Shown: positions 1-64,000 of the stretch, piece by piece | How the letters are laid out: each line of letters opens with the position of its first letter | Numbering within the stretch: the first letter of the stretch is position 1 | From: Geosiphon pyriformis | Lineage: Eukaryota > Glomeromycota > Glomeromycetes > Archaeosporales > Geosiphonaceae | Assembly: GCA_016748015.1 (NCBI GenBank) | Contig: JAAOMT010000076.1 | Coordinates: forward strand, 237,129 to 301,128 | DNA: 64,000 nt | Reading direction: 5' to 3' | Notes under the pieces: model-generated | What the model was told of the DNA's origin: nothing | Database searches by the model: none | Seen by the model: the letters and a program-made list of their open reading frames with translations, nothing else | Made by a program: the position numbers and the translations under genes

Positions 1-234
<234 letters not shown>

Positions 235-3200
235 AAATCAAAAGTTGCCAATTAAGTTTTATTTGTTATCGTTTTAATGAAAGAATAAATCCGTTAATCG
301 ATATTTCAATGACATTAATAGAATATTAATCACCTCTTTTGGGGGGAATCATTCAATTTTCAAGGGACTTTTTCCCCTTATAGATGAGCAATAATAAACG
401 AGTCAACTCAAACCACCAAATTGATATTGGAAAAAATTTTGGTTCCTCCGAAGCATGACCCCAAAATTAAAAGCAAAGTTTTATCACTTTGGGTGAATAT
501 CACTTTATTATCACAAAATGAAATCAAAACAAGTTTTTCCTTTTGAACGACTAACTAATCCTTTTTCGATTCCGCATATAATCTAGAACCGTTAAATCTT
601 GTTTTTCTTTAGCCTTTCAATAAATCAAAATTCTCTTGTGTTTGACAATTGAATTTATTTACCCCACCACTATTATAACCATATATGGAGTTTGCTTTGA
701 GGACAATGGTATCAAAGAGGTAACGAGAAAGAGAGTAAAAGAATGTTATCTTGCATCATATGCATGTAGCAATTAGTGGTACAAACCCTCTTGGAGAAAC
801 ATTTTGATGATCTTTTTTGAGTATTTCGAATTTTTTAGCACATGTAAGCAGTGTATCTCTCCCCTAACAAAAAATACTTGAGACTAGCAAGATTTGCATA
901 TATAGTAGCTTTAATTCTGTCCTGATAAGAATATTTGTGTAAATGTTTATAAGAATTTAAAAATCCATGATTCCATTTTTATGCAACCAATCGTTTCAAT
1001 TATTGAATTTAAGCCGGGGAACAGGGTTAAAAAATGTTTAAAAGCAATTCAGACCAACAAAACATATTCCCAAAAATTTTTAGACTTTGTTTTCAAAAAA
1101 ATCCTGTACATAAAAAAGCAGGTTTTTATGTAATCATTGCTTGGAGGAATAATTAGAACATCATTATATATATATATGCAGTAATATGTCATGTTAAATG
1201 TAAGACAATCCAACTTTATTCTCGCTCTCTTTTAAAAAAAGAACTCGAGAGTTCAAACACCCAACAGTTTGTAGTGTATGTGTATGTGTGTATGTGTATA
1301 TGTGTGTGTGTGTGTAACAGACTTAAAGGGTTATTAGTGAACTCTAAATTTGCGCATTCAGGCGTAAGGTAACGTCATGCGATGCACCCATTAGCCCTAT
1401 GTTATCTTTTTACAAAAAATTCAAAAATGCAGATTTTTTTTGGAAAGGATTTTTTTCACCATGCATTGATCATGAGATTAAAAAGAGTGGAATTTTTTGC
1501 GAATAATATAATTCCAAATTGTTATGAAGATGTTTGAGTTTTTGCATTGTTTGAAATGAAACTCACTTCCAAATTCATCATCCAGATGACTAGTTTTTTT
1601 GTTTTTTTTTAAATATTAAAAGTTCTTCCCCGCGAAGATCATTTTTCATGATGTATTTTTTATGCAAGTAAAAAAATGCTCAAATTGAAATTTTAAAACA
1701 ATTTTAATTTATCATTTTCATGACTTCATAAGTATCTAATATAGTTTTTTGTATGAACAAAACATTTTTAAATTTTTTTTTTCATTGTGGAGTTATATTA
1801 AATATGTCATAATTACAAACCATTTTTTTTTAGGCGATTAATAGTCAGAACAAAGGTTTTTTTATTCCTATTCTTAACCGAATGAGATCGAATTAAAGCA
1901 AAAGCAATTAAGAGCATTGATGCATGCTGAAAAGCCCTTAGAATGAATGAATGAATGAAATGTAAAAAAGGGTGAATGTGTTTCATTGATGACATTTTTT
2001 TAAAAAAAAATTTCCATCAAATAAACTATAAATATATATAATACGAAATAAAAAAGTTTACAAAAATAAATTGGGATATATATAAAAAGATTTGAACAAT
2101 TTAGCCACAACAATGATTTATCTCTAAAAAATGTCCAATTTGTGAATGAAATCAACGATTTCATACGTTTTTTAAGTTTCACAACTTTTCCTATTAACCT
2201 TTTAAACACATAATTTTTCTCAATTTAGTCCAGTTCAAAGATTTTTTTATTTTTTTTACATATATCAACTATCTTTCTATGACAATACTTTTTGTTACTA
2301 ATTTACAGTTTGTTTTGACAAATATTTCACGATTATACATTTAAAGCTTGTGCAAGCAATAATATTTATTAAATATTTCAAATGAAATGGTCATAAGTTT
2401 CGTTCAAAGAAAAGAAAATTAAAACAAATTCAAAATAAGAAATTGGACTCTTTTCCTTATTTGCCTCCAATTTATTTCAGCTAAAAAAGGATATATGATT
2501 GTCAGCTGGGATAGATCGTAGATATGCATGCAATTTTAGCCAATTAATGAAATGGGGACCTGTTTTTTTTCACGGACTCCCAACGTAAGTTTACATAAGG
2601 TCAAATTAAAAAGAATTCTGAAAGAGTTCTTTTATTAAGTATTAAAGTTTATTGTTTGTGTCCAATAGAACAAACTGGACCGCAAAAAAGGCGCATAACA
2701 AAATATCTTGATTCATTCATTCATGCATATCAGAATCTTTTCTCTTTGGTTTAGGAATGGCCTCCGTACCGGAAAAATGTATTAATGGTTCTGGAGTAAC
2801 GAAATTAGGAAATTTGACCATATTTTTTTTCTAGGGTTTTTTGAATTCGTAAAAATTTTCTGTTGACATTATCAATGCAAATGTACTGTAAAGTGCATGC
2901 ACTCCCTCCACAAAAATGAACATTAAGGTTTGATTAAAACCGAAAATTTTAAAATTTTTTAAATGAAATAAAGTTTTTACGCATACCCAAAATAAGAACC
3001 TGATAAGTGAACAAGCTAATCCTTTGAATTTTAATACTAAAAATATCTTATAAATACTTTTGAATTTGTTATTAAAACTTTTGAGACGAAAAAAGATCGC
3101 AATTTCCGATATTGACCTCGGGAAAATCAGTGTCAAAAGAATTGGCTAATTTAAAACTATTTTCCGAAAGGTTTATTCCAATTAGAATTTTAGCACAAAT

Positions 3201-6200
3201 AAAACAGAAATAAACATAAATAGACATATATATAAATATAAACAAATATAAAATGTTTTAGAATTTTGAATTGAATTATTCCCAGCATTTTTTGTGATAA
3301 AATGGATTCTTGGATAATTTATAAACTAAAAAAATCTTTTTCCCAGCCAATCAATAACTTTCTTGAAATTTCTTTTTAGAATTTTGTGTTTTTCAAGCAT
3401 TTTATGCACAATAAAAGTGTTAAAATTTTTTTGTTTTGTAAAAACTATTTAATTAAAAGTTTTTTACTTTTAGAAAGCTACAAAAGAAGATATTTCACCA
3501 ATTAAAAAAGCCTAATTGTGAATAATCAATAAATTAATATGTTATTGAAAATCTTTAGTTAAAGTTATATTTAAAAAAATTAACAAACAATAAATTATCA
3601 TAGGATAAAACTTTATCCAGAAAAATATGAAACTTATATTTTAACAATTATATAAAACCTAATTATTAGTTTAAATAAATTTGAAATTGGCAACCTTTTA
3701 AGAATATCTTCTAGCAAAATCCTTTTTTTCTCTATATCTTGAGATATCCCATGTATTTTTGGAGCACTTTTAAAGTGATGAAAAAATTCTTGATTGTCCA
3801 TTTAAACAAATGTTTTTATTCCTTTCTTTTGACATTTTGTCTCAATAAATTCAATTGTAAAAATCTTTTTTCTATGCAAAAGCTTCTCGAAGTCGGGTTT
3901 ACTTTCTTAATTTTAAACTTTTCATTGAGTAGCTTCTGATCGATTTAGAATTTCTTTCCTCTATTCCTTTTTTTTTGAATTTATTTGATTTAGATTTTTT
4001 GTTTCTAAAAAATAAAGCATGTCAAAGTTCAAGAAGCATCAGAAAATATGTACAGGTGTTGCAACCTAATCAAAACATACAGGTCAACATTACAATAAAT
4101 TTTTCCTAGATTGTATCTGATTTGAGGATCACAAGCAAAAAAAATCCTTGGGGGTAATGTGCAACTGCCAAAGGTAACAATTTTTGGATTAATTAGGAGA
4201 ATCTGATTTTTATTATTGAACTAGATCGGCGAAAAAATGTTTTATAGATCAGGAATCGTTAGAACAATCTTTATCGATAAAATGTCTATCGAGAAATCAA
4301 ACAAACATAAATCGGGAAAAAATTTCTTTTGGCGACATATATTTTTTTTAAAGCCCTTTGTCGCCTGCCTGCTTTCATTGGATTGGATAAAAAGATCTAA
4401 ATAGAGACAAAACATACCCAAAACAATATCATGAAAGAAATAGTTTTTTACGTTAAAATACTTTGATCTCCCAAAAAAGAAGAATCCCAATTAGCCACTC
4501 TTATCTTTTAAAATAATCAACACATCTGAAATAAGATTAGGGCATTTAAATTAGAACCTTAAAAAGTTTACTATCCAGGAATGAACCAAGCTTTTTTTAT
4601 CAGTGATTGAGCTTTCTCATACTCAAAATGTGATTATGTTCTACTCTCTCAAAAGATCGAATGATCATTACACAATATTTGTTTCTTCCAGAATTTAAAG
4701 ACGGGAATGGGATGATCCTGCTAATTTACTCAATAAATGACCTTTTTTTCCATTTAAAAGAAAAAATATTGAACCTATATATGGTTTAAGTTATTTGTGA
4801 AAGTCAGTTTTCTGGCAGTTTAATTGGTCCCTTTGAAAATTTATTTACACATTTCATGATTTACATATGAAACGGATAAAAATTTTGATTGTTATTTTTA
4901 TTTTTTTTCTGAAAAGAAAGACAAAAATGGTTGGGTGAAATTTTGAAATGAGACTTTAAAAAGCAATGTTTATTAATTTAAATTATAATCAAGATTTATG
5001 ATTTTTATTAAAGAAATTATGTTTTTTCATTATTTCTCGTTTTTTAAAAACTAAACCTAAAAGATTAAACTTACAAGGATAAAAATCTGATTTGATTATT
5101 ATGTGGTACTTTGAATGAATTTTCGAAAAAAATTTCAAAACTTATTTTACAAATATGATGTAAATACTTATTTTTTCATAAACATTTTATAATATAATTT
5201 TTGGGTTCTATGTAAGTTTAACTTTGGAGTTAAAAGTGAAAATTACAATTTACACATAAAAATATTAGCACTAATCAGTAATCAGGTTAGAATCTTTTTT
5301 TTTTTCTTTTAATTGGTTAAATATCGAAAATGCAAAGAAATTTCGAATTTTTAAAAACACTTGTTGAGAACAAAAATTATCTTGTTAGTTTGACAAATGC
5401 ATGATTCTTTTGCTGTCACGAATAAGTACATGATTCTTTTACTGTTACGAGTAAGTACCTGTACTATGCTACTTATGTACAACACTATAGCTAACTCTGA
5501 CTATTTGATTATCAGAAATGATTTTATAATAAATCAATCGATCAGTCAATCAATCTATCAATCAATCTATCTATCTATCTATCAGCCAGTTAGTCAGTCA
5601 ATGAGATATTTGGACATAACAAAAAATATTTTTATTTAGATTTTTTGTTAATTTTAAAAAGATGTAAAATAACTTAAAATCCTAAAAATACCCTAATTAA
5701 TTTTTATGAAAAATTTTAATTTAAGTCAATAAAAGGAAAAGAATGGTATTGTAAATGATGAATTTTCACCTTTTAAAAAAAAATAGAAACATTTTCAAAA
5801 TGTTATACTACCGTGTGAAATCCAAATGTTACGCAGAATAAGTTATCTAATTTCAAATGAAATGAAATGACCGCTTTTGTTTAATTCATAATGCTGATTT
5901 GAAATAAAGCACAGAAATAATTTATTTTCATTTTACAATGGGAAATTGAATCATGAAAACCCTTTTTGACTATTAAAGAAATGTTATTTTGAAAAAAATA
6001 TATCACCAAAAAGTGATTATTAAGATGAAAGAAAAAAGAGAAAAGGAAATATTTTTTGTGGATATATACATATGCTATTATGTGTTTTTGAATTGTAATT
6101 ATTTTCAATTGACAAATTTTCATAACAGTTACGTGTGAAAAATTGAAACTTTTTCTTAAATACATATACATATAAGGGATTGTGGACAGGATAAATACTT

Positions 6201-8749
6201 GTCATTGTGGTATAAAGATTTGGTTGTTTTTTTGTTTTTTTTTGCAGAAGGAACATTTACCACTAGATAAGGTATTAAAGGAAATTGTTTTCGTGGGTTA
6301 GAATTTTAAAATTTCAATGATGTAGTTAATAAGTTTTCATGTTTAGCGAGCTGGTGACTTTTGTTTTTTTGTTTTTTTTTTTCTTCATCATGTAAAATAA
6401 AGGATCTGTGGGAATTGTGCGAAATAGTTTTTGGGAATTTTTCTATTACGCAATTGTTAAATAAACAGTTAATCATAAAATTTTTTTAAAAAGGATTCAA
6501 TCTCAAAAGAATTTGCTTGACTCTTGCAAACAATAATATACAAAAAAGAACGAAAGTGATTTAAAGTTGGAGCGTGCATTTAAATCCCAAATATAGAGAA
6601 AAGGCTTCAAAAATCAAATGTAAATATTTAAAAAACCATCGCATCTTTTGACTCAATAATTGGAAAAAAAATCTCTTAAACACAAATAATATTCACAAAA
6701 GAACAATTGTATTTTTTTTTCTTCAAAAAAATAACAATGACAAGTGACCAGAAATTAGTAGATCAATCAATTTTCAACAAATACTGGGACCGTTTAGGCT
6801 TATTTCGCCCTTAAATAAGTTCTATTTACGAAACATGTTTCAGCAGCAAAAGTATCAAAATTTTTTTTGATTCATGAGATGTTTTATTTTCTTCACAACA
6901 TGAACGGTAAAAAAGGACTGAATCTTGAGAGTTTGGTTGAAGGTCAAAGTCATTTTTACTTTGAACATTCAAAAAAGAATAATATTGATTGAAAAGGCTA
7001 AATTTCTTTGCTATTCAATCAACATTATTAACGCTTTCTTTGTTATGTTATGTTGTATATTGTGTATATGTATAATTATGTTTACAATTGTTTTGTGACT
7101 ATAAATTTTACCAAAATTTCCCTATCAATATCGGTTAACTTTGCCCCGACTCAACAGATCGACCACATGTCTTTACAATTTCATCATCAAAAACCGTTGC
7201 TATTCTATTCCTGTGTGCTCCGAAAAGCTAAAGTTTTTACCAATTATAGTAATATTAAATTGTGGAGGATAGGCAAAGCACTGACAAAAGAGGAAATCAA
7301 AAGATTGCTTCATGAACTTTGTAAACATGGATGATTTTATAACAAATATAATAAATAAACATTAAGAATTCAATCAGGTCACTGGATTGAGTCTCGATTT
7401 GAAATCATTTTTGGTCGTACAAATTGAAACTTTTAGCAGGGGAGGTCCAATAAAAAAAAGAACAAAGAATAGGCTATTCTAGATTTATTATGTAAATATT
7501 ATATATATGAATCCATTTAATTCAAAGTGTTTAGTTCAAATGAAAACTTATCCGAAAATTATTCATCACACCTTGCTAATAGTAACATTAAGTGATCATG
7601 TAAATAAGAATGCGTTCAATCAAACTTACTTACTTACTTCCCAAGCCTTTCATGCAAGAATCTGCTTTCGGCAGTCGATAAACCCGAAGATGGTTCATTC
7701 TAAATTTGTACTATTGAAAATAACCAAGAATATTTTAGAAAGTTAAAATTTCTACCTAAATCAATTATTCTTTTTTACCCAAAAAAACTCATGAATCCAT
7801 CTCCCTCAAAAAAAAAAAACCTAAAATTGGCTCTGGAAAATCTCCCGGCTGATTTGATAAAGGCCCTGAAATATATAAACAAATGTTTTGGACCCCTTTT
7901 TTTCACATATCACAATTTTTGCTTGTAATAGATCACCAGTGAAAATCACCAATAAACCTTTTTCGACGGTTTGTTGTACACAATTTTTAAGCTTATCATT
8001 TATGACCAAGTGTTTTTGTCGATCTATACCAGAACTCATTGCCAGATATTGCTGCTAATCTCAACAACTTGCAAGGACAATCCCAACTGGTAACTTAATT
8101 AAGCTAGACTTTTAAATATTACAAATCCTAAGTCCAAAATAATAATCTCCCGTAATCCCCCGATTAGAATAACAGCTTGTCTTAATGTAGGTAGGCGAAT
8201 GTATCATTAACTTGCATTGATCATAGATAATGATTTTGATGATTTTGAGATTGAAAAATTTGATAGGATTTTCAAAAAATTTTTCTAGTCGTTGATTATC
8301 TTGAGGAATCTACACTCTTTTTCTAAAGGCGAAAAAATGCTTTAAGAATGTCAGCTGGTCATCCGATTTTAAATGTAATACCTATTTTTGGCATATCTTT
8401 AAGGCCCTTTTGAAAAGTAAAGAGATGATGTTGTGTGCATTTTAAGCGACCACGGTGCAGAAGAAACTTGCTAATTTCAGGTTTATTACTATCCAACTTG
8501 ATCATTGTCATTGAAATATATTTATATACATTCTTTTTTCTAATTAAATGAGAAAGTATTTTATATTGGCTGAAGATACAACACGATCAGGATAAGGTTT
8601 GATAACGAAATTTCTTTAGCTTGGTGTATCTTTTATTTTCATTACCAACATTGAAAACCTGACCCTTTTTCGGTGAAAGACTATCATTTTAAAAATCAAA
8701 ATTGCTACAAAAACAATAAATTTCTTTATTATTTGGCAATTTTCCAGTC

Positions 8750-8788
<39 letters not shown>

Positions 8789-8789
8789 T
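8750..8789. repeat. (AAT)n microsatellite
   Basis: About 13 uninterrupted AAT units are directly visible. Confidence 0.95.
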
Positions 8790-9153
8790 AATTAAAAAAA
8801 TAAAAGTGAAATTATCGAAATGTTGAATGTATTTTTTTTGTGCCGAAATAGAATTTCAAAAATTACCTGTACTATGACCGAATCATAAAAACAACTGTAT
8901 TCGCATAATAATTCAAATAAAAAGAGATTTCTTAATCTGTATTGAGGCAAGTCGGTTTCCTTTGTGATAGGTTTTTAAGGTAACATAAAGAGGTTTCTTT
9001 TTTGAATGAGTAAAATTTTTAAAAAAAATTATTTTATGGTAAATGAACAGAAAATTATTAATTGCCGAAAAACTTTATTTAAAAATAAATTTAGATTTCA
9101 TTAAAAGTAATTAATTAAATCAAATTTTAAATCGTTATTGATCTGATGAGATA

Positions 9154-9188
<35 letters not shown>
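9154..9188. repeat. (AAT)n microsatellite
   Basis: About 11 AAT units, the same motif as the array near 8.75 kb. Confidence 0.95.
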
Positions 9189-9190
<2 letters not shown>

Positions 9191-10007
9191 TAATACATAA
9201 ACCTATTAAAAATATAATTACAATTTAAAATATATATATATATCTTTCTTAATTAAATTTTGCAAATAGCTTACAAGTTTTTTAACAAAAAATTTTTATG
9301 ATAAAAATATCATTTGAATTGTTACTAGAATTTTAAGATATTTTGTTAATATAATGATTAGATGTTAATTATTATTTTACAAGCAACTAAGATAAAACAA
9401 AAAAATTAGTAGTTTTTGAGTACAAATAATAAATAAATTTTACATGTTGAATTGATTATTAAAAATTAAAACACTATTAACAACACAAAAAAATAATTAA
9501 TAAGTAAAATTGATTGTTGAAAGTTTTTTTTAATTGGAAAAAAAATAACAAATTTTTATTTTTATCATTATTATTCATGATGTTGCAATGTATACTTTTT
9601 ATATATGATTAAATCTTAAAATTTAAAAAAATAAAATAATTATGTTTATATATATATATATTTAAATTGAAAAACTTGAAAAATATATTCAGATTAATTC
9701 TCAATTTAACTCTTTTTAACTTATAACATGTAAAAAAAATTAGTAATTTTTAAATTAGTTTAATTAATATTGTTAATAAAATTTATATATAACATAAATT
9801 TTAATATATAATTCTTTTTTAATAAGTTTTAATATTGTTGTGATATTAATAAATAATTTTACAATATAATGTACAAATATGGTAACTTAAAGTCTAAAAT
9901 AATTTTTTTTTTAACAATTATGTTGATTATTACAATTATTTCATTTGTTTATCATTTTGTAAAATTTAATCACTTTTTTTAACTCTCAATTATTTTTTAA
10001 AAAAACA

Positions 10008-10008
10008 A

Positions 10009-10095
<87 letters not shown>
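10008..10095. repeat. (ATT)n microsatellite, long
   Basis: About 29 uninterrupted ATT units, the longest pure trinucleotide array in the window. Confidence 0.95.
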
Positions 10096-13000
10096 CTATT
10101 GTTATTTTCAAATATATTTTTGTGACTTGAATTATTTTTGTCCAATTATTAAAAGTTTATTTCAACATAATTTTGAAGTCAATATTATTTGATTTGACGA
10201 ATGAAATGGAATGGAAAAAATAAAGAAAATATTTTTCGGAATTTTCTTTTCTAAACTTTTAAAAATTATAATTAAAAGAAAATAAATTTTTAACTTGTTC
10301 TTTGGATTTACTCCTTATGCCCAAGTATGAAGAAATTGATTCTGATTACCCTCAAATTTTTCATGAGAATCTAGTCAATTACCGTCGTAAGGTTAGGGTT
10401 CATCGCGAACAAAATTGTTATATTTCATCAATTAACATTAGATTCTTACACGAAAGTCAAACCTCTTGAAAAGATGTAATTTAGAGCAATTTAATTGGTA
10501 GATCTACCAAGAGGGCCACAAAAGAGATCCTAGATTGATTAGATTAGCAATAATGTATAAAAAATTGCAAAGAAAAAAATGTTAAAAAGACTTTCATCAT
10601 TAAAGGTATGTGTTAAATTTTGCTCGTTAATATGGCTACTCCAACCTTCCCAAAAGTTTATTAAATTTATTAAACTTTATAAAATTATCATCTCTCTAGT
10701 TTTTTTTAGATGATTTACTACAGCAACAGCACACTCCTTAGGATCTCGTTCCAAGTGATTATTTCAAAGTGAGGCAGACAGGCAGGCAGGCGATTTTTTT
10801 TTTTCATTCTCAACACAAAAATAGATATAGCCTAACGATGAAAATTAAAAAAGATAATAATCGTGTTGGCCAAATGTGGGATAAAAATAAAAATAAAAAT
10901 TCTTCTCCCATTGCATTCAAGAACTGACAGGTTTTTTGTTTGGTAGATAAAAAATGTACTAACGGCAATTATTCTTTTATTTTAAATATATAGTGAACCC
11001 AGAATTTTAAGCTTTGAAGATAAGACAAAAAAAGAAATTGTTTTCGTGGGTCTAAAACCTTAAATTTCGAAAATCAGTTAAATCAATTATTCTTGCAAAG
11101 TACCTTAAAATTTGACCGGCAAATATGTAATATAATTTTAGGGTTCAAGCTTTTTAGCGATCAGAAATAATAATTTATCAAGTAATATCTCAAATAATAT
11201 GGAAAAAGTTTTCTATTCCCAACTTTTATTATTCCGGGATACCTTTTGTTAAAGTGTGAGGGATCGAGTAGTCCTTGACTATTGTGCCATATGGATAAAA
11301 TGAGGGATCTGATACGATAAACTTATTTGGAAAAAAGTTTGATAATGAAGGAAGGATAATTTCGGATGATAAAGTGAAGGAAAAAATATCAAATAAAATT
11401 GCTATAGTTATTTACGACCAATCGTTGTATGATTGTTTTTTTTTTATAGCTTAATTACATATTTACAATCAATCTCATTTGGACAATAAAAATTTCTGAA
11501 TGCTGAATTTTTTATGAATATTTCGATTTATTTATTCTCAATTTTCTCCGTAAAAATTTTCTGATTTTTAAATATGTTTCAGAAAAGATTTCATAAAAAC
11601 TATTCAATTTAGAGTCGGTGTTTCTGTTGATTACATGATCATTAGCCAAAGAAATGAGAACTCGGGTAGGCAATAAAATTAGTTTCTATTTTTAAAAGTA
11701 TTTTTATTTAAAATCTAGTAAACTGAAAAAGAGTCAATAAAATCTTAAATGAATTTTTAATTCACTTAATTATTTACCTAATAAGATTGTCTCTCTCTTT
11801 TTATAAGTATAGAAAATTAAAAATAAAGTGCTTCGTGACTAAAATTTCATATCACTTGATGAGTTAGGTTTGACAAAAATCTAAGGCGATCAAAAATTTA
11901 CAGCAGTTTTCAATATCATCAGATTGTTTTTTAATATATTGTTAATGACTATAACATCGATCAAAATAAAGAAGGATTTTTCAAAATATTCTATATGAGT
12001 TATAATTTTTAGAAAGCCAAAGAATATAGATAGTAAAATTTTATTCAAATGTAAACTAATCTTAAATTAATTATATAATTTACCTAAAATAAATAAAAGA
12101 ATTATTAAAAGTTCATTTATCTTCACCATCTTCGGATTTTCTCAAGGGTTCAAATTTGTATATTGATCAATTTTATTAGGGTTACTTTGAAATGATTAAC
12201 TTACATTTGAGGTTCATTTATACCAAAATATATATTAGAAAACTAACATATCCTTCTTTTTTAAACCTTTAACTAAGTTCAACGATTCCTTTTAATCTAA
12301 ACTTGTAATATTTATATTATATTATAGAACATGAAATTCTATTTTATCAGAAAAGTAAGAATACGAATTTAAACCCTATTTTTCCATCATCACATCATAT
12401 TTTCATAGAACTTTCTCCAAGAGTTACTTTGGTAGTTATTTTTAAAGCTTTGTTACACAATGTTAAAATTCATTAACATATCTTCTAAATCTGTAGAACT
12501 GGATTTCAGATAGCAAGGAACCAATAAATGATAATCCCGTTCATTAACCTAATGAGGGTAGGATTTGATTGTTATGCCAGGTTTCACGATTGCTTAATTG
12601 ACATTATCATTTTGCTGTAACCCCCAAATCAAGTATCCCAAAAGAATGAATGAGAAATAGTAATTGACTCGAATTAGAAGTAATACAGAAAATTGTAACT
12701 CTCTTTTTAATCGGAAAAAATTTAAAAAGTTTTTGGAAAACTCCCCAATTATTATATTTACTATCAAAAAACTACTATCTGGATTTTTCTATATTTGTTC
12801 AACTCATTTTGATTGAACTTTTTAATATGAGTTCTGTTTTTTGGTTATATCCTAAATTTCATTTTTAAAAAAGCAAAACGAGATAATATTAAAATTTTTT
12901 AGAATGAATTTTAGAATTTTTTTTAGGTGGTCACACTACAGAATATGCTGCTTTAAACTTGTCAATTTCAGGTTAATTAGCTTTTTTTGATACCTGAATT

Positions 13001-14392
13001 TATTCCTTTTTTTCTTAATAGTTAATTCTTTGAATATCAAGATACAGTAGGTACAACACATTAAATATTGGTAACAATCCCTAACTTTATTTAGACGCCC
13101 TCTGATAATCTATATAATTCTATCATTCATCTGGGGTAGATGTAGTTCAAAAAATGAATAATATTCCATTTTTCAAGTATTTTGAACAGAAACTTTGTAT
13201 TTTCCCCAATATTACTCATCGTAAGAAATATTTGAACATTACATAAATGACAAAAGGTTCTCGAAACTATTTGTAATTTATTTAAATCTAGTAAGTGATA
13301 GAATCAAGTTATTTAAAACTTGGATTTCATCTCACATTCCAAGTGCATTAGAAAGAACTGGACTGGACTGGGTATATTACAAACAAAACAATTACTATGA
13401 AAAAGGTCTTATTAATTCGAATTTTTTAAGCCCTAATTAATGGGGAATTAGTTTAAGATAAACGGCTAAACTTTATGTATTACGTTTTCCTGGTTAAAAT
13501 CGAGAAAAATTTTATTTCTTTTTGTGTATTATAATTCTAAAAATCTTGATATTTTCAAAATAAAATACCTTTGCATCTATAAAAAAAATGTTATAATATA
13601 ATCCAATCCCATCTTTGTCATTGATACATTGGAAACAGTAGTTTGGAAATTAGTGTAACCTCTATAAATAAATTTTAATGTTAATTTTTGTAAACGGTAT
13701 TATTATTAGTAATACGAAATGGGAATTTATTTTCTTTCCTTAATGATGATGGGGATTATAATTCTCCGTCTCATGTTAATGCTTCATTTACCTTAAACAC
13801 AGCTCCCAAATTTATATTTTCACCTGGTCCGGCAAAACCTGCTTGCAGAAAACAAGTTTAGATGATTTTACAATCGCAGTTACACATAATCATGATTGGC
13901 CTCATAAGCGACATCCAACAAATATTTTTACAAATCAGAAATTCCTCAAATTACCTTGTTTTATAGGTAACTGCAAAAATTTTAATTTGACAATTTAATT
14001 GTAAAACTTTATAACCATCGAAATAATTTAATTAATGGTGTTAAAAAAAATTAACATTTCAAACAGCAGAAATTTTGACCCAATTATTTATTAAACTGCA
14101 AACTAAATTCTTCATTATTGCCTGATTCACCAGATTTTGGTATTTTACAGTTTTGTGATTAAAAAATTTTGGTGAAATTTTGAAATTACAAAAAGTCAGA
14201 GTTTTGAATAAAGAAATTATGACCAATAAATGTTTTGGATAATGATAACGTCTTACCCATTCTCCGAATCTAAAATATGCTATTTGATTGGACATAAACA
14301 ACAGATTTTGCTTCATTATTAAAATAAATTCTCTAATATAAATGTATTTTTAATTTTATTTTGCAAATTTAACCATATTTATTTTTTAAATA

Positions 14393-14950
14393 TACAGTCA
14401 ACCCTCCTTAAATGCACACCCTCTCTAAGTGCACAGTTATTACTGGTTCTATAATGGGACTTATAGATAAGTGCACACTATTTATTCTGTAAGTGCACAT
14501 TATTTTTCAGATTCATCCATATATAATGCTTCTTTATAAGCAGTAACATCGAAATGACTGGTCATTTAAATTCCAGGTCATTGCAAATGATTCGTGACCA
14601 AATGACTCGAGTTATTTGGGTTATTTTGGTTGGTCATATAAATTTATGCACATGTTTATTATTATTTGTAGAATATATCCCAATATCTTGTGTTCCTCAA
14701 ATTATTAAAATTCTAGTGATACAGTATCTTATACCCAATATCCTGTGTTCCTCAAATAATTGGAAAATAATCTTTTTTTTTTTACAAAAAACCTTACAAT
14801 AGGTAAAAAAGAACATAACTTTCAAGAATTTTTTCATTTGGCTAAACCTGTGACAAAAAAAACAAATAAAAAGACAGTTTGCTTTTTATGTATATAAAAG
14901 CACACCTTATTTTTTTTCTTACAAATTCTAAGTGCTTTGTTTCTAACAAG
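14393..14950 (+). mobile_element. pogo/Tigger-like transposon end, decayed
   Basis: The stretch opens with TA followed by CAGTCAACCCTCCTTAAAT. That matches the CAGTyrAaCCTC-type terminal repeat of pogo/Tigger/Fot1 elements, which insert at TA. Behind it come repeats of an AAGTGCACA-like unit (about 14418-14510), and similar pieces recur near 14890-14935. No transposase frame was recognised downstream and no matching inverted end was found, so this is probably a 5' fragment. The right boundary is a guess. Confidence 0.5.
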
Positions 14951-17900
14951 ACAAAATTATGTTAAAACTATTTTTGAAGTGCCCAAATTTTGAAGTGAAA
15001 TGTAATATACAAAAGATTTTGGAGAGTTATGTATGATCAGTACTTGAAAATACTAAAAAAAAAGTAAAAGATATAATTTTATTAATTTTCATTGATTAAA
15101 AGTGTATTTTACTCATTAACCTATATTTTTAATATAACAATAGTAATTAGTATTGATTTTGATTTTGAATATGAAAATTTTACTTTAATTTTTACAAATT
15201 TTAAGATCTGAAAATTATTTACCAATGTTTTTATTTCAAAATAAAAAGAAAATTTTTTTTACTGATTATATTATGTATTTATTATCTGAAAAAACAAGCT
15301 GTATTTTAAAAATATGGTATTGCATATGATTATATTAAATGGGTTTTTATTATTTTTATAAAAAATCAAAAATCATAAGATTTTTTAATTTTATTAAACC
15401 AACTTTAAAATTATCTAACTATAGATCAAATTTAAAAAATTCATTTGCAAATAAAATTAAATAATTGCAGTTTTTGATGACTAAACAAATAATCAATAAA
15501 AGCATTTTTTTGGTGTAATTTTTATTACTTTTAAGAAAAAATTTTAATTGGAAATATATGTAATATGAACAAAATTAATAATCAAAAACCAAAAATATAA
15601 AACTTTTTATTAAAAATATAATAAATAATACTAAAATAAAGGCATAAAAATTAATTGCTATGTATTATATTTTATTAATCAATATACAAATATAATACAA
15701 ATATTCAAATAAAATTTATAATTTGTATAATATATTAAATAAATTTTTTTGGTAATATTTTATAAAGTCTAATACATATAAAATAACATTAAAAAATACA
15801 AAATATTTTGTAAGTTAATTTAATTTTTTTTTATATTTTATTTTTAAGATTTGTTATAACCATTATGTAAAGTATTAAATAAATTCTAAAAAAAATATTA
15901 CAAGATTATATTGAATTGTATATTGTTTGAATATATTATTAAAATTTTTGCAATTTGTTTAGATAAATATTTTTGATTATACGATTACATGATTAAAAAT
16001 TAATAATTTCAATAAAAACAACTTTTACTTTTATTATCTATTTATTTTACATTCAAAATACTGATTTTCAAAGTTTTTTTCTAATATTTAAATTTTTTTA
16101 TACTACTTTAACCAATAAATTAGTTATAGTTAAAAAAATTAATACATATTTTAAATAAATTTTTATTATATTAAAAAAAAATATAAAAAAATATAAAAAT
16201 ATATATAATAATTTAATAAAAATATTATAAAATTTTGGAAATTTGCAAAAAATTTAACATTAAAATTATTTAATTGGTTATATAATTATTTAAAATATAT
16301 ATTAATTTAGCTTTTATTAAATAATTATAGTTAAATATAAGTTTTTTATTTTTAAATTTTATGTTACTAATTTTAATTGTTTATATAAATATAAAATAAT
16401 ATTAATAATAAGTGGTTGGGCCACACTCGTAAAATGCTTAATAAAAAAATAATAATAATAAATCAATTATGTAATAATATAATAAGTAAATAAAAATATG
16501 AAATTTTAAAAATGCTAAAAAATAACACAAATAAATTCATATTACAACTCTTATTTAATTTTATAATAACAATAAAACTAAATTACAAAAAAATTAAAAA
16601 AATTAATTTTACTTAATGCAAATAATAATATTACAATCTTTAATAAAAAACATTAATTACGTATTATTAAAAATTAAATAAACATATTAAATATTAAAAT
16701 TTATTTAAATAATAATAAAATTATAAAAAATAATTATTTAAATTTAAATTTAAATTAAATAAATATATTATTTCTTTTATAGATAATTTATTATCAAAAT
16801 AAAATTTTTTAGAATTATTTTTATATTTTAATAAATTTTTATATAATCAATAACTAATTATTAATTATTTAAATTATTTAAACTATTTTTATATATTTAT
16901 TATTATTATTTATAAATGAATATTTTAATATTTTTTATGCTAAAAAAACTTATAATAATAGTTATTTTATCTTTAATTTGTGATTAGTTAAATATTTTTA
17001 AACTATATAATAAAAAATAAAAAAAAATTTTATTGAAAAAATCTTTGAAAAAACTTATTATAGATTTTAAAACTTTTTCAATTAATAAATCTTATCACAA
17101 ATATTTTTAAGTATATAATATAATAATTTTTAATAAAATATGATATAATAAATATTAAATAACCAAATTTTTATATAAATAATTTTTTTAAAATTTTATT
17201 AACAAAAAATTTCATATCAAATTGGGTTTTTCTTAATTATTAAAAAAACACAACTTGTAATATTTAAAATATTTTGTATAATAACATAACTACTGTCTAT
17301 TTAAATAATATTATTAACAAAAACATCTTAAAAAAATATATTAAAATCTGTTTTATTAATTAATTTGTTAATACTAATTACAAATTTTAGATTTATATAA
17401 TACTTATATATATGTTTATTTTTTAACTTTATATAATAAAAAATCATAAAAAATATACCAAAAATAAAATTTTTTTTAATCTAATTTATTATGTATACTA
17501 TATTTATATATTAAATTAAAATTAGTTATAACATAATTAAATTTTATTTTATAAATACTGTTAATAAACTTTATATATATTTTGCTTTTGCATAAATTAT
17601 TAAATCAAATATTTGAGGCATATTTTATATAACTATTTTTATAATTAAATTAATAATAAAAACAAATATATGCATAAAAGTTTTTTTTAAAACAGAAAAA
17701 TTGCTATTTTAAAAAATTTTATTATACTTATAAGCATAAAATATTTTGTTTGATAAAATTTTAAATAAATTTTTTCTAGCAGTTTAAATCAAAGCAATAA
17801 GTTTTATATTACTAAAATTTTATTTAATTATAGAATTTAGAAATTATTAAAATCTAAGTTTTTTTTTTAAAAATTAAAAACTTTTTTTAATATTAAACAA

Positions 17901-20170
17901 AAATTCTGTAATTTAAATAACTAATTTAAAATAAATTAACTACAATGTTTTTAAAACTTATTTGGAATTTTGAAAAATTTTATTATTTTCTTTTAAGTAA
18001 TATTTAATAACTTATTATAATTAATATACTTTATAATTCAAAACAACTTTTTTAAAAAAGTATTTTAACATATTTTTAATTATATAATTTTTATAAAATA
18101 AAAAACTTTTTATGTATTTTTTTATACTTAAAATTTTTAATTATTTTAATTTTATGTATTTTAAAATATAATAAGATCTTTTAGTTTTAAGCAAACATAA
18201 AAACAAATTTAAAAGACAATTGTTACTATTTAATAAAATTTTAAATTCTTAATTTTAAGAATATATTTTAAATAATTATACTATTAATTAATATTATTTT
18301 AAAAATAGCTTTTAAAATCTTTAAAACCAACTTTTTTAATTTAAAATACTCAAAAACATATTTTATTAATTGCATTATTAAACTTACAAAATATAGTTTT
18401 TGAAAACATTTTATTAGTTAAAAAAATAATAATTTCTTTTAAAATATTTTATATAATCTTTTAATTATTATTAGTTTTAGATTTTTTAAAAGTTATAACA
18501 TAATTTAATGTATAATTCAAAGTTAAATTTTCAAAATATATATTTAGATTTTTTTATAAATCTTTTCAATTTTGTATTTTTAGCAAGTTTTATTAATTTG
18601 TTTTCAAATTTTATTTATTTAAAAAACCACACAAATAAAATTTAATAAAGACCAAATTATAATTATTGTTAAAAAATTCTTTTATATTATTAATTTTTTA
18701 ATTAATTAAAGTATTAAACAGATTTTTATTAACCAAAATAAAGTTTAGAGTTTTTTTAATGGTTTTATAATTGTTTTAATTAAGAATATTTACAAGAAAA
18801 CTATTATTTAAAAAGTTTGATAAACTCAAATTTAAATATTTATTAAAACTAATATTATGTTTTATATAATTTTTATGAAGTTCTTTTTTATTATTATAAA
18901 AAAGCTTTTATTGATAATTTTAGCAATTATATTATTAACTATAACAGCTTTAAAAAACTTTTTTTGAACAAATAAACTACATAAAATCCACTTACTAAAA
19001 CAAACAATTTGTTTTTAAACAAAAATTTGATTATTAAAAGCTTATTAACAATTTTATTAATAATTATTATAACATTAAAGTTTATAAACCCAAAATTTTT
19101 ATAAAAACAAAATATTCTAATTTTTTTAAATTTGTACATAATTTAAGAACTATTTTTATTCTTTAATTGAATTTTTATAATAATTATAAAATTTTTATGC
19201 TATTTAATAATGTTAATTTGTTTAATAAAATTGCTTATCTTTTTTATATTATATATAGTAATCTTCTAAATTAAACTGTTTATAAAAAAAGTCTGAAAAC
19301 AATTTTAACTTAAAAACTAAAGAATTCTATTTAAACAATAGTTTTTTAAAAATCTTTAAAAACTCATTAATTTTTTTATAGTAACCAATTTTAAATTAAT
19401 TAAAATCATTAAAAAGATGATTAAATTTAAAAAAAAACAAAACCAAAAATAGAACTATTTTTTTTAAATTTTTAACAATTATTTGTGTTTAAATTTTATA
19501 ATTAAAAATAATTAAATAATTAATAAAAGCAAACTTTTTGGCAAAATTATAAATAAAATATAACTTGATATTATTTAACAAATATTTTGTGAACTTAAGA
19601 AAAAATATATTAGCAGGATTGTATTTTAAAGCTATATAAATAAGATAATTGTAAACAATATACTTGAAAAAATTAAGTCTAGTCTATATTAAAACAGTAT
19701 TTGAATTTTTTAAAATTGGCATCTAACTTATAGCTTTAATTCTGATTTTTTTGATTTAAAACAAATTGTTATATACTAATATTTTATATAAATTACAGAA
19801 TTTTATTAATAATACAAATTTTTTTACTTCTAGAATTTTAGATATTTTTAAAATTATAAACATCAATACTTATTAATAAAATATATAGCAATATATAATA
19901 TACATTTTTTTTGATTCAAATTTCTTGTTTATATTTGTTTAACCAATATGTAAAGTTTTTTTTAATTAGAATAGACTATAACTAAGTTACATAATTATGG
20001 TTTTTTATCAAAAATTAATAAATTATAATTTAATTAATATAATATTATTAAAAGCAAAAAGTGCAGCAACTTTGTTTTTTTTGAGGTGTTAATTAAAACT
20101 TTATTAATAACCACATTTTAATTTGAACAATTATTTGTATTCTTAAGATTAATATTAAAAACCAGGCTCT
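14950..20170. other. Extremely AT-rich non-coding block
   Basis: The sequence is almost entirely A and T for more than 5 kb, with only scattered G or C. It has no long open frame, and the few open frames near 18.9-19.1 kb are compositional. A LINE 3' tail at about 16411 suggests that at least part of the block is decayed retrotransposon. Confidence 0.75.
16411..16462 (+). mobile_element. LINE 3' terminal tail, plus orientation
   Basis: AGTGGTTGGGCCACACTCG followed by an A-rich stretch. The same segment occurs at 47349-47375 directly behind a recognisable LINE ORF2, and at about 30773-30801. It is therefore read as the 3' end of a decayed LINE whose body would lie to the left, in DNA too mutated to read. 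Confidence 0.55.
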
Positions 20171-20825
20171 TTTTTACAGTCAAAATTTTTTTTACAGCCA
20201 GACTTAATTTAGAAATAAAAATAAAAACCTCTTTAAAATCAACTACTAATGAAACATTATTTTATTATTCACAATTTTTCTATAGATAACTTTTCTTTTA
20301 TAGCAGACAAATTGATATTCAACATAAAAAATTTCTTAACAGCAAAAACAATTTTTTCTTTGAATAACAAAAAAGAAGTTGGCAGTAATACTATCTTTAA
20401 TGAAAGCAGAAATAAGTTCACACTCATTTCTTTATTATCATCTAGTACATTGAAATTTGGCATTTCAAGGAGCTTTACTACCACTTTTTTTTAACAGAAT
20501 TCATCTTGGCTGTTGCAACTATTAAATTGTTTATATAGTATTTCTTATTTTCTTATTATCAATTCACTTTCACTTGCATCATTGAGCTTACTTTCAGATC
20601 TTACTCATCTTTTGAAAGAACCACCAGCATTACCAAAAGCCTTTACATTGTTTCTCTTGGTACTACTTTTGTTTGGATTTATTGTGTCTTTGTTGGTGTC
20701 AGAACCAGAGCTCTTTTTAGTCTTGTTCCTGGTTATACTCATAACAGTGCTATTTAGAGCAGCCAATTCTTGAATTAAGGGGTTTTCTGACTCAATAATG
20801 TAAGAATATAAAGAATATAAAACGA
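20170..20825 (-). pseudogene. Decayed minus-strand coding stretch, unrecognised
   Basis: This patch is clearly richer in G and C than the AT-rich DNA to its left. On the minus strand it reads as protein-like sequence interrupted by stops and frameshifts. From about 20810 downwards the reading includes ENPLIQELAALNSTVMS, then a Lys/Ser/Asn-rich stretch with NVKAFGNAGGSFKR, a stop, and further segments such as VVVKLLEMPNFNVLDDNKE. Past about 20430 the coherent reading changes frame. I do not recognise the family. It may be the first ORF of a retroelement or a dead host gene. The plus-strand open frames here (20249-20494, 20513-20773) look like shadows. Confidence 0.4.
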
Positions 20826-22870
20826 AAAAAACTCTTTTAAGAAACTTTTCTCTTTCTTATGGGTTTTTGGGATGAACGAGAAAAAGGATTATGTAAATAA
20901 AATAAAATAAAATATATATTTCATAATATAATTGTATTAGTAAAAAATTATCATTTATTCAAAAACGATATCCTTTTTATTAAAACAAAAAATTTAAGTT
21001 TATCAAATAATTTTGCGATTTAAATATCTAGTGAATAAAAACAATTATTGATTTAAATATATTTTAAAAAAAATGGAAGATCAAGAAAAACTAAACAAAT
21101 ATATTAAACTTTTTTTATTCTGAAGTTTTGAACCATTTTTTTTATTGGGGAAAATTTTTTATGAAAAAACAGATTTAATAATACAATAAAATACGATTAA
21201 AATTATTATAAAAAAAACCTATATATAAATTCAAGATATTTTATTTTAATTATTTATTTTTAGCTTAACATATTTATTTTTAGAAATAATGGTTCATTTA
21301 TTTTTAAAAGTTAAATTAACAAACTGGTAGATAGCGAAAAGTATAAAAAAAGGTGATGAATAAGATTAAATAAAAAAAGAAAAGAAAAAAAACAAATTGA
21401 ATATGATAAGTTATCAAATAAGAAAAATTAAAACAAATATTATTATTATTATTTTTTCAAGTTTTTTTCTTGGAATATTTGATTTATATGACATTTATAA
21501 ATAAATTTCCGTACCGTGTAGTAGAAAATAGAATACCTCTGTGTTCCTAGTTATTGGCAACCAGATTTCAGAAAATTTATAATGTAGAAATATCTGAATG
21601 CATATTTTGTGAGCAAACCATTTTCAAGCCTAATGCTGAACAAATTTCATTTTATATGATGGTAATCATAACTTCCCTTATGAAATTGAAAATCTGAATT
21701 TTTATTCGACACGAAATAAAAATAAGTAAATTATTGTCTCTTTCAATTTGATTTCCTTTTTCCTTGACTGGTTTTTACATTAGAGGAATATCCTGTTTTG
21801 CTTTTTTCCATCAAACGTGTTTAGATCTGATAAAAATTGGAAATTTTGAGTGTGTTCAGGAACTTTAATAATGTCTAATAAAATAATCGTTAGAAATGTG
21901 TAAAGACAACGCTAACGTGCTTGTCTTATTTCTGATTAAATAATATAAAGTCATGGGGATTTCAATTCTTCCAGTATGACAAAAACCACATAAATTGGAG
22001 GGTGGAAATTGTTGGCCTGCAGGTGCAAATGCAATTGTGAAGCTAAATAATTATGCGAAATTTTTTGAACTATAAGAATACATTGAAAATTGGTCTGAAA
22101 TTTTATTTTTGGGAGCCACTCTAAACTCTGAGAGTTGGATTTTTTAATAAATGTTGATCCAAAGACGCATGCGAGAAAATTATTCAATAAAGGATCGTGG
22201 CGATTCAATAGAAATTTTCTCATTTCCAAATGAATATCCGCAAAATTGGCTGTTACTTCAACCTTTTTCGCCAAGTGGGGTTTCCCCAAGTTCTATGGGC
22301 TAATAGATTTACCTGACAGTTTCTAAATTCAGCCAGTTTCCTTCTATGTGGCTGGCAATTCATTTTAGGAATATTCTGTATAAATTACATAAACCCTATA
22401 TTTGGGGCTAGTGAGTGCACGGTGAAACCTTGATAATCTTTCGAAGCTATAGGTAGCTTTTTAGAAGTTCAATCATTGCAGAGAAAAAATTCATTGCAAT
22501 AAAGAACGCTTAATTAAGCCACGGTTCTTGCCACAAGACTTTTATTTAAATATTAAAATACCAAGAACAATAAAGTAAAGAAATGAGACCTGATGAAAAT
22601 ATTCAACGCAAAAAAGAATTCGAATTGATTGCCATTGCCCTGGAATTGAAGAACAACACGGGAAAATGGTTCATCCTTTTCTTAGCTTCTTTTTTTTGTA
22701 TTTCTTTTGATGAATTCTTGTCTGCCTTTTAGTTTCCCCCTTTTTGATCACTTTAAGGAACTTTTTTCGCTTTTTTGGCTTTTTCAGGAATCGCTTTAAC
22801 TAGTTGCTCGAATTTAACATTACAAAGAAACTTTAGTTAATGTTAAAAGAATAATTACTAAAGAAAAAAT
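20826..22870. other. Intergenic, with a 5' region for the RING-CH gene
   Basis: AT-rich spacer. From about 21500 the base composition becomes more balanced. A 112-codon minus-strand open frame (21951-22289) lies here but has no recognisable feature. I see no clear TATA box in the last 200 bases before the RING-CH start codon. Confidence 0.5.
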
Positions 22871-24668
22871 ATGGACCGTCAGCAACAACAGCGGTCGTCA
22901 AATAGGCAAGTTTTACTGCATTCCAGAGTTGTAGGAAAAATTGAGATCTAAACTTAATAATCTATACAAACCGATTCTTTTTAATACCTGAAAATTAAAA
23001 TTAAAAGACAAGGTCGGGTTGAAGGTGGTATTGGTAGTCAAGCATCTTCTATGGGTATCATTCCAGGTCACGTGGCTCCACCGCTTCCTCCACGTACACC
23101 TACTCCAGGATCGCAACAACAATTACAATCCCCGAATACTTTACAAAATAACCCAAGTCCAAATGTTGCTGCTAATCGCCCAGTTGGAAGTCCGTCGGCC
23201 CCTATAAGACCTGTTATGCCACCAAGACCAGGCACAGGTGGTATTCAAAGTTTACAAGCAAGGCCAAGCTTGCCGGATATGAATCGTCTCTACAATCAAA
23301 ATGCCGTTTCTGAACCACGTCTAAAACGTCAAGCTAGACATTCAACTAATTCAGGAAGGGATATACAAGTACGATCATTTCAAAGTAATATCATCATTTC
23401 ATCATTCGTAAATTTAAAATAATTTATAATCGTATACTGCAAATCTGTAATTGTTTACATTTCTTTGCCAATTAGGACGGCATGAACCTCAAATATCATC
23501 TATGACTGGTGGATTTTCAGCACCACAACTAAGCACGCCTCAACAACACCAACAACCAGCAGCAGACATGACTATCCCTCGACCTGCTTCCACTGAAACC
23601 TATTCTGAGCCATTTTATCCAGAAGCCTCTTTCTTTGTACCACAACCAGACCCAGACCCATATATTGAGACTAATACAAGAGGAGATTTAATACGTGTTG
23701 GAAATTCTGCTCCTACACCTCCTTTTTTTTATCCTCCACCACCTGCTTATCCATCAGCACAACAACGAACTACTCAAGAACGACCTTTAGATAGTTACAT
23801 GCAAAGAAATCATAATCCAATTATCTATCAGCCAAAAATGATTCCATCTCCAAGTCATAAATCTGGTCTGCTGAGATCTCGCGAATCTTGTGTAAATTTC
23901 ATTGATGATGACGAGAATGCTTTCAAATCATGCAAAATTTGTCAGGAAGGGGATGAATGTGAAGACGAAGAAATCACAGTTGATGGATCCAAAAGAATAC
24001 CTAAAGGTCGTCTAATCTCTCCTTGTAAATGTAAAGGATCATTGCAATATGTTCATATTGGCTGTCTTCAACGTTGGCGTGGTATTGGTATTCGTCAGGA
24101 AGCGGCATACCGATGTGAAGTTTGTCAATACGAATACAAATTTTACCGACCACGTGTTGCAAAGATCTTTGGGAGTCCGGTGTTTTTACATATATTAACA
24201 ACCATGGCACTACTTTTAACGCTCTATGGTACCTCGTGGCTTGCTAAAGCTTTTGATATCTATGTCCTAAATGATAGCAAAGACCATGCACATCAAAAAG
24301 CAAGCCCAAATATTTTGCTCTTGCACCCATGGCATTGGATTAGTGGACTTTTGATTCTTTCAAGTTTGGGCTTACTTTTTCTCATTTATAACAGTTGTCG
24401 ATATGGTTGTCAAAGTACAAGAAATACTTATGTTTGGGCCTTTCCGTGTTGTACTCAATGGAATATGAATTTATGTGCTAGATTAGGGATTGGCAATTCA
24501 AATGAATGCAGCGCGATTGCAATCGGATTTCTGATATTGCTATGCACGGTTTTCTTTGTTTTTGGTCTGATTGGTGCGATAAGTGGTACATATATGTTTA
24601 TTGAACGAATTATAAGCAAATATCTAAAGAAAATTGAAGATACTATTCTGGAGGTTTCAAAAGGATAA
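22871..24668 (+). CDS. RING-CH (MARCH-type) membrane E3 ubiquitin ligase
   Basis: Model: exons 22871-22905, 23008-23384 and 23476-24668, giving 534 residues. Intron 1 has a GC-AG pair (donor GCAAGT, acceptor AAAAG); no nearby GT donor keeps the frame. Intron 2 is GTAATA...TTAG. The first about 285 residues are Gln/Pro/Ser-rich and disordered, with a PPAY motif near residue 225. Residues about 290-354 form a C4HC3 RING-CH finger: CKIC, a long acidic insert, CKCKG, HIGC, W and CEVC. Three hydrophobic segments follow (about 373-397, 424-443, 483-514). RING-CH proteins with transmembrane segments are E2-dependent ubiquitin ligases of internal membranes, so that role is inferred by family. Domain identity is firm; the first exon is less so, and a start at 23051 is the alternative. 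AATAAA lies at 24784. Confidence 0.85.
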
Positions 24669-24783
24669 TATGTATAGAACGATGAGGGGGCATATTTTAT
24701 GTACATTTGCTATAAGCTTGTTAATGATATCCAAGACGTACAAAATTTGTACAAGAGTTTTCAATTCTCAAAGTTGATTTTGA

Positions 24784-24789
24784 AATAAA
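24784..24789 (+). terminator. Putative polyadenylation signal
   Basis: AATAAA about 115 bases after the stop codon of the RING-CH gene. Confidence 0.4.
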
Positions 24790-25493
24790 ATACTACAATT
24801 AAACCAATTAAGAATGTTGTTATTATGATAGCAAACTTTGCCTTTGCTCCCATACATACCTTGACTTTTAAAAAAATCTGTTTAACCTGCATTTTCGCTT
24901 AATTTAGCAATTAATCCTAGCTGGAGACTTAGTGTGTCAATATTGGTTCTCTGGAGTCTAGAAATCTCAAATGCATAAAACTGCTATCAGTAATCTCATG
25001 CAAATGAAAAATCATTTCTAGAACGATAATTTGTTCCAATCACAGGTGAAACTTGAATCTCCATTCTAATAATCTAAAAGCATCATTAACACCAATCGTT
25101 CCACTTTTAGCACTTACAGTTGAACATCTCTTACGACGAAAATCGGCCCGATGTTCAAACATATAATTTTACCGAGACCAGGATTATAAATGGTATTAGA
25201 AATACATATGGTAATAATAAGCGGCTGACAAATGTTCGTTTTTTCTGCTAGAAAAAAAATAATCGACAGAGGATTAATTGCTTCAAAAAGATATAAAAGC
25301 TATGCCCTTCACCGCTTTTACTTTCATTCTGCTCCAAATTTTCTCCCAAGACCCCGACTTGCCATTCTTAGCCTGTGTACATTATTTTAAAAGATCTCAC
25401 ATTTGCGAATATTCGGGTGACAAGAAAAATTAATTTTTTTTCCTCATCCATCAAAGGACAATTTCAAAGACTCAACCCAATCTTTCATACAAA
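24790..25493. other. Intergenic spacer before the FSP1-like gene
   Basis: No gene is seen. A TATA-like element lies at 25292. Confidence 0.5.
25292..25299 (+). promoter_or_regulatory. TATA-like box of the FSP1-like gene
   Basis: TATAAAAG about 200 bases before the start codon, followed by a pyrimidine-rich stretch. This fits a core promoter with a 5' leader. Confidence 0.35.
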
Positions 25494-26812
25494 ATGACTG
25501 AAAAACAAAACATCATTATAATTGGCGGTGGCTACGCAGGCTTTCAAATTGCTCAAACGCTTGACAAAAGTCTTTCAAAACATTATCAAATCATCCTCAT
25601 TGAACGAAAATCTCATTTCTGGCACTCAATAGGCGCATTACGTTCCGTGGTCATCGAAGGGTTTGAAAAAAATCTTTTGATTCCTTATGATCAAGGGTTC
25701 AAACATGGCACAAAAGTCATCCAAGCTGAGGTCTCAAATATTGCTAAAAATGAAGTCACTCTCAATAAAGAGGTTCAGGAATGGGGTTCAAAGATACCTT
25801 TTGCGTATTTAGTCATTGCAACTGGAAGCAACTATAGCCCACCTGCCAAAGTACAGAATTTGAACAAAGCAGATGTAATTGAAGAGATTTCCAAGAGACG
25901 TGAAGCTGTGAATACTGCCGAAAAGATTTTAATCATTGGTGGTGGTCCCGTTGGTATTGGTGAGTGTTTTTTTTTGTTTGGAAGCTTGTTTTATGGTGGT
26001 TTAATCATTATGGAAGCTAAAGGCTGAGAAATTTTCAAATTTTTACTCCTAACTATACGAGCTTTCTAAAACTCAAAATTCCATGTCAAAACTCAAAAAA
26101 TCTTGCTACTTTTTTACTGTCTCTAGAACTTGCTGGTGAATTGGCAACTGTTCACAAAGATAAAAGAATTACCATTGTTCACGCCCAAAATGACCTCCTG
26201 TCACCTCAATTCCCCAAAAAATTAAGGGATTCCCTTAAACGTCAACTTGAAGACTTGAACGTAACGATAATCTTTGGCGAAAAAGTACTTTTACCTGAAT
26301 CAGGCCTAGGTGATGGGACCAGCCCAAATACCTTGCAGACAGATAAAGGAACAACAATAGAATCTGATGTACAATTCATTGCAACTGGTGCACAGCCAAA
26401 TACTTCACTTGTCGCTACATTAGACGAATCCCTGCTAGAGGAGGATTCAAGGCTTGTTAAAGTTGCCCCAACTTTACAACTTGATCATGAAGAGTTTCCA
26501 CACATTTTTGCAGTTGGCGATATTACAAATGTCAAGGAAACTAAATTAGCATATCGTGCCGGTGCTCAAGCTACAATTGTGGTCAAAAATATTGAAGCCT
26601 TGACAAGTGGGAAATCAAAGAAGCTGCAAGCTTACAAGCCTGGTCCAGAAGCTATATTTGTTACAATAGGAAAAACAAATGGCGCTGGTTTATTACCAAT
26701 GCTTGGAGGAGTTGTTGTTGGACCCTTTATGGTTAAAGGTATTAAAGGAAAAAATTTATTTGTTGACAGGTATTGGAAGCAAAATACTGGCGGCGCCCCA
26801 CCGTCAGATTAG
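25494..26812 (+). CDS. AIFM2/FSP1-like FAD-dependent NAD(P)H oxidoreductase
   Basis: Two exons, 25494-25959 and 26127-26812, encode 383 residues, close to the usual length of AIFM2/AMID/FSP1 proteins. The phase-1 GTGAGT...CTAG intron (167 nt) restores the family motif VGIELAGELA across the junction. Residues 7-16 hold the FAD-binding IIIIGGGYAG. Residues 149-154 hold GGGPVG of the NAD(P)H-binding Rossmann fold. FAVGD near residues 284-287 is the second FAD contact. A basic C-terminal segment ends in FVDRYWKQ. Family members pass electrons from NAD(P)H through FAD to quinones; the animal protein protects membranes from lipid peroxidation and yeast relatives act at mitochondria. The N-terminus is MTEK, without the Gly-2 needed for the myristoylation seen in animal FSP1, and no targeting peptide is obvious. 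Substrate and location are therefore open. Confidence 0.9.
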
Positions 26813-26988
26813 AGATTTAAACTTTAGAAATTTGGTTAAGAATGGAATTCTTCACTTATTATTTGATGGATTGCTTTTGTGGCGTGATACTTCTCTTTTG
26901 AATTTTAATATTTCAGCTAAAAACCCGATATTTTTGCACACATTCTCATCGTCATTAATTCTTTCATTTATTGTCGAATATTTTTTTC

Positions 26989-26994
26989 AATAAA
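26989..26994 (+). terminator. Putative polyadenylation signal
   Basis: AATAAA about 177 bases after the stop codon of the FSP1-like gene, behind a T-rich run. Confidence 0.35.
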
Positions 26995-28009
26995 AACGTA
27001 ATTTAATGGAAATTTTCTTAATATAAAAACTAAGTTCTTTGGTAATTCATATTGCTATCATAATAAAAATTTGGACAATTATTTTCGTATACCGAGTGTT
27101 TGTGAGAGTTATTAATGATAAAAGTCTCCAGCACTATTAATAAACACAGCACTTTTAAATATTTAAATCAATGAAATTGAAATAAATAAATAAATAAATA
27201 AATAAAATTAAAATTATATAAAATAAAATAAGAATTGAATCATAAATAAGGATCGGTGCATTATTTTAGCGATCATTCAAAAAATTCTTAAAAGGTTTTG
27301 TTTTTTATTTTTATTTATGTTAGTTTTCAATCCTGAAATTTGTTAAACAAATAATTAATTTACCAATAATTTTATTACTCATCAAACTATAACATTTAAA
27401 ATTGGCCTGAAAACTAATATTTAAAAGGCCAAGTTCCCTTGCTAAATTTAATTAAATAGATTTAACTATAAGATTATGAACCCTAGTCTAATTCTTCAGA
27501 ACTGTAAGAGCATCTCTTTTTCCTTAGGAAAAAAATAACCTTAAAAGTTGTGTTATTAACCTATTTAGCAGCAAAACGTTCTCTGTTAAAATTATTTTTA
27601 GAGGTTTATATTTTTTGGCTAGCTTAATATTTGGAATTTTTATATTAAATATATTAACGTTATCTATCTATGGTTGGAGAAATGCAAAATATTTGTATAT
27701 GAAAAATTATTTTTTATTTTATTTGCATTATTAATAACTTAAAAATTTAAAGCACAGATTTTTCATGAAAGTCAGGTTTTTAATTTTGTAATAAATAAGC
27801 CAAGGAATTTTGGCTTTATGGCAGATGTCATTTGGATCGTTATCCTTTTTGAAATTACCAACAATTTTTTGATGTTTCTCAAGAATTCCTATCTAAGTTG
27901 CACGAGTCTAACTGGATGAATTTAGATTACATGAATTTTGCGCAAGGTTTTGTTACACCTGATTCAAAATTGAACAAAAAAATTCCGGCTTATTTTTATT
28001 TTTAAGAAT
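26995..28009. other. Intergenic
   Basis: No gene is seen. There is an AAAT microsatellite at about 27180-27206. The patch at about 27925-27975 is less AT-rich and may belong to the end of the Tc1-like element beside it, but no inverted partner was found. Confidence 0.4.
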
Positions 28010-28925
28010 TTATACACCAAATAAAAATGCTACATAACTGGTATTGTGTTGGCCATTTTTTGACTTTAATACTGCTTCAATACTCCTTGAAATTAAGACA
28101 ATAACCTCTTCAAGAACAGAGGCAACGAATTTCTTCAATTCCGCCTTTAGGTTCGACCACAGACTTTTGAAGATTTTATGTTTTTTTATATTGCCTTGCA
28201 ATATCTTCTAAATGTTCTCAATTAGATTCAAATCGCCGGCAGGTTGATAGTTGTAATTTTTACCATTTTTCGATTTTTTCCGCGATGCGTTATGTTGCTG
28301 AAAAATTGCGTAGACACCTTAATTGTGTTGTGAAATGGTAATTTGTTGGTCTTTAAAATTTCACAATAAGTATTTGCATTTATTTTTCACCATTTCAAAA
28401 TACTATTGGTTCTTTTAATATCCCCCCGCGAAACACCCCCAATCCATTGCAGATTTTCGTTCACTTTGAAAGTAGGCGACAAGTAATTTACCTCCTCTTG
28501 GTTGCTGTAATTGCTTCCCAATTTCCACACCTCTTCTTATCGGAAAAGATTACTTTTACCCAATCATAAACAGTTTTATTTTTATTTTCCTCGCACGACC
28601 TAATACGGATGTGAGCATGTGTTTCTGAGATATAGGGTTTCTTTGCTCCGATACGTGAATTATGTCCGGAGTTGTACATTTGCTACAGCGATTGACAGAT
28701 TACAGCTAAAACTTAAATTGTTGACAATTTAGTTGGCTTTAAAAGTGAATAAATCTTTTCAGTGGTTCCTAAGAACTGGTGGTCTTCCGAAACGTGGCAA
28801 GTTTTCACTTTTTCCTGTTCTTCGGTACTTAAAGATAAAGCGGTGTATTTTTCTGTGATCACGTCATTTCCAAGCATTTTTGCGATTTGAGCGGCATTTT
28901 TTGATTTTCACAGCCTTCCCATATT
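28010..28925 (-). mobile_element. Tc1/mariner transposase relic, copy 1
   Basis: Read on the minus strand, transposase segments appear in the expected order with frameshifts and stops. An N-terminal helix-turn-helix piece (AAQIAKMLGND) is followed by FGRPPVLRNH, YDWVKVIFSDKK (first catalytic Asp), a degraded MDWGCF strand, and FQQHNAS (relic of the QDNAPxH segment). Then come LNLIENI (from the SPDLNPIENIW block that holds the last part of the DDE triad) and a C-terminal SIEAVLKSKNG. The Glu normally following FSD is Lys. The copy is inactive. Its right edge abuts the kinase pseudogene and the exact termini were not found. Confidence 0.8.
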
Positions 28926-29880
28926 TTCTTTAATGTACCTTCTAATTCTAAAAACTGTCACTCCTCATTTGTGTATGTATTATCACGCATATTCGTCCAT
29001 AATGAATACAATTTCTCTTCGACTTCTTCGGCAGTAGGACAACTTGAAGAACTGACATCCGAACACTTTTCAATTATTTCTGCGATACGAGGTGGAATAA
29101 GAGAATCATCAAAAAAATATCAAATATGAGAACCAATTCCCATAATAACATGGTAAAACTATAAATATCAGGAGCTATTTTAAACTCTTTTCCTCGCTGA
29201 AACTTCTAGTGGAATGAATCGAGTCACTCAAAATATTTTTTGTTCCTGAGTTTAATGTAACATTGTTGGTAGCTTGACATAATCCAAGGTCTCCAATTTT
29301 TATTCAAGTTTGACTATATTACAGGATGTGAACCATATCAGCGGAATGAATTGTCATAAGTCCTTCAGGTATAGCCGACGCGTTCATTAATTTATCATAG
29401 CAACTCGTAGAATGAAAATTTGTTAATAAATATTTTAAGTTCATCACAATCCCATACTTTAGTGTTTCAGCGGTTTTTGAAATCCCGTATAGTGAAATGA
29501 TTTGAATATTCCACTATCAAAAGTGTAATGATAAATAGTAAATTTAATTAGCCAAAATGATATATATAAGAATCTCTTCCGTATACTAAACTTTTTTATA
29601 TTCCATTTTACCATAATGTTTTTACTTTTAAAATCAATCTGTATATCAATCCATTTTACTTAATAAATTGTACCGAACTCTCCCTCAACAATTTTATAAT
29701 ATTCTTTAACCTATTTCACGAAATTCATTCATAACAATTAATAAGTCCTTGTAAAGTTTTTCAGTAAATAAGAGCCAGCATGGTTTACAATCATTATAAG
29801 AATTGTTTTTAATGCTACCTTGATATTGTTCACTTATGAATTTCTGTACGAATTTTCTTACTTCAAGATTTTTCATCGTG
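28926..29880 (-). pseudogene. Protein kinase pseudogene (tyrosine-kinase-like, AM-fungal type)
   Basis: On the minus strand, broken pieces of one kinase domain occur in order. They are a glycine-rich loop relic (VEGEFGTIY, near 29690), YGISKTAETLKYGIV (hinge region), ASAIPEGLMTIHSADMVH (helix E and a damaged HRD region), KIGDLGLCQATNN (DLG in place of DFG), and APDIYSFTMLLWEL (helix F). A tail follows that includes FFDDSLIPPRIAEIIEKCSD and CPTAEEVEEKLYSLW. Several stops and frame changes separate them. Upstream of the glycine-rich loop a frame starting near 29876 (MKNLEVRKFVQKF) may be the N-terminal part. Such kinases are strongly expanded in Glomeromycotina. It lies head to tail with the Tc1-like relic. 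Confidence 0.75.
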
Positions 29881-30755
29881 TGGACAAAGCCAGACTTTCT
29901 TTAAAAAAAGTTTTTAATAAGACTACATTTACAAAGTAATATTTTAAAGGCCGAATTCTTATTTGGGCTGTTTCTTTACTTGAAGATAGTTTAAAAAATT
30001 AATAATCTATTGAATCATTTACTCACTAACCATGTCTAAATGTAAATACATTTTAAGTTCGATTTCTTTGTAAAACAATAAATTTCTTGGTGAGGCAGGA
30101 TATTACAATTCACTAATTGAAGCTTATTCTCATAAAAAAAAATTGTCTAAAATATATTTTATATTTTTAACGATGATAACAATTATTGATTGAGTTTAAA
30201 AAAGTGTTTTTGATCAAAATACTCAAAAATCATAATTAAAATATAAAAAGTTAACCAAAAATTTTACAAAGAAAATTATTTTATTTTTTTTAATTTTATT
30301 CAAAATAAACCTATTTTATTATTGTTTATTATATTTAAAAAAAGGGTAAAAAAATTTATTTATATATTGTTAGTATTTTAATTTTAAAAAAATTATTACT
30401 CTTAAATTTGATATTTTATAAACAAAATGTTTTTATTAATTAATAAAAACTAATTAAAAATTTGTAAAAGTAAATTGCAAATAAACAAAGATTGAAATTA
30501 AAAATTACTTTATTTTTAATTTTAATTTTTTGCAATATTTATGATTTTAGAAAATTTTAGTTTTTCTTAACTTTCATAATTAACTGTAATTTTTACAATT
30601 ATTAATTATAAATTAATAAATAATATTGACAATAATAAAAAATCAAAAAATTTTATGTTAAAAAATTGTTTATAATTTTGATTTTCAAATATTCACTTTT
30701 AAATTAATAAAAATTTAATACTTATTAATCAAAAAATTAAATTTATAATGGAATA

Positions 30756-30801
30756 AATATTTTTTATTTTATTTTACGAGTGCGACCCAATTACTACCTA
30801 C
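30756..30801 (-). mobile_element. LINE 3' terminal tail, minus orientation
   Basis: Read on the minus strand: AGTAATTGGGTCGCACTCG followed by an A-rich run, matching the tails at 16411 and 47375. It implies a decayed LINE body to the right (above 30801), now unreadable. Confidence 0.55.
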
Positions 30802-31403
30802 TACAATCTATCAAATAAAATCTTCTAAAATAGGTGTGAGTAAACATAAATTTTTAAAAATTATAAAAACACATTAATTTTGTATTTTTTTAAAAAAAAA
30901 TTATTTTTATTAATTTAAAATCATAAAATATAATTTTTAATTTACAATATATTTTAGTTTATATCAATAATTATATTTTTAATTTATATATAAATTTTTT
31001 ATAAATTTTTTATTATTTTTCTTATTAATTCAAATATTTTTGTTATCTAATTCTTTTTTATTTATTATATTTATCTTCATTATTACTTTCCATTAAATTG
31101 CTAAAAGATTAACATTTTTTAATTCATTTGCAGTATTAGAAATGCAATATGTTTGAAAAACAAGTTATATAATATCTATTTACATATAATATATGTATTT
31201 ATATACTTTAGATTTTTTATTTGTAAATTTTTAGCTATCTTATTTGTTATATATATATGTTTATAACAAGTATTTAATGATTGAAATATTACTGTGAAAC
31301 CAATAGAAATAGTAACAAATTTTTTATGATTTTTTGTATCTTTATTTTAACTTTGTTTGTCAAATATGCTTAAAAAAAATCTATGAACAAAAAAATCACT
31401 TTT

Positions 31404-31404
31404 A

Positions 31405-31437
<33 letters not shown>
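31404..31437. repeat. (ATT)n microsatellite
   Basis: About 11 ATT units. Confidence 0.9.
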
Positions 31438-32485
31438 TGGTTATTTTTATAAAATTATAAGCGCAAATTACCATTTTTTATTTACTTGACTTTTTTTAAT
31501 AGAACAAAACTTTTTATTCTTAAATTATTATTTATTCTTAGTTATAATAGTTAGTAAAAGCTTTTAACTATTAACAAAACAGATAAAAGCAATTATAAAT
31601 TGGTTTTGTTATTTTTTAGTTATATAAATAGTTTTTGTTTCAATTAGATTGTAGTAAAATTTTTGTTATATTAAGTATATAAAAATGGTTAAGTCATATT
31701 ATAAATATTTAAAATTGCCTGTAATAAACTTTGTTAAAAAATTATTTGCATGAATAACAGTTCTAAAAAATATTTTAATATTCTAATTTTAAAACTATTA
31801 AATGTAACTGTTAAAGCAGTTTTGTTTTGACTGAAATACAACAAGTCTTGTAATTTTTAAATTTTATTAATTTGTTTTTACAGGTTTTATCTATTTTTTA
31901 ACTAAATTTTTATTGTTGCCAAAATATTAAACAGTGATAAAATGTAAGTTTTTTATATTTTTTATCACAAATATATAAAACACAAAGACAAGTTTACTAA
32001 ACCTTAATATAATTAAATTTAATAATAATAATAAATAAGTTCAAAAATTTGGTATTATACCTATATCAAAAATAGCTCAAAATAGCAAAAGTAAAAGAAA
32101 ACAAAAGCATATTTTATAAAAATCAAAATTAAATTAGAAATATAATTAATCAAATTGTGATTAATAGTGTTATTTAATAAAAAATCAGTAAAAATAAGTA
32201 TTAAATTATTATTATTAAATAATTAAATAATTATAAATTATAATCGCTTATTATGCATTAAATTACTTTGGTTAACACAAAAAAAAAATTTTGTTTATTT
32301 TATTTTATATATACAACATTATTACAATAAATAGATAATTGAATTTGTAAAAAAGTCAATGCTGGCTGGTAAGATCAAGGAACTTTTTTATAAAATAATA
32401 CCGTAAGTTGATGACTTGTAAACCCCAATAATTATACTCTATTGATTTTCACATGGTATAATTCAAAGAGTTTTACCCTTATATA

Positions 32486-32672
32486 ATTGGAAATATCCGG
32501 GTATAAAAGGTCTACAATTCAGCAACTTTAGGTAAATCATGTTTGAATTTGTAATGGCCCTGAAAAAAAATTCTAGCAATTTTTTGGGTACAACTCACAG
32601 GGATATGCTCCCACCTATACAGGATATCCTTTCTACTTGAGTACCCCGGGAACTAAAATGGATATTTCCAAT
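32486..32672. repeat. 13-bp perfect inverted repeat around a balanced-composition island
   Basis: ATTGGAAATATCC at 32486-32498 is matched in reverse complement by GGATATTTCCAAT at 32660-32672. The enclosed 161 bases include CCGGG and CCCCGGG and are far less AT-rich than the surroundings. It may be a relic of a small transposable element. Confidence 0.4.
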
Positions 32673-32818
32673 ATCCGAAAACATCTGTGAGCGACTTAAA
32701 ATAATAATATAATTCAATGCTTTATAAAATGCAGTCAACGTTAGATATTGTAGAAATCTTGATTAAAAGAATCATAAATATTAAGTTAATCAAGTAAAAA
32801 CAAGATAAAATATCAGAA

Positions 32819-32845
32819 AATAATAATAATAATAATAATAATAAT
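32819..32845. repeat. (AAT)n microsatellite
   Basis: About 9 AAT units. Confidence 0.9.
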
Positions 32846-34179
32846 CCATAGTATAAAACATGCTAAAAAAATTTAAAAAAAAATTTTCAATCAAAAAAGA
32901 AACAAATTCATGGAATAATTAAAGTGTAACATCGTTTCAAATAGTATAAAAAATAAATTACAATATCGTTGCATTTTTTCACGAATTTTTCAAATGACAA
33001 TAATTCGAGATTGAGTAAATAAATATAATAACAGTTTTGCATTTTTTGGTTAATTATATTATTTTTATTATTCATGTATAATTGTTTGTTTTACCATTAT
33101 AATAGAAGGAATAAAGTTATAATAAATAAGCAAATATGAAAATCAGTGATGAAATATAAGCATAGATTGAATATTTTTCAATTTTTTCCTATTATTGAAT
33201 AATTTATATAAAATATTGATCAAGTTTTATTGGTTAAAAATTTCAAAATATTAACTTTAACTATACATAACTAAATCATTAACAAGTGCTCAATTGAACA
33301 TACAACTAAAAAAAATGTTTATAATATAATAATTTAAAACATAATTAATTTAACCATAAATAATTATCATAAAATAATGGCATTAATACAAATAATCTGT
33401 ATTGTATATTAATTATTATAATAAAATTTTTTAAATAAAAATAATTTAAAATCTAAAACTACAAAATTTTTTTTTCAAAAACGGTTATTTAATTAATTAT
33501 AATTATGTAATATACAGATGGATTAATTATATAATACTTATTTGTTATAACAATTATAAATTAAAAATGTACAATTTTGTTGTTTTTATTTATTTGGGGT
33601 AAATATAATTTATATGCATTGACTCTAAATTTTTACACATGTTATAAGCAAAAACAAATTGATTGATACTAAATAATTTATCAAAAATGATTTTAATATG
33701 AGAAAATAAATTATTTATCACAAATTTTAATGGGCATTTATAAGATTAATTTGAAGAATTAAGAAATCACTTTGAGTTTCAAAATTTTTATGACTTTAAA
33801 TGACAAATAAACAATTTTTTATTTTAAATTTAATTAAAAGCATATGCTATTATTGTAATTATAATTTAAAAAGGGCTCATTTGTAACACAGCCTAAATGC
33901 ACAATTAGTTTATTCTACGCTTTATTACAATTTTGTAATATATAATTATCAACTTGGAAAAGAAAAAAAGCAAAATAAACAAGTTAGCTAACAAAAAAAA
34001 ATATAAGTTGAATATAATTAACTATATTGTAAGGTCTCCAGTTTATAATAATTCGAACTTTTTCTATCACTGTGTGATATAAAATGAACAGCATATTTTA
34101 TTATTCATTGACCTTCTAAAATTAAAATTATAGAAAATTTACAAACTATTGTCTAAAAAGAATTGTTAAATCAAAAGCA

Positions 34180-34990
34180 ATGCCCGATTCAAAATTTTTA
34201 TTAATACTTTGTCTGCCCTCCATGTAACTTCAAGAACAGAGGGATCGAAAATTTCCCATTCCTTTAGCGCAGTCCACAGACTTTGAAAACATTATTTTTT
34301 TTAGATATTGTCCTTCAGCAGCTTCCAAATGTTCTCAATTGGATTCAGATCTAGCGAATTCGCCGGCCAATTGATGATGGCAACTTTATTTTCCGTGAAC
34401 TATTTTTGCAATATGAATCGACGCGTTATCTTGCGTAGCTTCAGGGTAAGTATTTGCATTTATTTTTTCACCAATTTTTTTGTATTATCACAAATACTTT
34501 ATCCTCCTTTTTAAATCCCCCCCCCCCCCCACAAAACATCCCCAACCTATTACGAATTTTTGTTCACTTTTAAAATTAGGCATCAAGCAATTAGCATTAA
34601 ATTCTTCTCCAATGGGCTCTTCTCATCAGAGAAGATAACTTTTGTCCAATCGTAAGCGGTTTTATTCTTATTTTCCTCGCAACATCTAACACCAATATAA
34701 GCATAAGTTTTTTGTTGGGTTTACATACAAGTGAATATTTTTCGTGGTTTCTAAGAATTGGTAGTCTTCTGGAACGTGGTAAATTTTTACTTTTTTCTGT
34801 TCTTTGGTACTTGAAAATAGGCGGAATATTTTTGTCGGGTTACTCATTTTTGCAATTTGAGCGACGTTTATGTATATCAGATTCTTCCCTTTTTCAATAT
34901 CGTTTAGGTAGATGTCCTTTTTTTATATCACGATATTATTAACTTGGCGAGTCGTAAAAAGTAAATAAACGCCAAATTTATTTGTCAAAT
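34180..34990 (-). mobile_element. Tc1/mariner transposase relic, copy 2
   Basis: This is the same family and orientation as the copy at 28010-28925. On the minus strand it reads AQIAKMSNPTK, then a HVPEDYQFLETT frame overlapping a damaged GRPPVLRNH frame, and CCEENKNKTAYDWTKVIF SDEK with the first catalytic Asp and the usual Glu kept. Next come QDNASIHIAKI and the near-canonical INWPANSLDLNPIENIW, followed by KLLKDN. A C-terminal piece (SLWTALKEWE) follows after stops. The shared CEENKNKT segment in both copies shows they come from one source element. A C/A homopolymer at 34519-34533 and stops show that this copy is dead. Confidence 0.8.
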
Positions 34991-36930
34991 ATTGAAATCG
35001 TTCTAACACAAACAGCAGGAGTATATCAGCTATTTTGCTGTTCAAATTTAGCATCCTTGATTTAAAATTTGAGGTGGCAAATAGGTATCCTACAATTTTG
35101 GAAGTCTGGAAAGATTATTTAGCTCTTTTGATTGACCCTTTGTTTCGAGCTTTATTCACAATTACAAAAATGAATTAATAAACTTTTTTTGAATTGAGTA
35201 AATTTATTCGTAATACCTGTTTATATTTTTTTTGTCTAATTTCCTTTTAGATATATTGCTTGTATGTCGTTCATGATGTCCCCTGTGCTTATATATAATT
35301 AGCAAAATACATGTCACAATGAGTATTTGAAATTTTGGTGTCATTAAGCCTTAAATTATATTTTATTAATCCATCTTATATAACTCTGAAGATGTATGTT
35401 AGCTTTATTACCCCTTGTTTGGCAGAAAGCTAGAGTAACACGAGATTTATTTTATCGACACATATTTTTGTAATTTATTGTTTCATTCGGTATTTCTTAA
35501 TTTAGAAAGTATTGCAAGCAAAACCAAATGCAGTTGAGGCTTTTGAGAATCAAACGTTTATAACTTGAATTGATCCCACTTTCAAATCTTTTTATGATAT
35601 TAATTTAAACACAAAAACAAATATTTAGGTAAGTCATGATATCAAAACTTTTTACACATAAAAATTTTTAAATGTAATCGAATGCTAAGCTGGCAAATTT
35701 TATTCTCTGAGCTAATAAAGCTAACCCCTTTGTTTAGAGTAAAAATAATTCCTTAATTTTAATTTTTACAATGGATTAGTAATTTTTTTAAAAATTGGTT
35801 CTATTAGTAATGTTAATAAACTTGATAATTAATTAATATCCTAAATTATAATTTAGTTTATTAAATTTTGAATTATTTTTAAATATTATTTTAAGAGTTA
35901 TTTTTAAAAATTAGGAGTTGCAAATTAATTACAGCTGGTCATAATTGTGAATAATTGCAAAAAGTTGTAACAAGTGTGAATAATTGCAAACTTTTTAAAA
36001 AAATTTTAGGTCGCCATCTTTAGTTTAGAGCGTTATATTGATAGTTTAGGAGTCTCTTATTGAGGCAAGTTCGTTTCAAGAAATAAATGACTAACAAATT
36101 TATCGGAACAAGGAATCAAGGAAATTAAAGCCCAATTTGAATATGAAACCCTATCAACGCAACAATGTGGATCAATTGATTGAACCATATTCGTTATCAA
36201 AAAGTTACACAGAAGTTTTTCGTGACCTTCGGATGAGAAAACCCGTTTTGGAAGGAAGTGAAACATGAAGAAAAGCTTTCATAGTGAGATGCATCTCAAT
36301 TAAAATTTCTCATTATTTTGATATAGAAATTTTTTGATTTTGCGAAAATCTCTAATTTTTATTTGTAAAATATTAGCCAATATATTATAATATGAGATTA
36401 AAGCTATCTAAATTTTGAGAATATCTCAAAAATCTTATTTCTAAATTCATCATCTTATATTGAAGCAAAGAGTTCCTCCGCATATTCCTTTTCCACATGC
36501 ATTTCAGGATTTTGAATTTATTAATAGATTCCGACCTCCATTGTAAAATAAGACAATATTGCGCCATAAAGTGACAGCGTTCGCATTAAGCTGTTCCTAG
36601 ATTATACAAATACGAGATTACTAAAAAAAGCTGCGTACTTTTTTATTTTTTGTCAACTCCTGATTTTCATTCTGCGCCTTTTTAACTTTTTGGTATGCTG
36701 TGTTTTATTATAAGAGTCTTGTACGCGTTGAAATTGTTTCAAAAATTAAAATTGAATGAGTATTTTATAAGCAATATTCCGTTGGAAATTTGATTGCTTC
36801 TTACCTTGTACCCTTTCTTTACTTGCTGACAATCGGAATCACCTTAAACTTTCAAAATAATAATCGGTTTAGATTTCAAAATATTTCGCTTCAATTCCCA
36901 CTTTTTTAATTTTGCAAGAGCTTGATATTC
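34991..36930. other. Intergenic
   Basis: No gene is supported. A 15-bp direct repeat, GTGAATAATTGCAAA, occurs at 35947-35961 and 35976-35990. Minus-strand open frames at 36057-36266 and 36385-36567 have no recognisable content. Confidence 0.5.
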
Positions 36931-38252
36931 ATGGGTGGACCTTTGCCGCTTGGTTGGGAGGAACGAGTAAGTTTAGCCTCCTTTTAAAGATTCTGAACCG
37001 CATTTTCAATTAAGATTCAAGGCCATTTTCGATAATTTTTTTTTCTCATTTTATTTTGTGATAGTACGATGTGGTTAGTGGGTGTAACTTTTGTAAGTTT
37101 TCGAAATTATCTATGTAATAAATTTCTTGAATGTTTCTTATACACAAGTTTAACTTTGAAATTTTCACTCTAAAGTTATTGATCAGAAGACTGGAGAGAG
37201 CACTTGGGTAAGCGAACTTTCAATTTTAAAAAAATTATTACTTAATTGAATTTTACTGATGTCGCATCTTGCTTTCTGTCTTCCAGGATGACCCGAGATT
37301 GAATCATCAGGCAAAACTACCCGTTTATCCATATAGTGCGGGCCCTTCCCCGCCAACTTCCCCGGATCATGTTACTCATATTCAGCATCCATGGGCTTCT
37401 CATTTTCAGTCTGGTAATCAGACTGCTAATCCACAGCTTGTGTCGATGCTATCGTCTGTTAACTATAACCCAGCCTCTCATCCATGGGCCTCAACGAATA
37501 ATCCTTCGACAAACTCATCAGCATTTCCTCAACTAATACCCTTAAATTCAACAATTTCACCTATGCCAATGCACTCTCCTCTAATTCCAATGCCTCAAAT
37601 GCCTCAAATGCCCATAACCCCACCACACATGCCTATATCTTCTCCGATATATACTGTCGGCATTCCAACACCAACACTTGTTACAAACGTCCATCCTCCA
37701 GTACACCAATCTTCAACCCCATTAGCTTTGCATAATCCTACACCTCCAATGATAGCTTCATATCCTCCTAACTCTGCCCCAGTTCCCCTTCAACAAAACT
37801 CTTCATATCCTAGCATACCTGTGCAACATTTTAACCAAACTAACAATTATTACATGGTTGGTTCTTCAGGTCATCAATCAACTAGTGGTAATAATCTTCA
37901 AAAAGAGAGGATCCCAGAAAAAGCTGGAGAGCTTTTAACAACAACCTTGAAAATGGATGTGAAAACAGGAAAAATGGGGAAAAGGTATTTAGGAAAGAAA
38001 GAAGGCAACATGACCAGCAGCAACGCACAACCTCCAAGTCATCAGAATGACACTTTAAAAAAACAAGAAAAAAATTCCCAATACAAAAATCAGAAACCCA
38101 CAGCCGAACCATTTATTACCTCTTTTCAAACTGGCGATTCTTCTCGTGTATATGATACTAAAGGAAATTTGATTTTGATCACACAACCTGAAATCTTGAG
38201 TTCTGGGCCACCGCAAGCAGAAAGTTACCGGGATGGAAATTACCATAATTAA
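36931..38252 (+). CDS. WW-domain protein 1, Pro/Ser-rich
   Basis: Exons 36931-36966, 37065-37092, 37176-37207 and 37287-38252 give 353 residues. The three short exons join to a complete WW domain at residues about 4-36: LPLGWEERYD, GCNFFIDQ, ESTWDDPR, with the two Trp at 9 and 32 and the Pro at 35. All introns are GT-AG and 79-98 nt, in phases 0, 1 and 0. The long last exon is Pro/Ser/Asn-rich and disordered, with a basic segment (about 239-272, KAGELLTTTLKM then KMGKRYLGKK) and a C-terminal VYDTKGNLILI piece. WW domains bind proline-rich ligands such as PPxY, so an adaptor role is likely, but partners are unknown. The next gene is a longer paralog. AATAAA lies at 38539. Confidence 0.85.
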
Positions 38253-39161
38253 TATTGGCACGAGCAGAAACATTCTTCCAGAAAATAATTATGATGCGTA
38301 TGAGAATCAACACTATTTCTGAATATCGCAAAATATACGCCGTTGAAGCATTTCATAGGTATCAAAAACCAATCATACCCTCCTGGTCCGAAAATACCAA
38401 TTCTTTTTTTGATAAAAAGTCGAATCTCAATTTTCGAAATATTGGCATATCGTCTTGGTGATTTAATGTAAATAAATTCAATCCAGCCTTCAGTATACTA
38501 GTTTAACGAGTCATTTTTGAGAGATCCTAAACTAAAGAAATAAAACTCCCAATATTTATTCAAAGTTTGTTTAAGTGTCTTGCCATTTGATTTATGAAAT
38601 CAGTCTTAATTTTCTGCTTTGTCTTTCTAAAATACTTGTGATCCTAATAAACAGAAAAGCATCAAAAAACCTTGCTTTTCAAAATTAAAATCCGTCACCT
38701 CAATCTTTATCCCCATATTTCATTCCATCCGTTAATGGAATTTTCATTAAATTGATTTATGGAAATCTCATTAATTTCAGCCTCATTAAATTGAGGTTTT
38801 TGTAACAAACCACATTGTCAATTTAGCATTTATTCAAAAAATTGAATCCCCGACATTGTGTCACGTTCATAGTTTCTGAAATTAGATTGCCCATCGTTTT
38901 AACTGACCTTTTCTGTTACTCAAAACTTCGGCGATTATTATCAATGCCGGTATAAATAGATTTCAGATTGATTAGCATATTGACAACAAACCTGCAAAAC
39001 CTAAACTCTAAAGCAAAAAGTACAAGCAGAAAAACCAGTACAACATTTTATTTCGAATAAGATAGTTTAGCTCGTCAAAAAGAGGAATATTATACGGTTG
39101 TTACCTCTTGAACATTTCCAAGCAACGAGAAGCGTTTTTACAGAGTAATATATACTAAGAT
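38253..39161. other. Spacer between the WW-domain paralogs
   Basis: It holds the 3' end of the first WW gene (AATAAA at 38539-38544) and the promoter region of the second, including a TATA box. No further gene is seen. Confidence 0.5.
38951..38958 (+). promoter_or_regulatory. TATA box of WW-domain gene 2
   Basis: TATAAATA, a consensus-type TATA box, about 210 bases upstream of the start codon. Confidence 0.45.
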
Positions 39162-42100
39162 ATGTCGGGACCATTGCCACCAGGTTGGCAGGAAAGTGTA
39201 AGTTTATCTTGTAAAGTTCGATCGTATGTGCTGGTTCTGTGGGAGGGTGTTGGTGAAAGGGCTTGCATATATTTAAAAAACAAATAGACAGCTGATTTAA
39301 TGAAAATAGAATAAAACTGGGAAAGCCATAAATATTTTAAGAATTCCTTAGAAGGGTTCGTTTATATTGCGATATTCAATTCAATTTTATAAACGAATAT
39401 TGATTAATTTTGTCGAAAAAGAATTTTCCTTCCTCGTTACATGCAATCTTCAAAATGATATAATTAATCCATCAACCATTTTTTTTGGTTTCAATATCCC
39501 AGGTGGATAAGACTAGTGGACACAGATTTTGTAAGTTATAAATAAGGATCTAGTCCGATTATTTTATCTGAAATTTCCTTTAAAACAAATCAATCAATCA
39601 ATCAATCAACCTTTAATACTACTGAAAATTAATCTTTTGTTTACTCAAAAAGACATACATGCGGCTAGCTCTACAACGACTTGGGTGAGCCTGTTTTGTG
39701 ATTTTTATTATTTTCATGTATTAGTTTCAAGGTCAAGACTAAAAATTTTTAAAATGTAAAGAATGATCCCCGATCTCAAGGTCCGCCCCAACCATTACAA
39801 ACAACCCCAAAGTCTCAAGTATTCGAGGCGGCTGAAGTAAATAACACATCGTCCTCAAGACATAATAGTCATGCCTCATTCGCATTACAATCGCCGACCC
39901 ACCAAGGAAATGTCCCACAATCACCGCAAAAATATGAATATTTAATTCAACAGCCATATTCCCCTTCGCAATCACATAATCAAGCCGCTCACATTTCTAC
40001 TCAATCGTCAATATTACAAGGATCACCGTATTCAAATCCATCCTCACAACGAGGACCTAGTGTCTATTCGAATAATTCTGGATTCCAAGGTTTTCCGAAT
40101 CAGCTGCCTACCCCTTCATATCCCATTGATCAACAATATTTTCATAATCAAGGGAATAAAGAGCAGCAACAAAATTCTTATCAAAATTTGATAAACCAAT
40201 CACAATCTGGACAGGGATTCGCTCATCAACAACATAGCTATCCCCAACAAACCCAACCACCGCAACAAATTAAACCGAATGATCAATCACAAGGATCGAA
40301 ATCAAAGATAGCAACTGATTTTGTAAAAGCTGGAAAAGGAATTTTGAAATCTATAAAATCGAGTAAAGCCGGTAAAGTATTTGGAGGAAAAAATTCATCA
40401 TCTCAATCACAATCAAATCACCAACATCAACAACCTCAGCATCAGTATCAAGGAGCATACCATCAAACTGCTGTAGGTGGATATCCAATTCAACCTTACG
40501 TTCCAAACCATGGGCAGCAATCTCAACCAGTAACCTATGATCCTTATGCAACTCAATATTCAGGATACGGTTCACAACCTAGCAGTGAATATGGTATCAA
40601 CGCTCCTATATATTCAAATGTTAATACACAACAATATAGTTCAACACCACAAGTCGCCTCTCCTGTACAAACATCTCAAAAAATCCAAGGATATTATTCA
40701 AACCCACCAATTCAAACTTCCACATTGCAACAACCTGAAAGACCTGAAAGCTTTAGCTCAGCTCCTAACACATTTCAAAAGCCACATGGAACTAATTTCT
40801 TCGTACAACTGTCTGACCCACCAAGACAATCAATTACTAGTTTGAGTTCAAACCAAGGACAAAAACCACCACAAGAGGCCACCATACAATATTCGCTTCC
40901 ATCTACAGAACCATCTCAACAACCTCCACGACATCAATCGGCTCAGCTTGTATCAGTATCCACTGAAAACTCATCAGTGTATCCACCAGAGAAAAATTCT
41001 TTCCACAAACAAACTGCTCAATTTGGATCAATATCTGCAGAGAATCCATCCGGGCGTTCACCGGAAATACATAATTCACACAAACAAATAACTCAATTTG
41101 AATTAACTGCTGAAAATCCATCCGCGTATCCGCCCACAACCTCATCAGTTCAATATTCGCATCCGTATTCATATCCTCCTCCATCCTTTTATCCACCTCC
41201 TAAGGAAAATCCAACGGCTGAACCATCCAAATATAGCTTTTCTGGTAAAGCTTCTACCGAACTTACAGCGGCAAATCAGTCGCCATCTGGTCAATCACCA
41301 TATATATTAGCATCATCCACATTCTCAGGTCAACAAAATGCATATCCACCTCCTTTATCAAACCACCCCCCACCCTCATCAACTTATTCACCCCCACCAT
41401 CCGATAATTATGAATTTAAAGATGATTTGAAAAAAGAATCTGAAATTACCTCAGCTAATCCCCAAAATATACCACCGCCTAACTTACAACTCCAAGATCA
41501 GAACCCACCAGTGTCTGGTCAAAAAATTGGTGCCTCTTCACAAGATTTATCTGATCGATATCCTCCTTCACCGGTCACATCTTTAGATTCGATTGTCAAT
41601 CATGAATCATTAAACCATCCATTTCCCCCAGCGGCAGGTCAATTTAATCAATTTTTACAAACGAATATTGATATTCTGCCATCACATAATGTGAGTGATA
41701 ATCAAGAGCTATTATCAAAAAGGATTACAACTACCTTTTTTTTGCTACACTTAGATCTCTAAGTCGTTCCCTCTCCTGATATATTTAAACAAAGTTTACT
41801 AATCTTTCATTTCCCTCCCGATAAATAGTACGATTCAACAATGAGTTCTCAAATTTATCCACCAAATAATCATGAAAATAATCCCCCATCGGACAGTCAA
41901 GAAAATAAACCACCATCACCACAGCAAACAGCATACCCCTCAATCTCGAAAAATGAGCCTAATCATTCAACGACACCTCAATCGTTTTCTCAAGAAAACC
42001 TAAATTTGTCTTCATCTCCAAAAAATCCTTTGCAAAACACAAATAATTCACCTGCTTCAACTAATGTTTCTGAATATTCAACGCTAAAAGATGATTTTCG

Positions 42101-43363
42101 ACATCCCGTTCAGTTTTATCCTCCTCCGTCAGCACAACTTTATCCTCCACCAATAAGTCCAGGAAAGGTGGAGAACACAAATAATTCCCCTGCTCCAACG
42201 AATGTTTCTGAATATTCAACGCTAAGAGATGATTTTCGACATCCCGTTCAGTTTTACCCTCCTCCGTCAGCACAACTTTATCCTCCACCAATAAGCCCAG
42301 GAAAGGTTGAGAAGCACAAGCAAAATCCTCAAGGATATACTAAGGACGATGAAACTCAACAACCATATCCACCAGCTTCACAAAATCAACAAGAACAGCA
42401 GGATTCTTTAACCTCTTATCTGTCTTCACAACAAAATCAACAAGTACAGCAGCATTCTTTAACCTCTTATCCGGCGTCTTCACAAAATAGTCCTCCTCGA
42501 CGGGAACCCGATAACTTTACATTGCCAACTTCCTATGGTTCCTCTCAAATAGCTGTCACAGCACCCTTACGTTTTAATAGTCGTCCAAATTCAATCTCGG
42601 GTAAACAAGGACAATCGGTTTGTAATAAGTTTACTCTTTAATTTCGACCAATTTATATATAGATGATTATTGATGTGTAATATTTGATCCAATTAAATCA
42701 ATCACATTTATAATTCGTTACTAGGAAGTTCCTCAAGAAACTGTTACCCAATCAACCACGACGACTGTTGAAACTTCCCTTAAATCAGATTCACAAGAGC
42801 ATGTTAGTGCTGAGGAGATCACAGCTGATATTAATAAGTTAATGAATGCAATTACACTTGATGGAACCTCTGATTCTGGACCTCAAACAAACCCAAGTAT
42901 TTTTCAACAACAACAACAATACCAACACTCAAATGTACCTCAACAGCAACAACAGCAATATCAATATTATCCGCAGCAGCAATCACAACCATATTACCCA
43001 CAGCCACAACAAAAACAACCACCACCACCACAACAGTATTTTCCACAACAGCCACAACAAAGACAACAACCACCACCACAGCAGTATTTTCCGCAACAGC
43101 CACAATTTCACCAACAGCAAACTTCTCACGAACAAAATTATTCAGGACAACATAAACAGCAATCAAGCTCCTCATCATCGATATTAACAAGTGACGGTAG
43201 AATAGTGTACAAGTTGCATGATCCTGGCTTCTTGGGACAACCTGACACTAGTAGCTCGAGACAAAATGCACAACAGCCAGAGCAACACTCCCAGGTCTAT
43301 GAACAAGAGCTTTATTATCACCATCAACGAGAACAAGAAAGACTGCGTAACGAGCATGCATAG
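39162..43363 (+). CDS. WW-domain protein 2, Pro/Gln-rich
   Basis: Six exons: 39162-39197, 39503-39530, 39653-39684, 39762-41690, 41829-42617 and 42725-43363, giving 1150 residues. All junctions are GT-AG. The first three exons encode a WW domain (GPLPPGWQES, GHRFYIHA, TTTWNDPR; Trp 9 and 32) and have the same sizes (36, 28, 32 nt) and phases as in the gene before it. The rest is disordered Pro/Gln/Ser/Tyr-rich sequence. It has repeated FYPPP/LYPPP pieces, a basic segment at about 210-245 (KAGKGILKSIKSSKAGK) like that of the paralog, a duplicated 46-residue unit in exon 5, and polyglutamine in exon 6. A more ordered C-terminal block reads TSDGRIVYKLHDPGFLG. A scaffold role is likely by family; the partners are unknown. 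Ends in the Pro/Gln exons could shift if minor introns exist. Confidence 0.85.
42036..42311 (+). repeat. 138-bp tandem duplication inside WW gene 2
   Basis: Two near-identical in-frame copies with a 138-base period (46 residues each) start at 42036 and 42174. Both encode NVSEYSTL followed by DDFRHPVQFYPPP and LYPPPISPGKVE. Confidence 0.9.
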
Positions 43364-45970
43364 TGAAACTTTGATAAATTTTTGATTCTCCGCAGGTTGG
43401 ATTGTCCAATATAGTCGATTTCGGTCAATAACCCATAAAAATAATACGGTAAAAACTAACTACCGAGTTTTGATATTTATTTTCAATCGATTTCTACTTA
43501 ATTCATTAGATAAAAAGACAACGGTGTATATTTTGTAATTAATTTTCATTTTGAAAATGATTTTGGTTGCTTAAAAGTACAATTATACATTTTATCCATA
43601 TTTGTTATACAACTATAGTTTATCGTTCCAAACTGAGATTACGAGTATATTGATTTCTCGCTGCGGACCAATTAACCCGCCACTGGGATTTAGCGATCAA
43701 AACATTCAAAAGGTTAAATCTAAAATCAATGGCTAATTTTTCAGGCAATTTTAGTATGATTCGTCATTTGGTTACAATTATTAACCATTGATTTGCTAAT
43801 ATTTTAATTTCGACATTATTTATTTCTAACTATATTTTGCACTTGATTTTATTACATGAATTAATTATTTAGCATTTATTTTGAATTGTATAAAAATTAT
43901 TGTATTTAATAAAATCAGTTTCATAAATTAAGATAGATTGTATAATAATTTAAAAGTTAAATATAATATATAATATATTGGTCATAACTTAGTAGAATAT
44001 TGATTTTAACCTAAAAAATTTTAATATTAATTAAAAATTTTATAATTAAAGCAAAATAATAAATTAATATAATTTGAAATTCAATTATTAATCAATAATT
44101 AAACTAATAAATAATTTTAAAAATAACATAATTGTTTAAATAATTGAATATAATAATTTAATTTAATTAACAAAACTTTACAATAATTATAGCCAATAAA
44201 ACTTAAAAATAAATTTCTTATAACTCTTTCTAGTATTAATTAATTTATAAGAAATTCATTTTATAAATTTTATTACAAATTTAATTTATTTTAATTGTTA
44301 TTTTATATTAAATACATATTCTATTATAAATAAAAAGTTTTATATAAAATATATATTCTAAACTTATTGAATATTGTTATCAAAATTGTATTTGCTAAAT
44401 TACTTTTTTTGCTATATTTAGAATTTTTTAAATTACTATGATTCTTTTATTGTTATTATATTTTATAATATTATTACTATTAAACTAAAACTTGTTAATT
44501 TATAAAAATATGTTATTATATATTTTCAAAATTTAACTATAATTAATTTGGCTTTTAATTGCTAATAAATTTTTTTTCTAAATTAAACAAGAATTATTAT
44601 TTTAAAAAACATTTTTAAAAATAAATTTAATTAGTAAGTTCATATAATAAAGTTGAAAATTATTTAAATTATATAATAATATTGTAAACCAATTTATAAA
44701 AATAATAAGCATAAAGTTAGTTAAAAAAAATCTTAAAACTCAAAGACCTAATTATAAGTTTTAATATAAATACCTCTAAAAAATATGGTTTGACTATTAT
44801 TTATGCAAATACAACAGAGAATATTACATATTAAAAGTAACTTATGTACTTTTAATATATAATTAGCCATTTAAACTTATGCTAAAACTACATTATACTA
44901 AAATACCAGTATTTAAAACCATATTTTCAACATATTTTTTAGTCTTATAAATTTTAACAGTTTTCAATAATTTTTTTATAATGCCAATAATTTACAGTTT
45001 GTTATTATTTAAGGTAATATGTTTAATAAAACACATATATGCTCTAACTTTAAAAAAAAATTGATATAAGTTATCAATTATATATACACAAATTTTTTTA
45101 AGAAAGTTTACTTAAAACAATAAAGTTAGCATGAATAAAGTCCATATTTTTTATCAAAAAACTAACAAATTCTGTAAAAGTTAAAAAAAAACAAATTTAT
45201 TATTAATTTTAATGTTATAAAATAAAATTACAAATAATAGAATCAATTGGCCAATAAATTAAACATATAATAGATAACCAACCAATTGGGTTTAAAACAA
45301 CACTTTTTAAATTAGATGTTTCATTAAATATTTTAATAAGATTGAAAAATTGCTTTGTAAATAAAAGCGAAATAAACTGAAATTTAGCATTTGTAATGAT
45401 ATTAAAAATTAAAAATTTTCCACCAAATTTAATTATTTTTTAAGTAACTGCAATATTAAAAGCTTTTTGAATTGTAAAAATCACAATTACTTATTTTTTA
45501 TGATACTAAAAATTATATAAAAGAATTTTTTAAATCTCGTGTATTGCAATCTTTTTTATTTTTTTAAAAAGTATTTTGTCAGGTTTTCTAAATCTGGTGA
45601 CAAATTTTTTGGAAACTGAATCTGACCTTTGAAACTGTTTTAAAAGTCACAAAAACAAGATTCTAATAACATGATTTTAATATTTATAGTCTCTTACTTA
45701 TTTATATTTTATTTGTTGTTGTAAAATGGAGAAAAATGAATATAATTTTATTTATTTGTTCAAGAAATATGTTAAAATTTGAAAAATTATTTAGTAATAT
45801 TACATTATTTTTGAGTTTGGTTGCAAATTAATCTTGTATGTACTTTGATTGTTTTAATAATTTCGTTGTATTTTTATATTTAATTGAAAATGCGAAAAAT
45901 AGATTTCAAGTTTGGATATCCAAAATGGTTTCCAATAATTTAAAATTCATAAAATAAGATAACACAAACA
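43364..45970. other. 3' flank, then AT-rich non-coding block
   Basis: After the WW gene the composition is ordinary to about 43780. From there to about 45540 it is extremely AT-rich with no credible open frame. I see nothing coding here. Confidence 0.65.
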
Positions 45971-45974
45971 CAAA

Positions 45975-46223
45975 TTATGAGATAGCAATCAAATTATAAT
46001 TTTTTTGGCTTAAATCCCTTAACTCGATTTTATCGGGTAACTCCTCGGCCTTTTTACTTTCGGCAATGCCAATTAACTTTATGTAAGAAAGTTGATAGAT
46101 GTACAAAGTCGATCCTGGAACAAAATTAACATCAACCAATATTGTGTTAGTTGGGTTATGTAGCAAATTCATGATAAAATGATACGAGATGCCAATCGCC
46201 CGAGAATGTCGACAACAAGCCAA
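45975..46223 (-). CDS. Possible coding remnant, unrecognised
   Basis: An 82-codon open frame in DNA of more balanced composition, reading IILV-like segments such as TNTILVDVNFVPGSTLYIYQ and an acidic/basic tail (ESKKAEELPDKIELRD). It looks more protein-like than the shadows nearby but I do not recognise it. It may be part of a broken gene on the minus strand, upstream of and divergent from the DUF4419 fragment. The start is uncertain. Confidence 0.2.
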   Translation of the reverse strand: MACCRHSRAIGISYHFIMNLLHNPTNTILVDVNFVPGSTLYIYQLSYIKLIGIAESKKAEELPDKIELRDLSQKNYNLIAIS

Positions 46224-46476
46224 ATATTATCGAGTCAAATGGAAAAATGTTCAGTGTTTTAATATATTTGAACGCCATTTTTTGAAATCAAGCCGCTTTA
46301 GGAACTCGATAGTCATTACAATAACATATCAAAAAAGGACAATAGGAATTATCCAATTATTATATATAGAGTTTCCCAACAAAAGAAACTTCTATTTGTT
46401 TTTTTAAATAAATATTTTTGCTTTGCTTTTATTTAAGCTGCAAAAGCGGAGCTAGATCTACAGTTTACAAAAAAAG

Positions 46477-46603
46477 NNNNNNNNNNNNNNNNNNNNNNNN
46501 NNNNNNNNNNNNNNNNNNNNNNNNNNNNNNNNNNNNNNNNNNNNNNNNNNNNNNNNNNNNNNNNNNNNNNNNNNNNNNNNNNNNNNNNNNNNNNNNNNNN
46601 NNN
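46477..46603. other. Assembly gap
   Basis: A run of 127 N. It removes the 5' part of the DUF4419 gene. Confidence 1.
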
Positions 46604-46991
46604 CGATATGGATTTCTGGTTGGATAGATTAGAACCGGTCATTTGGAAACTTGTCGAAACATATCGTGGTAATATTGATCAAGATTTTTGGAGTAAGGTT
46701 ATAATGTCAAAAGGTGGTGGATCCGGGATGCCAGTTTATTGGGACGGTTGGATCTCTGCCTTCTTTCCTTATGACAATACCGGTCATAAGTTGACAAAAA
46801 ATAGTATTGAAGCTGCAAATATACCGAAAGGACAAGTAAATGTTCCATTCGACACAGATATTGGTTTCGTTTTAAGTTTTGTCGCTGGTTTTTTGGGTGC
46901 TCAGCAAGAGAGTTTTGGAGAGGGTGACGAGACTGAAGTTATTGTTTCCCCAGTTATTGGTTGGCTTGTGGTGGACCAAATAAAAGATTGA
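46604..46991 (+). CDS. DUF4419 protein, 3' part
   Basis: The open frame runs out of the assembly gap and codes for about 128 residues to a TGA stop. It contains the DUF4419 hallmarks: DFWSKV, a Gly/Ser-rich turn, YWDGWISAFFPY, a VPFDTDIGF-like segment and a C-terminal hydrophobic piece ending SPVIGWLVVDQ. DUF4419 is of unknown function and is found in many copies in fungi, including Glomeromycotina. Family members are usually 300-450 residues, so more than half is missing here. The first ATG after the gap (46608) is unlikely to be the true start. With no stop or frameshift visible, the gene may be intact in the organism. Confidence 0.8.
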
Positions 46992-47324
46992 AAATATTTG
47001 ATTTTTATCAAGTGTAGATTTAGCTCCAAAGTTTGTATAAAGATAAACGTAGTAATTAAAAATATTAAAATGTTATTTTTAGCATAATATCTTTAATTAT
47101 GGCTTTTAAATAATTATTTTTGATAATTTAACCAAATTAATTATTTTCACCATTGATATTTAAAATAAGCTATTAAAATTTACAATCTAATTTTAAGTGT
47201 GTTGGATGGCTGGTCACGTGTTAAAACCACACGATCCACATTTATAGTTACCTTGTTTGTATTTAGATTAGACAGTGGAAGAATTACACTGTCATAACAA
47301 ATAAAAAAAATGTAGTAAAATATT
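46992..47324. other. Intergenic
   Basis: AT-rich, with no supported gene. The minus-strand open frame at 47180-47371 overlaps the LINE tail and may be flanking or older element sequence. Confidence 0.4.
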
Positions 47325-48720
47325 ATTTTTTTATTTTTTTTATTTAGTTTTAACGAGTGCAGCCCAATCACTATTTAGTATACAAAATCAAGACTGAGAA
47401 CTTTAGTTAGACATGATTTACATGTTTATTACATGTAACTAGTCATTTAGATTAATCAAAGCAATACTACACACTTATATGAACAGTAATCATATTATTC
47501 AAATCAAAAAAAAACAGACAAGACTTACAAAAACCAAAACTGACCCCAAAAGAATTATTAATACCAATTAACTTAACTGCACCATTTGACAAACTTTGCA
47601 CTGAACCACAATGCACCAAAGACAACACTTCTGAATTACTGACCAAATTATTCTTCTTCATATCAATCCTAAACTTGAATCTAAACTCCCACAATTCAGA
47701 ATGGTGATGTACACCTACGTCTTACACAAAATCAACTAGAATCTAGGCAGTCTCTTTGCAATTCTCAAATATCTACATAGCTTCCTCAAACCACTTTATA
47801 AGCACAAAGCTCTTACAAAGAAGAGCATATAGATCAACATTAGACATGCATAAAAAAAGAGATTTTAAGACTACGAAAGGAGTCAGGAGATAAAAACCAG
47901 CCAAAGACCTCCAAACTAACATATACTCAAACAAAATTTTCTTATGGGAAACAGAGTCTTTGCTGCAAGTAAACACATAATTAAAGAATTTAACCTCATC
48001 ACAATGTAAACACAAAACACCAGAATAGTGCTTGTTATAAAGCCTTTTTCTAACCACGACAGACAGCCTGCCATACACAGTCTTCATAAAATAGGAGTGT
48101 AAACCAGCTGTAGTTTTACTTGTAAAACCTGACAGCATATTCAAATTCAGATGTTAAATGATCATGATCCTAATCCAATCAATATTACAAATTAAAAAAC
48201 CACCTAGAACTTTAGAACCAGGACCAATTTCTTAGTACATATAATTCACAGATCTAAAAATGTCCCAAACAAAGTGTCAAATATTACCAGAAATTGGCAT
48301 GTTATTGGCTATTAAAAAGCATTTATGCATATTAGTCAGCAGCTACAAAAAGGATTAAGTAGAAACATCTGCCAAAACATCTACACAAACATTATCCAAT
48401 ACACCAGAGTGTTTTTTAACCTTTGACCAGATTACAGAAATGTTTTTATGATTAACCAAATTTGCAATGTGTCTTCTTTCCATCCAACAACAATTATGAA
48501 AATCAGGGCCACCCATCTTCAACTCTGAAATACATGCATCTAAAGCAGCTTGACTGTTCAAGTATATCTTTACCGAACAAAAAGAAAGTACACATTCCAA
48601 CACCAAAACAACAGCCTACAACTCAGCCATCATAGATGATAGAAGACCCACAACTCTAACCCCAATATCCAACCAATCTTAAAAAAAAATACTGCAGTAC
48701 TTTCAGCTACATCAATTATT
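47325..48720 (-). mobile_element. LINE (non-LTR retrotransposon) 3' end, degenerate
   Basis: The minus strand carries the C-terminal part of a LINE ORF2 of the type common in Rhizophagus. An RNase H domain comes first (about 48720-48355). It includes MAEL, a stop in place of Gln, AVVLVLEC, IYLNSQAALDAC (the usual TDSQAA Asp is Asn), WSKVKKHSG and DVLAD. A zinc-knuckle-like segment (about 48144-47773) follows: RLSVVVRKRLYNKHY, LCLHCDEV, then VFTCSKD. The C-terminal piece (about 47694-47467) reads LIGINNSFGVSFGF. After the stop come a short 3' UTR, the conserved AGTGATTGGGCTGCACTCG segment and an A-rich tail to about 47325. The lost catalytic Asp, stops and frame breaks make it inactive. The reverse transcriptase portion is missing or unreadable to the right. 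Confidence 0.8.
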
Positions 48721-49771
48721 TTATTATCAACTTATGACATATTAATAAGTAAATTTACATTTAATTTTGATTATTAATATAATTTTTAATTCTTTTATTA
48801 CATCAAATATATAAACAAAGTTTTTAAAGCTGTAAAAAATATTTATTTAATAAAATAAAATAAAATAAATAATATTAATTGTTATATTTTAATCTTAATT
48901 TAATTATAAGTATTTAATTATGTTAATTTTATTATCTTTACAGTTGTCAATTTGTATATTCAAAAACTTTTAAAACTTTTTAGCATTAAATTTTTAACAT
49001 AAAACTTTTGATTAAAGTTTTTTTATTATTAATAAATTATTACTATTTTTACAAATAAATAATTTATACATATACTTAAAAATATTGAACTTGTAAGTTT
49101 TTAAACTTATACAATTTATTCAAAATATTTTATATTTAATTATAATTTTAATCTTAAGTTTAATATTAACTATATATTTAAAAACATAATTTAATACAAA
49201 TTATTTTTGTATTATAAAAATTTATTACAAATTTTATAATATATTTTTAAGTTTATAATTATATACATATTAATAACTATTTTGCTATTTATATAAATTA
49301 TATATTTTTTTTAAATACATATTTGAACATTAATTTAATAGTTACTAATTTAATAATTAGTAATAATAATAATAATATTTTTTTATTTATATTATCAAAA
49401 TATATAATAATAATACTAAAAATAATTTTTAATTTAACTAAATTATTTATAAAAATTAAAAGATTATATATATCCAGTAAATTAATTAATCATATATTTT
49501 TTTAATACTTTTATTGAAAAAATTTATTATGTTTTACTTAGAATTTTCTCTTTATAATTATTGTATTGTTTTTTATTTTCTTTTTTTTACTATTATTTTT
49601 TTAAATAAAAAATCTTAATTACTTTTATCAATGTAATATATTTTTTAAATATTAAAAAAAAGCTGCAGACTTATATTCAATTCAAATATTGTTTTAGTAT
49701 TTGCTATTTAGCTTTAGCCATAAAAGGTTTTCAGATGTAATAACTTATATTCTTGGAGGATTAGCCAAATA
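48721..49771. other. AT-rich non-coding DNA
   Basis: Very AT-rich, with no supported gene. The open frame at 49323-49505 is compositional. Confidence 0.65.
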
Positions 49772-50104
49772 CTTTTGATTAGGGCTCCTAACGAATCGAG
49801 TCGAGTTTTGATTTGGCTCGGACTCGACTCGGATATTTTTCATTTTTAAGAAATCGAGTCGAGTTTAGTAGCCTATGACTCGACTCGACTCGTTATTGGT
49901 CACGTGTAGAGATTTTATTGGATTTTGGACTAATAGAAAAAATAATTTTCAGGAACAAAATATATTATTCTGATCATCGTCATTTTTCAAGTTAAAAAGA
50001 GCTAAATTGAGACTCGGCGAGTCGAGTCGAGTCATGAGATTTTGATACGTATTATTCCGAGTCAAGGAGAGTTGACTCGACTCTTTCGGAGTCCTACTTT
50101 TGAT
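49772..50104. mobile_element. hAT-type MITE with 8-bp target-site duplication
   Basis: CTTTTGAT at 49772-49779 and again at 50097-50104 flanks a 317-bp element (49780-50096). The element starts TAGGGCTCCTAACGAATC; the reverse complement of its right end starts TAGGACTCCGAAAGAGTC. Over the first 23 bases, 19 match. The 8-bp duplication and TAGG-type ends are typical of hAT elements. The interior is packed with GAGTC/GACTC repeats on both strands and has no coding potential, so it is non-autonomous. Confidence 0.85.
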
Positions 50105-50850
50105 ATAGTTTATATTAATTCAAAATTGGGTCTTTTATTTTCTGAAAATATTTTAAGTTATTATTATTATACTCTTTTTTATCAAAAAATTATTTTATGT
50201 AAAACATACTTAATCTTTTGAGCATTTTTACTAAACCATAATATTTTTTACTTAATATTTTTAATACTAGTATATTAATATTTGGCTTAAAAAAATATAT
50301 ATCAATAATATAAATTTTTAAATTAAATAAAAATTTTAAAATAAAACCTATTTATATTAATTAATTTTCAAAAATTCATTAAATAAATTTTGAAAAATAA
50401 TAATATATTTTATGTTTTATTAAAACAAGTTTTATTATTTAATAATTAATTATACCAATAATATTTAAAAAAAAAATTAAAAATTTCATTTTTTTAAATT
50501 TAATATTTAAGAAAAACCAATGGTATTATTTGTTATTTTTTAATTATTATTTTTAAATTTTTATGTATATTTTTATTAAATAATTCAAAAAGAAAAATTA
50601 AATAAAAAATAACCAAAAACAAATATCGAATAGCTAATCACGTTATTATATTAACTTAATCAATTAAAAATATTTTTATAGAATAAACAGATTAAGTTCT
50701 CATATAATAAAATGGAAATTTAGAAAAGCTTTTTAAAAAAAACTTTATATGAAATACTAATTTTAATTGATTTTTTTTAAACATAAAACTATTATAATTA
50801 ACTTTACAAATTTGACAATAATTACATCCAAAATTTAAAAAGTTGTATCG

Positions 50851-50885
<35 letters not shown>

Positions 50886-52248
50886 GAATTAGAGACAAAA
50901 ATTTAGTTATATTAAATTAATAAAATAATAGTTTTTTGGTTAATTAATTTGGTTTATAATTTTTCACTAAATAGTCATTAAAAATTAATAAAATAATGAA
51001 AAATAATAGATTTATAAAATTAAAGATAAAATAAAATCACAATTTTGTCAAGTAACAATTGTAAGTTAAATCATAATTAAAATCACAAAAAGATTAAACA
51101 ATTTTTTTTAAATAATAAATTAATTTATTTCAAAGATTTTGGTATTTAATATTGTTTTATAATAAAATTTATTAAAAATTTATACTTAAATTTAAAAGGA
51201 TACCCATAAATTTTTTATATATACCACAAATTTTGAAATACTTTGAATAATATTGAATAAAGCATAATAAACTATTATTTGAATGGTTGTGATACTTCAA
51301 GTTTTTAAAAATCAATGTTTATAAATTATTTATTATTTTTTCAAAATTTTTAATAAAATATTTTGAAAAAAAATCTCAATAATTTAATCAAAGTATTATT
51401 AAAGGTAAAAAATTTTAAGATTTATAAAATACTAAATAAATACTCTTAAAAACCATTTCATTCATGTAATTTAAAATTATTTTAAATATTATAATAAATT
51501 TAGTAATTTTCTATCTGATGTTTTAACCAATTTTTTAATATTTTAGGAGGTAAAAATTAAAATCAAATAACGATTAAAATTTAAATAAGGGTTAAATTAC
51601 TAATTTGTTTTTCAGATAAAAATGAGTTTTTATACTATAATGAAAGAGAAACAAAATAAAAGTAAGAATTTTAGTATTTGATATGTCTAAAAATGCAAAA
51701 ACAATGTTTATATTAATGTCTTTTGCATATCTTTTCCATGATATATTAGAGGGACGGAGTTTCAGAAATCCTATTTATAAGATTAAAACTTTGTATGTGA
51801 ATAATTTCTGTAAACTACTTCACCATTGTCACATTCAATGCGAAAAATCTTATTACTAAAAATATTTAATGTTTTTACGCTAAAAAACTTTTTCTCGTCA
51901 TTGTGATCAGTTTCAATCGAGTATATTCATCATTTGAAAAAGATCCCTTGAAAAAATTGGTCTGACATGATATCATTCTTACGTTTCTTTTAGTTTACGC
52001 TAGCCAATTATAATTGTCCATTCTTTATTTTAGCAGATGATTTCTTTACTATGTTCGTGTCCATTAATTTATTATTATTTTTTACTTTCAAATTTTTTTT
52101 TACTCTGAAATGATGAAAAATCTCACTGTATTATTCATTTTGAAAACGTCAGCATGTTAAACGTGAAAACTTCGAGAATGTTCAGATACAACATTGAGAT
52201 CACCACTATCGGCTAAACCCGAAAGGCTTTTGCCGAAGATTTTTTTGC
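50105..52248. other. AT-rich DNA, then promoter region of paralog A
   Basis: Extremely AT-rich to about 51600 with an ATT microsatellite at 50852-50883, then more balanced towards the first member of the paralog array. No gene is seen. Confidence 0.6.
50852..50883. repeat. (ATT)n microsatellite
   Basis: About 10 ATT units. Confidence 0.9.
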
Positions 52249-52256
52249 TATAAAAA
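52249..52256 (+). promoter_or_regulatory. TATA box of paralog A
   Basis: TATAAAAA 72 bases before the start codon. Just before it lies a short inverted repeat, TCGGC...GCCGA (52209-52236). Confidence 0.45.
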
Positions 52257-52320
52257 TCACACCAAAATCATTTATATCTTGGATAATAATCCAAACCTAA
52301 CTTCAAGCCTTAAGTAAAAA

Positions 52321-52824
52321 ATGACACCTTTGAAATCAGCAAAACCTTTGAATCAACGAAAACGTCGTAACCCTTACGAAATTGACACGACTGGTCGCCG
52401 ATATATATTCCAAGTAAGAGGAGCCGAATATGCAAAAAGCCGTCGGTCAAGAAATCAAAATTCATCATGTGATAGTAATTGTAAAAGTTGTGAGGAATCA
52501 AATGAATTTTTTAATTTTATGGAAGCTCAACTTGATGAATTTGAAAAGAAGCTAAATAATGCGATTCAAGTTGCCGAAAATTCTTGTCATTCTAATAGTG
52601 AAGATAAATTTTTTGCTGAAAAATTGAACATTGATTTCTCAAAGATGAGCATTGATGAATTGCTGAAAGTCTCGAAAAATGTTGGTGATTTAGTTTCAAG
52701 CCCAAGGTCAAAAACGGATTTTCAAAGAAAAGAAAAACCCCGCTCTCAACAAGAAACATTAGAGTTTGATTTTAATAATCAACTCGAATATTCTACATTG
52801 CCTGATATGATATTATGGGTGTGA
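52321..52824 (+). CDS. Small CxxC/coiled-coil paralog A
   Basis: A single exon of 167 residues and the first of six related genes. A basic N-terminus (QRKRR) leads to DTTGRRYIFQVRG (22-34), a Tyr at 37, a basic patch, then CKSC (54-57, with extra Cys at 50). A predicted coiled coil runs from about 60 to 88 (FMEAQLDEFEKKLNNAI). The conserved SIDELLKVSKN motif starts at 110. A 45-residue tail beyond that motif is found only in this member. No signal peptide or membrane segment is visible, so the protein is probably intracellular. With a single CxxC, metal binding would need a dimer or other ligands. I do not recognise the family. It is continuous at the point where D, E and F have an intron. 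Confidence 0.75.
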   Translation: MTPLKSAKPLNQRKRRNPYEIDTTGRRYIFQVRGAEYAKSRRSRNQNSSCDSNCKSCEESNEFFNFMEAQLDEFEKKLNNAIQVAENSCHSNSEDKFFAEKLNIDFSKMSIDELLKVSKNVGDLVSSPRSKTDFQRKEKPRSQQETLEFDFNNQLEYSTLPDMILWV

Positions 52825-54028
52825 ACCAAATCAAATTATTTTATGTATATTTAATCTCATTACCTCTATTGGTTGATTCAAGAACGAAAGATTTTTATAT
52901 TTATTTTGTTTAATTTTAATTTTGAGAAAAAAATTATATATATAGAAAAAAATAATCAAAAGATTAGATCTTTATATCCGAAAAAATATCGATTTAACAA
53001 GACATTTATTTAAAATATATTCTTAGATCAAAATAGAATAATTTGATCCGAGTGAAAATATTTTTTCTTTCATAAAACGTTCATTTTAAAAAAATTTTAT
53101 TCCTATCGTTTAAGAGTTTAGAAAAACGAAATATTAATAAGCATGTGAAAGCTTGAGATTTTTCATAGAACTTTCTTTTAGAAATTGAATCATCTTCAAG
53201 ATATATTGTAATCTATAAATGCTATTTTTCACAATTATTTATCTTTAAAAGAGCAAAGAATGAAAAAAATATTTTTATTTGAATAACTTTTTATTTTATC
53301 CATGAATCTGATTTTATAATTGTTGGATAAAAAAATTTTCATCTGTTTAGAATATCAATAGTGGGGAGTACCGAAGTAATTTTTTTTTTACTCGGGAATC
53401 ATTTTATTAAGGAAACCTTCCTTAGATTATTAATGCAGTTTTTACTAATATCAATGTTTCTAGAAGATCAATTTAAATTTTTTGGGAATTCCCGTAAATT
53501 TAAATAAATAAACTTGAACACATGCCGGATTTGTTTACTTTCATTAATATATACCAATTGTCTAATTATGGGAAAAAATTCTTATATCTAATCCAACTGG
53601 GTTTTATTCATGCAGCAAATGAAAAGCCTAGATTTCTGTTTTATTCTGCTCAATAGAATCTGTGGCAAAGTAGTTGAGCGACATCAATTCGTTATGGCGT
53701 CTTTTTAATTTCTTTTATCATTTATTTATAGTGTTACGAGCTTTCAATTGTAAGATTAAATAAAAAACTTGGAAAATTTTTTTAGATCGGTGAGTTCGGA
53801 AAACAACTTGCGGAGATAGTGAATATCGAAAATATATAAAGCGAGAATTGGTTTCAGGTTTCGAGGTGTAATTTTTTCAAAAGATTTAAATAGAGGTAAT
53901 TACTACTATTTAACTCTGAAAGTTTCACTAGAATTCGTTACAAAACAAAAACAAAAACAAAAACAAAAACACTTGCTATTCTTTCTTTGAATTCATAAAT
54001 CCCAAAAAAATTATCTAATTAAAACGAG
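52825..54028. other. Spacer between paralogs A and B
   Basis: No gene is seen. It contains a (AAAAC)n stretch at 53941-53970, a TATA-like box and the promoter region of paralog B. Confidence 0.5.
53833..53840 (+). promoter_or_regulatory. TATA-like box of paralog B
   Basis: TATATAAA about 196 bases before the start codon. It is a weaker call than for A because of the distance and the AT-rich setting. Confidence 0.3.
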
Positions 54029-54355
54029 ATGCAAACCCCTAATTCGACTTCATTTGATGCCACTGGACGGAAACATATCTTTAAATTAAGAGGCGATAAT
54101 TATCGTTCTACGCGTCGTTCACTTAATAAAAAACTAAAATTAGAGAAAAATTGCTGCCATTGCAATGAACTCGATCAATACATAAGCACATTAGAGAAGA
54201 GTTCCAGCAACATTGAACAACAATTGAATTATTTAACGGAGCTTTCGAACATGAATTTACAAAGGATTCTAAATAGTGATACAATCACCAATGAGAAAGT
54301 TAATTTATCAGAGCTTAGCATAGATGAATTATTAAGAGTATCAATAAGCATTTAA
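54029..54355 (+). CDS. Small CxxC/coiled-coil paralog B
   Basis: A single exon of 108 residues, the shortest and cleanest member. It has DATGRKHIFKLRGDNY (10-25), a basic patch (RSTRRS), CCHC (42-45), and a heptad-like helix of about 50-78 (YISTLEKSSSNIEQQLNYL). It ends almost immediately after SELSIDELLRVS (95-105). The spacing between blocks matches members E and F closely. No intron is present at the SIDELL junction. Function is unknown. The repeated conservation of the G-R-K-H-I-F block, the CxxC and the C-terminal motif among diverged copies implies that all three matter. Confidence 0.8.
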   Translation: MQTPNSTSFDATGRKHIFKLRGDNYRSTRRSLNKKLKLEKNCCHCNELDQYISTLEKSSSNIEQQLNYLTELSNMNLQRILNSDTITNEKVNLSELSIDELLRVSISI

Positions 54356-54550
54356 TTTAATAATCCAAAATAAAAAGGATATTTAAGTTAAAAACATTTC
54401 AATCTAAGCAAATGTCAACATTTCTTGAAAAGATTCTTTTTTTGAATATTTTTCATTTCTTTAAAATTAAGTTTTAAGAAACTTTCCCATAAGTTACATT
54501 TAAAGTTTTCAGCATCATAGAATTTGGCCTTTTGAAGATCTATATAAACA

Positions 54551-54551
<1 letters not shown>

Positions 54552-54582
<31 letters not shown>
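54552..54582. repeat. (ATT)n microsatellite
   Basis: About 10 ATT units. Confidence 0.9.
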
Positions 54583-54584
<2 letters not shown>

Positions 54585-54740
54585 CTCTAAAAAAGTTTTG
54601 CACATGTAATAGCTTTTCTACTTTTTAAGATGGCTAATTATAAAATTGTGAAACAATGACATCATATTTTCACCAATTTAATATGTGGAATGCTTAATTC
54701 AGAAGTAAAATTAGATAACAATGTAAAAAAAATGTCGGTA

Positions 54741-54804
54741 AACCGGGCTCGGAAAACGAAGAATACCCGGTTGTACTACATCTAGGTAAAAGCCCGTTAG
54801 ATGT
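54741..54804. other. Two adjacent perfect 7-bp stem-loops
   Basis: AACCGGG (54741-54747) pairs with CCCGGTT (54766-54772). Six bases further, ACATCTA (54778-54784) pairs with TAGATGT (54798-54804). The patch is far richer in G and C than its surroundings and lies about 150-215 bases before paralog C. It may be a transposon relic, a binding site or a structured leader. Confidence 0.4.
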
Positions 54805-54954
54805 GACCAGTTTTTTGCATAATAAAAAAATTATATATATAATTAGTTTGGATTATGAAAAATAGATAAAAAAAGATTTTCGCTTCAAATAAAAAGTTTA
54901 AAGCAATTAATTTCAAATTTTTGCAAACAAATTTATCAAAGTTCTCTAATCACA

Positions 54955-55153
54955 ATGTCTCCAATTAAATCTATCAAAAAATTTTTCTTGATTCAAAGAC
55001 GAAATGCTTCGCAAATTAACTCCGGTACTCATCAGCAAATATTTACGGATCGTAAAAATCAAATTTCTAAATCAACCTTTCAACGGTTAAATCCTTATAT
55101 AAATGAATGTTATTCTTTTAAATACGAAGAAGAAGAAGAAGAAGAAGAAGAAG

Positions 55154-55185
<32 letters not shown>

Positions 55186-55365
55186 CCTGAAGAAATAATC
55201 AACGAGATGCAACTCCGAATTCAAGAAGCCCAAGAAAAACTTAATCATCTAATAGAAGCGTCAAAGATAAATGTTCCAACGAATGGTGGTCGGTTTTTAA
55301 AAGAACAACTAAATTTTAATCAATTAACCACAGATGACCTGTTAAAGATGACAGAAGATCTCTAA
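54955..55365 (+). CDS. Paralog C, diverged, with polyglutamate tract
   Basis: A single exon of 136 residues. It keeps a basic start, a weak form of the first block (SGTHQQIF, 23-30), the helix (QLRIQEAQEKLNHLIEA) and the C-terminal motif LTTDDLLKMTEDL. The CxxC is absent. In its place, after a lone Cys, stands a pure run of about 19 Glu (58-76) encoded by a GAA microsatellite. The gene may be evolving a new role or decaying, but the frame is fully open across the repeat. There is no intron at the DDLL junction. Membership rests on order and position of blocks and is less certain than for A, B, E and F. Confidence 0.6.
55126..55182 (+). repeat. (GAA)n microsatellite in coding sequence
   Basis: About 19 GAA units, in frame as polyglutamate in paralog C. 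Length changes by whole units keep the frame. Confidence 0.95.
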
Positions 55366-56470
55366 GCCCAATTTTATGAAAACCAAAATTATAGATTAAT
55401 TTAATTTAATGTTAATTCGTAAATGACTAAAATTTGATAACTAAATTATAAAAAAATAAGCTGAAATATATGAAAAATATGTAGAAAAATTTTTTTTCTT
55501 AAAAATAAAGTTTCAATCGTATGACTTTCTGGGTTTTGCCGGTGAAAATCGTTCGATTTATGAGAATTGTTGTAAAATATTTATTAATTGAACTGTTATA
55601 AAAGAGATTCCGAAAATTGAACTAATTAAAATTTTTACTAATATACTCTTGAACGTTTTTACACTAATAATTTTTAATTTCTTAGCGTCCGACTACTATA
55701 ATATATCGAAATTCTTTAGTTTTAAGAGAATCTAGAATTCGAAAATATTATATATAAAAATATATAAACTTTTATTTCTCTTCAGACCATCTAATTCTCG
55801 GAAACAAAGTTAAAAATCAAGATTTTCTTTAGAAATTTTCGAATGCAGAGAGGCTTCAAAGGTGGATTATTTTAAATTTAGTACGAATATTGTTGAATAA
55901 CTATAACGAGCTAAATATTTTAATATATAAATATTTTAGAATTATCTTTACATATTTAGAGCTTTTAAATTCCGAACGAATTCTCCAAAGAAATCTAGTG
56001 GTTAAGATCTTGGTATTCTTTTGCGTTACCAAGTCAAATATCTCAATTTTGCTTTTAAATAATTAGCTAATCTTCAAAAATAATTTTAAATCTGCATTAA
56101 TATTCTTAGTAGAAAAGCTCGACACTTTTACATTCAGAAAACTTACTCAACTGAGTTGAACATCTTTACGAGTCTTTTATAATAAGTCGAATAAAAATGT
56201 CGCCCACTTTCCAAATATTGAAAAATGTCAAACCTCAGAAAAATCATGCAACAATAATCAATAATCATTTCTATAAAAGGTCTACAGGTAGAATTTTTAT
56301 TGTATCTCTCGTTTAATATATCTCATTGAGAAAACTATATTTATTGTAATAATAATAAATTCGCAGAAATTGAGAACTATTTCAATAGGATAATAAAAAT
56401 TATTACTTATAAAAATGTGTAAATAATATACGGTGCAAGTTTATTTGAATGGTTTATTTCTTAAACGGGA

Positions 56471-56487
56471 GTCCGAATAATTCGGAC
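56471..56487. other. Near-perfect palindrome
   Basis: GTCCGAATAATTCGGAC: 8-bp arms around one base. It lies about 430 bases before paralog D in otherwise AT-rich DNA. Confidence 0.6.
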
Positions 56488-56674
56488 CCTATCTCATACG
56501 GAAATTGATATAATTAATCTATTTTAGGTGACAGCGCCCAGCCCTTTTCAGAGCATATCGGATCCCAAGGTTCCTCTTTACTTTGTTAGATCCCGTTTTG
56601 ATCCGTACACTATATTTAGTAAAAGATTGTTTTTTGTTTGAACATTCTAGATTATATAAGAATTTAAAATCCAG

Positions 56675-56754
56675 AATTAAATTCAATTAAATTAAATTCA
56701 ATTCAATTAAATTAAATTCAATTCAATTCAATTCAATTCAATTCAATTCAATTA
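56675..56754. repeat. (AATTC)n / AATTA-variant minisatellite
   Basis: Repeated AATTC units with AATTA interruptions over about 80 bases. Confidence 0.9.
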
Positions 56755-56799
56755 GAATCTTCTTCACGTCCATAGGAGCTGATTAAGATTGAAAAAAAG

Positions 56800-56808
56800 T
56801 ATAAAAAG
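56800..56808 (+). promoter_or_regulatory. TATA box of paralog D
   Basis: TATAAAAAG 105 bases before the start codon. Confidence 0.4.
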
Positions 56809-56904
56809 CGATGATAAATTTAAAAATTTTTTGTATTCAAAGGAGCAATTTCCATTCAAACTATAAAATATTTTTCATCTCAAAATTTAACCTCGAATAA
56901 AAAT

Positions 56905-57418
56905 ATGCCTCCTTGCAAATCAACCTTAAATCACAGTCAAAAAAGAAATACATACTCTAAAAAGTCCAAATCAAGTTATAATCATGTATTTCGAATTTCT
57001 GGTGACCAATATTCCACACGTAAAATAAACAAAGAAATTAAAACTGTAAATGATTGTTGCAACTCTTGTCAAAAACATGTAGAATATATGGGAATTTTAC
57101 AAGATAGCCTAAATCGTATGACAGAAAGATTGAAAGAACTTGAGGAGGAAATGACTAAAAAAGTTCAATACGCTTCTTCGTATCTAGAAACTTTCAGTGC
57201 TAATGCCACGAATTATTCTCAAATGGTAAGTTAAATTTGATTGATTCTTTCAAAAACTGTTAATAAAATATGCTAACCAGTTGAATATGCACTTACCAAT
57301 ATTTATCTTTTTATAGAGCACAGAAAATCTTTTAGAATTCTCTCAAAACTTTTCAATGCGTTTAATATATGTAGAGACTGGGAAAAGTAATACAAATGTA
57401 GGAACACGAACCAAATAG
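56905..57418 (+). CDS. Small CxxC/coiled-coil paralog D
   Basis: Two exons, 56905-57225 and 57317-57418, encode 140 residues. The 91-nt phase-0 intron is GTAAGT...TATAG. A basic Lys/Ser-rich start leads to NHVFRISGDQY (26-36), then CNSC (52-55, with Cys 51) and a long coiled coil (about 60-90, ILQDSLNRMTERLKELEEEM). Exon 2 begins STENLLEFSQNF, the counterpart of SIDELL, and adds a polar tail. The G at the first-block DxTG position is replaced (SKSSYNHVF), so this member is diverged in front but standard behind. Function is unknown. Confidence 0.75.
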
Positions 57419-58226
57419 AAAATGCATAATTTTTATTATTATTCAAGAATTTGATTACCTTTTCTTCAATATTTTATTTATTTATTTTCTTTGAATGGTT
57501 TGAGATTTTGAAAAAAGAAAAATCTATGTCTTCAATATAGGAAAAATAGTTTCTATCTAACGATAAAATTCGTCGATCTTTTTTTAATAAGCCCAATCGG
57601 CAACCTCCATCATCTCTGTAATTTAGAATTAATAATGAATATTCTCAAAAGCCTGTGAAATTCAAACAAATTTTTCAAAGAAACATTACTACACACACAT
57701 AAACTTTCTAAAAAAGAAAAAAAGAAAAAGGGGGTTAGGAAATTTCTAACCAATGTAAATCTGAATAAGCAGGCTCATTACTTGAACAATAAAAAATTTG
57801 TTATTCAAATAATCTACTTCGATTTTGTTGTCCAAAAAATATCAAAAGAGCATATCTTTTAGTAATTCTTTATTATCAACACTCTCAAAGATCGATAGTT
57901 GACAAAAAAAGAAATTCAATAATATAACAGTTGAGAGTGGTAAATAAAAAAAATAAAAAAATAAATTTAAATTTCAAGTTACGTATTAAGGGTACAATCT
58001 TTGATCTTATTTTCAAAAAACACGGAGTAAACTTATTCTAATCAGACAAACTCCTGTAATTGAGATTTTAAAGCATAACGGGAACCACTCTTGATAAATT
58101 ACAAGTAAAGAGCTCGTGATCGGGAAAGAATTAGCTAGCAATAGGTTTCGATAAGAGTTTAATTTGTTTTAAGTCTTTTGAGTATAAATTATCTTCTAAA
58201 AAGATTGTTTCATCTAAAAAACTTTT

Positions 58227-58283
<57 letters not shown>

Positions 58284-58294
58284 TAATAATAATA

Positions 58295-58336
<42 letters not shown>

Positions 58337-59762
58337 TTTTCAATATTTTTAGTTTCACTTTTCGGGGAAATTTCTTTGTTTTATGCATTAACTTATTAAT
58401 CTAAAGTCTGAATTTCGAATGCAATTTAAAAAAGGAAAAAAGAACAAAAAGGCCTCAGTGGGCCTGGAAAGATATCTAAAATCATTACCAATTAGCATTT
58501 TGAGTACATATACTATTTCTTTTTATGCGAATGTTTTGCCAAGATTAGAGTAAATATTTTTTTACAAAGCTCATTCATTAAATTAAAAATTTTGTAATAT
58601 AATCCCCCAGGGAAAATATATGAATCAAACTTGTTTTTACCTTGAGCAATCGATCGAGAATTTTTTTTTCCCCTTAATTATGTGTTTTTTCTTTGATCAA
58701 TTAGAACCGTTCAAAATAATAGATTTCAAACCTGAACTTAAAAAAAATATTGTCTTTATGTCCCACAATGTGAATTAATTCGAATTTTCTCTTGGAAATA
58801 CTAAATACTAAATACTAAATACCAATCATAATTAAGATGTATATATATAAGTGACAATTGAAACATTTTCACTTTAGGATTTAAAAAATTGAACCATTAT
58901 TTAAGAAATTTGAAGAAAAATTTTATTCAACACACTCGACAAAATAAGATCCTCATAAAACAATATCCATTAATAGAACAGGATTAGCTATGACTAATTT
59001 TTGTAACTAAAACACAAAGAAAAGGTAATAGAAATCTTGAAAGAAAAAAGATTTGTAATATAAAGAGCGATAATTTCCGTTCAAGAGAAACAATATCTGT
59101 AACCGAATTAGATTAGATTTTATTTTGTCGTTCAAAATAAAACAATAAGAGAAAGAATAGTAGAAAGCAGAGATTAAATTAATGAGAAAAATGGGAAATT
59201 TTATTTTATTTTGTAGACAAGGAATAGTTTGAATAGTTTGGGTTAACTGCATATTCTAGGTTTCCAAAACTTTAGAAATGGATATAAATTATTAAGATTC
59301 ATGCAGAATTTGGATTTACAACGGATTTGATATCGGGCATATGTTTTGAAGCATGGTATATTTAATGTATTATCAATTTGTAGATTTTTCCTTCATGTGA
59401 TTGCATATAAAAAAAATGTTTACTCGTGGAAAGTTCTATCCGATGCCATAAATATAATACAGGGATTAACTTTATGGTTTTATTTACATTCGGATGACGT
59501 TGATAAAGAGTTTAAATGATAATATTTTTTTTAATGCATAAAAAAATTTTGTTCTCTTGACCCGAAATAATAATGAACGCCTCTGTCGTACAATGACTAG
59601 ATTTGATGAAACTAGAAAATTTGAATTTTAAAGCCTCATTGAGGCTGATATTGTTGTAGCTTTTCATTCCCCCGTTTGAGATTGATTATAATGCAATAAA
59701 AAAATTGAAAAAAAAATTGAAAATTTTTTTTCTTTTTTCAAAGTAAATTTAATGGGAAGTAA
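57419..59762. other. Spacer between paralog D and the next open frame
   Basis: No gene is seen. It contains a long AAT array at 58227-58336 that generates a false polytyrosine open frame on the minus strand. Confidence 0.5.
58227..58336. repeat. (AAT)n microsatellite, long and interrupted
   Basis: About 110 bases of AAT units with two AAAT interruptions. Confidence 0.95.
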
Positions 59763-60011
59763 ATGTCTGATAACAATTTAGATATGAAAGTATTTAAAAG
59801 TCTGACTTTTTTATGCTTTGATGAACAAATTAGGCCTTTTAAAGTTTTATTTTATAATGGTAGAAAGAGCAAGAAAAGTTCAGATTCATCATTTACATAT
59901 TCACAATATATTTTAGTCTTTGAAAAAAATCAACCGAAAATCACCTATGAAACATTTGTGAGCTATAAAACTAAAATTCTTTTGAATACTGAATTTAGCC
60001 AAAAAAATTAG
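59763..60011 (+). CDS. Hypothetical 82-residue protein
   Basis: An open frame from ATG to TAG between paralogs D and E, with balanced residue use (FKVLFYNGRKSKKSSDSSF, then QYILVFEKNQPKITYETF). It has no CxxC or SIDELL motif and is not an evident family member. It could be a small gene, an exon, or a fragment of a dead gene. I recognise no domain. Confidence 0.3.
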   Translation: MSDNNLDMKVFKSLTFLCFDEQIRPFKVLFYNGRKSKKSSDSSFTYSQYILVFEKNQPKITYETFVSYKTKILLNTEFSQKN

Positions 60012-60286
60012 TAACCTCAATCAAATTTACAAATAGAATTTCATTTAAAAATATCTCAAGCTACAACATTCTGCAGAACTAGCCACACTTGTTGCAGTTC
60101 TCGCTAAGAAGCGAGACTAAAATATAATTATTAAATTAATTCATTTGGAAGTTAAATGACAAATGAGAAAAAACTAAACTAATTATGGAAAAACTCAACA
60201 TCCCAAAAATTGCTTGATCTCCTTGTTTTTTTTTCAATAAATTTATCAGCCTCGTACCCTTGCCTTTTACTTTTTACCTTTTAAAA

Positions 60287-60775
60287 ATGGCACATTTAAC
60301 CTCTCTAAATTCTTTACAAGGTCGTTCAAACACTAATGGTGCAATGGATACTACTGGAAGGCGTCACATTTTTAAAATTAAAAGTGATAAATATCCTCCA
60401 ATCCGTCGTACTCAGAAAATTAGAACGAATTTAGAACTTTGCAAGAGATGTGATCAAAATGACCAGTACGTTGAAACGCTGGAAGCTCATATAGATGAAT
60501 TGGATAGAGCCGTAGAGAATTTAACACATTTGTTAAATTGTCTCATCAATATAAGTCCTGATCTTGAGAGCAAAAAAAATTCTTTTATTTTAAACGATTC
60601 AAATCAATTCTCAAATTTGGTAAGAAAGTTAACCTTTATATACTTGATTTATAAAGTAATTTTATTTAATATCTCATTAAATTTTGCTTTTAATATATCA
60701 ATATTATTTATTTAGAACATTGAAGAATTATTGAAATTTTCAGACAAAATCACAGAAGAAACAAAATTAAAATAG
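60287..60775 (+). CDS. Small CxxC/coiled-coil paralog E
   Basis: Two exons, 60287-60619 and 60716-60775, encode 130 residues. The 96-nt phase-0 intron is GTAAGA...TTTAG. MDTTGRRHIFKIKSDKY (20-36) is the best copy of the first block. A basic stretch (RRTQKIR), CKRC (52-55) and a regular coiled coil follow (about 60-85, YVETLEAHIDELDRAVENL). Exon 2 opens with NIEELLKFSDK and ends after 19 residues. Reading through the donor gives a hydrophobic tail that is clearly intronic. The start is the first ATG in frame. Function is unknown. Confidence 0.8.
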
Positions 60776-60822
60776 TTTTAAACATATGAAAAAAATACTA
60801 TTTATCATTTTTTCTTTTGAAC

Positions 60823-60823
<1 letters not shown>

Positions 60824-60861
<38 letters not shown>
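60824..60861. repeat. (ATT)n microsatellite
   Basis: About 12 ATT units, 50 bases after paralog E. Confidence 0.9.
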
Positions 60862-61847
60862 TCTGTAAGAATATATAAATTTTAAAATGTCTCATTACCT
60901 ATCTTCTTCTTCTTCTTCTTAATTCAGATAAGCTTATGATAAAATTAAGTTAATAGCTTTTTTATTAAATAGAAACCCATGACTTAAACTGGAAATTCTT
61001 ATCCAGAATTATTAATGATTAAAATGTTCCCGGGTATGGTTAAATATGGTAAAATGTATAGCGTCATCGGCCGCTCAGTGATCTTCATTTACTTGCTGAC
61101 TGCTGGACTAATAATTTCATGAACGAACAAAAAAAATTAAGCCTTTGATGTAAGTAATCAATCAAAAGAATTCACATGTTTTGAGTTAAAAGCCCATTTA
61201 AAGGCAAAAGAAACTTTAAAAAAAATGAGTCAAGAAGAGAATAAAATGAATTAAGATTAGTTATTTTTGATTTTTTGGAAAAACGAGCACATTAGGGATA
61301 AAAGCTTAGTCATGCTTCTATTATATCAGTTTTCCGAACACTCATGATAATATGAAAAACTAATTTTGGTAAAAAATAAAAAGAAGCAATATGAGAGTTG
61401 ATTTTTTTTTTTTTTTTTCATTGACCAAGAAACTTTAAGAATTAAGTTTTTTTTTAAAAAAAGGAAATATTACAATTTTTATCTTCATAATTTTATGTAT
61501 CCAATTTTAATTATTCAAAATTAATTCGTTAACGAATCAATATATTAGATTAATTGTAATTAATTTTCGTATCACAGTGTATGACATCTGATCCAAATTT
61601 TATGGTGTCATTATAAGAAAAAAAAAATGAAGTAATGGATATTTTTGGATATTTTGGCGCTATAATGACGCTTGTTTTTAATGCCTATTCCAGAAATGTG
61701 AAAAGAGATCTTGGAATTAAGATTACAAATGTTTATCTTTTCATCTGGGAGTTATTTATTTGAAAATGTGACAAATGAAAGGGGTGTGAAAGTCACTAAA
61801 ATAGAAAGTCATTAAATACTTGGCGGAATTGCATGAAAAAGCCATTA

Positions 61848-61878
<31 letters not shown>

Positions 61879-62225
61879 AATGAACTGATTCAAAAATCAT
61901 AAGTTAGAAAAATACAAAATTATTCACATGTAAAATTATATTAAAAATTTATAATTTTAAGCCCAATTTCTTAACAAAGAATTAACAAATGGCTTAAAAA
62001 TGGTTCTTATTCAGTTGAATAATAATTTATTTAAATTTTTAATCTTAACAAGAAAGTTTTTAATTTGTGTAAAATTTTCTTTGTTTAATTAATTTATGAA
62101 ATTGAAATATTTTCATTGGTAAATTTCAAATTGTATTAGTGTAGTATATAATATTTTTTATATGAATTAAGTAACTTGAAAAAATAATTTTTAATATACT
62201 AAATATTCTGATTGAAAAATCAGTT

Positions 62226-62234
62226 TATATAAAT
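62226..62234 (+). promoter_or_regulatory. TATA-like box of paralog F
   Basis: TATATAAAT about 136 bases before the start codon. Confidence 0.3.
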
Positions 62235-62361
62235 ACTATTCAGAATAACTCCTCAAATTTTAGATCAATTTACTTCTTTGAATCGGCAAATATTTTAGTT
62301 GCTAATTTCAATAAAAATTCTGAATTCCCTTAAAAATTATGTTTCTTATAAGCTTCACAAA

Positions 62362-62834
62362 ATGTTGAATCAAAAGTCTCAAGCAACAAAACTAAAATCA
62401 ATTAGTAATTTCACTTCAAAGCCAAGAATTCATCGAAATAATTCTGTAATTGACTTGAGTGGTAAAAAGCACATGTGGATCATTAGAGGTCAAGGCTACT
62501 CTTCATCTAAAGCTTCTAAGAAGCAAGAAACAATCGAAACATGTCGAAAATGTAATCAAACGAATCACTATGTAGATGTTTTAGAACAAAGATTAGAAAC
62601 GATCGAACAAGTTGTAAATAATTTAACTGCTTTGACAATTTCAAACGTTAACCATGATAACAATCCAACAAACCAACAAATATGGACAGATATTTCTAAT
62701 ATGGTAAATTCAAAATTTCAATATTAAAATAGAAAAAAAATATATCTTTTCTAAAATATAAAAATTAATATATTTTAAATTTTTCTCTAAAGTCAATAGA
62801 TGACCTTTTACACCTCGTAATGAATTTGTGTTGA
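62362..62834 (+). CDS. Small CxxC/coiled-coil paralog F
   Basis: Two exons, 62362-62703 and 62793-62834, encode 127 residues. The 89-nt phase-0 intron is GTAAAT...TAAAG, a weaker acceptor than in D and E. A basic start leads to DLSGKKHMWIIRGQGY (31-46), a Lys/Ser patch, CRKC (61-64), and a coiled coil (about 68-92, YVDVLEQRLETIEQVVNNL). Exon 2 reads SIDDLLHLVMNLC. The start chosen is the first ATG in frame after upstream stops. The Trp in the first block is unique to this member. It is the last recognisable copy in the window. Confidence 0.75.
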
Positions 62835-64000
62835 AACGCCTAAAAATTTATAAATTCATTACATTAAGCCTTTAATTTTAAATCAAATAATTTTGTAAAT
62901 AACTCTTTAAGAAGAACTATGTTTATACAGTGAAAAAGGGTTACTTTTTGAATTATTTATTAATTAAGAGCTCTTTTTTTAGTTTAAATATGATTTTTGA
63001 ATTAAGCTTTAAATTATTTTGAGCAATAAGTTTTTTTATAACGTACTATCTATGTGGTTTCAAATTAAATCAAATCAAATCAAACTAAATTAAATATTTT
63101 ATTTTATTCTCGAAGCTAGAAAATTTTTAAGAGTAATTTCCTGTTTAATCAATAAATATAAAATTATTTGGATGATACGGAGTTTTTACTCCTCATTAAT
63201 TTAAATTTTAAATTTTTTCAATTACAAAGTCATGAACTGGTCACGATGTCATTTTATGAATTAATTGGTTCTAAATATATATATACTATTTCATCATCAA
63301 GCATTAATAAATGGCAATTGAAAGAAGATACATACAAGGTACAATTGTCATAAAAATTTTTTTTTTTCATTCATCCACGTTTTCAAAATTCAAATATCAA
63401 GTTTAATAAATATTCAACTTGTTTTGAATCTGAAATCAAAATTAAGTTTGCCATTTTTTTATGATATCATTTATGAAAAGTAAGAATTGATCACATAGAA
63501 ATAACTTTCAAAAGTATTAAACAATTAAAATTAAATATTTATTACTTTTTTGTACATATTCTAAACATAAATAAAATTAAAAAAAGTGACTCAGAACTCC
63601 CATACTAGAACTTTAAAATATATAGAATTATTTCGGAAAAAAAATTATCTTTTGGGTAAAATTTTTATTCTCTTATCCCTTCTTTCCAATTAAGAAAATT
63701 TTTATTTATTTTATATCCATGTTTCATTTCATCAAAAAACTGCATGATGTATGTCAATAAAAAAAATTCATACATACATGTATTGCGCTGTCTATACATG
63801 TGTATCATATATATAATATTCAAATATATGATCTTAATTAATACAGTTGATTTCTTTGATTAAAAATGTGATGCGAAAGGCGTTTTTCTAACTTATAAGA
63901 ATAATTAATATTCTGAAACTATAATAAATAAATAAATAAATAAATTGAGAGTTATTGAGAGTTTTCATTTAAATTATACATAAAAAATGCTATAACGGAA
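62835..64000. other. Intergenic to the window end
   Basis: No gene is supported. An open frame ending at 63353 has a short WD-repeat-like piece but no wider support. Short AAATC (about 63068-63092) and AAAT (about 63924-63945) repeats are present. Confidence 0.4.

What the first reader, a model, noticed from the sequence alone, without database searches (positions are those of the whole stretch)
52321..62834. Tandem array of six genes for an unrecognised small CxxC/coiled-coil protein family
Seen: six plus-strand genes (52321, 54029, 54955, 56905, 60287, 62362) share, in order, a basic start, a G-[RK]-[RKH]-[HY]-[IVM]-[FW] block followed by [RK]-[GS]-x-x-Y, a single CxxC, a coiled-coil-like helix and a C-terminal SIDELL-type motif. 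Outside these blocks they are strongly diverged, so the blocks appear to be under selection. I know no named family with this layout. Inference: a lineage-specific family expanded by local duplication. The single CxxC next to a coiled coil suggests a metal- or disulfide-linked dimer.
Basis: partly seen in the sequence, partly recalled or inferred. Interest (0 to 1): 0.85.

Follow-up and report, generated by a model that had tools for sequence, protein, structure and literature searches.

The report
Orphan zipper-protein gene cluster
A eukaryotic genome carries a small clustered family of fast-changing genes for short, probably paired helical proteins that matched no known family in the libraries searched; the family is real, but what it does is a guess.

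Summary
The array is real. Six plus-strand genes lie at 52321-62834, the last coordinate being where the spliced sixth gene ends. The layout needs correction: the G-x-x-H-I-F block fits 4 of 6 window genes, CxxC 5 of 6; gene C has neither; D, E and F carry the LL motif on a second exon behind a phase-0 intron. At least 14 loci exist, 11 intact (six in the window, two further along the contig, three as a B-C-D block on another contig), 3 damaged. Leave-one-subfamily-out profiles recover every subfamily, C weakest. Joint omega is 0.545 (p 0.0023 against 1), but only one of three pairs rejects 1 alone. All 11 share a heptad zipper and a C-terminal LL helix; CxxC is in 8. Pfam gives no match over cut-off and no hit shared by more than 2 of 11; PDB, viral-contig and prokaryote searches found no credible relative. 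No eukaryotic proteome could be searched and the organism is unidentified. Best reading: small parallel coiled-coil dimers, pinned by shared zinc where CxxC exists, showing paired LL docking helices. Function is inferred only.

The parts
52321..52824 (+). gene A, 167 aa, no intron; CxxC at 52480-52491
54029..54355 (+). gene B, 108 aa, no intron; CxxC at 54152-54163
54955..55365 (+). gene C, 136 aa, no intron; lacks CxxC and the GRRHIF block, has a glutamate run, keeps the zipper and TTDDLL
56905..57225 (+). gene D exon 1 (CxxC at 57058-57069)
57226..57316 (+). gene D phase-0 intron, 91 nt, GT-AG
57317..57418 (+). gene D exon 2, begins with STENLL
60287..60619 (+). gene E exon 1 (CxxC at 60440-60451)
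60620..60715 (+). gene E phase-0 intron, 96 nt
60716..60775 (+). gene E exon 2, begins with NIEELL
62362..62703 (+). gene F exon 1 (CxxC at 62542-62553)
62704..62792 (+). gene F phase-0 intron, 89 nt
62793..62834 (+). gene F exon 2, begins with SIDDLL

Best explanation
The array codes for a family of small (108-167 aa), non-enzymatic dimeric adaptor proteins. Shown: homology, exon layout, heptad zipper, weak purifying selection on coding sequence. Inferred: each chain forms one long helix whose heptads pair in parallel with a second chain, the same protein or a paralogue. In members with CxxC the second Cys falls on an 'a' position one heptad before the zipper, so two chains bring four cysteines together, most simply as one shared zinc site, as reported for CtIP. 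The dimer then presents two N-terminal basic-aromatic blocks and two C-terminal LL helices that dock on a partner, possibly in the nucleus. Members without CxxC (B', C, C') would form metal-free or mixed dimers. Local duplication and loss vary the set.
For: Zipper: 63 of 77 a/d positions hydrophobic against 25 of 165 others over 11 genes; 0 of 20,000 shuffles reach it at fixed phase, 0 of 3,000 at best phase. CxxC register relative to the zipper is the same in the 8 members that have it. AlphaFold for B: helix 29-82 through CxxC (42-45), ten-residue means 82-97 over residues 31-70, and a second helix 98-107 over SIDELL (means 63-64 there). LL motif 11 of 11. N-terminal part net positive in 10 of 11. 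Joint omega 0.545, p 0.0023. CtIP precedent: C89/C92 in a parallel dimeric coil, 1 zinc to 2 chains (PMC8205527, passages read).
Against: No expression, metal or dimer data. Whole-model confidence is low (pLDDT 73, pTM 0.36 for B; 60 and 0.25 for A, where the helix starts at residue 55, so CxxC at 54-57 is at its edge). Foldseek against PDB with the B model found nothing at E 10 or better. CxxC is missing in 3 of 11. In the CtIP crystal (Cys changed to Ala) the residues at the zinc positions pointed outward. B/B' (2dl 2.59) and D/D' (2.19) alone do not reject omega 1. Nuclear site and docking partner rest on composition only.
Confidence: 0.4

Rival explanations
1. Degenerate bZIP: descendants of a bZIP transcription factor that lost the DNA-binding basic region and now act, if at all, as dominant-negative zipper partners of the genome's bZIPs.
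For: The zipper opens as in many bZIPs (Y-[VI]-x-x-L-E). CREB bZIP chains head the PDB list of the 11-member profile (E 0.11-0.15) and appear at 0.37-0.98 with smaller profiles; F matches bZIP_2 at E 0.2. The genome holds at least 11 bZIP_2 matches as possible partners.
Against: None of the family is among those 11 matches. Profile-profile comparison with 8 of the 11 gives probability 2.7 (P 0.017, 33 columns, coil only). The N-x7-R basic signature (recalled) is in 8 of 8 of those bZIPs and in none of the family; G and H hold N-x7-C, ending on the first Cys of CxxC, 3 residues out of the bZIP spacing to the first Leu. Weak bZIP hits are usual for any coiled coil.
Confidence: 0.12
2. Redox or disulfide-linked structural proteins: CxxC forms inter-chain disulfides and the family is a structural coil, not a zinc dimer or adaptor.
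For: CxxC at the start of the zipper suits inter-chain disulfides as well as zinc.
Against: No evident signal peptide or membrane stretch (read from the sequence, no program run), so the proteins probably stay in the reducing cytosol or nucleus; 3 of 11 lack CxxC.
Confidence: 0.2
3. Near-neutral remains: young duplicates on the way to decay with little function.
For: 3 of 14 loci are damaged; omega is high for a coding gene (0.44-0.63 by pair) and two of three pairs do not reject 1. The D intron (69% identical) is nearly as alike as the coding sequence (78%), so the spacer contrast may partly reflect insertions and deletions rather than constraint.
Against: 11 frames intact, splice sites in register, CDS 78-85% identical where the B-C and C-D spacers are near shuffled background (50-52% against 48%), joint test rejects omega 1.
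Confidence: 0.13
4. A shortened relative of Mediator subunit MED4: a coil followed by an LL-type helix, perhaps binding the MED4 partner or site.
For: Spliced E matches Pfam Med4 at E 6.6e-4 over residues 43-128 of 130, zipper and LL exon together.
Against: 19.8 bits against a cut-off of 26.9; 1 of 11 members matches, at E up to 10; no Mediator chain in the PDB lists of the 11-member profile or of E alone. Hits of the same strength to unrelated coils occur for other members.
Confidence: 0.05
5. The family is an already described fungal or eukaryotic family not reached by the tools.
For: No eukaryotic proteome or transcriptome was searchable; Pfam profiles can miss fast-evolving short proteins.
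Against: Pfam-A (11 proteins) and PDB gave no credible match; paper searches aimed at it (capped listings, words only) listed nothing that describes it.
Confidence: 0.1

Closest known systems
CtIP N-terminal coiled coil (zinc motif C89/C92)
   Same: a single CxxC lying in a parallel dimeric coil, zinc shared by two chains (PMC8205527, passages)
   Different: CtIP is far longer and tetrameric, with coil on both sides of the Cys pair; no sequence match here; 3 of 11 genes here lack CxxC
Rad50 zinc hook
   Same: Cys pairs from two chains bind one zinc at a coiled-coil dimer interface (search listing and starts of abstracts only)
   Different: the hook sits at the apex of a long antiparallel coil in an ATPase (recalled); here the coil is short, without hairpin or ATPase
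bZIP transcription factors (Pfam PF07716/PF00170)
   Same: basic N-terminal part followed by a heptad zipper
   Different: no N-x7-R basic signature, no Pfam match over cut-off, profile probability 2.7
Mediator subunit MED4 (Pfam PF10018)
   Same: E alone matches over coil and LL helix at 6.6e-4
   Different: under cut-off, 1 of 11 members
Lineage-restricted genes of arbuscular mycorrhizal fungi
   Same: clustered, fast-evolving, no named domain; a burst of Glomeromycotina-restricted genes is reported for Rhizophagus (PMC10234402: abstract, passages and sections 18-19 read)
   Different: those sections name no family with this layout; the window's organism was not identified here

Membership tests
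bZIP | Pfam bZIP match over the curated cut-off | tested here: not met
   best is F against bZIP_2, E 0.2, 12 bits against 22.3; no family locus among 11 genome matches
bZIP | N-x7-R basic signature (recalled) before the zipper | tested here: not met
   0 of 11 hold N-x7-R; G and H hold N-x7-C at another spacing; 8 of 8 bZIPs of the genome hold N-x7-R
bZIP | leucine-zipper heptads | tested here: met
   63 of 77 a/d positions hydrophobic; common to all coiled coils
CtIP/Sae2 | sequence profile match | tested here: not met
   no CtIP or Sae2 family among the Pfam hits listed for the 11 proteins (one search shows 25 of 36 families)
CtIP/Sae2 | CxxC in a dimeric coil with shared zinc | not testable with these tools
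   CxxC next to or inside the coil in 8 of 11; metal binding not measurable
Rad50 zinc hook | CxxC at the apex between two coil arms of an SMC-type ATPase (recalled) | tested here: not met
   108-167 aa proteins with one coil and no ATPase match
MED4 | Pfam Med4 match over the curated cut-off | tested here: not met
   E only, 19.8 bits against 26.9; 1 of 11 members
this new family | zipper plus C-terminal LL helix in all intact members | tested here: met
   11 of 11
this new family | GRRHIF-type block and CxxC | tested here: inconclusive

The most novel reading that the evidence does not exclude
A previously undescribed family of zinc-pinned zipper adaptors in which tandem copies, with and without CxxC, form a combinatorial set of homo- and heterodimers that display different pairs of docking blocks: a rapidly diversifying regulatory or recognition set.
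Probability: 0.1. Interest if true: 0.6.

Novelty: new variant of a known kind. Interest (0 to 1): 0.35.

Why it matters
It adds a defined orphan family, with 11 intact paralogues, three pairs for rate tests, a conserved exon boundary and a testable zinc-dimer model, to the nameless genes of a large AT-rich eukaryotic genome. If the dimers mix, it would be a compact case of a dimer network evolving by tandem duplication. Without expression or relatives it is so far a good description, not a discovery of function.

Tried and rejected
Known-domain reading: no Pfam hit of the 11 proteins is over its cut-off. Searches were given unspliced frames for D, E, F, G, H and D' (H without its first three residues); searches used the spliced proteins. 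Best hits: Rota_NS53 for F (2.4e-4 unspliced, 4.9e-4 spliced; 20.6 and 19.6 bits against 22.4), Med4 for E (6.6e-4), ARGLU for C' (0.0012), Anthrax-tox_M for A (0.0014), COG6_N for D (0.0018 unspliced, 0.0051 spliced). They differ between members: of the 25 shown of 36 families, none matches more than 2 of 11 members. I take them as chance coil or low-complexity hits, and keep Med4 as a weak rival. PHROGs, six window proteins (D, E, F as first exons): best phrog_9414 for D, 2.9e-5, coil only, unknown function. PDB profiles: best TFIID subunit 5 at 0.014 with nine partly spliced members, falling to 0.19 with all 11 whole. Viral and prokaryotic origin: none of 66 and 73 pattern matches was a relative, with a profile of only E, G and B.

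Intron history: the tree (11 proteins, 3 of 8 inner branches well supported) needs two intron changes; one loss is neither shown nor excluded. Allelic copies: C132 genes are too diverged (dS 0.34-0.43) for simple alleles. Shared promoter: no 7-base word with two or more G/C was in more than 4 of 11 upstream stretches. Block-wise selection was too small to read: omega by block ranged 0.32-1.55 with wide intervals, above 1 in the GRKHIF and SIDELL blocks of B and the N block of D. In the ML test the glutamate run of C (codons 61-79) was left out.

Taxon: not settled. Rfam 18S search of the genome unanswered three times; primer AML2 0 matches.

Full report
What is there. The window is bases 237129-301128 of contig C311 in a 124.7 Mb, 406-contig genome. 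A, B and C are single frames. D, E and F each need one GT-AG intron of 91, 96 and 89 nt, phase 0, directly before the LL-type motif; removing it gives complete proteins of 140, 130 and 127 aa and ends F at 62834. Introns were read from sequence, without transcripts.

The family beyond the window. tblastn of the genome with eight members (E, B, F, A, C, D, G, H) gives 14 loci: A-F; G at C311:301.4 kb and H at 309.6 kb, both minus strand; a damaged C copy at 305.8 kb (C''); B', C', D' in the same order on C132:45.3-49.3 kb; a stop-ridden copy near C300:1638.8 kb closest to G; and a frame-broken copy at C401:1495.8 kb. Eleven have intact frames. The search scores only its best candidates, so counts are lower bounds; weaker matches (E above 0.01) on other contigs were not counted. 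G, H and D' share the phase-0 intron (103, 94, 88 nt); A, B, B', C and C' lack it. C'' matches C over about 1.8 kb including flanks, with one gap, and the C300 copy matches G over about 500 bp including intron sequence, so both came from DNA duplication, not retrocopying.

Is it one family? Leaving out each subfamily in turn and searching with a profile of the rest gives E (for 40,000 sequences) of 6e-27 (A), 2e-21 and 5e-18 (B', B), 4e-13 and 2e-7 (D, D'), 3e-24 (E), 1e-21 (F), 1e-26 (G), 3e-23 (H), and only 2.8e-4 and 0.014 for C' and C; decoys (122 frames of the window, 11 reversed proteins) reach 6.2 at best. C belongs by this score, by its place in both blocks, and by its N-terminal and LL ends, but it is the weakest member.

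What is conserved. The zipper is in all 11: 63 of 77 a/d positions are hydrophobic against 25 of 165 others, and no shuffle reaches that (0 of 20,000 at fixed phase, 0 of 3,000 at best phase). So the zipper and the LL helix define the family; CxxC and the GRRHIF block are traits of part of it.

Selection. For the three C311/C132 pairs, codon ML gives omega 0.56 (B), 0.44 (C, glutamate run left out) and 0.63 (D). Singly only C rejects 1 (2dl 5.11); jointly omega is 0.545, 2dl 9.27, p 0.0023. Coding identity is 81, 85 and 78%, while the B-C and C-D spacers are 50 and 52% against 48% for shuffled sequence, 400 bp upstream of B 54% (49% shuffled) and downstream of D 49% (50%). The D intron is 69%, so some non-coding sequence has kept pace with silent sites, and part of the spacer contrast may be insertions and deletions. 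Simple counts by block are too small to say that any block is under stronger constraint, and some block values exceed 1. The genes are under purifying selection, but weakly.

Shape. AlphaFold on B with five window relatives (D, E, F as first exons) gives a helix 29-82 that runs through CxxC and a helix 98-107 over SIDELL, with low overall confidence (pLDDT 73, pTM 0.36). On A the helix is 55-89 and the rest is poor (60, 0.25). Foldseek of the B model against PDB gave no match. The second Cys is seven residues before the first 'a' position scored in every CxxC member, so two parallel chains would bring four Cys together. CtIP is the closest mechanistic precedent: C89/C92 in a parallel dimeric coil with one zinc per two chains, though its crystal (Cys changed to Ala) showed those residues facing out (PMC8205527, passages read).

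What it is not. No Pfam family over cut-off for the 11 proteins, and among the 25 of 36 families shown none matches more than 2 of them. The bZIP reading was tested: the genome has at least 11 bZIP_2 matches, none of them this family; a profile of 8 of those 11 against the family gives probability 2.7 (P 0.017, coil only); N-x7-R is in 8 of 8 of those bZIPs and 0 of 11 here. CREB chains do head the PDB list of the 11-member profile, at E 0.11. One late lead, Med4 for spliced E at 6.6e-4, is under cut-off and in 1 of 11 members. Viral and prokaryotic contig scans with a three-member profile found no relative.

What remains open. The paper on Rhizophagus (PMC10234402; passages, abstract and two sections read) reports a burst of lineage-restricted genes, which would make such a family ordinary there. 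Nine paper searches were made, not all aimed at the family, with capped listings; none listed a paper that by its title and abstract describes it. Expression, metal binding, partners and cell location are unknown. The adaptor-dimer mechanism is my inference at 0.4.

Noticed in passing
46605-46988 (+): C-terminal part of a DUF4419 protein (PF14388, E 1.3e-17); the frame just upstream holds a run of N.
   Followed up: partly
23451-24665 (+): RING-variant (RINGv) protein, E 2.7e-9, in a GC-richer stretch.
   Followed up: partly
25434-26809 (+): Two frames that together span a pyridine nucleotide-disulphide oxidoreductase (PF07992, 6e-17 and 4e-16), probably one gene with an intron (inference).
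   Followed up: partly
37260-43360 (+): Long P/Q/S-rich low-complexity frames with negative GC skew; the three scanned (37260-38249, 39753-41759, 42725-43360) have no Pfam match at E 0.01.
   Followed up: partly
63793-63996 and L028:3876-4075: A 200-bp stretch about 1 kb past F recurs inverted (84%) directly beside the damaged C copy, a trace of local rearrangement.
   Followed up: no
L030 (C132:45.3-49.3 kb): B-C-D block duplicated with order kept and spacers diverged; B' has lost the second Cys of CxxC.
   Followed up: yes
60287-60775 (+), gene E: Spliced E matches Pfam Med4 (Mediator subunit 4) at 6.6e-4, under cut-off, over zipper and LL exon.
   Followed up: partly
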